DNA of 55,875 nt, from the NCBI GenBank assembly GCA_003252375.1, contig QKEJ01000195.1, positions 1 through 55,875 of the forward strand. The letters run 5' to 3'. Under the pieces are notes generated by a model, which made no database searches, was not told where the DNA came from, and worked only from the letters and a program-made list of their open reading frames with translations. Position numbers and translations under genes: made by a program. Below are positions 1 through 55,875 of the stretch, one piece after another. Origin of the DNA: Halodesulfovibrio sp. Its GTDB lineage: Bacteria > Desulfobacterota > Desulfovibrionia > Desulfovibrionales > Desulfovibrionaceae. Every line of letters starts with the position of its first letter. Within the stretch, counting starts at the first letter, position 1.

Positions 1-381
1 CACGGGGCCGAGATCATCGAGACCCATTTCACGCTGGATACCACCATCCCCGGGGGCGACCATGCCCATTCCGCGGACCCGGCCATGCTGCGCCGTCTGG
101 TGGACTCCATCGCGCTGTTCGAAACCATGCGCGGGGATGCGGGCACCTTCTTCCGCAACCGCCCGGACAGGGCCAATGCCGTCCCCTATCGGCGGGGCGT
201 GCACGCGAGCCGCCCCATCAAGGCGGGCGAGGTGATCGGTGAGGCGGACCTCATGTGCTGCCGTCCCGAACAGGAATTCGGACCGGCGGATACCGGACGG
301 CTGGTGGGGCTGCGCGCGGGAAGGGACATTGCCGCCCATGCACCCGTGCGCCACGACGATCTCAAGGCCGGGAAGGCGTAG
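1..381 (+). CDS. N-acetylneuraminate/pseudaminate/legionaminate synthase-like (NeuB family), C-terminal part with SAF domain; 5' truncated by window
   Basis: Frame 1 open from base 1: HGAEIIETHFTLDTTIPGGDHAHSADP... then SAF-like VHASRPIKAGEVIGEADL. Confidence 0.85.
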   Translation, partial: HGAEIIETHFTLDTTIPGGDHAHSADPAMLRRLVDSIALFETMRGDAGTFFRNRPDRANAVPYRRGVHASRPIKAGEVIGEADLMCCRPEQEFGPADTGRLVGLRAGRDIAAHAPVRHDDLKAGKA

Positions 382-392
382 GGGACGCCGTC

Positions 393-1064
393 ATGAAGGT
401 ACTCTGCGTGGTGCAGGCCCGGTTCGCCTCCGCACGGTTGCCCGGCAAGGCATTGTACCCTTTGGGGGACATGCCCATGCTGGCCTACCTGTTGCGGCGC
501 ATGGCCACGGTGTCGGATGCGGAGCATCCGCTCTGTCTGGCCACCACGCAGCGGCCCGATGACGACATCCTTGCGGCATGGGCCGGAGCGTTGGGGATTC
601 CCGTCGTGCGCGGGGCGCAGGACGACGTGCTGCAGCGGTACCTTGCCTGCCTCGACGCCTTCGGGGCGGATGCCTGCATCCGGGTCACGGGTGACAATCC
701 CCTGACCAGCCGGACCATGGTGCGCGGCGTGCGCGAGGCCCTGTGTCAAGGCTATGACTATGTGGACGGCTACAGCGACTGCGTGACCGGCACGGGAGTG
801 GATGGCTTCGGCGCGGACCTGCTGCGTCGACTGGACGCCATGGACCTTGCGCCCGGGGAACGGGAGCACATCAACAAGCGCGTCATCGATCATCCGGCGG
901 AGTTTTCCGTACACAGGGTTGCGGCGCCGGAGGCGTTGCGGCGGCGCGACGTATCCCTTACGGTGGACACCATTGAGGAATTCGTGCGGGTCAGGGACAT
1001 GGTGGCGCGTGTCTCCCGGCCCGTGGAAGCAACGGGAGCGGCTGATGTCATCGCAACGGCCTGA
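393..1064 (+). CDS. SpsF/NeuA-type cytidylyltransferase
   Basis: MKVLCVVQARFASARLPGKALYPLGDMPMLAYLLRRM; N-terminal nucleotide-binding signature RxxSxRLPGKxL. Confidence 0.85.
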   Translation: MKVLCVVQARFASARLPGKALYPLGDMPMLAYLLRRMATVSDAEHPLCLATTQRPDDDILAAWAGALGIPVVRGAQDDVLQRYLACLDAFGADACIRVTGDNPLTSRTMVRGVREALCQGYDYVDGYSDCVTGTGVDGFGADLLRRLDAMDLAPGEREHINKRVIDHPAEFSVHRVAAPEALRRRDVSLTVDTIEEFVRVRDMVARVSRPVEATGAADVIATA

Positions 1065-2028
1065 GTGGTTCAGCGCCCTCTATGCCGCGCTCGGCAGGCC
1101 CGGGACGGTGCATGTGCGGGTGGACGCGGGCAGGGTCGGAGGATTGTCCTACGGCCATCTGGAGCGATGCCGCATTCTTTCTGCCCTGCTGCGGCAGGAA
1201 GGCGCCACGACCCGGTTTTTCATGCGCCCCCTGCCGGACGGCGTGGCCCGGGCCCGGGAGTGCGGGGAAACCGTGCACCTCGTGGAGCCCGTGGAGGCAG
1301 ACGGCACCCCTTGGCTGACCATGTTTGCCCAGGCCGACGCGCTGGTGGTGGACCTGCCGTACGACCCGGAACCGGAGCTGGTCGCCCTGTGCGCGCAGTC
1401 CGCAGGAGGGGCGCGCCGTGTGGGGTGTATTGATGATTTCGGGCGAGATCTCCTTGCCTGCGACGTGGTGCTGAACTACAGCGTGCTGGCCGATCCGGCC
1501 GCCTACCCCCGCGCGGGCAGGGTTTTGCTGGGGCCGGAATACCTGATGATGGATGCCGCGTTTCAGGCGCTGGCAGCCGGGGCGGCCAACCGCAGCAATG
1601 CACTGGTGGTCACGCTCGGCGGTTCCGACCCAACGGACCTGACGCGGCGCATTCTGCCACGGCTTTTGGCGCATGACTTGCATGGTTTGCAGGTACTGGC
1701 CGTGCTCGGGCCGGGCTTCGGGGAAGGGGACGACCTTCTCGCCCTGGCGGAGCGTTCCGGCGGCAGGCTCGCCGTTTGCCGGGCGCCGGAGGCGCTGCTT
1801 CCCCTGCTGGCGGACAGTGCCGGGGTGATCTGCAGCGGCGGCAAGACCCTGTATGAATGCCTTGCGCTGGGAAAACCCGTGGTGGCCGTAGGCAGCACCG
1901 CGCGGGAGGCCGAGGTGATTGCGGCCTTTGAAGGCAGGGGAGACCTGGTTGGCGGGCTGGCCTGCTGGAATGAACAGGAATTTTCCGAATCAATATCCAG
2001 ACTGGTACGCATGGTAACTGATGATTGA
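1045..2028 (+). CDS. PseG-like UDP-sugar hydrolase / glycosyltransferase-fold protein
   Basis: VRVDAGRVGGLSYGHLERC, CIDDFGRDLLACDVVLNYS, LLGPEYLMMDAAF, VTLGGSDPTDLTRRIL, CSGGKTLYECLALGKPVVAV match PseG-type landmarks; overlaps upstream gene. Confidence 0.75.
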   Translation: MSSQRPEWFSALYAALGRPGTVHVRVDAGRVGGLSYGHLERCRILSALLRQEGATTRFFMRPLPDGVARARECGETVHLVEPVEADGTPWLTMFAQADALVVDLPYDPEPELVALCAQSAGGARRVGCIDDFGRDLLACDVVLNYSVLADPAAYPRAGRVLLGPEYLMMDAAFQALAAGAANRSNALVVTLGGSDPTDLTRRILPRLLAHDLHGLQVLAVLGPGFGEGDDLLALAERSGGRLAVCRAPEALLPLLADSAGVICSGGKTLYECLALGKPVVAVGSTAREAEVIAAFEGRGDLVGGLACWNEQEFSESISRLVRMVTDD

Positions 2029-3001
2029 GCAGTGTTCCGACATGATTCCGGCAGACGTGCGCGAGGCGCTCCTGCCCCTGCACGCCCTTTCCGAGGAACG
2101 GGAGCCCGTGACGAGCGAGCTGTACTCGCCCAATGATTTCTATGGCAATGCGCATGCCCTGAAGGCCTATCTGGGCAAGCCGGAGGGCTATGCCGTCAAG
2201 GCCGCCATGGAGCACAGCGCCGAACTTGGTCATGGCAACTGGATGCTCAACGTGCAGGCCCCGCTGCCTGCCGTCATTTCCATGAGCCCGTACCGTCATG
2301 CCTTCATCAGGCCGCATACCGACAAGCCCCTGTATGCCGTGGGTCCCTATGTGCACTACGCCCCGCATGCCCTGAGCGGGGAGCAGCTGGCCTTTGAGCG
2401 CAAGCGTCTGGGCAGGAGCCTGCTGGCCTTTCCCGCCCACTCCACGCACTACGTGACCTGCGAGCACAGCGTGGACCAGTTCTGCGCGGTGCTGCACAGG
2501 TTGGGAAGGGACTTTGATACGGTGCGGGTGTGCATGTACTGGAAGGACGTGCTCAACGGCACGGCTGCGGAGTACGCGCGGCGCGGTTTCGAGTGCGTGA
2601 CCTGCGGGCACATGTTCGACCTGCAGTTCCTGCCGCGGCTCAAGAGCCTCATTTCCCTGGCCTCCCTGACCGTGGCCAACGCCCTGACCACGGCCCTCGG
2701 CTACAGCGTGCACATGGGCATTCCCCATTACTATTCCCCGTCCATCATCGGCTACGGCTGTCAGGACGAGGAGACCTTCAGGATCATGCTGGGGGATTCG
2801 CACTGCAAGCAGGCCTCGTCGGACATCGTGGAGCTGGAGGCCGTATTCAGCGAATTTTCGGATGAAGTCACCCCCCGCCAGTACGAAACGGCGGACAAGT
2901 ACTGGGGGCTTTCCTCCGTTCTCGACAGGGAGGGACTGGCCGACCTGTTCGATGAACTGGAAGCCATGCACGGGGCCATGCACCCGCACAGGGCAGGATA
3001 G
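2021..3001 (+). CDS. conserved hypothetical protein in glycan cluster, possibly glycosyltransferase
   Basis: 326-aa ORF overlapping the upstream stop and co-directional; no motif I can name. Confidence 0.6.
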   Translation: MIEQCSDMIPADVREALLPLHALSEEREPVTSELYSPNDFYGNAHALKAYLGKPEGYAVKAAMEHSAELGHGNWMLNVQAPLPAVISMSPYRHAFIRPHTDKPLYAVGPYVHYAPHALSGEQLAFERKRLGRSLLAFPAHSTHYVTCEHSVDQFCAVLHRLGRDFDTVRVCMYWKDVLNGTAAEYARRGFECVTCGHMFDLQFLPRLKSLISLASLTVANALTTALGYSVHMGIPHYYSPSIIGYGCQDEETFRIMLGDSHCKQASSDIVELEAVFSEFSDEVTPRQYETADKYWGLSSVLDREGLADLFDELEAMHGAMHPHRAG

Positions 3002-3086
3002 CGGCATGGAACATCAGCGTGTGTTTGAGACGGGCGGCCGCGTGCCGCAGGAACATATTCCACTCTCTCAGGAAAAAGATACGACC

Positions 3087-4202
3087 ATGCGACATATAGA
3101 ACTCTCCCCCCCCTCGCTGGACACGGCGGAAAAGGATGCCCTCCTCAGGGTCATCGACGACAACTGGCTGGCCATGGGCAAGAGGGTGCGCACGCTGGAA
3201 GAAGCGTTCGCCTCGCTGCACGGCATCGGCCACGGGGTGGCGCTCAATTCGTGCACGGCCGCCCTGCATCTTTCCCTCGCCGCCCACGGCATTGGGCCGG
3301 GCGACGAGGTGCTGCTGCCGTCGCTTTCCTTTGTGGCCACGGCCAACGCAGCCATCTACGTGGGAGCGCGTCCCGTCTTCGTGGACGTTGAGGACGAGCT
3401 TGTCCCGCACATGAGCCTTGCGCTGGCCCGGCAGGCCATCACGCCCCGGACCCGGGCCATCATCACCATGCATTACGCAGGGTATCTGATGGACATGCGC
3501 CCGTGGCGCGAACTGGCGGATGAGCACAACCTTGTGCTGATCGAGGATGCGGCGCACGCCGCCGGGCTGGAAGGTGCCGGTCGCCACAGCCACGCCAGCG
3601 CGTTCAGCTTTTATTCCAACAAGAACATGACAACGGGTGAAGGCGGCATGCTGCTCGTGCATGACGCCGAGCTGGAGGCCCGCCTGCGGCTCATGCGTTC
3701 ACACGGCATGACCTCCACGACCATTACGCGGGATCAGGGCCATGCCTTCGGTTACGACGTGGTGGAGGCCGGTTTCAACTACCGGCTGGATGAGCTCCGG
3801 GCCGCCATCGGGCTGGAGCAACTGGCCCGCCTTGCCGAACGCAATGCCCGGCGCGTGGAGCTGACCGGCTTGTACCGCAGGCACCTCGCATCCGTTGCCG
3901 GTCTGGGCGTTCCCTTCTCACCGGCGTGGACGCAGTGCGGACACATCATGCCCGTTTTGCTGCCCGAAGGGGCGGACAGGCTGCAGACCATGATGCGGCT
4001 CAGGGAACAGGGGGTGCAGAGCAGCGTGCACTATCGCCCCATCCACACGTTTACCCAGTTTGCGGGCACGGCTGCGGACCAGCCGGTTCTGCCCATGACC
4101 GAGGCCTTCGGGCGCCGGACGCTGACCCTGCCGCTGCATCCGGGCTTGTCGGATGATGATGTGGCCTATGTTGTCGAGGCTTTGACCAACGCCCTCGGGT
4201 AA
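3087..4202 (+). CDS. DegT/DnrJ/EryC1/StrS family PLP-dependent sugar aminotransferase (alternative start 3006)
   Basis: IDDNWLAMGKRVRTLEEAFASLHG, CTAALHLSLAAHGIGPGDEVLLPSLSFVATANA, IEDAAHAAG, FSFYSNKNMTTGEGGML. Confidence 0.92.
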   Translation: MRHIELSPPSLDTAEKDALLRVIDDNWLAMGKRVRTLEEAFASLHGIGHGVALNSCTAALHLSLAAHGIGPGDEVLLPSLSFVATANAAIYVGARPVFVDVEDELVPHMSLALARQAITPRTRAIITMHYAGYLMDMRPWRELADEHNLVLIEDAAHAAGLEGAGRHSHASAFSFYSNKNMTTGEGGMLLVHDAELEARLRLMRSHGMTSTTITRDQGHAFGYDVVEAGFNYRLDELRAAIGLEQLARLAERNARRVELTGLYRRHLASVAGLGVPFSPAWTQCGHIMPVLLPEGADRLQTMMRLREQGVQSSVHYRPIHTFTQFAGTAADQPVLPMTEAFGRRTLTLPLHPGLSDDDVAYVVEALTNALG

Positions 4203-4219
4203 AGGAGACGTCGGCAAGG

Positions 4220-5287
4220 ATGGACAGGTACAGTATCGATCACCACAAGATGCACATGCATCCGGAGCGGCTGGCCGCCTGGCTCAAAGGGGAGCCCGTG
4301 GCCCCCATCTATCTGGAAGTTTCGCCCAGCGGGCAGTGCAACTGCCGCTGCCGGTTCTGCGGCATGGATTTTCTGGGCTACCGCAAGCGGATGTGGGATG
4401 CGGAGCTGCTCAAGGACCGGGTTGCCCACATGGGCAGGCTGGGCCTGAAGAGCATCATGTACGCAGGGGAAGGCGAACCCTTCACCCATCCGGAGCTGGC
4501 GGGCATCATCGAGCATACGGCCGCCAGCGGGGTGGATGTGGCCATCACGACCAACGCCATCCTGATGACCGAGGCGCAGAGCGAGCGCGTGCTCGGCAAC
4601 TGCTGCTGGATCAAGGCCAGCGTCAATGCCGGTTCTCCCGACGTGTACGGGTATGTGCACGGTGTTGCCCCGGAAAAGTACCGCGAGGTCATCCATAATC
4701 TGGAACGGGCCGCCGCCGTGCGTGCCCGGGAGGGATACCGCTGCACCCTGGGCATGCAGATGATCCTGCTGCCGCAGAATGCCCACGAGGCCACCACGCT
4801 GGCGGCCACGGCACGGGACGCGGGCATGGACTATCTGGTCATCAAGCCCTATTCGCAGCACCCCCTGAGCGGTAACTGCGAGTATGACGGGCTGACCTAC
4901 AGCGACATGCGTTCCCTTGCGGAAGAGCTGCAGGCCATGAACACGGAACATTTCAACATCGTGTTCCGCTGGGAGACCATGGCCCGGCTGGAACAGCCCG
5001 AGCGGGCCTACAGCCACTGCCTTGGCCTGCCCTTCGCCGGGTACATAGACACCGACGGCAACATGTGGGGCTGCCTTGCCTACGTCACGGACGAACGGTT
5101 CCTCTTCGGCAACATCCGCGACGAGAACCCGGAGGACGTGTTCTGGGGGCCCCGCCGGACCGAGGCGCTGCGCTGGGCTGCGGAGCGGCTGGACACCGGG
5201 GAGTGCCGGGTGAACTGCCGCCTTGAGGCCGTAAACAGCTACCTGTGGCAGCTTCGGCATCCGTCGCATCACGTCAACTTTATCTAG
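4220..5287 (+). CDS. radical SAM protein with C-terminal Cys cluster (SPASM/twitch-like)
   Basis: CNCRCRFCGMD contains CxxxCxxC; AGEGEPFTHPEL; C-terminal CRVNCRLEAVNSYLWQLRHPSHHVNFI. Confidence 0.88.
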   Translation: MDRYSIDHHKMHMHPERLAAWLKGEPVAPIYLEVSPSGQCNCRCRFCGMDFLGYRKRMWDAELLKDRVAHMGRLGLKSIMYAGEGEPFTHPELAGIIEHTAASGVDVAITTNAILMTEAQSERVLGNCCWIKASVNAGSPDVYGYVHGVAPEKYREVIHNLERAAAVRAREGYRCTLGMQMILLPQNAHEATTLAATARDAGMDYLVIKPYSQHPLSGNCEYDGLTYSDMRSLAEELQAMNTEHFNIVFRWETMARLEQPERAYSHCLGLPFAGYIDTDGNMWGCLAYVTDERFLFGNIRDENPEDVFWGPRRTEALRWAAERLDTGECRVNCRLEAVNSYLWQLRHPSHHVNFI

Positions 5288-5295
5288 GAGCGGTC

Positions 5296-6288
5296 ATGAC
5301 AGCATCCGATACGTCTGCGGCTTCCCTCGAGCATCTGCGTGAGCACGGGTTCGCCCTGCTTGAGCGCATGATCCTGATCCGGCAGTTCGAGAGCCGCGTT
5401 CAGGCGCTGTACGCCGAGCAGGAGATGCGCACGCCGGTGCATCTGTGCATCGGGCAGGAAGCCGTTCCCTCGGCCGTCTGCTCCTGCCTGCGGGATGCCG
5501 ACCATATTTTCAGTTCCCACCGGTGCCATGGACACTACATGGCCAAGGGGGGCGACCTGAACAGGCTGGCGGCGGAACTGTACTGCCGCAGTGAAGGGTG
5601 TTCCGGCGGCAAGGGCGGCTCCATGCACATCGTGGATGTGGAGCGGGGCGTCTGCGGCACCACGGCCATTGTGGGCGGCAGCGTGCCCATCGCGCTCGGG
5701 GCGGGCCTTGCCTCTTCCCTGCGGCGTGACGGCGGCGTGAGCGTGGCCTTTTTCGGCGACGGCGCATCCGAGGAGGGAACCTTTCACGAAAGCCTCAACA
5801 TCGCGGCCCTGAAGACGCTGCCTGTCATTTTCGTGCAGGAAAACAACCTGTACGCCACCAGTTCCCATGTCCGGAATCGTCAGGCGTATGATGGCGGTGC
5901 CAGCCTTGCCAGAGGCTACGGCATGCCCGCGTGCCGCATCGACGGCAACGACGCCGTGGCGGTGCATCAGGCGGCCCTGGAAGCCGTGGCCCGTGCCCGC
6001 AGGGGCGAGGGCCCCTCGTTCATCGAATGCCTGACCTACCGCTGGATGGACCATGTGGGGGCCGGAGACGGCCTTGAAAAGGGCTATCGCAGCCGCGAGG
6101 AGTGGGATGACTGGGTGCGCCGCTGCCCCGTGAAGGCCCTTGAGGAGCGCATTGTGGAGGCCGGTGTGGCGGACAGCGGACAGATTGCCGCCGTGTATGA
6201 ACGGGTGAACGGACGCGTGGACGAGGCCTTTGCCTTTGGCAAGGCGAGCCCGTGGCCGGGCGCCATGACGCTTTCGGAAAACGTGTAA
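5296..6288 (+). CDS. thiamine-pyrophosphate-dependent dehydrogenase E1 component, alpha subunit
   Basis: GDGASEEGTFHESLNIAALKTLPVIFVQENN TPP-binding motif; RCHGHYMAKGGDLNRLAAELYCRSEGCSGGKGGSMH. Confidence 0.92.
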   Translation: MTASDTSAASLEHLREHGFALLERMILIRQFESRVQALYAEQEMRTPVHLCIGQEAVPSAVCSCLRDADHIFSSHRCHGHYMAKGGDLNRLAAELYCRSEGCSGGKGGSMHIVDVERGVCGTTAIVGGSVPIALGAGLASSLRRDGGVSVAFFGDGASEEGTFHESLNIAALKTLPVIFVQENNLYATSSHVRNRQAYDGGASLARGYGMPACRIDGNDAVAVHQAALEAVARARRGEGPSFIECLTYRWMDHVGAGDGLEKGYRSREEWDDWVRRCPVKALEERIVEAGVADSGQIAAVYERVNGRVDEAFAFGKASPWPGAMTLSENV

Positions 6289-6300
6289 GGGAGAACGCGC

Positions 6301-7383
6301 ATGCCCTGGACCAGAATGCTTGCAGACGGCTACGCCAACGGCGCGCTTCCCGGCGCGGATTCGACGCAGCGCATGCTGACCTATTCGCAGGCGTTGCGGG
6401 AGGCGCAGGCCATGGCCATGGCTGCCGACCCCAACGTCATCGTCATGGGCGAAGGGGTGGATGACCCGGGCGGCATCTTCGGCTCCACGCTGGGATTGCA
6501 TACCGAGTTCGGCCCGGACCGCTGCTTCGACCTGCCCATTGCCGAGAATGCCTCCACGGGCATGGCACTCGGTGCGGCCGTTGCAGGGCTGCGCCCCATC
6601 TACGTGCATATGCGCATGGACTTCATGCTCATGGGCATGGACCAGCTGGTCAACCACGTGGCCAAGTGGCGCTACATGACCAACGGCGCGCAGAAGGCCC
6701 CGCTGGTCATCCGCGCGCTCATCGGCCGAGGCTGGGGATCGGCCGCGCAGCATTCGCAGAGCCTGCAGGGCATGTTCATGCAGGTGCCGGGGCTGAAGAT
6801 CGTCATGCCCGTCACCCCCATGGACGCCAAGGGGCTGCTGCTCTCCGCCATTGCGGACGACGGACCGGTCCTCTGTGTGGAGCACCGCTGGCTCTATTCC
6901 CGTCAGGGGCACACCCCGGAAGAGATGTATTTCGTGCCGCTGGGCAAGGGGGCCGTGCTGCGGCCCGGGCGTGACGTGACCATCTGCGCCCTGTCGCAGA
7001 TGGTGTGCGAGGCCCTTGCCGCCGCCGAGGAGCTTGCCGCCGAGGGCATCGAGGCCGAGGTGCTCGACATGCGCAGCGTGAAGCCGCTGGACGAGGATCT
7101 GCTGCTGGAATCCGTTTCCAGAACCGGACGGCTGGTGGTGGCGGACACGGGCAACGTGATGGCGGGCTGGAGTGCCGAGGTCGCCGCCCTGGTCCACGAG
7201 AAGGCCTTTGACCAGTTGCGGGGCCCGGTACAGCGCATAGGCCTGCCGGATATTCCCACCCCTGCGTCCTGCGTGCTGGAAGACGCCTTCTATCCCGGCA
7301 AGGAGGACATCAAGGCCGGCGTGCACCGGCTGCTGGCAAGAGATATGGCGCCGAACCGCAAAACGGGAGGAATCCATGGCTGA
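6301..7383 (+). CDS. thiamine-pyrophosphate-dependent dehydrogenase E1 component, beta subunit (transketolase-like)
   Basis: LTYSQALREAQAMAMAADPNVIVMGEGVDDPGGIFG...PIAENASTGMALGAAVAGLRPI; EVLDMRSVKPLDEDLLLESVSRTGRLVV. Confidence 0.92.
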   Translation: MPWTRMLADGYANGALPGADSTQRMLTYSQALREAQAMAMAADPNVIVMGEGVDDPGGIFGSTLGLHTEFGPDRCFDLPIAENASTGMALGAAVAGLRPIYVHMRMDFMLMGMDQLVNHVAKWRYMTNGAQKAPLVIRALIGRGWGSAAQHSQSLQGMFMQVPGLKIVMPVTPMDAKGLLLSAIADDGPVLCVEHRWLYSRQGHTPEEMYFVPLGKGAVLRPGRDVTICALSQMVCEALAAAEELAAEGIEAEVLDMRSVKPLDEDLLLESVSRTGRLVVADTGNVMAGWSAEVAALVHEKAFDQLRGPVQRIGLPDIPTPASCVLEDAFYPGKEDIKAGVHRLLARDMAPNRKTGGIHG

Positions 7384-8479
7384 GATCATTCTGGACGGAG
7401 ACAAGCTGCGCTGGCACAGGGAGCGCGTTGCCGCGCTGCTTGCCGGTGAACGCGTGGCTCCGCTGACCATAGACTGCGCCCTTACCCGGGCCTGTTCCTA
7501 TCGGTGCGTCTACTGCTACGGCCAGTTGCAGCACAATCCCGGCGAGGCGCTCTCCCGTGACGTGATCATGCGGTTTCTGGATGACGCCGCGGAGATCGGC
7601 GTCAAGGCGGTCAGCTTTGTGAGCGACGGGGAGTCCACCTGCAGCCCCCATCTGTACGAGGCCATCCTGCACGGCAAGGCCAACGGGCTGGATATGGCGC
7701 TGGGCACCAACGGCTACCTGCTGCAGGACGAGCGGCTGGAGGAGATCCTCCCCGCCCTGACCTACCTGCGCTTCAATATTTCCGCGGGCGAACCCGCCCG
7801 GTATGCCCAGATTCACGGCTGCGCCGAAAAGTGCTTCCACAAGGTCTGCAATACCATCAGCCAGTGCGTGCGTATCGTGCGGGAGCGCGATCTGGCGGTC
7901 ACGCTGGGCATGCAGATGGTCCTCATGCCCGATCTTGCCGACCAGATTCTTCCCCTGTCCCGGCTGGGTGCCTCGCTGGGGGTGGATTATCTGGTCATCA
8001 AGCATTGCAGTGATGACGAGGACGGTTCGCTCGGGGTCGAGTATGACCGGTACGATGCGCTTACCCCCCTGCTGGAGGAGGCCGAGGCCCTCAGCACGGA
8101 ACGCTACCGGGTGGCCGTGAAGTGGTCCAAGATCCGAACGGGCAACCAGCGCATCTATACCCAGTGCTACGGTCCGCCGCTCATTCTCCAGATGTCCGGC
8201 AGCGGCCTTGTGGCCCCGTGCGGCATGTTCTTCAACGAAAAGTACGCCCGGTACCATATCGGCAACATCAGCCAGACCCCCCTCAAGGAGCTGTGGCAGG
8301 GGGAACGGTACTGGGAGGTCATGGCCGATATCGCCTCCAGCCGGTTCAACGCGAACCGGGACTGCGGCACCCTGTGCCTGCAGCACAAGGTGAACGAGCG
8401 GCTGTGGCGTCTGCGACGCGGAGAGGAAGAGCTGCCCCCGGATCAGGGAGCGGAACCCATGCATGTCAATTTCATCTGA
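7376..8479 (+). CDS. radical SAM protein (paralogue of 4220-5287 product)
   Basis: CSYRCVYCYGQ CxxxCxxC; C-terminal CGTLCLQHKVNERLWRLRR...MHVNFI; starts within end of upstream gene. Confidence 0.88.
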   Translation: MAEIILDGDKLRWHRERVAALLAGERVAPLTIDCALTRACSYRCVYCYGQLQHNPGEALSRDVIMRFLDDAAEIGVKAVSFVSDGESTCSPHLYEAILHGKANGLDMALGTNGYLLQDERLEEILPALTYLRFNISAGEPARYAQIHGCAEKCFHKVCNTISQCVRIVRERDLAVTLGMQMVLMPDLADQILPLSRLGASLGVDYLVIKHCSDDEDGSLGVEYDRYDALTPLLEEAEALSTERYRVAVKWSKIRTGNQRIYTQCYGPPLILQMSGSGLVAPCGMFFNEKYARYHIGNISQTPLKELWQGERYWEVMADIASSRFNANRDCGTLCLQHKVNERLWRLRRGEEELPPDQGAEPMHVNFI

Positions 8480-8492
8480 GGGGAGGTCCGGC

Positions 8493-9953
8493 GTGAAGAA
8501 GTTGAAGCTGCTGCTGGTGTTGCCGAACTACCGGTGGGTCGAGGGCGACGCGAGTACGTTGTGGCAGATCATTCCCTACAATCTCTGTTTGCTGGCCGCC
8601 ATGGTCCGGGATGTCTGCGAGGTCTCCATTCTGGATGCCTACATAGCGGACATGACCCAGGACGAGGTGCGCGAGGCCATTGCCCAGCGGGCGCCGGACG
8701 TACTGGGCGTGACGGTCATGATGGACCAGTTTGCGCCGTCCGGTCATGCCGTGGCGGCCATGACCAAGGACGTGCTGCCCGAGACCGTGGTCCTCATGGG
8801 CGGGGTGTACATGACCGTGAACCCGCAGATCGCCATGCGGGATACGAATATCGACTACGGCTGCATCGGCGAGGGCGAATACGTCATGCGCGCCCTGATG
8901 CAGCATTTCACCGATGGCAGCCCCCTGCCGGAAAAGGGAATTATCTACCGGAAGGGCGACAGCATGGTGGATACGGGACGGTCCGATTTCATCGAGGATC
9001 TCAGCGCCCTGCCGTTCCCCGCCTATGACCTCATCGACTATCCCGCCTACGCCAACTCGGCGGACAGGCACAGTGTGGATTCCCCCCGGCTCTTCCCCTA
9101 CGGTCGCATCTTTTCCTCGCGCGGGTGCCCGGTGAACTGCGTCTTTTGTCAGGTAAAGTCCATTCAGGGCAGCAAGTTCCGTCCCCGCGAGGCGGAGGAC
9201 GTGCTGAACGAGATCGCCTGGCTCAAGGAGACCTACGGCATCCGTTCCCTGACCTTTGACGATGACAATTTCTTCACCAGCCGCAAGCGGGCCAAGGCCA
9301 TTCTCGAAGGGATGATCGAGCGTGATCTCGTCATGCCCTGGGTCTCCATCGCCACCGCCGTCTTCAGGCTGGACGAGGAGATGATCAAGCTCATGCGCCG
9401 CAGCGGCTGCCAGTACATCTGCATCGCCATTGAATCGGGCACGCGGCGCGTGGTGCGCGAAATCGTGGGCAAGCCCATCGACTTCGACCATGCCAAGAAC
9501 ATTACCCGCCTTGCCCAGAAGGAAGGCATCTTCGTTTCCGCCAACTTCATCATCGGCTTCCCCACCGAGACGTGGGAGGAGATTCGGGAAACCATTCGCT
9601 TTGCCGAGGAGATGGACCCGGATTACATGAAGCTCTTCCATGCCATTCCCCTGCGCAACACCCGTCTCTGGGAGCTGTGCGAGGAACACGGCCTCTTCAA
9701 GAAGGGCTTCGATCAGGGTGAGCTGCGCTGGAGCGCGGGGCAGATAGAGACCGACGAATTCATGTCCAATGACCTGACGGTGCTCAGGGCCTATGAATGG
9801 GACAGGATCAACTTCGGCCGGACCGACAAGCGGGAACGCATCGCATCGCAGATGCGTGTCTCCATGGAGGAGCTGGACGAAATCCGGAAGAAAACGCGGG
9901 CCAATGCCCACAGGCAGATAGCCCTTCAACTTGCAAGAGAGAGCAGGCAATGA
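8493..9953 (+). CDS. B12-binding-domain/radical SAM protein (GTG start assumed; alternative ATG at 8463)
   Basis: N-terminal LKLLLVLPNYRW...PYNLCLLAAMVRD cobalamin-binding-like fold; FSSRGCPVNCVFCQVKSIQG. Confidence 0.87.
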   Translation: MKKLKLLLVLPNYRWVEGDASTLWQIIPYNLCLLAAMVRDVCEVSILDAYIADMTQDEVREAIAQRAPDVLGVTVMMDQFAPSGHAVAAMTKDVLPETVVLMGGVYMTVNPQIAMRDTNIDYGCIGEGEYVMRALMQHFTDGSPLPEKGIIYRKGDSMVDTGRSDFIEDLSALPFPAYDLIDYPAYANSADRHSVDSPRLFPYGRIFSSRGCPVNCVFCQVKSIQGSKFRPREAEDVLNEIAWLKETYGIRSLTFDDDNFFTSRKRAKAILEGMIERDLVMPWVSIATAVFRLDEEMIKLMRRSGCQYICIAIESGTRRVVREIVGKPIDFDHAKNITRLAQKEGIFVSANFIIGFPTETWEEIRETIRFAEEMDPDYMKLFHAIPLRNTRLWELCEEHGLFKKGFDQGELRWSAGQIETDEFMSNDLTVLRAYEWDRINFGRTDKRERIASQMRVSMEELDEIRKKTRANAHRQIALQLARESRQ

Positions 9954-10645
9954 TCATCGGTATTGCGTATCCCCACCCGCCGTATGCGCTCAGCCGCGAG
10001 GAGCCCGTGTTCCAGGTGCTGGGCAGGCCCCACCAGTATTACGGGCTGGCCGCCTGCGAGGGCATTGTGGACAGGATGTACGTGCTTTCGTCCCGGGAAG
10101 AGGTGCGGGAGGCAGCCGCCGGGTTCGGATACACGATCATGCCGTGGGAGCTGCTGGACAAGGCGCAGGGCGTGCTGCCCGGGCACCAGATGACCAACGC
10201 CATGATGGATTTCATCAAGGCCGATCTGGGCATGGATTATGATGCCCTCATGCGGCAGAGCCTTTTGCATGTCAATCTGGCCAACGTCCTGCTCCGCAGG
10301 GAGACGCTGCTTGCCATGCGCGACGAGTTCCATGAGCGGGCCATTCCGTACCTGTATCTGGGCATGCCCGTGGGCGACCCCCTGGGCGTCATGGATGGCG
10401 ACGGAAGCATGGTCCGGGTGCTCAACGATGCGCCCATAGAACTGGAAGCGCCGTACCGGCCGTCCATGATGCGGTTCATGCAGGACACGAACTTCAGTTG
10501 CGAGGCCAACATAACGCCGGGCATGCCGCGCCACTTCGTCCACCGGGTGTCGGAGCTGGAAGGGCTGTGCGTGCAAAGCGAAACCGGGGCAAAGCTGGCA
10601 TCCTGCATTCTTCGGGAGCTGCCCGAGTATCACCTGTACACCTGA
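9950..10645 (+). CDS. conserved hypothetical, possible degenerate NeuA-like cytidylyltransferase
   Basis: ATGA overlap with upstream stop; FQVLGRPHQYYGLAACEGIVDRMYVLSSREEVREAAAGFGYTIMP resembles NeuA segment after the nucleotide-binding loop. Confidence 0.6.
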   Translation: MIIGIAYPHPPYALSREEPVFQVLGRPHQYYGLAACEGIVDRMYVLSSREEVREAAAGFGYTIMPWELLDKAQGVLPGHQMTNAMMDFIKADLGMDYDALMRQSLLHVNLANVLLRRETLLAMRDEFHERAIPYLYLGMPVGDPLGVMDGDGSMVRVLNDAPIELEAPYRPSMMRFMQDTNFSCEANITPGMPRHFVHRVSELEGLCVQSETGAKLASCILRELPEYHLYT

Positions 10646-10664
10646 TCAGAGAGGGGGAGAGCCC

Positions 10665-12962
10665 ATGCGGAAGATTCTCATCGTCAAGCCGGATTACCAT
10701 CACCTGCCGCTCGGACTGGCCTATGTGCTGGCCTCGCTGCGCGAGCACGGCATCCCCTATGAGTATGTGGATACCGTATTCGACCGGACCGCATGGGTGG
10801 ATCGACTGAATCTCGATGAGTATTTTGCCGTGGGCACCGGCGGCCTGTGCGGCGACGTGAACTCCATACGCCGCATCTTCACCATGGCCAAGGCCAAGGC
10901 GCCCGGCATTGCCACCCTGCTCGGCGGCAGCATCACCCATGACTGTCCCTCGCAGCTGCTCATGGACATGATGCCCGTGGACTACCTTGTCATCGGGGAA
11001 TGCGAATCCTCCATGCCCTATCTGCTGAAGGAGGTGGCAACCGGCAGCCCGGATCCGGACGTGCTGCGCGGCATTAACGGCATTGCCTTCAGTCAGGGCG
11101 GACAGGCCGTGAACACGCCGCCCGCCAAGCCCATTTCACTTTCCCGCAACCGCCTGTTCCCTGTCTGGGACGATATTTCGAATATCCAGTACTACATCAA
11201 CCTTGTGCGCGTTCCGGGGTTGCCCGAATTCAGCGGGCTGCCCGTGCTTACCGGCCGCGGTTGCACCGGCAAGTGCACCTTTTGCTCCCCCACACTGGGA
11301 AGCTTCCGGACCCGGCCGGTGGGCGAGGTGATGGAGGAGCTGCATCTGCACCATGAAAGCGGGTATGATTTCGACGGGTTTTTGTTCCTGAACGAGATGT
11401 TCTATCCTTCCCTGAAGGATGTGCGGGAATTCGTGACGGCGTATCGGGATTCCGGCATCAACCGGCCGTGGCAGTGCTCCGTCCGGGCGGATATGCCTCT
11501 GGAATGCCTCGAGATGATGAAGGACGCCGGGTGCGTGATCGCCGGCGTGGGGTACGAGAGCGGCAACAACGATATCCTGAAGCGGATGCGCAAGCGCACG
11601 AACACCGATCAGGTGCGCGCCTTCCTGCGCAAGGCCAAGGAGATCGGCCTGTACGTGTACGCCACGTTCATGTTCGGCTCCGAGGGTGAGACAGAGACGG
11701 AAATTGCCCAGACCATGGATCTGCTGCTGGAGGAAAAGACCTACGGCGGCGGGGCCTTCGTCACCATCTACCCGGGAACCGCCATCTACGACAACGCCTA
11801 CGAACGCGGGTTGTTCACGGATCGGAAGAAGCATCTTGAAACGCTGGATTTCTTCAACAGCGTGGTGGCGGGCAACATTCTCAAGCCCGAATACGTGAAT
11901 ATCAGCGACATCCCGGACACCTTCGAGTTGAACCGCGTGGCGCTCAGGCACTACAGCCGCTATCGTGGCGGCATCCATCGTCAGTTCAACGTGGAGGAGC
12001 CCGATCTCGCGGCGGGGACGGGTACCTGTCCCACCTGCGGGGCAACCGTTCCCCTGCGGTTCTACGTCAACACGCTGTTCACGGAGCACCGCTCCTGCCC
12101 GGAATGCCGGCATCCCGTCTTCATGGACTTTTACCACCATGGGCAGTGCCGGGAGCATGCTGAGGCCCTGCAGCAAATGCTGGACGGCAAGCAGCGGGTG
12201 GCGGTGATAGGGCAGGGCCCCAACAGCCTCGGGCTGCTGTCCACCAATGTCTTTGTGAAGGATCCCGATCAGGTCGCCATGGTCGTGGCAGAGCATGCCC
12301 TGCATGCGGACAACCGGTTTCTGATCCATCCCGTCCGGCCCATGGCCGAGCTGACCCCGGACAATGCGGACTGCGTAGTCATTGCGGATGCGGATTCCCT
12401 GCACGATACGGCCCGGGCTCTCATCGAGAAGGGCTTTGGCGGACGGGTCATGACGGCCCTGCCGCCGCAGTGGCCGGGCATGGTGCAGTCCATAAAGGAC
12501 GCCCTGCCCAATCCGTGGGATGTGGTCCGTTTCTCCTTCCCGCCGCCGGAGAATACGCACCAGTGCGCTCATCTCTACCGGAGCATTGCGGCGCATCTTG
12601 TGCGGGTGCACGGCGAGGGCACCCGGTGCTGTCTCGCCCCGGCCGGAACCTTTGCCATGAACATGGCCGAGGTGTTCGAGGCCAGCGGGCTGACCGTGAC
12701 GGCCTATCTGGACAACTACCTTGCCGGCGGAACGCAGGGCGGCAAGCCCCTGTACCGGCCCGGCGAGCTGGACGACCTGTCCTTTGCGGATGTCCTGCTC
12801 GTGGCCACCCCCAACTGCCATGCCCAGGAGGTCATCGCCCAGGGGCTGTATCAGCGGTTCGGCGAGGAGGCCAGACGCAAGGTGGTGCTGCTGGCCGATA
12901 TCTATCTGGAAATTTTCATCGATGATTACGGGCGGTGCATTGCCGCGCTCGAGAACGCATAG
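10665..12962 (+). CDS. B12-binding/radical SAM protein with C-terminal zinc-ribbon and Rossmann-like extension (765 aa)
   Basis: ILIVKPDYHHLPLGLAYVLASLRE; GRGCTGKCTFCSPT; CPTCG...CPECR; LAPAGTFAMNMAEVFEASGLTVTAYLDN. Confidence 0.85.
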   Translation: MRKILIVKPDYHHLPLGLAYVLASLREHGIPYEYVDTVFDRTAWVDRLNLDEYFAVGTGGLCGDVNSIRRIFTMAKAKAPGIATLLGGSITHDCPSQLLMDMMPVDYLVIGECESSMPYLLKEVATGSPDPDVLRGINGIAFSQGGQAVNTPPAKPISLSRNRLFPVWDDISNIQYYINLVRVPGLPEFSGLPVLTGRGCTGKCTFCSPTLGSFRTRPVGEVMEELHLHHESGYDFDGFLFLNEMFYPSLKDVREFVTAYRDSGINRPWQCSVRADMPLECLEMMKDAGCVIAGVGYESGNNDILKRMRKRTNTDQVRAFLRKAKEIGLYVYATFMFGSEGETETEIAQTMDLLLEEKTYGGGAFVTIYPGTAIYDNAYERGLFTDRKKHLETLDFFNSVVAGNILKPEYVNISDIPDTFELNRVALRHYSRYRGGIHRQFNVEEPDLAAGTGTCPTCGATVPLRFYVNTLFTEHRSCPECRHPVFMDFYHHGQCREHAEALQQMLDGKQRVAVIGQGPNSLGLLSTNVFVKDPDQVAMVVAEHALHADNRFLIHPVRPMAELTPDNADCVVIADADSLHDTARALIEKGFGGRVMTALPPQWPGMVQSIKDALPNPWDVVRFSFPPPENTHQCAHLYRSIAAHLVRVHGEGTRCCLAPAGTFAMNMAEVFEASGLTVTAYLDNYLAGGTQGGKPLYRPGELDDLSFADVLLVATPNCHAQEVIAQGLYQRFGEEARRKVVLLADIYLEIFIDDYGRCIAALENA

Positions 12963-12979
12963 CAACGGAAGAGACCATC

Positions 12980-14434
12980 ATGAGTCACGCCCTTCGCATC
13001 TTTCAGGATACCGCCCCCCATGTCCGGCCTCTCATCGAGATGCCCCATCATCCCCTGATGACCCGTTCTTCCGATTCGCTGTGCCTGCTCGGTTCCTGCT
13101 TTACCTGGCATCTGCACAACGAGGCCCTGCGGGGGCTGGGGCTGAACAGCATCTTTCAGTGGCACACGGGGTTCCATTTCAGCACGGAGTCCCTTGCCAA
13201 TCTTCTGGAACGCATCGCGGACGGCACGCCGCACGGCGAGGAGGACCTGTACTGGTATCCCGACGAGGTCGGGGGCTTCCGGCCGTTCCGGTATTATTTC
13301 AACCAGCGGTTTCCTGCGGAACAGAAGGACGACGTGCTGGCGCGGCTGGCCGTGCTGGACGGGGAGTGCGCCGCGGCGATCCGCAGTTGCAGTCATCTGA
13401 TGCTGGTTACGGGAACCCCCCGCGTGGTCCGTCTGCGCAAGACCGGCGAGTGCGTGGCCGTCACGGCGCGCATGCCCGCCGACGACTACGTGCACCATCG
13501 CAACTCGGTGGAGGAGGAAATCCGGAATCTCGAGCGGTACAAGGCCGCCGTGCTCCGCATCCGGGGAGGACGGCCGGTGACGATGCTCTACATGCTTTCC
13601 CCCATGCGCTACATGTTTCATGCGCTTTGCTCCGAGGGATGTTCGGAGGACCGTACCGATCAGGCGTCTCCCTTCATCGAGGACAGCCTCGGCAAGGCGA
13701 TCATGCGTGTGGCCCTGCACTCCTTTCTGGAGCGGCAGACCGGAGGAACCGACCACTATTTCCCCGCGTTCGAGCTGGTCATTGACGAGTTGCGGGCGCA
13801 TGAATCCTTCTGCGGCGATCATGCACACGTGCCGCATTTCCCCCATGTCAGCCATTACGTGGTCCGGCGATTTGCGGAAACGCACGCCTCGCGCGGGTTG
13901 CAGGAGCAGATGGAATTGTCCGAAGAGCTGGCCCGCATGGCGGAGACGGCGCGGGGTCTGTTGATGCCTGCCCAGAAAGCGGCGCTGCTTAAGGAGTTCG
14001 TCGCGACCCGGCTGCCCCGGCTCTGCGAGCTTGCAGGGGCGGACGAGGACGGGCGGCTGAATTCGTCACTGTTCCGGAGCGCGTTCCTGCTGCTCGGCGC
14101 ATGCGCCAAGGCGGAGCCGGACGAGGCTGCAGCGGCGCTGCGCGCGCTCTGCGACGCCATGCCCGGAGAAGTCCGGATCGCCATATGGGGCGCGGGCGGA
14201 AACTATGCCGAGATGTTTTCGGAAGGCGTGCGCCTGCTGGCGGACAAGGCGGCGCACTGTGTCCTGACGGACGGTTCGCCCGCAGCGTGGGGCAGGGAGC
14301 TGGACGGTCTGACGGTCGTGGCCCCCGAAACGCTGGCGGCCATGGATGTGGATTACATCTTCATCGCCTCCGCCTTCCACGACGATATCCACGCCCGTAT
14401 CCGACAGCTGGGGCTTTCTGCCCGGGTTGCCTGA
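12980..14434 (+). CDS. GSCFA-family protein with C-terminal Rossmann-like domain
   Basis: SLCLLGSCFTWHLHNEALRGLGLNSIFQWHTGFHFSTESL; C-terminal RIAIWGAGGNYAEMFSEGVRLL. Confidence 0.75.
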   Translation: MSHALRIFQDTAPHVRPLIEMPHHPLMTRSSDSLCLLGSCFTWHLHNEALRGLGLNSIFQWHTGFHFSTESLANLLERIADGTPHGEEDLYWYPDEVGGFRPFRYYFNQRFPAEQKDDVLARLAVLDGECAAAIRSCSHLMLVTGTPRVVRLRKTGECVAVTARMPADDYVHHRNSVEEEIRNLERYKAAVLRIRGGRPVTMLYMLSPMRYMFHALCSEGCSEDRTDQASPFIEDSLGKAIMRVALHSFLERQTGGTDHYFPAFELVIDELRAHESFCGDHAHVPHFPHVSHYVVRRFAETHASRGLQEQMELSEELARMAETARGLLMPAQKAALLKEFVATRLPRLCELAGADEDGRLNSSLFRSAFLLLGACAKAEPDEAAAALRALCDAMPGEVRIAIWGAGGNYAEMFSEGVRLLADKAAHCVLTDGSPAAWGRELDGLTVVAPETLAAMDVDYIFIASAFHDDIHARIRQLGLSARVA

Positions 14435-14450
14435 GGAGGAGCGTCCTCAG
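14431..14450. other. 20-bp inverted repeat (CTGAGGA-ggagcg-TCCTCAG) spanning both convergent stop codons
   Basis: perfect 7-bp stem; contains TGA of the + gene (14432-14434) and TGA of the - gene (14447-14449). Confidence 0.6.
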
Positions 14451-15019
14451 CGCAGATGCATGGCGTCCATCCAGTGATGGAGGATGGCGGCGTGCGCCGT
14501 CTCGGCCATGCCGTAGTCTCCGGCGCGGACGTAGCTGTTCAGGTCGCCGCTGCGGCGCAGCGGATTCTCGGCATCCATGGCCGAGAGCGTGACCACGATG
14601 CCGCCCATCTTCCGGGCGGCTGCAACCCCCTTGAGCACGTTGGGGGAACGCCCCGAGCTGCTGATGGCCACGAGCATGTCCCCGGGCTGCATGTGGAAGG
14701 TCAGCGGTACACTGAAGACCTCGTCGTAGCCGATGTCGTTGGCAATGGCCGTGAGCTGGGCAAGGTCCGTGAAGACCTCTGTGTGGATGCGGGCGTTCTT
14801 GCACAGGTCCGCAGCGAAGTGGCTGGCCATTGAGGCGCTCGCCCCGTTGCCGATGAGAAAGACCGTGCGGTTCTGTTCCCGGATGCGCTCGCACTGGGCG
14901 CACCACCATGCAAATCCCGCTTCATGCTCGAGAGCGGCCCCCGCACGTTCGGAAAACTGCATCGTTTCCAGCAGCTCGGCCAGCAGGGCCGTGCGTTCCT
15001 TCCATGTCTTCCCGTCCAT
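14447..15019 (-). CDS. SIS-domain phosphosugar isomerase (GmhA-like)
   Basis: VFLIGNGASASMASHFAADLCKNARI; DMLVAISSSGRSPNVLKGVAAARKMG. Confidence 0.85.
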   Translation of the reverse strand: MDGKTWKERTALLAELLETMQFSERAGAALEHEAGFAWWCAQCERIREQNRTVFLIGNGASASMASHFAADLCKNARIHTEVFTDLAQLTAIANDIGYDEVFSVPLTFHMQPGDMLVAISSSGRSPNVLKGVAAARKMGGIVVTLSAMDAENPLRRSGDLNSYVRAGDYGMAETAHAAILHHWMDAMHLR

Positions 15020-15022
15020 AGC

Positions 15023-15991
15023 TCATTCTCCAGCGGCGCGGGTGATTGCGGACCAGAGCATCGGAACGGCGTCCGCGTGCCGTCCCTTGTAGTAGTGGCT
15101 CTGCCCGTGACCGGCGACGGTCCTGTCCAAGAGGGTCTTCCAGGGTCTGAAATAGTATTGGGGAACGCTCTTGTCCGGTGCCGCGGAGGGAAATCCCGGC
15201 AGGTCCACGAGGTCGGTCACCAGGGTGGTGAAGCGTTCCACCGTGCGTCCCTCCTGCCCGGCGGCATTGCGGGCCATGGCCAGCCCCTTGAGGAAGATTT
15301 CCGGCCCCATCACGGCGCTGCCCAGATTCATGAGCACGCCGCCCTCCATCTGTTCGATGCAGTGGGTCAGGCGCAGGAAATCCCTGTAGCTGGCCGCGCC
15401 GAAGGCTGCTCCGTCCATGTTGGGGTGCTCGTGGATGATGTCGTAGCCGATTCCCACATGGCAGGTCATGAGCACGCCATGTCGCCATGCGGCGGCGGCA
15501 ATGCTGTGCTCCGCATGGGGCAGACCGGCTTCGGCAATGTGTCTGCCCACTGTCTCGCCCAGGCCCTGCCCAGCTGCGGCGCCACGGGTAACAATGTCGT
15601 TGAGCTCGCCTGTTTCCTGCCACAGGCCGAACTGGCCGTCCGCAATGTACCGGGCCACGCTTTCCGTGGTCGCCCCTATGAGCGCCAGCTCGAAATCGTG
15701 GATCAGCACGGCGCCGTTCACCGCAAGAACATCGATGAAGCCGCGGGCCATGAGGTCGATGAGAAAGCGCTGCACTCCGCTGCGGATGACGTGCGCGCCC
15801 ATCATCACGATGACGGGAGATCCTGCGGCCTTGGCTCTGACAACGGCCTCGCCGACCTGCTGCAGCGGCGCGGCGATTTCGGCCGGATGCGCCAGCGGCA
15901 TGACCACGGAAAGGTCGAGGTCGTGGGTCCGTTCGGCCAGCGGGCGGAGCCGCAGACGGGTTCTGTCGAATTCCTTGAAGGCGTGTTTCAT
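15023..15991 (-). CDS. deoxyhypusine-synthase-like protein of unknown function
   Basis: VIVMMGAHVIRSGVQRFLIDLMARGFIDVLAVNGAVLIHDFELALIG resembles DHS N-terminal SGVR...VDVLVTTAGG region; start codon overlaps end of HldE-like ORF. Confidence 0.55.
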   Translation of the reverse strand: MKHAFKEFDRTRLRLRPLAERTHDLDLSVVMPLAHPAEIAAPLQQVGEAVVRAKAAGSPVIVMMGAHVIRSGVQRFLIDLMARGFIDVLAVNGAVLIHDFELALIGATTESVARYIADGQFGLWQETGELNDIVTRGAAAGQGLGETVGRHIAEAGLPHAEHSIAAAAWRHGVLMTCHVGIGYDIIHEHPNMDGAAFGAASYRDFLRLTHCIEQMEGGVLMNLGSAVMGPEIFLKGLAMARNAAGQEGRTVERFTTLVTDLVDLPGFPSAAPDKSVPQYYFRPWKTLLDRTVAGHGQSHYYKGRHADAVPMLWSAITRAAGE

Positions 15992-17520
15992 TTCAGTAGG
16001 GCGGTTATGAATTTCTGAGCGGCCTGCCGGGAGATGGCCTTGTCGTTGCCGATGGTGCCCACGGCCAGTGCGCCGTAGACGTTTCCGAGGAAGCCGATGA
16101 GCTCGGGATCCGCTCCGAGGGAGCTGGCAATGGCGGCGACGGAGAGCAGGGCATCGCCCGCGCCCACCCTGTCTATGGTGTGCATGGTCAGCGAGGGAAT
16201 CTTGACGAAGCCGCCTTCCCTGTCCAGCACGCAGCAGCCCTTGCGGCCGCAGGTGACGATGAGGGTGGTGCAGTCGATTTCCTGCATGAGCTCTTCCATC
16301 AGTTGGCGGACCGGAGCCGTGCGGTTGCGCCGTTCAAGGCGCAGTTCGTGTTCGGCCAGCGTGCCGAGGCTGAAGCGGGGGAACTTGGTGATCACGTTGA
16401 ATCCCCGGTTGCCCGCGTTGGCCTGTGTATTGACCGCAAGGAACCGTGCCTTGCGGCACAGGCACTCGATGATTTCCGGGGTGACCATGCCGTGTCCGAA
16501 ATCGCTCACGACCACCAGATCGTAGTCGGCCGCGTGCGCTTCCAGCCAGGGCAGGCAGTCGCTGCCGGGGGCGAGCAGGCCCGAGGGCGGGGTCTCGTAG
16601 ATTTCGATCAGCTTGGACGTGCTGTAGCCGTCCAGGATGCGGCGCTTGAGAATGGTGGGAGAGTCGCTGCTGACGCTGAAGTGGGGGGTCACCTTGGTAT
16701 CGAGCTTGGAAAGGATGAAGGGCTCGTGCTCGCGGGCGTTGCCCAGCGCGGCCAGCAGGCCGACCTGCGAAACCAGCGGGGAAAGATGGTTGGCAATGGC
16801 TATGGAGCCTCCCGCAAAGCGCTCCTGCGATTCGAACTGCACGGCAAGGATGGGGTCCTTGGAGGATTTGCCCAGCGGCTGGCAGTACTGGTACTCGTCG
16901 ATGATGATGTCCCCAACCACGAGCACCCGGGCTCCGGCCATGCGGTCCAGCGTGTCGAGGATGGTCTCCATGGAGTAGCGGTTCTTGAACAGGGTCAGGT
17001 ATTCCCTGTTTTCCTCGGGCAGGTGGGAGAAGAAGCGATTGATGAGGTTCGAGGAGCTGAAGACGATGTCTTCGGTGTACACGACCTCGGCGCCTGCTTC
17101 CTTGGCGGCCGTGACCTCAAGCCCCATCTTGCCGGTGGGGTCCTCGTCGGGGTTCTTGAACTCGCCGCCCTTGACGTAGAAGGAGGGACGCAGGGTGCGC
17201 AGGGTGTTTTCCGCCGTTGGCCACTCGTTTACCGCGCAGTAGTCCACGATCTCCAGCGACGCGAGGGCCTCGAGCCGGAGGGACTGGTTGAAGGCGGGGC
17301 GGTGCGGGCCCTTGTCCACGAACTGGTCGGGGGTGATGGTCACGATAAGTATGTCGCCCAGGGCATGCGCCTGCTTGAAATAGCGGATGTGCCCGATATG
17401 CAGCAGGTCGAAGACGCCGTGGCAGAGCACCACGCGTCTGCCGTTGCGCTTGTGCTCCGCGACTATGGTCGCCAGCTCGCCGAGCGGCTTGATCTTGTCG
17501 GCATGTTTCGTATCGTGCAT
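15988..17520 (-). CDS. bifunctional heptose nucleotidyltransferase / PfkB-type kinase, domains in reverse order to E. coli HldE
   Basis: N-terminal VVLCHGVFDLLHIGHIRYFKQA...DQFVDKGPHRP (nucleotidyltransferase), C-terminal VLVVGDIIIDEYQYC...DRVGAGDALLS (PfkB kinase). Confidence 0.88.
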   Translation of the reverse strand: MHDTKHADKIKPLGELATIVAEHKRNGRRVVLCHGVFDLLHIGHIRYFKQAHALGDILIVTITPDQFVDKGPHRPAFNQSLRLEALASLEIVDYCAVNEWPTAENTLRTLRPSFYVKGGEFKNPDEDPTGKMGLEVTAAKEAGAEVVYTEDIVFSSSNLINRFFSHLPEENREYLTLFKNRYSMETILDTLDRMAGARVLVVGDIIIDEYQYCQPLGKSSKDPILAVQFESQERFAGGSIAIANHLSPLVSQVGLLAALGNAREHEPFILSKLDTKVTPHFSVSSDSPTILKRRILDGYSTSKLIEIYETPPSGLLAPGSDCLPWLEAHAADYDLVVVSDFGHGMVTPEIIECLCRKARFLAVNTQANAGNRGFNVITKFPRFSLGTLAEHELRLERRNRTAPVRQLMEELMQEIDCTTLIVTCGRKGCCVLDREGGFVKIPSLTMHTIDRVGAGDALLSVAAIASSLGADPELIGFLGNVYGALAVGTIGNDKAISRQAAQKFITALLK

Positions 17521-17541
17521 GGGAGCCCCCTTTGAATGTGG

Positions 17542-18345
17542 TTACGCGGCGCCGTCGCTGCCTGCCAGAAAGTCCCGCGCCCGTTCGGCGCAGCGCATGG
17601 ACTCGGTGATGAGGCGCGGATACCGTTCCGCCGTGTGCTGGCCCCGGTTGCCGTGATGGCGGACCGAGTAGAGCACCTTCGGCAGGTGGACGAATGCGGC
17701 GCCGGCCATGGCCATGCGCAGGTAGTGGTCATAGTCGTTGGCGCTCTGGTACTGCTCGTCCATGAGCCCCACGCGATCATGCCACCGGGTTCTGTACAGA
17801 TGGCTTACGCCCAGCCGGTACCATTCCGCGAGGCTGGTGGTGAAATCGTATTCGGGCAGCCTGATCTGGCGCAGGATTCTGCCTTCGTCGTTGACGACGT
17901 TCATGTCGGAATAGGCGAAGTCCGCCCCCGTGGATTCCAACGTGGCGACCAGTTCCTCCACCATGTGCGGGTGGGGAAGGTCGTCCCCCACCACGTAGGT
18001 GCAGTAGTCGCCGGTGACCAGTTTCAGCCCTTCGTTGTACGTGGCGGTGGGGCCGATATCGTGGTCGAAGGTCAGGATGGTAATCTCGCGGCCCTGCTGC
18101 GGATAGGCATGCTCGGTTCTGCGGCGGATGGTGCCGTCTTCCGAAAAGCCGTCCACCGGGGTTTCCACGCGTTCGGCCACCTCGTCCCTGAGGCCGGCAA
18201 GGTACTCCTTGGTGGAGTCCGTGGAGCCGCCGTCAACGATGATCAGTTCGAGATTCGGGTAGGTCTGGAACAGGCAGTGGTCCACGCAGGCGGGCAGGTA
18301 TTCCCCCTGATTGAAGTTGGGGATGACAAGGCTGACTTTCTTCAT
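17542..18345 (-). CDS. glycosyltransferase family 2
   Basis: [45 protein letters not shown]. Confidence 0.93.
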
Positions 18346-19316
18346 GCAGATGTCTCTTCGGTGGTTGTCGGGTTCTCGGTGCGCAGGTGTTCCCGGTACC
18401 AGCGGATGGTGGAAGCGAGGCCCTCTTCAAGGCTGATGCCGGGCCGCCAGCCTGTTGCCTGCAGGCGGGATACGTCGAGCAGCTTGCGCGGGGTGCCGTT
18501 GGGCTTGTCCGTGTCAAAGCGGATGTTGCCGGTGAAACCGGCTGCGCGTGCGATCTGCTCCGCCAGTTCCCGGATGGTACATTCTTCGCCGCTGCCAATG
18601 TTGACGATGGCGTCGTCCTCGTGCACCTGCATGAGGTGGAGGCAGGCGTCAGCCAGATCGTCCACGTGCAGGAACTCCCGCAGGGGGCTGCCGTCTCCCC
18701 ACACCACCACCTCCTCGGCACCCGTGGCGGCTGCCGTACAGAACTTGCGGATGAGGCCGGGGATGACGTGCGAGCTTTCCGGGTCGAAGTTGTCATGGGG
18801 CCCGTACAGGTTGGTGGGCATTACGCTGATGGCGTTGAAACCATACTGACTGCGGTAGGCCGAGCACATCTTCAGGCCCGCGATCTTGGCAATGGCGTAG
18901 CACTCGTTGGTGGGTTCCAGTGGTCCGGTGAGCAGGCAGTCTTCCGGCATGGGCTGCGGTGCGTGCTTGGGGTAGATGCACGAGGAGCCGAGGAAGAGCA
19001 GCTTGCGCACGCCGCTGCGATAGGCCGCGTCAATGACGTTGGTCTCGATGAGCAGGTTGTCGCGGATGAAGTCCGCCGGATAGGTGGCGTTGGCCAGAAT
19101 GCCGCCCACCCGGGCCGCGGCAAGGAAAACGTAGTCCGGCCGTTCTTGCTCGAAGAAGCGGCGCACCTGCTGCTGGTCGCACAGGTCCACATCCTTCCTG
19201 CCCTTGAGGATGAGGCTGCCAAATCCCTGCCGGGTCAGGGCCCGTACCAGGGCGGAGCCTACCAGCCCCTTGTGGCCCGCAACGAAAATTCGGTCATTTC
19301 TCTCCATGCCGGGCAC
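18342..19316 (-). CDS. fcl: GDP-L-fucose synthase
   Basis: [83 protein letters not shown]. Confidence 0.95.
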
Positions 19317-20411
19317 CTATTCGCGGGGCGGGCAGACAGCATAGCCGTTGTCACGGCAGAGCTGCTCCCGCTGTGCTTCCTGAAAGTCCATCTGCGCCAT
19401 TTCCCGGACCATGGCCTCGTAGGGGGTGGTGGGCGTCCATCCGAGTTGTTCCCGGGCCTTGGTGGGGTCGCCGAGCAGGGTGTCCACCTCGCTCGGGCGG
19501 TAATAGTGCGGGTCCACGGCGACAATGCACCTGCCGTCGGCGTCGTAGCCCTTTTCGTCGGCTCCGGTGCCCCGCCAGGTGACCTGCATGGACAATTCGG
19601 CCGCGGCGTGCTCCACGAATTCCCGGACGGAATGCTGGACGCCGGTGGCGATGACGAAATCCTCGGGTGTGTCCTGCTGCAGCATGAGCCACTGGGCCCG
19701 GACGAAGTCCGCGGCATGGCCCCAGTCGCGCCGGGCATTGAGGTTGCCGAGATACAGGGTGTCCTGCAGGCCGAGCTTGATGCGCGCCAGCGCCCGGGTG
19801 ATCTTGCGGGTGACGAAGGTCTCTCCGCGGACCGGGGATTCGTGGTTGAAGAGGATGCCGTTGCAGGCATAGATGCCGTAGGCCTCCCGGTAGTTCACGC
19901 AGATCCAGTAGGCATAGAGCTTGGCCACGCCGTACGGGGACCGGGGGTGAAAGGGCGTGGTCTCCCGCTGCGGGGTTTCCTGCACCAGTCCGAAGAGCTC
20001 GGAGGTGGAGGCCTGGTAGAAGCGGGTGGTGTCCTTGAGCCCCAGCAGACGGATGGCTTCCAACAGGCGCAGGGTGCCGAGGCCGGTGACCTCTGCGGTG
20101 TATTCCGGCTGCTCGAAGGAGACGGCCACGTGGCTCTGGGCCGCAAGGTTGTAGACCTCGTCGGGCCGGATTTCCTGCATGAGGCGGATCATGTTCGAGG
20201 AATCGGTCAGGTCGCCGTAGTGCAGGAAAAAGCGTTTATCCTCCACGTGCGGGTCCTGATAGACGCTGTCCACCCGTTGCGTGTTGATGAGGGATGAGCG
20301 GCGCTTGATGCCGTGCACCTGATAGCCCTTGTCCAGCAGGAAGCGGGCCAGATAGGAGCCGTCCTGGCCTGTGATGCCGGTGATGAGTGCGGTTTTCTGT
20401 GTCGTCTTCAT
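19317..20411 (-). CDS. gmd: GDP-mannose 4,6-dehydratase
   Basis: [82 protein letters not shown]. Confidence 0.96.
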
Positions 20412-20490
20412 GATGCTCTGCTGGTCTGGGGTGCGCGCGGCGGCAACAGGGTTGCGGGCCACGCAGGCGTCCGTTGTTTCGGCGCCGCGT

Positions 20491-21447
20491 CTAGGACTGC
20501 TGGGAGGAAAGCAGTGCGTCGAAATAGTCGATGGTCCTGTTCAGTCCGTCGTCCAGCTGGACCGACGGTTTCCACCCGATGGTTTCCTGCGCGAGGCCGA
20601 TGTCCGGCTTGCGCTGCATGGGGTCGTTCATGGGCAGCGGCTTGAATTCGATGGTGGAGCGGCTGCCGATGCGGGCGATGATCTTTTCCGCCAGTTCCAG
20701 AATGGTGAACTCGTGAGGGTTGCCCAGGTTGACCGGTCCGGTGAATCCGTCGGGCGTCGCTCCCATGACCCGGATGAAGCCTTCGATCATGTCGTCCACG
20801 TAGCAGAATGAGCGGGTCTGCAGGCCGTTTCCGTATACCGTGAGCTTGTTGCCGCGAAGGGCCTGCACGATGAAGTTGGAAACCACGCGGCCGTCGTTGG
20901 GGTGCATGCGCGGCCCGTAGGTATTGAAAATGCGTGCGATCTTGATGTCCAGCCCGTACTGGCGGTGGTAGTCGAAGAACAGGGTTTCGGCGCAGCGCTT
21001 GCCCTCGTCGTAGCAGGCCCGGGGGCCTATGGGGTTCACGTTGCCCCAGTAGGATTCCTGCTGGGGGTGCACCGTGGGGTCGCCGTAAACCTCGGAGGTG
21101 GAGGCCTGAAAGATGCGCGCGCCCGTGCGCTTGGCAAGGCCGAGCATGTTGATGGCGCCGTGTACCGATGTCTTGACCGTCTGCACGGGATCGAACTGGT
21201 AGTGCACGGGGGATGCGGGACAGGCAAGGTTGTAGATCTCGTCCACCTCGACGTAGAGCGGAAAGGTCACGTCGTGGCGGATGACCTCGAAATAGGGGTT
21301 GCCGAGCAGGTGGACGATGTTCGGCTTGTTGCCTGTAAAGAAGTTGTCCACGCACAGCACGTCGTTGCCTCCTGCGAGAAGGCGCTCGCAGAGGTGGGAG
21401 CCGAGGAAGCCGGCACCGCCGGTTACGAGAATGCGTTTCTGTGTCAT
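20491..21447 (-). CDS. UDP-glucuronate decarboxylase-like NAD-dependent epimerase/dehydratase
   Basis: [69 protein letters not shown]. Confidence 0.93.
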
Positions 21448-21490
21448 GGCGTCCCTCTGGGCTGCGTTCCGATGTGCGGGGTGGTGCGGC

Positions 21491-22663
21491 TTAGGCCACA
21501 CGATCGGTCACGTCCGTTGTGGCTGTGTCTTCCGCGTCGTTCAGGGCGGATTCGTCCATGTCCGGTGCCGGGCGTATCTGCGCCTTGTGCCGGGCCTTGC
21601 GGCTGGTATGGATGATCTCGGGCAGGGTCAGGGCAAAGAAGCGGCGTCCGCTTCCCGTCAGGGAAAGCTCCGGTTGCCTGCGGACCGAGGTGGGGTCATG
21701 GGCCAGCATGCGGTAGGCTTCGTCGAGGAACAGCACCATGGCTTCGGCGCGCCAGTGGTCGAGCATGAACTGCCGGCCTTCCAGGCCGAGGGCTTCGCTG
21801 TCCTCCGGCGAGGAGAGCAGGTGGTGCAGGACGGGCAGGGCGTCTTCCAGCTTGGTGTTGATGAACGGCATGTGCGTGGTGCCGGAAAAATGCTGCAGGA
21901 GGGCGCAGGTGCGGCCGTCCAGATAGGTGAGCACCGGCTTGCCCTGGCTCAGCGCCTCAAGCCCGGTAAGGTGGTAACTGCCGGTGACCATGTCGTCCAC
22001 CACGATGCGCGAGGCCCGCTTGGTTGCCAGCGCCTGGTGCAGGGGCGTCTTGTGCACCAGCACCCACGAGGCGTTGACGCGCTTGCAGGCGGTCATGATG
22101 GCGTCGTGGGCCTGCGGGGCGGCCTTGGTGTTCCAGCGGCAGTCCCATGCACCACGCAGGTTGGTGGGGCTGAAGAAGACATCATGCGCCGGCGGGGTGT
22201 CCGCGGGCAGGTACAGGGTGTCCTTTTCCGGAATGAAATTGGGGACGACGCGGGCGTCCGGGTAGAAACGCTCCTGAAACTGGGCGATGACAAGGGACGG
22301 AATGTCCTGCGCCAGCAGGGTGGCGGCGTCGATGCCCATGCGCGAGGCCACCAGATCGGGGTGGCTGTGGAAATGCCTGATGAAGAGGGTGCCCTTGCGC
22401 TGCAGGTGCCTGAAGTCGATGGGGGAGAACTGCGTGTTGTCGAGGTCCAGATAGTTGTGGAAGTGGATGATGTCCGCCTTGTCCGCCAGCTCCATGGCCA
22501 GTTCGGGCGTTTCGCCGAATACCACGTCCTGTCCGAAGTCCTCGGTCCCGTACCGGGCAAGGTCTATGAGCCGGGCCTCGTGCTCCGTGTGGGCGTTGAT
22601 GGCCTGCACGATGCGCAGCGGGGCCCCAGCGAGGGGCGTTACGGCAAAGTGGACAATGCGCAT
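21491..22663 (-). CDS. glycosyltransferase (GT4-like)
   Basis: [63 protein letters not shown]. Confidence 0.75.
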
Positions 22664-22675
22664 GCCTGCCTCCTG

Positions 22676-23752
22676 CTAGGCGGCTCCGTTGACGGGGACG
22701 GCGAGAAGCTCGGGAACAATCTGGTCATCCATACGGACGGCATCGGTCAGGGTGTTGCCGATCACGTCATCCCAGTTGTCGGGAGTGAGGCCGGTGCCGG
22801 GACTCTTGACGGTGATGTCCGCCGCAGTGATGACCGTGCCGGCGGGCAGATCGCGGGCGGCCACGATGGACTTGCGCAGCTTCATGGCGGCGGAGGCTTC
22901 ACCTGGGAAGACGGCTTTGGCCTGACCGGACATGGCGCTCTCGATTTCGCGGGTCATGCGTACCAGCATGGCGAGGTCCGCAGGTTCCAGGGAAACCTGA
23001 TGGTCGGTGCCGCGCATGGTCTTGTCCAGCGTGAAATGGCGCTCGATCATGACCGCGCCGAGGGCCACCGCGCCCAGCGTGGGGGCGATGCCGCGTTCAT
23101 GGCCGGAATAGCCCGTGGGCAGTCCGTAGCGGTCGCGCACGGCATGCATGACCGGCAGGCAGATCTGGTCTTCCGGGCAGGGGTAGGACGAGTTGCAGTG
23201 CAGCACCACGATGTTGTCGTGGTAGTGGCGCAGTTCGGCGATGGCGCGGTCCATCTGGTCGTAGCTGCTCATGCCCGTGGAGAGAATGAGCGGGGTGCCC
23301 ATCTCGCCGCAGCGGCGCAGGTAGGGGATATTGACCAGGTCGGCCGAGCAGATCTTGATCAGTTCCGGATCAAGGGTGTGCATGGCTTCAAGGCTGTTCA
23401 TGTCCCACGCCGAGGCAAAGAAGACCAGGCCCAGCGATTCGGACAGGGCCTTCAGTTCGGCCATTTCATCCATGGAAAGTTCAAGGGCGTTCCGGTGTTC
23501 GCCGTAGGTGGGCCCAAAGCTGTTCGGTCCGGTATAGGGAGCCTTCAATCCATCGGCCGTGAGCAGGGCGGCATTGTCCCGCTTCTGGAACTTGACGGCG
23601 TCGGCACCGGCCCGTGCGGCCTCCTCGACCATCTGGCGGGCAAGCGCAATGTCACCCTGATGGTTGTTGCCAACCTCGGCAACGATGAAGCAGGGGTGCC
23701 CTTCGCCAATGGTGCGGCCGGAGCGGAGCCGAATATGCTTTGCAGGTTTCAT
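22676..23752 (-). CDS. N-acetylneuraminate/legionaminate/pseudaminate synthase family protein (NeuB-like)
   Basis: FIVAEVGNNHQGDIALARQMVEEAARAGADAVKFQKRDN; GYSGHERGIAPTLGAVALGAVMIERHFTLDKTMRGTDHQVSLEP; C-terminal SAF region. Confidence 0.93.
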   Translation of the reverse strand: MKPAKHIRLRSGRTIGEGHPCFIVAEVGNNHQGDIALARQMVEEAARAGADAVKFQKRDNAALLTADGLKAPYTGPNSFGPTYGEHRNALELSMDEMAELKALSESLGLVFFASAWDMNSLEAMHTLDPELIKICSADLVNIPYLRRCGEMGTPLILSTGMSSYDQMDRAIAELRHYHDNIVVLHCNSSYPCPEDQICLPVMHAVRDRYGLPTGYSGHERGIAPTLGAVALGAVMIERHFTLDKTMRGTDHQVSLEPADLAMLVRMTREIESAMSGQAKAVFPGEASAAMKLRKSIVAARDLPAGTVITAADITVKSPGTGLTPDNWDDVIGNTLTDAVRMDDQIVPELLAVPVNGAA

Positions 23753-24363
23753 AATCTGATAATCTCCCTGTTGGCCGCAGACGGCATGGAAACGAGTTGC
23801 TTGAAAATATCGTCCTGCTGGGCGAATGATGAAATGATGATTGCATCCACTTCAAGGTCTGCGAGAGCGTCCGGCGACTGAATCAGGTGGTCGTGAAAGA
23901 GGGTACCTTGCTTGTGCGGAGCGTTATCCAAAATCCCGACTATTTCATATTGGGAACCCTTGAGCGCTGAAATGACGATTTCGCATGTTTCAGCGGCCCC
24001 GAAGAGCGCCAGTTTTTGTATCTTGGAGTCCTCGAGATGTTCCAGCTTGCGCCGGATCAGGCTCTTGATGGCGGCATAGGCCTGAACCATCTCGGTACAG
24101 TATTCTTCCATGTAGGTCCGTCTGGCCGCCATGCCCTTGGTGGTCAGGCTGTACATGTAGCTCTTCTTGTCGATGGGCTTGAAGTCCAGCTTTCCTTCCT
24201 TGTGCAGGTCCGAAAGGTACTGGTGCACCATGGCACTGCTGGTATGGCTGAACTTGCCCAGCCTGCTCTGGCTCAGACGGTTGTTTTCCGAAAGGGCCTG
24301 AAGCAGGGCAAGAATGCGCAGCTTCTTGGTCGGTTTTATGAATTCCTTGCCAATGAAGAACAC
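23749..24363 (-). CDS. winged-helix transcriptional regulator fused to a Rossmann-like sugar/nucleotide-binding domain
   Basis: N-terminal LRILALLQALSENNRLSQSRLGKFSHTSSAMVHQYLSDLHKEG; C-terminal KLALFGAAETCEIVISALKGSQYEIVGILDN. Confidence 0.75.
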   Translation of the reverse strand: MFFIGKEFIKPTKKLRILALLQALSENNRLSQSRLGKFSHTSSAMVHQYLSDLHKEGKLDFKPIDKKSYMYSLTTKGMAARRTYMEEYCTEMVQAYAAIKSLIRRKLEHLEDSKIQKLALFGAAETCEIVISALKGSQYEIVGILDNAPHKQGTLFHDHLIQSPDALADLEVDAIIISSFAQQDDIFKQLVSMPSAANREIIRL

Positions 24364-24409
24364 TATCGGTCTCTTTGCTAAATTGTTTAGTAGATTTGTA
24401 ACTGATAGT
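24362..24409. promoter_or_regulatory. nested inverted repeats upstream of the wHTH regulator (candidate operator)
   Basis: ACTATC (24362-24367)...CTAAA-TTG-TTTAG (24378-24390)...GATAGT (24404-24409), immediately 5' of the minus-strand ATG at 24363. Confidence 0.5.
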
Positions 24410-24600
24410 ATGGGAGCAAAATATTCCTGTCAACAATGCCACCAAAAAACTGCGGTTCTCCGGGGGGATGCGTGCAAGAGACACGCGTTTTCGCGAGACG
24501 CCTCAGACAATATTCCGCCGCGGGAGTTCCGTGCGGAAGAGTATGCAATCCGCGTTCCAGTTTGTGCTCGCTTGTGGCGCGCCGCCTGTCTGTTCCGGCC

Positions 24601-25068
24601 TCAGGCTCGGGAATAGGTGCCCATGATCCGCGCTTCCGCAAGGATATGTCCGTCCATGGCGCGCAGGATATCTCCTTTGGTCGCCCCGGGCTTGAGGTTG
24701 AGCCGGGCGTCCAGCGCATAGAGCTTGAAGTAGTATCGGTGTGTGCCCGAGGGTGGGCAGGGGCCGCCATAGTGGGCCTTGCCCCAGCTGTTCAGGCCGT
24801 GTGCCGAGCCCGGAAACGGCGCAAAGTCTTCGGCAATGTGCTCCTCCAGTCCCTCATGGGCAGCAGGCAGGTTGAAGAGCAGCCAGTGGTCCCACACGCC
24901 CATGGGGGCATCGGGGTCGTCGCAGATGAGTGTCAGGAATTTGGCTTCGGCAGGCAGGTCCGTCCATGCCAGCGGTGGGGAAACATTTTCGCCGTCGCAG
25001 GTGTGGCGGGCGGGAATGGGGGTGCCGTTTTCAAAGGCGGGGCTGGTGATGTGCATGTTATGCTCCAA
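24601..25068 (-). CDS. YbhB/YbcL family (PEBP, Raf kinase inhibitor-like) protein
   Basis: HTCDGENVSPPLAWTDLPAEAKFLTLICDDPDAPMGVWDHWLLFNLP; AHYGGPCPPSGTHRYYFKLYALD. Confidence 0.95.
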   Translation of the reverse strand: MEHNMHITSPAFENGTPIPARHTCDGENVSPPLAWTDLPAEAKFLTLICDDPDAPMGVWDHWLLFNLPAAHEGLEEHIAEDFAPFPGSAHGLNSWGKAHYGGPCPPSGTHRYYFKLYALDARLNLKPGATKGDILRAMDGHILAEARIMGTYSRA

Positions 25069-27001
25069 GCCCTGTGCCGGGCTGCATGATCTGGCCGGTC
25101 AGGGTGGTTTCGTATCCGCCCAGTGCTTCGATGCGGGCATGGAAGGTGGGCGAGTTGAGCAGCCGCAGTACGGCCTGAATGCCCGGCGTGTCCATGAACC
25201 GGTTGGGAATGATGAGGTCGTATCGTTCGCGGGCCAGGGGGACGAAATCAAGAGCCAGCGCCCGCGCCGCGGCAAAGATGCCGAGGCCCGTGTCTGCCGC
25301 GCCGGTCAGCACGTTGACCGCCACGGCCATGTGCGTGAACTCCTCCTTGTCATAGCCCGCCACGAGCTCGGGGGCAATGCCTGCCTCACGCAGGTGGTGG
25401 TCGAAGAGAATGCGCGTGCCGGCGCCCCGCTGCCGGTTCATGAAGCGGATGTCGCCGTCTGCAAGGTCGCGGATGGTCTGCAGCTTCCTGGGATTGCCCT
25501 TGGGAACGATGAACCCCTGATGCCGGATGGCAAGGTTGACCAGCGTGACGTCGCAGTCCGGCAGGTAGCGCTGGAGGAAAGGAAAGTTGTAGTCGCCCGT
25601 GTCCGGGTCAAAGAGATGCGCCCCGGCCAGATGGCAGGAGCCGCTGCGGATGGAGAGAATGCCGCCCATGGACCCTACGTGGCTGGACGAGAACCGGATG
25701 GGGGGCGTCTTTCCCATCAGTTCGTCGGCAAGGATGTCCAGCGTGTTGTCGTGGCTGCCCACGCAGACAAGGATGTCCCGCAGGCTTTCTTCCGGGACCA
25801 TCAGTTCCGCCGTGACGAGGCTGTTCTGTTCAATCCCTTCGGCATTGGCCGGAATGCGGGTCAGGGCCTGCGCCCGGGATACCGTGGTGATGCATCCTGC
25901 GCCGCGCGGCAGGGGGGTGGCCACGTACTTGTCGTCCACCTTGCCCACGGCGAGCCGCAGAAACTCCTCAACCCCCAGTTTGGAAGCCGCCTTGCGGGTC
26001 AGCTCCACCTCTATGCGCGGGTGTCTGACCTCCTCGGCCCGACCCAGCCAGCGGATGACGGGGGTGGCCAGTTCCTCGAAGCAGACAATGGTGCTGACCG
26101 GATACCCGGGCGCTCCGACAACCAGCTTGCCCTTGCAGGCGCCGAGCAGGGAGGGCTTGCCGGGCATGGCGGAGATGCCGTGCACCAGGATCTCGCCGCA
26201 CGATTCGATGGTGCGGCGGGTGAAGTCCTTGGATCCGGCCGATGACCCGGCGCAGATGATGACGATGTGGGCGTCGGAGGCGAGGCACTGTTCCAGGGCC
26301 TCGTTCAGCGCTGTGGGATTGTCCGCAACCGGCGGGATGCGTCGGGCCTCGCAGCCGAGCTGGCGGGCCAGGGCTGCCAGTACCTGCGAGTTGCTCTCCA
26401 CGACCTGCCCGGCCTTGGGCGAGGGGCGGGTGGTGAAATCGAGGACCTCGTCTCCGGTGGGAATGATGGCGATGCGGATGGGTTCCCAGACCCGGACATC
26501 CCATATGCCGGCGCTCAGCAGGGCACCGATGTCATATGGCGAGACGCGATGGTTCTGCGGGAAGAGCATCTCCGTGGCGACGATGTCCTCGCCGATGCGG
26601 CGTACATGCTGCCAGGGGAAGGCCGGCGCCTCAATGCGGATGCCGTCCTGTATGGTAGTGACGTGCTCGATCATGATGACGGCATCGCACCCCTCGGGCA
26701 GCGGGTTGCCGGTGTTGACCGCAAAGCAGTCCGTGCCGGTGTGCAGTTCCATGGGAGCCCCCTCGCGGGCGCCGAACGTGCTGGCGGCGCGTACGGCATA
26801 GCCGTCCATGGCCGCACTGTGAAAGGTGGGGGAGGAGAATCGGGCAAAAACGGCTTCGGAAAGAACGTGTCCCGCAGCCTCGTGCGTGGGGATGCGGACA
26901 GGGCGCACCAGAGCGTCCCGGTCAAGGGCGGCAATGGCCTTGTTCACGGCCTCGCGGATGGGAATCGTGTGCAGGTAAACGTTGCGCTTGTGGGAATGCA
27001 T
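25058..27001 (-). CDS. MoeA-like molybdopterin biosynthesis domain fused to C-terminal periplasmic-binding-protein-like domain
   Basis: SPTFHSAAMDGYAVRA; GCDAVIMIEHV; SAGSKDFTRRTIE; GAPGYPVSTIVCFEE; then SSHVGSMGGILSIRSGSCHLAGAHLFDPDTGDYN. Confidence 0.9.
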   Translation of the reverse strand: MHSHKRNVYLHTIPIREAVNKAIAALDRDALVRPVRIPTHEAAGHVLSEAVFARFSSPTFHSAAMDGYAVRAASTFGAREGAPMELHTGTDCFAVNTGNPLPEGCDAVIMIEHVTTIQDGIRIEAPAFPWQHVRRIGEDIVATEMLFPQNHRVSPYDIGALLSAGIWDVRVWEPIRIAIIPTGDEVLDFTTRPSPKAGQVVESNSQVLAALARQLGCEARRIPPVADNPTALNEALEQCLASDAHIVIICAGSSAGSKDFTRRTIESCGEILVHGISAMPGKPSLLGACKGKLVVGAPGYPVSTIVCFEELATPVIRWLGRAEEVRHPRIEVELTRKAASKLGVEEFLRLAVGKVDDKYVATPLPRGAGCITTVSRAQALTRIPANAEGIEQNSLVTAELMVPEESLRDILVCVGSHDNTLDILADELMGKTPPIRFSSSHVGSMGGILSIRSGSCHLAGAHLFDPDTGDYNFPFLQRYLPDCDVTLVNLAIRHQGFIVPKGNPRKLQTIRDLADGDIRFMNRQRGAGTRILFDHHLREAGIAPELVAGYDKEEFTHMAVAVNVLTGAADTGLGIFAAARALALDFVPLARERYDLIIPNRFMDTPGIQAVLRLLNSPTFHARIEALGGYETTLTGQIMQPGTGLGA

Positions 27002-27065
27002 GGCACGGCCTGTCGAAGGACGGAGTGAACCGGTTTGAGGGTTGCGCGGTGCGGTCATGGGGATT

Positions 27066-28094
27066 TCAGGTATTGTCTATAGCCTGCTTGTGCTTGCGGT
27101 ACAACCCGCGAAATTGGTGGTAGCGCATGCCCAGCAGGTCTGCTGCCTGCCGCTGGTTGTGCCGGGTGCGGGCAAGGGCGCGTTTCAGGTGGGCAATCTC
27201 CACAGCCTGCAGGGCCTCGGCAAGGTTCAGTCCGTCCGTATTGGTGGCAGGGGCGGGGAGGCTGACCGTGCTTTCCTGTGCTGTGGGCGGGGTGCTGTGG
27301 GGCGGGGCGGGACGCCAGGGGGAGGCGAACGGGTCGAGGGGGAGCGTCTCTATCCGTGTGCCCTGCCGGAAGACGGCCCGCTCCACCGTGTTCTTGAGTT
27401 CCCGGATATTGCCGGGCCATGGATGGGTGTGCAGGGCGTTTCGGGCGGCGCTGCCGAAGGCAGGGGCATCCGGCAGATCCATTTCCAGCGCCATGGCGGT
27501 GGCAAAACGGGTGGCCAGCAGCAGGATGTCCTCGCCGCGTTCGCGCAGGGGCGGCAGGGTGAGCACCTCGAAACTCAGGCGGTCAAGAAGGTCCCGCTTG
27601 AATCTGTCCTGCGCCGCCAGCGCGGGGAGGTCGGCGTTGGTGGCGGCGATGATGCGTACGTCCACGCTGATGGAGCGCGAACTGCCGACCCGCTGCAGGG
27701 TGCCGTATTCCACGGTGCGCAGAATGCCTTCCTGCATGCGCAGGGGCATGGCGCCGATCTCGTCCAGAAAGAGGGTGCCGCCGTCGGCCTGTTCGAACCG
27801 CCCGGCCCGGCGTCCTGCCGCTCCGGTGTACGCTCCCGCTTCATGGCCGAAGAGTTCGGATTCGAGCAGAGATTCCGAAAGCGAGGCGCAGTTGACGGTC
27901 ACGAGCGGTTTCTGCCAGCGCTGGGAAAGGTAGTGCAGACGCTCCGCCGCCAGTTCCTTGCCTGTGCCGCGTTCTCCGATGATGAGCACGGGGCGGTCCA
28001 CGGCGGCGGTTCTGGAAAGCGCCTCCTGAAAGGCCAGGAAGACCTCGGAGGTGCCGAGTGCTTCCACGAGGAGGTGGGATGTGTCGTGTTGCAT
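27066..28094 (-). CDS. pspF: sigma-54-dependent phage-shock operon activator
   Basis: IGERGTGKELAAERLHYLSQRW; ESELFGHEAGAYTGA; GTLFLDEIG; Fis-type HTH NQRQAADLLGMRYHQFRGLYRKH; divergent to pspA. Confidence 0.9.
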   Translation of the reverse strand: MQHDTSHLLVEALGTSEVFLAFQEALSRTAAVDRPVLIIGERGTGKELAAERLHYLSQRWQKPLVTVNCASLSESLLESELFGHEAGAYTGAAGRRAGRFEQADGGTLFLDEIGAMPLRMQEGILRTVEYGTLQRVGSSRSISVDVRIIAATNADLPALAAQDRFKRDLLDRLSFEVLTLPPLRERGEDILLLATRFATAMALEMDLPDAPAFGSAARNALHTHPWPGNIRELKNTVERAVFRQGTRIETLPLDPFASPWRPAPPHSTPPTAQESTVSLPAPATNTDGLNLAEALQAVEIAHLKRALARTRHNQRQAADLLGMRYHQFRGLYRKHKQAIDNT

Positions 28095-28214
28095 GGTTTG
28101 TAATACCAATAATTGTAAATTAATGCCACTAAATGATTCCATGAGCCATGTCTGTAGTTGTGTCTGTTTGTGATATTGGATGTACTTTCAGCATGTTGCT
28201 GGTTCAATGGGCTG

Positions 28215-28229
28215 TGGCACGCTTCCTGC
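28215..28229 (+). promoter_or_regulatory. candidate sigma-54 promoter of psp operon
   Basis: TGGCACgcttcCTGCC fits -24/-12 TGGCAC-N5-YTGC, about 50 bp upstream of pspA. Confidence 0.7.
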
Positions 28230-28274
28230 CTAGGAAGAAGCATATTCAACCAGACCCTTGAACAGGAGGCCGAT

Positions 28275-28949
28275 ATGGGCATTTTTACCCGTTTTCAGGA
28301 TATCATCGCATCCAACGTCAATTCCATGCTGGACAAGGCGGAGAACCCCGAGAAGATGATCCGCATGATGATCCGTGAGATGGAGGAGACCCTTGTGGAG
28401 CTGAAGGCCAACTGCGCCAGTACCATGGCGGAGTGCAAGCGTCTTCGCCGCGAGCGGGATTACGTGCTGGATGCCATTGCCAAGTGGGACCAGCGGGCCG
28501 AACTTGCCATGGCCAAGGGGCGTGAGGATCTGGCGCGCGAGGCCCTTATTGAAAAGCATCGGGATTCGGAGCGCGCAGAGGCGCTGGGACGGGAGCTTGC
28601 CGGTTGCGAGGCGCTTGTGGCGCAGGCGCAGGATGATCTTGGTGTGCTGGAGTCCAAGCTCAAGGCCACCAAGGAAAAGCAGGGACTGCTCGTGCAGCGG
28701 CAGAATCATGCCGTGGTGCGCAAGCAGGCCCGCATGGATGCCGTCCGGGCCGAGGGCTACGATGCGGTGCGCCGATTCGAGGAGCTGGAGCAGCGAGTCG
28801 AGCGCATGGAGGCGGATGCCGATGTGGCCGGGATTCCCGCACGCGGCAATTCGCTGGAGAGCCGGTTTGCGGAGATGGAGTCTTCCGATCAGGTTGAGCA
28901 GGAACTGGCCGCACTGCGCGCCCGCCTTGCAAAGCCCGGCGATGCATAA
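28275..28949 (+). CDS. pspA: phage shock protein A
   Basis: MGIFTRFQDIIASNVNSMLDKAENPEKMIRMMIREMEETLVELK. Confidence 0.96.
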   Translation: MGIFTRFQDIIASNVNSMLDKAENPEKMIRMMIREMEETLVELKANCASTMAECKRLRRERDYVLDAIAKWDQRAELAMAKGREDLAREALIEKHRDSERAEALGRELAGCEALVAQAQDDLGVLESKLKATKEKQGLLVQRQNHAVVRKQARMDAVRAEGYDAVRRFEELEQRVERMEADADVAGIPARGNSLESRFAEMESSDQVEQELAALRARLAKPGDA

Positions 28950-29036
28950 GGTTGGCCTTGTCCCTGCGGGACTGGTGCGGTAAGAAGATAGCAGGCAGGA
29001 TTCGGCAGGTCAGCAATGCATACATTCGGAGCGAGC

Positions 29037-29258
29037 ATGTCTCACGGTCATTTTTTTCTCTTCTGGCTCATCATCCCAACCCTGTGCGTGTTTCTCGTGT
29101 TCAAGCTGCTGCGTGACAGGCGGCGACCCGAGGACGAGCCACAGGCCACGGATGAAGCCCGCATGATACAGGAAATGTACCGTTCGCTTTCGCGCATGGA
29201 AGAACGCATCGAGGTGCTGGAATCCCTGCTGGCGGAAGAAGGACGAAAGGACGGGTAG
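29037..29258 (+). CDS. pspB: PspB-like small membrane protein (alternative start 29016)
   Basis: N-terminal TM segment FFLFWLIIPTLCVFLVFKLL followed by coiled-coil MYRSLSRMEERIEVLESLL; between pspA and pspC. Confidence 0.8.
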   Translation: MSHGHFFLFWLIIPTLCVFLVFKLLRDRRRPEDEPQATDEARMIQEMYRSLSRMEERIEVLESLLAEEGRKDG

Positions 29259-29262
29259 CGGC

Positions 29263-29709
29263 ATGCGCAGGCATTTTCATTGTGGCCGGAATGAGACCGG
29301 CTGGGGCGGACAGCGGGAGAACCATGGCGGCTATGCCGGTCGGCGACCCCTGTACCGTGCCCGGGACGGAAGGGTCATGGGCGTTTGCAAAGGGCTTGCG
29401 CGGCATTTTGACCTTCGGGTGCGCTATGTGCGTCTGGCCTTCATCCTCGCCGCGATTTTTTCCGGATTCTGGCCTGTGGCCGCCGTCTATGTGCTTCTCG
29501 GGCTGGTCCTGAAGCCCGAGCCGGTGCTTGCACCGTGCAACGAGGAAGAGAGCAGCTTCTATTCCACCTATGTGGGCTCGCGCAGCGATGCGCTGCGCCG
29601 TCTGCGGGACCGGTTCGCTTCGGTTGAGAGCCGCATCCGGCGCATGGAGGATGTGGTGACCAGCCGGGGCTTCGACTGGGAGCGCCGCTTCCGCGACGGG
29701 GCGCGCTGA
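29263..29709 (+). CDS. pspC: PspC-domain protein
   Basis: LYRARDGRVMGVCKGLARHFDLRVRYVRLAFILAAIFSGFWPVAAVYVLLGLVLKPEP. Confidence 0.92.
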   Translation: MRRHFHCGRNETGWGGQRENHGGYAGRRPLYRARDGRVMGVCKGLARHFDLRVRYVRLAFILAAIFSGFWPVAAVYVLLGLVLKPEPVLAPCNEEESSFYSTYVGSRSDALRRLRDRFASVESRIRRMEDVVTSRGFDWERRFRDGAR

Positions 29710-29747
29710 TTCCGCCGTCTTCCCGACTTGCCAAGACAGAACGTTGC

Positions 29748-29778
29748 GGGCCCCGCTCCATTTGGAGCGGGGCCCTTT
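29748..29778 (+). terminator. intrinsic terminator after psp operon
   Basis: GGGCCCCGCTCC-ATTT-GGAGCGGGGCCC-TTT perfect 12-bp stem. Confidence 0.85.
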
Positions 29779-29806
29779 GCTGTTTGGCAGATGGGAAAGG
29801 CTGCGG

Positions 29807-31408
29807 CTACAGATGCATCAGCTGACGGAGCTGTTCGCGCTGTTCCCAGAATTTGTGGAAGAATTTTACATCATTGCCGAGGATATTCCCCAGCTGGATG
29901 AGGTTAATGTCCTGGGTGAATCCCTTGCCCGTGTTCTGGTGGTGAACGCAGGCGACATGGCCGCAATACATGATCGCGTAGCCCTTCAGGGCCAGTTCGA
30001 AATCGTGTGCGATGTCATCCATCTGTGTGGGGGAAAAGCGGAGGTCAAATGTGGGGCAATCCTGAAGCGCCTGCCGGCGGAACACATGGCAGCACCCCAT
30101 GACGTTGGCCGTCGGTCTGATGCAGTCGTACAGACCCGTGTCGTGCTTGACGGGCGGGGTATCAAGACTGATCCGGATAAGGTCGTCCCGGACAACCGTC
30201 GGCGTCCGGTACAGGTACTGGTAGCGTTTTGAAGGCCCCGGATGGAGCACCTTGCAGCCCGCAACGCCCGCCTTGGGATTCGCCTCCAGAACCGTAAGCA
30301 GGCTGGCCAGCCAGTGGTCGTCCACATCCACGTCGTCGTCCAGAAAGGCCGTATAGTCGGCTTCGCCGGTCTCCGGCAGGGCAACAAGCCAGTTGCGCGC
30401 GGCAGGAGCGCCGATGTTGATCGGCAGGGAGATGATCTCAAGCGTGTTCCGGAAAAGCTCGTTTTTGATCTGCGAAACCCTTTCCAGCGAATCGTCGGTG
30501 CAGCCGTTGAGCAGCACCCGGATGCGGGCATTTCCAATGCTGGTCTTGCCAAGACTGCGCAGCGTGTTTTCCAGAAAATCCGCCTTGTTCCATGAATAGA
30601 GATAGATATTCACGGTCCGGCTTTCCAGAAGGCTCATGTCCGGCACGAACGGTGTGGCAAGGGATTCGAGACGATAGCGAACGGGGGTCTGCCTGGGGTT
30701 GAGCTTCAGGGATCGCATGTACAGGGTGGACGCCGCGGAGCGGTCGCCCTGTGCGGCAAACGCCTCTGCCGCAAGGTTGAGCGCCTGGGGGCCCGCTAGG
30801 CTCTGGTCCAGCTGGCTCCACATGGAGATCGCTGTCTCGTGACTTCCCAGCATGGCATGATGCATGAAAAGCGACATGTCCCAGAACGGCCGCAATTTGG
30901 GAATGCACTTGAACCCGGACAGCCAGTCTCCGGGAAGTCTGCAGGCATCAAGATCACTGCGGAGCAGGCTGCTTGCAGCCCAGACGCAGGCGGGCATCTC
31001 CTTCAGGGCCTGCAGGGCCAATCTGTCACCCTGCCGGGATTGATTGGCGACGAAGTGGCTCTCGGCCCTCTTCTTCAGATCCTGAGACGGGGCGACCCGC
31101 TGGAGCAGTGCCAGACGGACTTTCAGCGCATCACTCGGCGTGATGCTGTCAAGAATATGGAGCAGGGATTCGTCAAGGGGGGAGATCTGCAGGGCCACTT
31201 CCGTGCAGTACCGCACTACGGAAATCGCCCTGGGGTGGCCGGAAATGTCATCCGCGGCCAGAAGGCGGTTTATGTAGACAATGGCTGCAATGTCATCGAG
31301 GTTGAAGTTGTTGATATAATTTTTGAAATGGTCACAGACCTCATCAATCGTCAGGTAGGCCAGCTCGCTTTGAATCCCCGTATCAAGCCACGCAAATGGT
31401 GATGCCAT
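29807..31408 (-). CDS. glycosyltransferase family 2 with N-terminal helical/TPR-like extension
   Basis: VNIYLYSWNKADFLENTLRSLG; LLNGCTDDS; INIGAPAARNWL; FLDDDVDVDDHWL. Confidence 0.85.
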   Translation of the reverse strand: MASPFAWLDTGIQSELAYLTIDEVCDHFKNYINNFNLDDIAAIVYINRLLAADDISGHPRAISVVRYCTEVALQISPLDESLLHILDSITPSDALKVRLALLQRVAPSQDLKKRAESHFVANQSRQGDRLALQALKEMPACVWAASSLLRSDLDACRLPGDWLSGFKCIPKLRPFWDMSLFMHHAMLGSHETAISMWSQLDQSLAGPQALNLAAEAFAAQGDRSAASTLYMRSLKLNPRQTPVRYRLESLATPFVPDMSLLESRTVNIYLYSWNKADFLENTLRSLGKTSIGNARIRVLLNGCTDDSLERVSQIKNELFRNTLEIISLPINIGAPAARNWLVALPETGEADYTAFLDDDVDVDDHWLASLLTVLEANPKAGVAGCKVLHPGPSKRYQYLYRTPTVVRDDLIRISLDTPPVKHDTGLYDCIRPTANVMGCCHVFRRQALQDCPTFDLRFSPTQMDDIAHDFELALKGYAIMYCGHVACVHHQNTGKGFTQDINLIQLGNILGNDVKFFHKFWEQREQLRQLMHL

Positions 31409-31568
31409 TGGAACCTCCTTACGGTCGGTCAATGGTTCCCCCGTGCTTTCAAAAGGCGCAGCGCCGGTAGTCTATGACGGTAAAATGTGCAGCACGCCGA
31501 ATACAGCAAATTCTATGCCTGAGGCGTGATACTGCATGGAGCGGCGTATGTTGCCGTGGAGGGAGGGG

Positions 31569-33320
31569 TTAGAGGAAGCTGTCTTCCCTGTATTCCAGCA
31601 CGTTGTCCTGCGGGATGGCCCTGAGGAGGAAGTCGAACCGCCGGAACAGTCCCTCGGTGACCAGCACGACGGCATCACCCCGCAGGTGGTTCGCGTAGAG
31701 CTGGTTGAACGGGGTGGACGCCCCGTTGTCGGCCCCGGAAAAGGGCGAGACCACGGGCTGGAGCTTGAAGGACCATCTTGGATGCGTCTTCTGCAGCCGT
31801 TCGGCGCAGGCTTCAACCTCTTCCGGGCAGCACAGGACGTTGACCGGGCCAAGCCGCGCCGCACTGTAGAGCCGGGTGACCTTGATGGCTCGCCTGGTTT
31901 CTGCAAGCCAGACCTCGAGCAGCCCCCGGGTGAAGAAGAAGTGCTCCTCGGATGTTCCTATGCCCGGATTGTCCAGATTGATCGTTCTGGTTGTGCCGAA
32001 CAGCGGGTAGGTGTCTTCCGGGCGCGAGGAGGGATCGGTGTGCGCAGCAAACCGCAGGGTCTGCGTGAGCGTCTTTTCCCGAAGATCGAGCTTGGCCCGC
32101 AGGGTGCCGTAGTGGATTTCTTCCTCCAGATGGGCCATGGCATCCAGGCGCTTCTGGAATCGGGGGCGGTTGAAGTCCGGCAGCGTTTCGAAATGGGATT
32201 CGGGGGTGGCCGGGAACAGGTCGCGCGGCAGGATGCCGGTGTCCGTGAGGTTGAAGAACCGGGTGCCCGTACTCTGCGCCACATCCTGTGCAAAAAGGTC
32301 CGCCTCGAAGGCAGTGGCGTAGTACTGCATGGTGGTTGTTGTGGCACAGCCCTTGCGGTCCTTCAGGAGGAACTCTCCATGATTGATGCGCAGGATGTCC
32401 GGAACCGTCGGGGAGGTTTCGGGAAGGGAGCAGGCTCCTTCCGCATTGTAGTATCGCCCGTCCCTGCAGGGGAAGGAAAGGTCGGCACCGGCAAGATGCA
32501 TCTCCTTCAGCTGCAGGATTTCGGCAATGCCGATGCACAGCAGCAGGGAACTGAGCCAAGACTCCTTGGGCCGGAACGGGTTGCGCAGGATCGTCGTGTC
32601 AAAGCTTTCCACGAAGAACGTGCGCCGGAACCGGTGCGCCACGCGTGAAATATTGGTGAGGGACAGGGCCAGCAGATAGGTGCTTTCGAATTGCCGGGCC
32701 GGAAAGAGCTGTTCCTGCATGCAGTGGGTATCCAGCTGGATGACCAGATCCGGTTCCACTCCCTCGTCCAGTACGAACTGGAGCGTGCGCGAGATGCAGA
32801 TGATGATGGCCTTGGCGGAAATCGCCTTCAGCTTGCCCCGCAAGGCATTGAGCGAGGGGCCGGGAATGACGATGATGGCCGGGAAGCCTTTGCCTGCCCC
32901 CTGCGCCTTGTCCACGATGGGGCAGGAGAGATGCAGGGGGAGGTTGCGCAGCTTGTTGATTTCCGTGGGCGGGTCTTCTGGATGGACCTCCCGGATGCCC
33001 AGTTCATCGGGAATCTTGGTGGAGATGAGCGGCATCTGGATGAATTTGACGAACCAGTAGGCCAGATAGCGTTGCAGCAGCTCCACAATCTCGGCATTTG
33101 CGGCATGGGTGGCGGAATCGATGTACACGGCCACGCCGGATCCCAGATTGCGGGGATTGAGCCCGTTGAACTGCTTGATGGCGTCCAGACTTGGTCTCTC
33201 TATGACAAGAGACTGCCCTTCAGTCAGCTGTACATCGTCCGGCAGGGGACCGAGGGAAATGATGAATCGTGATTCCGGGCAGCCATTGAGTGAATCAACA
33301 TATGTCTCGAAATACGGCAT
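31569..33320 (-). CDS. DUF115/MptE-like, Maf-type flagellin glycosyltransferase candidate
   Basis: PAIIVIPGPSLNALRGKLKAISAKAIIICISRTLQFVLDEGVEPDLVIQLDTH; LHLAGADLSF-like segment MHLAGADLSFPCRDGRYY. Confidence 0.78.
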   Translation of the reverse strand: MPYFETYVDSLNGCPESRFIISLGPLPDDVQLTEGQSLVIERPSLDAIKQFNGLNPRNLGSGVAVYIDSATHAANAEIVELLQRYLAYWFVKFIQMPLISTKIPDELGIREVHPEDPPTEINKLRNLPLHLSCPIVDKAQGAGKGFPAIIVIPGPSLNALRGKLKAISAKAIIICISRTLQFVLDEGVEPDLVIQLDTHCMQEQLFPARQFESTYLLALSLTNISRVAHRFRRTFFVESFDTTILRNPFRPKESWLSSLLLCIGIAEILQLKEMHLAGADLSFPCRDGRYYNAEGACSLPETSPTVPDILRINHGEFLLKDRKGCATTTTMQYYATAFEADLFAQDVAQSTGTRFFNLTDTGILPRDLFPATPESHFETLPDFNRPRFQKRLDAMAHLEEEIHYGTLRAKLDLREKTLTQTLRFAAHTDPSSRPEDTYPLFGTTRTINLDNPGIGTSEEHFFFTRGLLEVWLAETRRAIKVTRLYSAARLGPVNVLCCPEEVEACAERLQKTHPRWSFKLQPVVSPFSGADNGASTPFNQLYANHLRGDAVVLVTEGLFRRFDFLLRAIPQDNVLEYREDSFL

Positions 33321-33392
33321 CGGAGATTGTTCTTCCTGTATGAGCGGAGTTGCGGAGCGAATCTGCGTTTCCTTGTGGCATAAAAGAGGAGC

Positions 33393-34211
33393 CTAGTCCA
33401 ATGTACGTGCCGGAACGCTGGTCGACCGTGCAATATGATGCTTTTCCAGTATGGCGGCGTGCACGCCCTTCTGCCTGATCTGCGCGATGCCCCTGTTGAG
33501 GATGTTGCACAGAATTTCACCACGGGGAGTGGGGGCAAAGGCCATGTGCAGGGTGTTGGATTCGAAGGGCGGTTCCATGAGCACCAGTTCGTCCCGCGTG
33601 GCCTTCGGCATTCCTTCCAGCATCCGTTCCAGGGTCTCCCGGGTGTCCAGCATGATGTCTATGCGACCGGAAAGAAGCTTTTGATAATTCCGTTGCTCGT
33701 CGGGGGCCTCTTCCACGAGGGCGATACCCCGTTTGGTGAGCTTTGCGGCGTAGGTGGAGTTCTTGACCGTGCCGATGCGCCAGCCGATGAGGTCGTCGAG
33801 GGAGGCATAGGGGATGTCGAGCGAACGCAGGCGCGCGAAAATGGTATCCACGGTCAGCAGGGGGGTGCTGAGATGATAGCGGTGCTTGTTGCGTTCCGAA
33901 TCATGCACGGCAAGCAGACCGTCCGCCTCGCCGGACTCCAGCATGCTGACCGCCCGGGGCCACGGAACCACCGAGAAACGGGTGGCAATGTTGCTCAGGC
34001 TGAAGGCGATGTCCGTCATTTCGGCCAGTGCCCCGCCTGCGGGCAGGTCCCGGGAGGTGTACGGACGCCATTCGGCCATGACGATATGCAGGGTCTGCTG
34101 TGCCGCTGCCGTGCGGGGGGCGCCCGGCAGCAGGAGGAGCATTCCGAGAACAAGGAGCAGGCACGACCGGAGCCGTGAATGCCCGCGCATGGAGGGCAGG
34201 GAGGGCGACAT
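33393..34211 (-). CDS. family-3-like periplasmic solute-binding protein
   Basis: signal peptide LRSCLLLVLGMLLLLPGAPRTAAAQ; VMAEWRPYTSRDLPAGGALAEMTDIAFS; LIGWRIGTVKNSTYA. Confidence 0.8.
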   Translation of the reverse strand: MSPSLPSMRGHSRLRSCLLLVLGMLLLLPGAPRTAAAQQTLHIVMAEWRPYTSRDLPAGGALAEMTDIAFSLSNIATRFSVVPWPRAVSMLESGEADGLLAVHDSERNKHRYHLSTPLLTVDTIFARLRSLDIPYASLDDLIGWRIGTVKNSTYAAKLTKRGIALVEEAPDEQRNYQKLLSGRIDIMLDTRETLERMLEGMPKATRDELVLMEPPFESNTLHMAFAPTPRGEILCNILNRGIAQIRQKGVHAAILEKHHIARSTSVPARTLD

Positions 34212-34213
34212 GG

Positions 34214-34861
34214 CTATTCCGTGATGATGTTGAAGCGAAGCATCTCGTCCCGGGTCAGGATGTGCTGCTGCCCCTTGGGGGCGGCCGTCAGGGAGAACCA
34301 GTAGAAATCTTCGGGAATGCCGTGCTCCCGGTACCATTTCAGATACCCGAAGTGCAGGCTGTTGTGGCGGGGCAGGTCCACACCGTAGTGTGCGCCGTCA
34401 AACCACGAGCCGACGGCCAGCTGCGCCCCTTCCTCCACGGTCCGCTTCCAGCCTGCGATGAAGAAATCGATCGCCCCGGGGGAGACGAATCCATTGGCGG
34501 GCACGTGGGTCGCCAGATGGTATTCGGAAAGCATGCGCGAGGCCTCGCGCATTTCGCGGTATCCCGATGAGCCGGTGGCCTGCACCAGCGAGATCTCGTG
34601 CACATCGAAATTTTCCGACATGATGTCAAGGAGGGCGGAGGAGGTGTCCCGGTCGATCATGCCGCGCATCTCCGCTGTTTCCCCGTGCACCGTAAAGGTG
34701 GCGGAGTCGTCGTTCAAAAGACCGGAACCACTGCCCATGCAGCCGGAAAGCAGCAGGGCCGTCAGTGTGCAGAGGGTCAGCATGGCCCGTCTGCAGGGAA
34801 GGGACAGAGAAGGACGGATAACAGCGTATGGGGGCACGAAACTCTCCTGATTGATGGTCAT
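34214..34861 (-). CDS. lipoprotein with ClpP/COG3904-like domain
   Basis: lipobox LTALLLSGC; THVPANGFVSPGAIDFFIAGWKRTVEEGAQLAVGSW resembles ClpP-fold periplasmic proteins. Confidence 0.6.
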   Translation of the reverse strand: MTINQESFVPPYAVIRPSLSLPCRRAMLTLCTLTALLLSGCMGSGSGLLNDDSATFTVHGETAEMRGMIDRDTSSALLDIMSENFDVHEISLVQATGSSGYREMREASRMLSEYHLATHVPANGFVSPGAIDFFIAGWKRTVEEGAQLAVGSWFDGAHYGVDLPRHNSLHFGYLKWYREHGIPEDFYWFSLTAAPKGQQHILTRDEMLRFNIITE

Positions 34862-34940
34862 ATGCTTACGCCGGGGCGGAATATAGCCCAGACGCACGGA
34901 AAGGCCAACCCTGGCAACACGAATGTCACTGTCGGAATGC

Positions 34941-34975
34941 AAAAAAGCGCCACCCCGTTCGGGATGGCGCTTGCA
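34941..34975 (-). terminator. intrinsic terminator of leu operon
   Basis: minus-strand AAGCGCCATCCCGAACGGGGTGGCGCTTTTTT directly after leuB stop. Confidence 0.85.
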
Positions 34976-34991
34976 AGCGGAGGGAGAGCGG

Positions 34992-36065
34992 CTAGATGCG
35001 TTCGGCAACAAGGTTGCCCATGGTGTTGCAACCCACGAGGCTCTTGCCTTCTTCCATGATGTCGCCGGTACGGTAACCTTCCTGCAGAACCTTCTGCACG
35101 GCGGTTTCGATGACTTCCGCTTCCTTGGACAGGTCAAAGGCGTAGCGCAGCATCATGGCGATGGACAGGATGGTGGCCAGCGGGTTGGCCTTGTTCTGTC
35201 CTGCGATGTCGGGCGCGGAGCCGTGGATGGGCTCGTACAGGCCAGGCCCGGAGGCGCCCAGGGAGGCGGAGGGCAGCATGCCGATGGAGCCGGTGATGAC
35301 GGCGGCTTCGTCGGAGAGGATGTCGCCGAACAGGTTGCCGGTGACGATCACGTCAAACTGGTTGGGGTTGCGCACCAGCTGCATGGCGGCGTTGTCCACG
35401 TACATGTGGGAAAGCTCAACCTCGGGATATTCCTTGGCCACTTCTTCCACCACTTCGCGCCACAGACGGGAAACTTCCAGCACGTTGGCCTTGTCCACCG
35501 AGCAGAGACGCTTTTCGCGCTTCATGGCGGCCTCGAAGGCCAGGCGGGCGATGCGGCGCACTTCTTCCTCGTCGTAGACCATGGTGTTGAAGGCGGCGCG
35601 CTTGCCGTCGCGCACGTCGCGGCCCACGGGCTGGCCGAAGTAGATGCCGCCGGTCAGTTCGCGCACCACCATCACGTCAATGCCGTCCTGCACGATGTCG
35701 GGGCGCAGGAAGCAGGCCTTGGACAGCTCGGGGAAGAGCTTGGCGGGACGCAGGTTGGCAAACAGGCCGAGGGCCTTGCGGATGCCCAGCAGGCCCTTCT
35801 CGGGGCGCTGGTCGCCGGGCAGGGTGTCCCACTTGGGACCGCCCACGGCGCCCAGCAGCACGGCGTCGGCAGCCTTGCACTTGGCCACGGTTTCGTCGGG
35901 CAGTGGGTTCTTGGTGGCGTCGATGGCAACACCGCCGATCAGGGCTTCGGTGTATTCCACGGTGTGGCCGAACTTGTCCGCGACCTTGTCCAGGACCATT
36001 ACCGCCTGTTCCACGATCTCGGGGCCGATGCCGTCTCCGGGCATCAGGCAGATCTTCATCTTCAT
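34992..36065 (-). CDS. leuB: 3-isopropylmalate dehydrogenase
   Basis: [72 protein letters not shown]. Confidence 0.97.
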
Positions 36066-36108
36066 GGCTGACTCCAGCTATGGGTAGCTTTCAGTATGTA
36101 TGGTTCTG

Positions 36109-36135
36109 TTTCCGGCAGGCCGTGCCCGCCGGAAA
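36109..36135. repeat. intercistronic inverted repeat between leuD and leuB
   Basis: TTTCCGGCaGGCCGTGCCcGCCGGAAA. Confidence 0.7.
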
Positions 36136-36167
36136 CGTGTGTGGCAATCCTACACCCGGCCGGCGGC

Positions 36168-36662
36168 CTAGGCGTTCAGCTTTTCCCTGACGTAGGGAAT
36201 GAGGCCGCCCTTGTCGAGGAACTCGCGCATGAAGGTGGGCAGCGGCGGATAGGTGATCTCCGTGCCGGTGGTCTTGTTGGTGATCACGCCCTTTTCCACG
36301 TCGATGCTGATCTCGTCGCGGTCGCTGATCTTGGCGATGTCGTCGCCGATCTCGATGAGCAGCAGCCCCATGTTGAAGCTGTTGCGGTAGAAGATGCGGG
36401 CGAACGAGTGTGCGACCACCACGGGAATGCCCGCTCCCAGAATGGAGATGGGGGCGTGCTCGCGGGAGGAGCCGCAGCCGAAGTTTTCGCCGCCGACCAT
36501 GATGTCGCCTTCCTTGACGCGCTTCACCCAGCCTGCTTCCAGGCCTTCCATGCAGTTGGCACCCAGTTCCTTGGTGTCCGTGGTAACCAGGAAGCGGGCG
36601 GGGATGATGGCATCGGTATCGATATGGTCACCCACCTTGTGGGCGGTACCCTGATAGCTCAT
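36168..36662 (-). CDS. leuD: 3-isopropylmalate dehydratase small subunit
   Basis: [60 protein letters not shown]. Confidence 0.96.
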
Positions 36663-36678
36663 GTCAGAATCTCCTGTT

Positions 36679-36707
36679 ATCCGGCGGCCGTCATGCGGCG
36701 GCCGGAT
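36679..36707. repeat. intercistronic inverted repeat between leuC and leuD
   Basis: ATCCGGCgGCCGTCATGCGGCgGCCGGAT. Confidence 0.7.
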
Positions 36708-36736
36708 GCGAATATGGATATACGGTTCGTGGCCTT

Positions 36737-37993
36737 CTACAGTGCGCGCGGGTCGGCGATTTCGCCGGCAATGGCGGATGCCGCAGCCACGCAGGGGCTG
36801 GAGAGGTACACTTCCGATTCAAGGCTGCCCATGCGGCCTCTGAAGTTGCGGTTGGTGGTGGCGATGGCCACTTCACCGTCCGCGAGGATGCCCATGTGGC
36901 CGCCGAGGCAGGGGCCGCAGGTGGCCGGGCCGACAATGCAGCCGGCGTCCATGAAGGTCTCGATGAGGCCTTCCTTCAGCGCCTGCTTCCAGATGCCGGG
37001 GGTGGCGGGCAGCACGATGGCGCGCACATGCTTGGCCACCTTGCGTCCCTTGAGGATGGCGGCGGCTTCGCGAAGGTCGCTGATGCGGCCGTTGGTGCAG
37101 GAGCCCACCACAACCTGGTTGACGCGCACGTTGCGGACGTCTTCCACGGGCTTCACGTTTTCGGGCAGGTGCGGGCAGGCGATCTGCGGGGACATGCCGG
37201 AAACGTCGAAGGTGACCACGCGTTCGTACACGGCCCCCTCGTCGGCAACCATCAGCTCGTCCTTGCGGCCGCGTTCGGCGGTATAGGCAATGGTCTTGGC
37301 GTCCACGGGGAAGAGGCCGCACTTGCCGCCTGCTTCAATGGCCATGTTGGCGATGCACATGCGGCCTTCCACATCCAGTGCATCCACAACGGGGCCGGCG
37401 AATTCCAGCGCCTTGTACAGGGCGCCGGCGACACCGATTTCGCCGATGAGCTTGAGGATGAGGTCCTTGGCGCCCACGTATGCGGGCAGGGTGCCGTTGT
37501 AGACCACCTTGATGGTCGGGGGCACCTTGAACCACGTGCTGCCCAGCGCCATGGCGCCGGCAACGTCGGTGGAGCCGAGGCCGGTGGCGAAGGCGCCCAG
37601 GCCGCCGTATGTACAGGTGTGGGAGTCTGCACCCACCACGATGTCGCCGGGGCCCACGAGGCCGAGCTCGGGCAGCAGGGCGTGTTCCACGCCGCAGTCG
37701 CCGCCTTCGTAGTAATGGGTGATGTCCTGTTCCGCCGCGAACTCGCGTACGCCCTTCACCTGAATGGCGGACTCGATGTCCTTCTGCGGGGTGAAATGAT
37801 CCATGACGAGCGCCACGCGATCCTTGTCAAACACCTTCGTTGCGCCCATGGCGCGGAAGGACTTGATGGCAAGGGGTGCGGTGATGTCGTTGGCCAGTGC
37901 CAGCGAGACGTTGCACTGGACGATCTGTCCTGCCTCGGTGATCTGCTGGTCGGTGTGTTTCTGCAGAACCTTCTGCACGAGGGTATGAGCCAT
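36737..37993 (-). CDS. leuC: 3-isopropylmalate dehydratase large subunit
   Basis: [72 protein letters not shown]. Confidence 0.96.
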
Positions 37994-39517
<1,524 letters not shown>

Positions 39518-39590
39518 GTTCTGTGCTCCTTGTTTCAGCGGCTGGCGCCGCGCCTGTTGTTTCGTTGCTGAATGCGTACGTGCAATGGTT

Positions 39591-39626
39591 CTGACCGCAT
39601 GTACCGGTTATGCCGGTGGTGGTCAG
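39591..39626 (-). promoter_or_regulatory. nested hairpin in leuA leader overlapping the leader ORF stop
   Basis: CTGACC...[ACCGG-CATAA-CCGGT]...GGTCAG on minus strand. Confidence 0.5.
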
Positions 39627-39709
39627 GATAGTCGCAGGTTCGCAAACTGCCGCACGAATGACAGGTGGTGCAGGTGTCTGATGTCGATATGAACGACTGC
39701 GTGTGCCAT
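39623..39709 (-). CDS. candidate 28-aa leader peptide upstream of leuA (MAHAVVHIDIRHLHHLSFVRQFANLRLS)
   Basis: ATG preceded by GGAG at 8-nt spacing; Leu codons include a CTA in CTG-CGA-CTA-TCC-TGA; lies between a TATACT -10-like box and leuA. Confidence 0.45.
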   Translation of the reverse strand: MAHAVVHIDIRHLHHLSFVRQFANLRLS

Positions 39710-39789
39710 GAGGTCTGCTCCTATGGCCTTGTGCGGACTCTGTTCCGCGTTCCGGTGGTGCTCCGTATGGTGACCCTATGGGCCGACGG

Positions 39790-39795
39790 AGTATA
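39790..39795 (-). promoter_or_regulatory. candidate -10 element (TATACT) of leu operon promoter
   Basis: minus-strand TTTTGTGTATACTCC; -35 is weak. Confidence 0.35.
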
Positions 39796-39828
39796 CACAA
39801 AATTGGTAAGGGAGAAAGGGGAGAGTGA

Positions 39829-40593
39829 CTACTCGCTGTGACCGGTGGATAGGTCACCTAGTAGCTTGGAAGAGCGCCGGGATAGGAATAGGAAGGTGTA
39901 CACCGGGCCGGAGATGATGTAGCCGGCGAACACCAGGAATCCCAGCAGCTTCGGCTCGGAGATAATGAGCACGAAGAGGAGGATGGCGGAAACCATCGAG
40001 CTGAACGGATGGGCTTTGAGGAACCCGTATTCCTTGAAGGAGGCGTACCGCACCCTGCTGACCATGAGGAAAGAGGAGGCAAAGGTCATGGCCAGCGCGA
40101 AGGCGGGCATGAAGTGCGCCACGCTTTCGGGCAGGTAGGGGGTGAAGAAGACCATGGTGGCCAGTGTGCACCCACCGGCGGGGGTGGGCAGGCCAATGAA
40201 GAACTTCTTGGGGGTGACGGCGGTGGAGATGTTGAACCGGGCGAGACGCAGAGCGCCGCAGGCGGTGAAGAGGAACGCCACGGCAATGCCGAGACGTCCG
40301 AACGCATGCAACTGCCACTGGTACATCATGAACGCGGGAACGACGCAGAACGCGGCAAGGTCTGCCAGCGAGTCATACTGCACGCCGAATTCGCTGGCGG
40401 TATTGGTCAGGCGGGCAACCTTGCCGTCCAGTCCGTCCATGAGGGCGGAGAACAGGATGGCTACAGCACTCATCTCGAACCTGCCTTCAGCCGCCCAAAT
40501 CATACCCATGAAGCCCGAGAACAGGCTTGCCGTGGTAAAGAGATTGGGCAGGATGTAGACACCCTTGCGGGGAGTGGTGCGCGTTGCGTTCAT
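39829..40593 (-). CDS. pssA: CDP-diacylglycerol--serine O-phosphatidyltransferase
   Basis: YILPNLFTTASLFSGFMGMIWA; SALMDGLDGKVARLTNTASEFGVQYDSLADL (CDP-alcohol phosphatidyltransferase motif). Confidence 0.95.
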   Translation of the reverse strand: MNATRTTPRKGVYILPNLFTTASLFSGFMGMIWAAEGRFEMSAVAILFSALMDGLDGKVARLTNTASEFGVQYDSLADLAAFCVVPAFMMYQWQLHAFGRLGIAVAFLFTACGALRLARFNISTAVTPKKFFIGLPTPAGGCTLATMVFFTPYLPESVAHFMPAFALAMTFASSFLMVSRVRYASFKEYGFLKAHPFSSMVSAILLFVLIISEPKLLGFLVFAGYIISGPVYTFLFLSRRSSKLLGDLSTGHSE

Positions 40594-40629
40594 GCCGTGG
40601 GCCAATGTACCTGTTGCAAATTATTGCGT

Positions 40630-41286
40630 TTAGTTGTCGTTTCCGTGCTGCTTGCGTGCCAGTACGGTCTGCCCGGCGAACACCTGTTCGCCGATGCCTA
40701 TGGCTGGAACATAGTCGTCCGGCAGGTAAAGGTCAACCCGCGAGCCGAATTTGATCATGCCATACCGCTCGCCGCGGTGCAGGGAATCGCCTTCGTCCAC
40801 ACGGCAGACGATGCGCCGTGCGATCAGGCCCGCGATCTGCACCATGGTCCAGAGGCTGCCGTCGCTGTCCCGCAGGCTGTAGGCGCAGCGTTCGTTGTCC
40901 GTGCTGGCCTTGTCCCATGCGGCATTGAAGTACTTGCCGGGATGGTACTGGATGGCGGCCACCGTGCTGCTGACCGGAGCGCGGTTCACATGCACGCTGA
41001 ACACGTTCATGAAGATGCAGATGCACTGGCGCATTTCGCCGGTGAAGGGGTCGGGCATGGACTGCACCTTGATCACCTTGCCGTCGGCCGGGCTGATGGC
41101 AAGGCCGGGAGCCGTGGGCGTGACGCGCTCGGGGTCACGGAAGAAATGCAGGCAGAACCAGAACAGGATGAGGAAGACCAGCGACATGAACCAGCAGTCC
41201 ATGAGCCCGAAGGCGATGGTGGCGAGCCCGGTCAGGGCGAGGGAGGGGACGCACTCGGGGGTGAGTCCGATGGAGGCCTTGCGCAT
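40630..41286 (-). CDS. psd: phosphatidylserine decarboxylase proenzyme
   Basis: [49 protein letters not shown] cleavage site. Confidence 0.95.
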
Positions 41287-41454
41287 GGTATGTACATGCC
41301 GGTCCGAATCCGGTCTTGTCCGTGGGAGGGGCTCCCGTGTTCTTCAAGGGGCCCGGAATCCGGGCCATGAGCCGTTCCGGGGTGCCTGCATTCGTCGAGC
41401 AGATACCGTTAGTCGAAAATGCGCCGGTTTGCAATCGTCGGGGCGGGAATGGCC

Positions 41455-43026
41455 TCAGTCCGTGATGCGCGTTCCCGCCATTTCCGGTGGCCTGCGCCAG
41501 CGTCGTCCAGTGGCGGCCAGCATCCTGTCCGCGGCCTCCGGTCCCCAGCTTCCGGCAGGATAGGGGAACAGGGGACACAGATCGGGGCGTTCCGTCCAGG
41601 CGGCGAGTACCGGGTCGATGAGCTGCCACGCCACCTCCACGCCCTCGCGCGACCAGAACAGGGTCCGGTCGCCCTGCATGCAGTCCAGCAGCAACCGTTC
41701 GTAGGCGTTGGGCGGCGTGATGCCGAACACCTCCTGATACTTGAAGGACAGCGCCATGGAGGACATGCACGACTTGGGGCCTGGCTGCTTTGTCTGGATG
41801 GTCAGGTCGATGCCCTCGTCGGGCTGGATTTTCAGGACCAGAACATTGGCCGGCATCTGGGTCTTTGAGGTCATGCCGAACATGGAGTGGGGAACCCGCT
41901 TGAAGGTGACCGCGATTTCCGAAACCTTGCGGCGCAAGCCCTTGCCGGAACGCAGCAGGAAGGGCACGCCCTGCCATCGCCAGTTATCGATAAGCATCCG
42001 TGCGGCAACGTAGGTCTCCGTCGCCGAATCTCCAGCCACGCCTGCCTCCTGCCGGTAGTCCGGCAACGGCGAGATGGCTGCGTCCTGCGAGGCTGCATAC
42101 TGTCCCCGCACGATCCAGTCGCCCAGTTCGTCCACGGGCCACGGGCGTATGGATCGCATCAGCTTGGTGCGCTCCTCCCGGACCTGCTCCGCCTGAAAGG
42201 AGGTGGGCGGTTCCATGGCGGTAATGGCCAGCATCTGCAGCATGTGGTTCTGGAACATGTCGCGCAGGCAGCCCGCGTGGTCGTAGTATCCGCCGCGATG
42301 CTCCACGCCGATGGATTCCGCGGCAGTGATCTGCACATGGTCAATGTACCGGCGGTTCCAGAGCGGCTCGAAGATGGCGTTGGCAAAGCGGAACATCAGG
42401 ATGGACTGCACCGTTTCCTTGCCGAGGTAATGGTCCATGCGGAAGATCTGGTGCGGCTCCAGGGCCCTGCTGAGCCGGTTGTCGAGCGTGACAGCCGAGG
42501 CGAGGTCGTGCCCGAAGGGTTTTTCGAACACCACTCTGGCCCATGGCCTGCCATCGTGGCCCTCTCCGGTCATGCCGGCTTCGGAAAGGCGTTCCACCAC
42601 CACGGGGTGCAGCTCGGGAGGCAGGGCCAGATAGAAGAGCCGGTTGCCCGAGGAGTCGAAATCCATGTCGCACACCGAGCAGCGGGTGGCCAGCTGCTCG
42701 TAGGCCGCCAGTTCATTGTAGTCCCCGGAGACATAGCGGCACATGGCCAGAAAGCTGTTCAGGGTGTCCGCATTCTGTTCGCCGCACGCCTCGGTGATGG
42801 CGGTGCGCATGCGCTCCCGGAACATTTCGTCCGTCATGGCGGAACGGGCGAATCCGAGAATGTAGAAGCGCGCGGGCAGCATGTGGCGGCGGAACAGGCC
42901 GTAGAGGGCGGGAATGAGCTTGCGCTGCACCAGGTCCCCGGATGCGCCGAAGACCACGATGCCGCAGTTTTCCACCGGGGCTTCCGCACACACGTTGGGC
43001 TGGCCGAGGGAAAATGGGGTGTCCAT
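41455..43026 (-). CDS. zwf: glucose-6-phosphate 1-dehydrogenase
   Basis: GIVVFGASGDLVQRKLIPALYGL; VVFEKPFGHDLASA; FRMDHYLGKETVQSILMFRFANAIFEPLWNRRYIDHVQITAAE. Confidence 0.97.
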   Translation of the reverse strand: MDTPFSLGQPNVCAEAPVENCGIVVFGASGDLVQRKLIPALYGLFRRHMLPARFYILGFARSAMTDEMFRERMRTAITEACGEQNADTLNSFLAMCRYVSGDYNELAAYEQLATRCSVCDMDFDSSGNRLFYLALPPELHPVVVERLSEAGMTGEGHDGRPWARVVFEKPFGHDLASAVTLDNRLSRALEPHQIFRMDHYLGKETVQSILMFRFANAIFEPLWNRRYIDHVQITAAESIGVEHRGGYYDHAGCLRDMFQNHMLQMLAITAMEPPTSFQAEQVREERTKLMRSIRPWPVDELGDWIVRGQYAASQDAAISPLPDYRQEAGVAGDSATETYVAARMLIDNWRWQGVPFLLRSGKGLRRKVSEIAVTFKRVPHSMFGMTSKTQMPANVLVLKIQPDEGIDLTIQTKQPGPKSCMSSMALSFKYQEVFGITPPNAYERLLLDCMQGDRTLFWSREGVEVAWQLIDPVLAAWTERPDLCPLFPYPAGSWGPEAADRMLAATGRRWRRPPEMAGTRITD

Positions 43027-43036
43027 TGCCGGGCTC

Positions 43037-43936
43037 CTAGGACTTGCGGACGGCGTGGCCGCCGAATTCGTTGCGCAGGGCGGCGAGGACGCGGTTGGAA
43101 AAGGCGTTTTCCTGCCGCGAGGCGAACCGCCGGAACAGCGCCTGCGCCAGCACAGGCGCGGAAACGCCTGCATGTACCGATTCCAGCACGGTCCAGCGGC
43201 CCTCGCCGGAATCATCCACGAATCCCTTCAGGGCTGAAAGATCCGGGTCCTTCTGCAGGGCGCTGTCCAGCAGCTCCAGCAACCACGACCGGACCACGCT
43301 GCCCCGGTTCCACAGTGCGGCGATGCCCTGCAGGTCGAGTGCGTCAAAGGGGCCGTTGCGCAGCAGGTCGAACCCTTCGCCGTAGGCTTCCATCATGGCG
43401 TACTCTATGCCGTTGTGCACCATCTTGACGAAATGTCCGGACCCCACGGGGCCCACGTGTTTCCACCCCTTCTCCGGCGCCAGCGAGTCCAGTGCGGGCG
43501 CAAGCCGGGCCACATGGTCCGCTGTCCCGCCGAGCATGGTGCAGTACCCCACGTCCAGCCCCCAGATGCCGCCGGAGACCCCGGCGTCCACATAGCCGAT
43601 GCCGTGTTCCGCAAGCAGGGCGGCATTGGCCGCATCGTCGCGCCAGTATGAGTTGCCGCCCTCCACCACCAGGTCCCCCGGATCCAGCAGGGGGCCGAGC
43701 GCTTCGAGAGTGCTGCGGGTGATATCGCCGGCCGGCAGCATGCACCAGAGGGTTCGCGGTTTCTCCAGCAGGGGTGCCAGTTCCTCAAGCGAGGCTGCGC
43801 CGCGGGCACCCTCGGCCACCATCTGGGCCACCTTGTCCTGCGAGCGGTTCCAGACCACCACGTCGTGTCCGCCCCGCAGGAGGCGCCGCGCCATGTTCAT
43901 GCCCATCCGTCCGAGTCCGATCATTGCTATCTGCAT
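43037..43936 (-). CDS. gnd: 6-phosphogluconate dehydrogenase, decarboxylating (short form)
   Basis: MQIAMIGLGRMGMNMARRLL; VVEGGNSYWRDD; VDAGVSGGIWGLDVGYCTMLGG; GHFVKMVHNGIEYAMMEAYGEG. Confidence 0.95.
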   Translation of the reverse strand: MQIAMIGLGRMGMNMARRLLRGGHDVVVWNRSQDKVAQMVAEGARGAASLEELAPLLEKPRTLWCMLPAGDITRSTLEALGPLLDPGDLVVEGGNSYWRDDAANAALLAEHGIGYVDAGVSGGIWGLDVGYCTMLGGTADHVARLAPALDSLAPEKGWKHVGPVGSGHFVKMVHNGIEYAMMEAYGEGFDLLRNGPFDALDLQGIAALWNRGSVVRSWLLELLDSALQKDPDLSALKGFVDDSGEGRWTVLESVHAGVSAPVLAQALFRRFASRQENAFSNRVLAALRNEFGGHAVRKS

Positions 43937-44115
43937 GGAATTGTCCTTGTTGGCGGAATGCCCCCGCATTGCCGGAAATTCCGTGCGGGGAATGAACCCG
44001 GAGCATACCCCAGAGAGAAGGGCGTGGCAACGCAGTCCTCGATTTTGAGGGCTTTTTCGTCCCCCACCCATTTCCGCCATTTGCCTTGCGGCGGTTTCCT
44101 GCTACCTTCCTGTGC

Positions 44116-44847
44116 ATGCGTATTGCCGTCCTCTCCGACATACATGGCAACCTTGAAGCCCTGCACAGCGTGCTTGCCGACATGGATGCGCAGGCGTTGC
44201 CGCCTGCCGAAATCATTTCGCTTGGTGACAACCTCGGATACGGGCCCGATCCGGAAGCCTGTGTGCAGCTGGTGCGTTCCCGCGGCATCCTTTCGGTCAT
44301 GGGCAACCACGAGCTCGGGGTGGCCCGGTCGAAGTACCGCCGCTGGTTCAACTCGCAGTCCCGCGAGGCCCTGCAGCGGACCTGCGAGCTGGTGAGCGAG
44401 GAGACCGTGGCCTTTGTCGGAGCCCTTCCCCATGTCCTTTCCCGGCATGATGCGCTGTTCGTGCATGGCCTGCCGCCGGATTCCGTGCTCAAGTACCTGT
44501 ACGAACTGGACATGGAGCAGCTGAACGTCCTGTTCGATACCTACCCCGAACCGGTGGCCTTTGTGGGGCACACCCACGAGCTGGAACTCATCTCCCGGGA
44601 TGCGCAGGGGGTCGTGCGTGCCGCTCTCGGATGCGGTGTGCACCAGCTGGACCGTGCACGGCGGTATCTCATTAATATTGGCGCGGTGGGGCAACCGCGT
44701 GACGGTGACAAACGGGCCAAGTACGTGCTCTGGGACACCGAGTCCTGGACGCTGGAGGTCCGTTTCGTGGACTATGACGTGCAGACAACGGTACGCAAGT
44801 TCAAGGAGGCGGGCATGCCCATGCGGTATGCCGAGCGCCTGCTCTAA
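44116..44847 (+). CDS. metallophosphoesterase family protein
   Basis: MRIAVLSDIHGNLEALHSVLADM; LGDNLGYGPDPEACV; VMGNHE; FVGHTH. Confidence 0.94.
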   Translation: MRIAVLSDIHGNLEALHSVLADMDAQALPPAEIISLGDNLGYGPDPEACVQLVRSRGILSVMGNHELGVARSKYRRWFNSQSREALQRTCELVSEETVAFVGALPHVLSRHDALFVHGLPPDSVLKYLYELDMEQLNVLFDTYPEPVAFVGHTHELELISRDAQGVVRAALGCGVHQLDRARRYLINIGAVGQPRDGDKRAKYVLWDTESWTLEVRFVDYDVQTTVRKFKEAGMPMRYAERLL

Positions 44848-44871
44848 CGAAATATCCGGATCGGAAACGAC

Positions 44872-46293
44872 ATGCATATAGGACGATACGAAGTTCGGGG
44901 ACTGCTTGGCAGGGGCGGCATGGGCGCGGTGTACAAGGTGGCGCAGCCCGTTACCGGCCGCATTGCCGCGCTCAAGCTGCTGCGCCCTGCGGACATCCTG
45001 GAAGACCTGGCGGGGCTGGACGTGCTGGCCGACAAGTTCGAGAAGGAGGCGCGGATGATGGCCGCCTTCGACCACCCGAACATCGCCGCGGTGTGGGACT
45101 ACGGGACCGCCGTGGTGGCCGGGGCCGACCGTCCGTTCTTCGTCATGGAATACTACTGCCGCAACCTCGGCATGCTCATGGGCGAAAGCTACCGCGTGGA
45201 AGCGCCCACCCGGCGTCTGCCTCTGGAACGCGCCACGTCCTACGCCCTGCAGACCCTTGCGGCGCTGGACCGCATGCATCATGCAGGCGTGGTGCACCGG
45301 GACGTGAAGCCCTTCAACATCATGATTACCGGCCATGATACGGTGAAGCTCATCGATTTCGGGCTGTCGCGGCTGCGAGGCGAAACGCCCGGCATGGAAC
45401 CCGGCGGCGTCAAGGTCGGCTCACCCTATTATGCGCCGCCGGAGCAGGAACGTGATCCCGAGTCCGTGGACGGCAGGGCCGATCTGTATCCCGTGGGCAT
45501 CATGCTCTACCGCATGCTGACCGGCATCCTCCCCAACGACGAGGAGCTGATGGCCGAGACCGGAGGACGCATGCCGTCCGCCAGCAACTACAGCGATGAT
45601 CTGGACGGAGACTGGGACGCCTTTTTCGCCCGGGCAACGGCAAGCGACCCGGACGAACGGTTTCCGGACGCCCGTGCCATGTCGCGGGAGCTTGTGCGTC
45701 TGCAGGAGCGCTGGCGCAACCGCGTCCGCAGCGTCTGCAGCCTGCTGGATGACGACGGGGCTATCCGCCCGGCCTCCTGTGTGCCGGAGCGTGCGCTGCG
45801 CAGCGGCGCAACAAAGGTTTCGGTGCGCGATGCCCGCACGGTGTTCGGACTGGATGCCCTGTGGCGGCCCCGGTGCATGGGGCAGGGCAAGGCGCTCACG
45901 GACAACGGGGACGGCACGGTGCGTGATGCGGCAACCGGGCGCATGTGGCAGCGATACGGCAGCGAGTATCCGCTTTCCTGGCAGGAGGCCCACGAGTACG
46001 TGGCCATGCTGAACGAGACGGCCTTTGCCGGGCATGCCGACTGGCGCATGCCCACGGTGGAGGAACTGTCCACCATCATGGAGGAGCCCCCGATGCTTGG
46101 CGGCCATTGCGTGGCTTCGGTTTTCGGCCCGGAAGACGACCCCGGGGGAACGGATGCCGCCCGGGACTCGCTCTGGACGTGTGATCGGAAGTCGTATATG
46201 GCGGCATGGTTTGTCAGTGCTTCCATGGGATTCGTGGGCTGGCAGGATCACACCTGCGGTTTTGGCGTGCGCGCCGTGCGCACCGCCGGGTAG
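44872..46293 (+). CDS. Ser/Thr protein kinase fused to C-terminal DUF1566 (Lcl-type) domain
   Basis: LLGRGGMGAVYKVAQPVTGRIAALKLL; VVHRDVKPFNIMI; IDFGLS; C-terminal MWQRYGSEYPLSWQEAHEYVAMLNETAFAGHADWRMPTVEEL. Confidence 0.92.
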   Translation: MHIGRYEVRGLLGRGGMGAVYKVAQPVTGRIAALKLLRPADILEDLAGLDVLADKFEKEARMMAAFDHPNIAAVWDYGTAVVAGADRPFFVMEYYCRNLGMLMGESYRVEAPTRRLPLERATSYALQTLAALDRMHHAGVVHRDVKPFNIMITGHDTVKLIDFGLSRLRGETPGMEPGGVKVGSPYYAPPEQERDPESVDGRADLYPVGIMLYRMLTGILPNDEELMAETGGRMPSASNYSDDLDGDWDAFFARATASDPDERFPDARAMSRELVRLQERWRNRVRSVCSLLDDDGAIRPASCVPERALRSGATKVSVRDARTVFGLDALWRPRCMGQGKALTDNGDGTVRDAATGRMWQRYGSEYPLSWQEAHEYVAMLNETAFAGHADWRMPTVEELSTIMEEPPMLGGHCVASVFGPEDDPGGTDAARDSLWTCDRKSYMAAWFVSASMGFVGWQDHTCGFGVRAVRTAG

Positions 46294-46377
46294 CCCGCCT
46301 GAAGCCGCATCCCTTGCCGGATGCGGGCACGCCGTCCCGCGCATGCTGCGGGGCGTCAGAGAGAAAAGGAGACCGTA

Positions 46378-47052
46378 ATGGGTCATGTCATACAGAAAGA
46401 ATGCACGCGCTGCGGCACCTGCTGCGCCAAGGGCGGCCCTGCCCTGCACAGGGAGGACCTCGTTCGTCTTGAGAAGGGGGCCTTCGGCCGCAAGGATCTT
46501 GTCACCTTCCGGCGCGGCGAATTGATGCGCGACCAGATAACCGGGGAGCTCGTGCCGCTGGACGAGGAAATCGTCAAGCTGCGCGGCCGGGACACCCAGA
46601 CCTGGACCTGCTGCTTCCTGAACGTGGTGGACCACCTGTGCTTCATCTACGCGGACCGGCCCGCCGAATGCCGCGCGCTGGACTGCTGGAACCCCGAAGA
46701 GATCACCGCCATGTACGACAAGGACCGGGTTACCCGTGCCGACATCCTGGGCGAGGATTCCGGGCTGGCGGAGCTGATCCTGGTGCATGAGGAGAAGTGC
46801 GGGTACGTGACGCTTGAACGTCTGGCTGCCGCCTTCGATACCGACGCGTCCGCCCGGGAAACCTTTATCGAGGCCGTGCGGTTTGACATGGCCTTCCGCG
46901 CCGTGGTGCAGGAAAAGGCGTCCATTCCCGCCAATGAACTGGAATTCTTTTTCGGCCGTACGCTGGCCGACACCGCGCACATGTTCGGCCTGCGGGTCCG
47001 GATGACCGATCACGGCCCCGTGGTGGAGCGCGAGACGGCTTCGGCCGCCTAA
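46378..47052 (+). CDS. YkgJ-family cysteine-cluster protein
   Basis: CTRCGTCCAKGGPALHREDL; WTCCFLNVVDHLCFIYADRPAECRALDC. Confidence 0.85.
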   Translation: MGHVIQKECTRCGTCCAKGGPALHREDLVRLEKGAFGRKDLVTFRRGELMRDQITGELVPLDEEIVKLRGRDTQTWTCCFLNVVDHLCFIYADRPAECRALDCWNPEEITAMYDKDRVTRADILGEDSGLAELILVHEEKCGYVTLERLAAAFDTDASARETFIEAVRFDMAFRAVVQEKASIPANELEFFFGRTLADTAHMFGLRVRMTDHGPVVERETASAA

Positions 47053-47088
47053 CTTCCCGGCACCCGCAACACAGCAAGGAGAACGGCA

Positions 47089-48060
47089 ATGTATATAGTT
47101 ACCGGAGGCGCCGGGTTCATCGGCAGCGCCATGGTCTGGAAGCTGAATGAGATGGGCATCACGGATATCATTGTGGTGGACAATCTCGCCTGCACGGAAA
47201 AGTGGAAGAATCTGGTCAACCGCACCTACGTGGACTACATGCACCGCGATGCGTTTCTCGATCTGGTGCTGCATGACGAGCTACCCTGGGATGTGGACGC
47301 CATCATCCACATGGGGGCCTGTTCCTCGACCACGGAACTGGACGCCGACTTCCTCATGGACAACAACCTGCGCTACACCAAGGCCATGTGCGAGTACGCG
47401 CTGGACCATGATGCGCGGTTCATCAACGCCAGCTCCGCCGCCACCTACGGGGACGGCACCCTGGGGTTCGAGGACTCCGTGGAGGCCATGCTGGGGCTCA
47501 AGCCCCTGAACATGTACGGCTACTCCAAGCAGCTCTTTGACCTGTGGGCCCACCGCGTGGGACGGCTCGATCGCATCGCCAGCCTGAAGTTCTTCAATGT
47601 CTACGGGCCCAACGAATATCACAAGGGCAACATGATGAGCGTGGTGTGCAAGGCCTTCTCCCAGATCGGCGAGACCGGCAAGATGAAGCTCTTCAAGTCC
47701 TACCACCCCGACTATCCGGACGGCGGACAGATGCGCGACTTCGTCTACGTGAAGGATTGCGTGGACGCCATGTGGTGGCTGCTGGAAAATCCGCAGGCCA
47801 ACGGCATTTTCAACGTCGGCACGGGCACCGCCCGGCAGTGGAATGATCTTGCCCGTTCCGTGTTTGCGGCCATGGGCAAGGAGCCGGTCATCGAATACAC
47901 GGAAATGCCCGAGGAACTGCGAGGCAAGTATCAGTACTTTACCGAGGCGCCCATGCAGCGGCTCAAGGACGCCGGGTGTCCGGTGGCCTTCCGCAGCCTT
48001 GAGGAGGGTGCACGGGATTACGTGCAGAACTATCTGGCCACGTCCGATCCCTACCTGTAG
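47089..48060 (+). CDS. hldD: ADP-L-glycero-D-manno-heptose 6-epimerase
   Basis: MYIVTGGAGFIGSAMVWKLNEMGITDIIVVDNL; SSAATYGDGTLGF; NVYGPNEYHKGNMMSV. Confidence 0.95.
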   Translation: MYIVTGGAGFIGSAMVWKLNEMGITDIIVVDNLACTEKWKNLVNRTYVDYMHRDAFLDLVLHDELPWDVDAIIHMGACSSTTELDADFLMDNNLRYTKAMCEYALDHDARFINASSAATYGDGTLGFEDSVEAMLGLKPLNMYGYSKQLFDLWAHRVGRLDRIASLKFFNVYGPNEYHKGNMMSVVCKAFSQIGETGKMKLFKSYHPDYPDGGQMRDFVYVKDCVDAMWWLLENPQANGIFNVGTGTARQWNDLARSVFAAMGKEPVIEYTEMPEELRGKYQYFTEAPMQRLKDAGCPVAFRSLEEGARDYVQNYLATSDPYL

Positions 48061-48083
48061 GGAGCACCGGCAACGGATGTTTC

Positions 48084-48113
48084 GGGGGCGCTTTCGGGCG
48101 CCCCTTTTCTTTT
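48084..48113 (+). terminator. intrinsic terminator after hldD
   Basis: GGGGCGC-tttcgg-GCGCCCC-TTTTCTTTT. Confidence 0.8.
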
Positions 48114-48142
48114 GGGAGATGGCGGCCCCGGCCGGGCCTCTG

Positions 48143-49627
48143 CTAGTCGGGCAGGGAAAGGATAAGGGTCAGCAGCTCCTGTTCCTGTCGAACGGAGAGC
48201 AGGCCGTTCACGTCCTTGGCCAGCCGGTAGGCCACGGCCAGCCCCTGTGAGGAGGCGCTCTGCTCAAAGGGCATGAGCATCTGTTCCGCGTCAAGGGCGA
48301 TGGAGGCGTGCAGGGGAGCGGTCACGGCAATGTGCTGCTGTCCGGGGGTGGCGTAACTGCGCAGGGTGAGGGTTTCCCCATGGGCCATCTGCAGCGAGGC
48401 GTTGGTGAGCAGGTTGATGCCGATTTGGGTGAGCAGGTCGTTGTCCGATTGCACGGGGGGAAGCGTGCCGTCCAGAGCCAGCTGGGGGATGATGTTGCCG
48501 CGCACGAACCGGGGGCGCATCAGCTCGGTGCAGAAGCGGAGGATGCCGTTGATGGAGCAGGGTTCCATGCGGACGGTCACCGGCTTGAGGTAGTCCTTGA
48601 CCCTGTCAAGAAGCTGCTCCAGTCGCTGTGCTTCCTGCAGAATGATGCCCGGTTCCTGCATCTCCGGCAGCTTGGTCTGCAGCCGCCGGGCAAAGCCGCC
48701 CAGGGCGAAGATGGGGTTGCGGAATTCGTGGGCGATCTCATCGGCCATGGCGCCCAGCGTGTTCAGCTTTTCCCGCTGCACGAGCATCTTGTCCAGAAAG
48801 GCCCGTTCGGTCACGTCGGTCAGCACGCCTTCCATGCGGCCGGACGTGCCGTTTTCCGGAGACGGCGGGATGATGCTGATGGATTTTGCCTGCAGCTGCA
48901 CCGTGTAGGCATTGCCGTGCTGGAACCGGAACTCCAGAAAGAAGGGAGTGCCGGGGGCGGCAAAGGCCTCTGCAAAGCCCTGGCGGACCATGTTCCGGTC
49001 ATCCGGATGCACGTTGTTCAGCAGCCAGTCCGGTTCCGAAAGCACGGTTTCCGGAGGGGTCCCGAGCACTGCCGTGCTGGTGGCGTTGAGGAAGTTGAAT
49101 TCCAGATCGCTGTTCAGCGAAAACACCACCACGGGCAGGTTCTGCACGAGACTGTAGTAGCGGTTTTCGGCAACGGTGACCCGTTCCTTCAGGGATTTGA
49201 ATTCAAGGCAGTTGCGGACCGTCTTTTCCAGCATGTCCATGTTGACGATGGGCTTGGTGATGTAATCCCAGGCCCCGGACTTGAAGGCGGCGATGGCGTC
49301 GTCGATCTCGGCCCTGCCGGAGACGATGATGATGGGCGTGTTGGGGGCTTCTCCGGCCAGCATTTCCAGCAGCTTGTTGCCTTCAATGCCGGGAATGCCC
49401 AGATCGAGCAGCACGGCGTCCGGCTGTTCGTCCCGGAATATCTGCAGCCCCGTGAGGCCGTTGTCCGTCTGCAGGACGGTGAATCCGGCGTCTTCCAGCC
49501 AGAAGGCGATGGAGTCGCGCACGACAGGATCGTCTTCCACCGTGAGGATGGTGGAGGGCGGCGATGCGGCAGACAGCTTCTGCATGGCGTCGTGTGATGG
49601 CTCTGCGTGCATTGGAACTCCGTGCAT
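48143..49627 (-). CDS. response-regulator receiver / PAS / histidine kinase-like protein
   Basis: TILTVEDDPVVRDSIAFWLEDAG...VLLDLGIPGIEG (REC); PAS region; MADEIAHEFRNPIFALGGFARRL (H-box); INLLTNASLQM. Confidence 0.88.
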   Translation of the reverse strand: MHGVPMHAEPSHDAMQKLSAASPPSTILTVEDDPVVRDSIAFWLEDAGFTVLQTDNGLTGLQIFRDEQPDAVLLDLGIPGIEGNKLLEMLAGEAPNTPIIIVSGRAEIDDAIAAFKSGAWDYITKPIVNMDMLEKTVRNCLEFKSLKERVTVAENRYYSLVQNLPVVVFSLNSDLEFNFLNATSTAVLGTPPETVLSEPDWLLNNVHPDDRNMVRQGFAEAFAAPGTPFFLEFRFQHGNAYTVQLQAKSISIIPPSPENGTSGRMEGVLTDVTERAFLDKMLVQREKLNTLGAMADEIAHEFRNPIFALGGFARRLQTKLPEMQEPGIILQEAQRLEQLLDRVKDYLKPVTVRMEPCSINGILRFCTELMRPRFVRGNIIPQLALDGTLPPVQSDNDLLTQIGINLLTNASLQMAHGETLTLRSYATPGQQHIAVTAPLHASIALDAEQMLMPFEQSASSQGLAVAYRLAKDVNGLLSVRQEQELLTLILSLPD

Positions 49628-49719
49628 GGAGTGACGTGGTCCCCTGACAATAGCAGAAGAAGGGCTCCTCGCCAACGACTTGAAGACGTCTTGCGTGATA
49701 ATCTGCCGTGGCAGGTCTC

Positions 49720-51714
49720 CTATCCCTTGCGCTTGAAGAGCTTTTCCAGGGCGTCGCCGTCGAACTGCACCACCGCGGGTCTGCCGTGCGGGCAGTACGT
49801 GCGGTCCGGGGTGTCCAGCCACTGGGCAATAAGCCCGGCGGCCTCGTCCCGCGTCAGGTGCTGGTGTGCCTTGATGGCGCTTTTGCAGGCCATGAGCGCC
49901 CACATGGCGTCCATGGACTGCACCTGTCCGGAAAGGACTTCACGCAGGAACTCGCGGGCCTCTCCCTGGCTGAGCGCCAGGGGGATGCCCTTGATGCGCA
50001 GGGCGCCGCTGCCCTCGGTCTGCAGGGAGAATCCCATGTCGCCAAGCTCCGTCCACATTTCCTGCAGGCGCGCTGCTTCGGCCGCATGCAGGGCCATGGT
50101 GGCGGGAATGGCCAGCAGTTGTGAGTGCCCCTGCGAGGCGTCGCGGCGGATGCGCTGGTAGAGGATGCGCTCGTGTACGGCGTGCTGGTCCAGCAGCATG
50201 AGGGTGCCGCGCCCCTGCCGCACCACGAGGTAGGTGTCGTCTATCTGGCCGAGGTAGGTCAGGGTGCCGATATGCACGGCGGCGTCGCCCGTTTCCGTCT
50301 GCGCCGGTGCGTCGTCATGGGATGCATATGCCGGTTCTGCCGCATCCTGCGAATCCTCGGCGCGCGGCGGTTGCGCTGCCGGGGGCAGGTCCAACGTGCC
50401 CTGCGTGTGCCGGGGAGCGTATGCCGGTTCCCGCAGGGCCATGCCTGTGGCGGCGCTGGCGCGTATGCCGGGCGAGGGGACGAATGTGCCGCTGTCGGCG
50501 TGTTCATTCGGGGCCGAGGTGTCGGCCTCCCGTGTCCGGGAAATGATGGGCGCATGGTCGGCGCTGCCCCAAAAGCCTGCGGGCCGGGCTTCGCGGGGGT
50601 CCTCCTGACCGGAGGCCGGGGTATGCTGTGAGGCTTCGGCATCCTCTGCGAACGCGGGGGGCACCTGCTGCAGGGTGGTCAGGCTGTCCAGGGCCTGTTC
50701 CACGGCACGGCGGGTCGCCAGATACACGGCGTTTTCATCGCGGAAGCGTACCTCGTTCTTGGCGGGATGCACGTTGGCGTCCACCCACTCGGGGTCCAGC
50801 TCCAGAAACAGGACCGCCTGCGGGTATTCCTTGCTGAGCAGCCGCCCCTTGTAGGCGTCGCGGGTGGCGCGGAGCATAAGACGGTCGTTCACGGCCCGGC
50901 CGTTCACCCAGAAGAGCATCCTGTCGGCCCGGGGCTGCGCCGTCTGCGGGTGTCCCGCAAGTCCGTACGCCCGGTAGCCCTGGCGCTGCAGGTCAAAGGG
51001 AAGCATTTCATCCGTGATGGCCGGGGGCCAGAGCACGGCGAGGCGGTCGCGCAGGGTCTGGTTGGCCGGAAAGCGCCATACCTCGCGCTGGCCCACGGAA
51101 AAGGTCATGCCCACGTCGGGCCGGGCCAGCGCAAGCCGGGAGAGCAGGTCCTGACAGCGCTTGGTCTCGGTGCTTTGGGTCTTCAGAAATTTCAGGCGGG
51201 CCGGCACATTGGCGAACAGGTCGCGGATTTCCACCAGCGTTCCCCGGTGCAGGGCTGCAGGCCCCTGATCCCGGACCGTGCCATGGAGCACGTGGATGCA
51301 GAAGGCCTCCGACGGCGTTGCGGGATCATCCGAGGCCGGGGCGGAGGTGATGCGGAAGTCGGAGACCGAGGCGATGGAGGGCAGGGCCTCGCCGCGGAAT
51401 CCGTAGCTGCCGATGCGCATCAGTTCGTCAAGATCGTACACCTTGCTGGTGGCGTGACGGGTCACGGCCAGTTCCAGTTCCTCGCGGGGGATGCCGGAGC
51501 CGTTGTCCCTGACGGCGATGAGGGTCTGGCCGCCGTCCGTTACGGTGACGTCGATATGGGTGGCCCCGGCATCAAGGCTGTTTTCCACAAGCTCCTTGAT
51601 GACCGATGCGGGGCGCTCCACCACCTCACCGGCGGCGATCTGGTTCTTCAGTTCCGGGGGAAGCGCCCTGATGGCGCGACGCGGGGCGGGAGTCTGCTGT
51701 GTCGTATTCTTCAT
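49720..51714 (-). CDS. mutL: DNA mismatch repair protein MutL
   Basis: IRALPPELKNQIAAGEVVERPASVIKELVENSLDAGATHIDV; RDNGSGIPREELELAVTRHATSK; GFRGEALPSIASVS. Confidence 0.97.
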   Translation of the reverse strand: MKNTTQQTPAPRRAIRALPPELKNQIAAGEVVERPASVIKELVENSLDAGATHIDVTVTDGGQTLIAVRDNGSGIPREELELAVTRHATSKVYDLDELMRIGSYGFRGEALPSIASVSDFRITSAPASDDPATPSEAFCIHVLHGTVRDQGPAALHRGTLVEIRDLFANVPARLKFLKTQSTETKRCQDLLSRLALARPDVGMTFSVGQREVWRFPANQTLRDRLAVLWPPAITDEMLPFDLQRQGYRAYGLAGHPQTAQPRADRMLFWVNGRAVNDRLMLRATRDAYKGRLLSKEYPQAVLFLELDPEWVDANVHPAKNEVRFRDENAVYLATRRAVEQALDSLTTLQQVPPAFAEDAEASQHTPASGQEDPREARPAGFWGSADHAPIISRTREADTSAPNEHADSGTFVPSPGIRASAATGMALREPAYAPRHTQGTLDLPPAAQPPRAEDSQDAAEPAYASHDDAPAQTETGDAAVHIGTLTYLGQIDDTYLVVRQGRGTLMLLDQHAVHERILYQRIRRDASQGHSQLLAIPATMALHAAEAARLQEMWTELGDMGFSLQTEGSGALRIKGIPLALSQGEAREFLREVLSGQVQSMDAMWALMACKSAIKAHQHLTRDEAAGLIAQWLDTPDRTYCPHGRPAVVQFDGDALEKLFKRKG

Positions 51715-51822
51715 CTGCCGGGGGGCTCGTCTGTTGGTGTGCTGTGGGGATTTCCATGATTTTCAGTGCGTTCTTGACCGGATTGTCATGACATCGGGGC
51801 AGGGCGCGCGTATGCTGGCAGT

Positions 51823-52482
51823 ATGGAAACACTCATCGATTTTTGTACCGTCTCATATAGCTGGCCGGGGGGCAAGGGACTGCGCGAGGTGCAGTTCTGC
51901 GTTCCGCGCGGCGGGCTGGCGCTCATTTCCGGGCCGTCCGGAGCCGGGAAATCGACGCTGCTGCGGCTGGCGGCCCGGCTGGAAGAGCCTGCTGCAGGCG
52001 TCATCCGCTTTGCCGGGCGCGCGCTGGCGGACTACGCCCCTCCGCAGTTGCGGCGGCGCATGGGGTATATACAGCAGACGCCCGTTGTTGTGGAGGGGAG
52101 TGTGCGTGAAAACCTGCTTCTGCCCTTTGCCTTTGCCGTGAACAGGGAGATGCCGGTGCCGGATGACGCAGCGCTGCAGGGATGGCTGGACAGGCTGGCC
52201 CTGACGCAGGTGCGGCTGGACGATGTGGCCGCAGCCCTTTCCGTGGGACAGAAGCAGCGGCTGTGCATCATCCGCTCGCTGCTGCTGCAGCCGGAGCTGC
52301 TGCTCATGGATGAACCGACCAGCGCGCTGGACAGGGTGAGCCGGAGCATCGTGGAGGGCATGATGGAGACCCTGAACGCGGAGGGCATGACCCTCATGGT
52401 TGTCTCGCATTCCGATTTCCGTCCGGCCGTGGCGCACAGCATGCTCATGGTGGACGAAGGCCGCGTGGAGGAGGTGGCATGA
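51823..52482 (+). CDS. ABC transporter ATP-binding protein (FetA/YbbL-like)
   Basis: ISGPSGAGKSTLLRLAARLEEP; ALSVGQKQRLCIIRSLLLQPELLLMDEPTSALD; followed by FetB-like permease. Confidence 0.9.
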   Translation: METLIDFCTVSYSWPGGKGLREVQFCVPRGGLALISGPSGAGKSTLLRLAARLEEPAAGVIRFAGRALADYAPPQLRRRMGYIQQTPVVVEGSVRENLLLPFAFAVNREMPVPDDAALQGWLDRLALTQVRLDDVAAALSVGQKQRLCIIRSLLLQPELLLMDEPTSALDRVSRSIVEGMMETLNAEGMTLMVVSHSDFRPAVAHSMLMVDEGRVEEVA

Positions 52483-53264
52483 GCGCCGGGTACATCCAGA
52501 TATCGCTCTGGCAGCTGGGACTGGCCCTCGGATTGGTGGGGGTGGCCGGTATTTCGTCCGTTCTTTTCGAGCTGCGGCTGCAGAAGGATCTGGCGCTCGG
52601 CACCCTGCGCACCTTTGCGCAGCTTTTTGCCATGGGCTATCTGCTGAAGATAATCTTCAATTTGAACAATGCGTTACTGGTAATGGGCGTGTATCTGTGC
52701 ATGACCTATTTCTCCATACGGATCATCAGGGGCAGGGTGCGGGAAAAGAACGTGGACTATTTCGCGCCAACCATGGTATCAGTAATGGTAAGTTATACCC
52801 TTGTAACCTTCATCGTGACCGGAATAATTATTGGCGCAAAGCCATGGTGGACCCCGCAGTACTTCATTCCCATAGGGGGGATGGTGGCGGGCAACTCCAT
52901 GAATGCATTGGCAATCGGTCTGGAACGCTTTTTTGCGGAGCTGCGGGGCAAGGCGGGCCAGGTGGAGATGATGCTCTGCCTTGGCGCGGACTACCGCGAG
53001 GCCAGCAGGGAAATGTTCCGAAACGCCCTTAAGGCGGGCATGATCCCGTCGATCAATTCAATGATGGGTGTGGGCATCGTTTCCATACCCGGCATGATGA
53101 CAGGACAGATTCTCGCCGGAGCGGATCCGGCGGACGCCGTGCGGTACCAGATCGTGGTCATGCTCATGATCGTGGCGGCCACGGCCCTGTCATCCCTGAT
53201 CGTGCTTTATCTGGTGAGAAGGCGCTGTTTCGGGTCCGCCATGAACCTGCTCCTGCGGAGCTAG
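52479..53264 (+). CDS. fetB: FetB-family (UPF0014) permease
   Basis: LQKDLALGTLRTFAQLFAMGYLLKIIF; IPIGGMVAGNSMNALAIGLERF; SMMGVGIVSIPGMMTGQILAGADP. Confidence 0.92.
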   Translation: MSAGYIQISLWQLGLALGLVGVAGISSVLFELRLQKDLALGTLRTFAQLFAMGYLLKIIFNLNNALLVMGVYLCMTYFSIRIIRGRVREKNVDYFAPTMVSVMVSYTLVTFIVTGIIIGAKPWWTPQYFIPIGGMVAGNSMNALAIGLERFFAELRGKAGQVEMMLCLGADYREASREMFRNALKAGMIPSINSMMGVGIVSIPGMMTGQILAGADPADAVRYQIVVMLMIVAATALSSLIVLYLVRRRCFGSAMNLLLRS

Positions 53265-53340
53265 CACACGGATGTGTATCGGTTCACGGCCTCTCCCCCG
53301 CAAGGGGGCAACGGTCCGCCAAACCGCACAGGAGGTGCCC

Positions 53341-53646
53341 ATGCATCAGCCGATCAACGAACTGTACAGGGAATTCTTCACCCCCGATGTCACGGGGTTT
53401 GACCCCGACCTCATGTACGTGGAGTGCAAGCACTGCGGCCGGCCGGTTCTCTGGACCAAGGGGCGTACCTCGCAGATTCTCGAGGGGGCCGATCTGACGC
53501 ATGAGCGGCTGGACGCTTCCTGCATGATCCTTACGCACGGGTGCCCGCGCTGCGTGCCGGGCGAGACGCAGTTCCGCCTGCAGGTCGTTCGGGTGGACCG
53601 TGTCTATGCCGAGGAGCAGCGCGACCACCTCATTGCCCATGCCTGA
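53341..53646 (+). CDS. small zinc-ribbon-like hypothetical protein
   Basis: two CxxC pairs (CKHCGRP...CPRC); RBS aggaggt just upstream. Confidence 0.7.
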   Translation: MHQPINELYREFFTPDVTGFDPDLMYVECKHCGRPVLWTKGRTSQILEGADLTHERLDASCMILTHGCPRCVPGETQFRLQVVRVDRVYAEEQRDHLIAHA

Positions 53647-53685
53647 GCAGGATCCCCGCTGCAAACATCATTGCCGAACACACGA

Positions 53686-53713
53686 AAGGCCGCCCCGAGG
53701 GGCGGCCTTTTTC
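53686..53713 (+). terminator. intrinsic terminator, possibly bidirectional, between convergent genes
   Basis: AAGGCCGCCCC-GA-GGGGCGGCCTT-TTTC. Confidence 0.85.
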
Positions 53714-53744
53714 ATGCAATGGAGTCCTGCTCCGGCGTCCGTGC

Positions 53745-54767
53745 CTACTGGCCCAGCACGTCGGTGAGGATGTCGGGGGTGGCGTCGGCGAGGCTCTTGC
53801 AGCCGGTCAGGACCATGGCGGCCGTCAGTTCGGTCTGCAGCTGCTGGATGTACTTGCCTGCACCCTCTTCCAGACCGCCCACGGTGGCGATGGAGAAGGG
53901 ACGGCCGATCATTACCGCGTCGGCGCCGAGGGCGATCATCTTCAGCACGTCCGCGCCGGTGCGGACGCCGCCGTCCACCAGCACGGTGATGTCCTTGCCC
54001 ACGGCCTCGGCAATGTCGAAGAGCACGTGTGCGGTGCCGGGGGTATGGTCGAGCACGCGTCCGCCGTGGTTGGAAACCACGATGGCGCTTGCGCCGGCAT
54101 CCACGGCGGCCTTGGCGTCATCCACGCACATGATGCCCTTGAGGATGAACTTGCCGGGCACATGATCGATGATCTGCTTGAGCTTGGCCGGGGACTTGGG
54201 GGTGACGGGACGGCCCATCTTGGCCAGGGTGACCAGGCCGGCGGCGTCGATGTCCATGCCGAAGATGGAGCAGCCGGTTTCGGCGGCCTGGTCGAGCTTG
54301 TCGAAGAGTTCGGCGTCTTCCCACGGCTTGATGAAGGGAATGCCCTTGCCCTCAACGGCGCGGATGGCGGCAAAGCCGGCTTCGTAGATGAAGGGCGGTA
54401 CACCGTCGCCGGTACAGCCGATAATGCCGTTGGCGACACAGGCCTTGAGCTTGGAGGCGATGTAGTCCTCTTCCGTCACCTTGCCGCCCATGTTGAAGGA
54501 GACGCCGCCGATGGGCGCAGCCAGCACGGGAATGGAAAGGGGCATGCCCAGGATTTCCGTGGTGGGATTGGGGGTGGTCACCCCGTGGATAAGGCGCATG
54601 CGGAGCTTGTAGTCCGTCAGGGCTTCCACGTTGGCGGTAAAGGAAGAGCCGGTGCCCAGTCCGCCCATGCCGGGCACTTCGCCGGCGCAGGCCTTTCCGT
54701 TGCAGACAGGGCAGACGCGACAGTAGCCCTTCATGAGCTCCTTGGCGTTGGCGCGCACATCTTTCAT
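53745..54767 (-). CDS. FMN-dependent alpha-hydroxy-acid dehydrogenase (lactate dehydrogenase/oxidase-like)
   Basis: PLSIPVLAAPIGG; KGIMCVDDAKAAVDAGASAIVVSNHGGRVLDHTPGT; VDGGVRTGADVLKMIALGADAVMIGRP. Confidence 0.9.
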   Translation of the reverse strand: MKDVRANAKELMKGYCRVCPVCNGKACAGEVPGMGGLGTGSSFTANVEALTDYKLRMRLIHGVTTPNPTTEILGMPLSIPVLAAPIGGVSFNMGGKVTEEDYIASKLKACVANGIIGCTGDGVPPFIYEAGFAAIRAVEGKGIPFIKPWEDAELFDKLDQAAETGCSIFGMDIDAAGLVTLAKMGRPVTPKSPAKLKQIIDHVPGKFILKGIMCVDDAKAAVDAGASAIVVSNHGGRVLDHTPGTAHVLFDIAEAVGKDITVLVDGGVRTGADVLKMIALGADAVMIGRPFSIATVGGLEEGAGKYIQQLQTELTAAMVLTGCKSLADATPDILTDVLGQ

Positions 54768-54892
54768 GGCTGTTTCTCCTGATGTGTAGTCCGTCGGCGC
54801 GCCGGGCGGCGCGTCTCCGTCATGGTGGTGTATGGTTGGCTCCGCCCCCGGAAATGGCTGCGGATGCAATTTCGGATACGGTATGACCGGCG

Positions 54893-55573
54893 TTACTCCC
54901 GGTCGCAGAAAACCAGTTTCTCGATCTGCTGCAGGTGCGTGCGCATGGCGTTTTCCGCGCCGTCCTGGTCGCGGCCTGCAATGGTCGAGTATATTTCCTT
55001 GTGGGCCAGCAGGGAGCGCTGCATGCGCTCCTCGCTCTGCAGGGATTCATTGCGGGTTTCGGCCAGCTTGGCCTCGGCCCGGGTGACCAGGTCCACGAAG
55101 AGGGGGTTGCCGGTGGCCATGGCGATAAGCTGATGGAAATGGAGGTCGGCAAAGCCGTTCTTTTCGTCGGCAATGACTTCGCGTTCCTGCATGTCCAACA
55201 GGTGGTGCAGGGCTTCCAGATGCCCGTCGGTTCGTTCCTGTGCGGCAAGGCGGGCTATCTGGGGTTCGATGGCGATGCGGAACTGGAAGAACTGCCACAG
55301 ACGCACCCGTTGCTGAGTCAGCACCTCGGCAAAGGGAGCCAGCAGGTCGCTGCCCACGGGCAGGGAAATATAGGTGCCGTCCCCCCGTCTGCTTTCCAGA
55401 ACGCCGCTTTCCTGCAGGGCGCGGATGGCTTCCCGCAGGGAACTTCGGGAGACCTTGAAGAGTTCAGCCAGTTTTCGTTCCGGGGGGAGTTTGTCCCCGG
55501 GATGCAGCTCGCCGGACTCAAGAAGGTCGCGGATCCGGTCTACCACCTGTTCATAGATTTTTGCCTGTTGCAT
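54893..55573 (-). CDS. GntR-family (FadR/FCD) transcriptional regulator
   Basis: YEQVVDRIRDLLESGELHPGDKLPPERKLAELFKVSRSSLREAIRALQESGVLESRRGDGTYI; C-terminal FCD domain. Confidence 0.94.
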   Translation of the reverse strand: MQQAKIYEQVVDRIRDLLESGELHPGDKLPPERKLAELFKVSRSSLREAIRALQESGVLESRRGDGTYISLPVGSDLLAPFAEVLTQQRVRLWQFFQFRIAIEPQIARLAAQERTDGHLEALHHLLDMQEREVIADEKNGFADLHFHQLIAMATGNPLFVDLVTRAEAKLAETRNESLQSEERMQRSLLAHKEIYSTIAGRDQDGAENAMRTHLQQIEKLVFCDRE

Positions 55574-55647
55574 CCCCTGCAAACACTCCGGATAGGTAAG
55601 GATGACGGCCTCGGTGCGATGTTGCCGGGCCGGGGTGTACTTCGGAT

Positions 55648-55663
55648 ATTGGTCGGACCATAG
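55648..55663. promoter_or_regulatory. candidate GntR/FadR-type operator ATTGGTCGGACCATAG
   Basis: perfect TGGTC-G-GACCA palindrome 75 bp upstream of the regulator start; matches TGGTnnnACCA family consensus. Confidence 0.7.
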
Positions 55664-55723
55664 TGTACATGGGAGTTGGCCGGATGACCAGCACTCTGTA
55701 CGCTGATTTCTATCCGTAAATGG

Positions 55724-55766
55724 AAAAGCCCGGTCCGGCAAGCCCCTGCAGGGTACCGGAACGGGC
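55724..55766 (-). terminator. candidate intrinsic terminator for the truncated minus-strand gene at window end
   Basis: minus strand GCCCGTTCCGG...CCGGACCGGGC-TTTT. Confidence 0.6.
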
Positions 55767-55792
55767 ATGAAACAGACAACAGGAAGGCGGAA

Positions 55793-55875
55793 TTACCGGA
55801 TGCGGAATGCCCGGTCCACAAGGGCGACGGCCGTCATGTTGGCCCCGTGCATCACGGCTTCCAGAATGTCCTGAT
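55793..55875 (-). CDS. C-terminal end of an unidentified protein (…QDILEAVMHGANMTAVALVDRAFRIR*)
   Basis: open minus-strand frame to window edge, stop at 55793-55795, followed by terminator-like hairpin. Confidence 0.55.
   Translation of the reverse strand, partial: QDILEAVMHGANMTAVALVDRAFRIR

Follow-up and report, generated by a model that had tools for sequence, protein, structure and literature searches.

A conserved association of a radical-SAM gene with ThDP-enzyme and heptose-type genes: a candidate branched-sugar module in Halodesulfovibrio

The stretch of DNA analysed here, referred to as the window, is a 55,875-nucleotide contig (QKEJ01000195.1) of a Halodesulfovibrio sp. genome that is fragmented into 203 contigs and is 86.5% complete. 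Its first 14,434 nucleotides carry thirteen co-directional genes, as the first-pass annotation had described. They are on the plus strand in one tight run, with gaps of -20 to +19 bp and a single gap of 85 bp. The run opens with a C-terminal fragment of the nonulosonate synthase NeuB with its SAF domain (1..381; Pfam, NCBIfam), which is cut by the contig end. This is followed by an SpsF/KdsB-type (CMP-type) cytidylyltransferase (393..1064; CTP_transf_3, 66 bits) and a PseG-like protein (1045..2028; TIGR03590, 90 bits against a cut-off of 153.6), an order that we take to be that of spsE-spsF-spsG in B. subtilis. A protein without a family (2021..3001) comes next, and then a DegT/PseC-like sugar aminotransferase, closest to PseC (3087..4202; Pfam/NCBIfam), which ends 17 bp upstream of the first radical-SAM gene.

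The middle of the run holds the genes of main concern in this study. rSAM1 (4220..5287) encodes a SPASM-type radical-SAM protein and forms the core of the module discussed below. The alpha subunit of a thiamine diphosphate (ThDP)-dependent E1 enzyme (5296..6288; E1_dh, 239 bits, under the equivalog cut-off for pyruvate dehydrogenase [PDH]) has an intact GDG...N motif, and the beta subunit (6301..7383) carries the Transket_pyr and Transketolase_C domains. The beta-subunit gene overlaps that of a second SPASM-type radical-SAM protein, rSAM2 (7376..8479), with the C-terminus HVNFI. Further downstream are a B12-binding radical-SAM protein of HpnJ/BchE-like type (8493..9953; Pfam/NCBIfam), an orphan protein of 231 residues whose gene overlaps the preceding one (9950..10645), a long B12-binding radical-SAM protein with a zinc-ribbon-like stretch (10665..12962; Pfam/NCBIfam), and a GSCFA-domain protein (12980..14434; Pfam). 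Relatives of the protein at 8493..9953 with 45-58% identity adjoin rSAM1 in three other loci (best 80 of 134).

Pfam and NCBIfam agreed with the motif-based calls of the first-pass annotation for NeuB, the cytidylyltransferase, the PseG-like protein (weakly), DegT, the four radical-SAM proteins, the E1 pair and GSCFA. The call of a "degenerate NeuA-like" protein did not hold, as the two family-less proteins (2021-3001 and 9950-10645) gave no match to any Pfam or NCBIfam model. The AlphaFold model of the former (pLDDT 80) has a weak Foldseek match to TagF/GT-B (TM ~0.4), and its product is possibly GT-B glycosyltransferase-like. The orphan at 9950..10645 has one weak relative among 99 relatives and none in 297 genomes of the class.

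The left end of the run lies inside NeuB, and the suspicion that the run extends beyond the window is probably correct. Another contig of the fragmented genome, C5 (L124), encodes a LegC-like aminotransferase and a NeuC-like epimerase at 1565-4298, followed by a NeuB gene broken by the contig end. On the basis of the two cut NeuB ends, C5 is probably the left continuation of the first gene of the window. Elsewhere in the window, minus-strand genes at 18342-20462 and 22676-23752 encode GDP-fucose synthase, GDP-mannose dehydratase and a second NeuB, which are part of a larger surface-glycan island.

Just outside the run, an operon of heptose-type genes on the minus strand (14447-17520) converges on the thirteen genes. 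It comprises a GmhA-like sugar isomerase of the SIS family, diverged from canonical GmhA (14447..15019; TIGR00441, 71 bits against a cut-off of 209), a GSU2086-family protein with distant likeness to deoxyhypusine synthase (15023..15991; NF052581, 365 bits against a cut-off of 250), and an HldE-like fusion of a nucleotidyltransferase with a PfkB sugar kinase (15988..17520; 163 bits against the HldE cut-off of 521). The HldE-like and GmhA-like proteins thus both score below the equivalog cut-offs of the canonical ADP-heptose enzymes, as does the SDR protein that recurs with them in other loci, and because of these scores the label "heptose" for the sugar of the module is one of family membership. 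The family motifs are largely kept (HxGH in 43 of 52 sequences, GAGD in 50 of 52, and SxSGxSxN in 51 of 53). A canonical HldE nucleotidyltransferase domain is encoded elsewhere in the genome (C106), so the HldE-like copy near the run is an extra one. In two relatives (G016 and G033), the HldE-like, GSU2086-family and GmhA-like genes stand in the same order and run straight into rSAM1. A GSU2086-family gene lies within 9 kb of rSAM1, beside the HldE-like and GmhA-like genes, in 11 of 85 loci (best 80 of 134 included).

To define what travels with rSAM1, the window protein was used as query, and the best 80 of 134 loci were picked by similarity to it. Together with loci from related genomes and the window itself they form a set of 85, in which one contig is counted twice (L021/L044); a gene was considered to be near rSAM1 when it was within 9 kb. 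The hosts include Omnitrophota, deltaproteobacteria, methanotrophs, Paludibacterium, Vogesella, Campylobacterales, Planctomycetes, Lentisphaerae, Elusimicrobia, Methanoperedens and others. Clustering of the open reading frames of the best 80 of 134 loci yielded a recurrent set made up of an SDR, an HldE-like protein, a GmhA-like protein, rSAM1, a ThDP enzyme and rSAM2. In the typical order, rSAM1 is followed by the ThDP enzyme and often by rSAM2, beside divergent heptose-type genes; in these 80 loci, the heptose-type genes are mostly upstream of rSAM1 and the ThDP genes downstream. Among the 85 loci (best 80 of 134 included), a ThDP gene is near rSAM1 in 79, an HldE-like or GmhA-like gene in 57, rSAM2 in 38 and NeuB in 8. 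The 28 loci without an HldE/GmhA-like gene by the 9-kb criterion include the window, and some of them are cut contigs. In 59 related genomes, rSAM1 occurs in five and the HldE-like protein in six, including all five. The chance of such nesting is about 1e-6 (6 / C(59,5), calculated by hand) if the genomes are independent. Collectively, these results establish a conserved module and gene association of rSAM1, ThDP-enzyme and heptose-type genes.

The same comparison bears on the pathway first proposed for the run, a single route to a modified CMP-nonulosonate in which the radical-SAM and E1 enzymes act on the nonulosonate or its precursor. The tight co-directional packing of the window genes is in keeping with that proposal, as is the presence of NeuB in the 8 loci mentioned above. 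However, the genes that co-occur with rSAM1 are the heptose-type ones instead, and the PseG-, SpsF- and GSCFA-like genes and the two family-less genes are near rSAM1 in the window only and in none of the best 80 of 134 loci. The PseG-like protein is, moreover, unique to the window genome among the 59 relatives. Co-occurrence of the radical-SAM and E1 genes with neuB/pseG-like genes, which had been set in advance as the deciding test, was therefore not what the loci displayed. Since the neighbours in relatives are heptose-type in 57 of 85 loci, assignment of rSAM1 and E1 to the nonulosonate pathway is unsupported, and we regard a single nonulosonate pathway as improbable. The NeuB fragment (1..381) is outside the rSAM1 module, and the nonulosonate genes probably belong to a pathway of their own within this glycan island. 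The DegT gene (3087..4202) could be assigned to either.

The ThDP enzyme of the module varies in type. Among the other rSAM1 loci, 75 of 80 (best 80 of 134) have a ThDP gene, of which 38 are E1, 30 are of transketolase type and 7 are of acetolactate-synthase type. With the window added, the 81 rows of the tree set hold 39 E1 alpha/beta, 30 transketolase-type and 7 acetolactate-synthase-type occupants and 5 loci in which nothing was recognised, 2 of these 5 being contigs under 5 kb. The transketolase-type occupants, many of them split, are accompanied either by a C-terminal subunit or by a short protein with a pyrimidine domain. All 138 ThDP matches in the best 80 of 134 loci are on the strand of rSAM1 and none is on the opposite strand; nearly all are within 6 kb downstream, and the gap from rSAM1 is below 150 bp in 41 of 74 loci. 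E1 and transketolase genes occur together in one locus only (85 loci, best 80 of 134 included). On the rSAM1 tree, a quick tree with many weak forks, the ThDP type switches at least 19 times, and close neighbours such as L025 and L027 differ in type. Nearly every occupant has intact ThDP motifs. Thus, three unrelated superfamilies are exchangeable in one slot.

Two further features were seen near this slot. An acetolactate-synthase-type enzyme at L028:11615-14194 has a long N-terminal extension of cupin-like appearance and stands beside a DJ-1/PfpI protein. A 333-residue protein, F26, without a Pfam match (L015:13528-14529) recurs with a HAD-like protein directly upstream of the split transketolases in several rSAM1 loci.

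The identity of the three superfamilies is informative. According to a 2025 review, use of a ketone as acceptor is known for no more than three of the nine ThDP superfamilies: the decarboxylase type, with YerE as example, the split-gene transketolases, for which it is proposed, and alpha-KADH2, to which E1 alpha/beta belongs (PMC12247030). The superfamilies in the rSAM1 slot are the same three that this review gives as known or proposed for ketone acceptors in branched sugars. The slot provides strong circumstantial evidence that the product is a branched or C-acylated sugar. In this respect, the earlier reading of an undescribed pathway to a branched or C-acylated sugar has gained ground, while its placement of the radical-SAM and E1 enzymes in a nonulosonate pathway has not.

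The E1 pair of the window has paired alpha and beta subunits, an intact ThDP motif and no E2, as expected of an alpha-KADH2 branched-sugar carboligase, and its neighbours are sugar-nucleotide genes. A search for E2 (PF00198) gave no match in the window genome (86.5% complete), compared with matches in 10 of 14 control genomes. With no E2 found, the E1 pair does not belong to any dehydrogenase complex, and a PDH or 2-oxoacid dehydrogenase complex was rejected on the same ground. On its own, E1 alpha lacks specificity as a marker, as E1 homologues, including acetoin-type ones, are common in relatives. One could imagine that E1, by acetoin-like chemistry, makes the acyl group or aldehyde with which a sugar is acylated, and that its pairing with rSAM1 reflects a shared substrate only indirectly. 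The best scores of E1 alpha, which are against PDH families, and the frequency of acetoin-type relatives in the order agree with such a role, but E2 is missing from the matches of the window genome, unrelated ThDP types occupy the same slot, and the remaining E1 alpha proteins of relatives, which include the acetoin type and in some cases lie next to E2-like genes, form a separate, starred clade. We consider this role improbable. The window E1 alpha and the window rSAM1 each sit on long branches. Two relatives (L141:6345-13725 and L143:7301-13604) contain a second type of cluster without rSAM1, in which an SDR, HddC-like and HddA-like proteins, E1 alpha, E1 beta, DegT and a B12 radical-SAM protein are encoded. 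The E1 pair beside HddA/HddC-like genes is a second link to heptose-type activation.

The radical-SAM partner is highly conserved. Seven cysteines are invariant in all 86 rSAM1 members, namely those of the CxxxCxxC motif and C267, C285, C329 and C333; the latter four are consistent with one predicted auxiliary cluster. As judged from BtrN, such a cluster could plausibly take up the electrons when an alcohol is oxidised. Nearly all members end in H-x-N-F-I, a tail shared by rSAM2. A further family, rSAM4, found in loci such as L101, has the tail H-x-x-F-V. These conserved tails are possibly part of the active site. With the AlphaFold model of rSAM1 (pLDDT 92), the six top-ranking Foldseek hits are all chains of DesII (E 2e-17 to 5e-16), followed by SuiB and BlsE, and a profile search against solved structures ranked DesII best and BlsE next. 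By overall fold and nearest solved structure, rSAM1 falls with DesII-like sugar radical-SAM enzymes, and it scores 45 bits with the DesII model TIGR04426, for which the equivalog cut-off is 450. Of its TDP-sugar substrates, DesII converts one to a 3-ketosugar by deamination and dehydrogenates another (PMC11434129). By analogy, rSAM1 is predicted to be a ketosugar-forming enzyme.

As a counterpoint, SPASM-type radical-SAM enzymes also modify peptides. rSAM1 and rSAM2 might be maturases of a peptide, lipid or cofactor that have come to lie in a glycan locus by chance, as NCBIfam places both weakly near maturases such as TIGR04317 and the SuiB fold matches rSAM1. This is very improbable, however: the top match by both profile and fold is a sugar enzyme, with BlsE close behind, the constant neighbours across many phyla are sugar-nucleotide genes, and no family of short precursor genes was seen among open reading frames of at least 90 residues.

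The explanation that we favour, at about even odds (a probability near 0.5), is that the genes at 4220-8479 and the operon at 14447-17520 form a branched-sugar module in which rSAM1 makes a ketosugar and E1 then adds an acetyl branch from pyruvate. First, the GmhA-like and HldE-like enzymes would make and activate a heptose-type sugar, the exact identity of which we infer from the enzyme families. Second, the DesII-like rSAM1 would oxidise or deoxygenate this sugar to a ketosugar. Third, E1 alpha/beta would decarboxylate pyruvate on ThDP and attach the acetyl anion at the ketone, so that a tertiary alcohol with a two-carbon branch results; this step is proposed because of the precedents of AviB1/B2 and KbDH. 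The product may then be tailored by rSAM2 and, in some loci, by a B12 radical-SAM protein, methyltransferases or DegT aminotransferases. Since glycosyltransferases adjoin, the sugar is presumed to enter a surface glycan. Elsewhere, a transketolase- or acetolactate-synthase-type enzyme would replace E1, with a different branch on the same acceptor. The nonulosonate genes (1-2028) would serve another pathway of the island. The substrate and the reactions of the module are inferred. Against the branched-sugar explanation, the heptose-type genes of the window are on the opposite strand from rSAM1 and E1.

The main rival of the branched-sugar explanation places the ThDP enzyme first. In that scheme, it would build the backbone, a sedoheptulose-type or 1-deoxyketose phosphate, the GmhA/HldE-like enzymes would isomerise and activate it, and rSAM1 would deoxygenate or epimerise the NDP-sugar without introducing any branch. 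The transketolase product sedoheptulose 7-phosphate is the substrate of GmhA. A transketolase of the module could yield a ketose phosphate that feeds the GmhA-like enzyme, and split transketolases stand beside GmhA/HldE-like genes in many of the best 80 of 134 loci. On the other hand, the E1 and acetolactate-synthase types share the slot and use 2-oxo acids, not ketose phosphates, and the ThDP genes come after rSAM1, the heptose-type genes mostly before it. We judge this order of reactions to be rather unlikely.

If the branched-sugar explanation is correct, it may extend well beyond the window. We tentatively suggest a widespread route to branched-chain surface sugars, in many bacterial phyla and some archaea, in which a radical-SAM enzyme would place a ketone on a heptose-type sugar and an enzyme of any of the three ThDP superfamilies would add its own kind of carbon branch. 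In the open-licence literature searched, no description was found of a module of rSAM1, ThDP and heptose-type genes. Judged by titles and term counts, none of its papers on radical SAM with branched sugar or ThDP appears to deal with the association seen here; no paper in it combined nonulosonic sugars with radical SAM, or radical SAM with heptose, lipopolysaccharide biosynthesis and gene cluster. ThDP-dependent sugar branching is known, and what is probably new here is the radical-SAM partner and the heptose-type precursors. Branched sugars of E1 type and transketolase type are known mainly from antibiotic pathways, the transketolase step being unproven. In the module, all three ThDP types are found next to the same radical-SAM partner, in surface-glycan loci that come from methanotrophs, Omnitrophota, deltaproteobacteria, planctomycetes and methanotrophic archaea. 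The module supplies many candidate ketone-accepting carboligases and perhaps a new sugar chemistry of radical-SAM enzymes, and its cultured hosts, such as Methylomonas and Paludibacterium, allow the glycan prediction to be tested.

Compared to known systems, the module exhibits several similarities and differences. First, DesII is the closest solved structure to rSAM1 by profile and fold and is a producer of ketosugars, but the two share about 20% identity, and rSAM1 has four extra invariant cysteines, the H-x-N-F-I tail and another gene setting. Second, AviB1/AviB2, Pau11/Pau12 and KbDH alpha/beta, which are alpha-KADH2 enzymes of Streptomyces and Kibdelosporangium antibiotics, are likewise E1 pairs encoded next to sugar genes. 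Homologues of AviB1/AviB2 are the E1 pair of the two-carbon branches in avilamycin and paulomycin (PMC4425429), and pyruvate is the source of the acetyl group (PMC4425429, PMC12247030). In these actinobacterial antibiotic pathways, the ketone that receives the branch is at C3 or C4, whereas E1 pairs of the window type are in surface-glycan loci of many phyla, with radical-SAM and heptose-type partners.

Third, YerE and ErwE, of yersiniose and erwiniose, are ThDP carboligases that act on a ketosugar of Gram-negative lipopolysaccharide, and their broad type, acetolactate synthase, occupies the slot in 7 rSAM1 loci (best 80 of 134). The window has E1 alpha/beta instead; the acceptor of YerE is CDP-3,6-dideoxy-4-ketohexose, and the available portions of the sources on these enzymes mention no radical-SAM or HldE-like partner. 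Fourth, the proposed role of the split transketolases of miharamycin and amipurimycin is to attach a hydroxyacetyl group to a ketosugar as a branch, and their type fills many rSAM1 slots. The review lists them for Streptomycetes only and gives their function as unproven (PMC12247030); the type is absent from the window.

Finally, the operon at 14447-17520 shares its enzyme families with HldE and GmhA of the ADP-heptose pathway, from which the window copies differ in being divergent, in having the nucleotidyltransferase-kinase domain order and in being additional to a canonical HldE nucleotidyltransferase. The gene set hldE-GSU2086-gmhA of the operon is the same as that of GSU2085-2087 of Geobacter sulfurreducens, which are among the genes that affect growth on electrodes (PMC5585712), an effect that fits a role at the cell surface.
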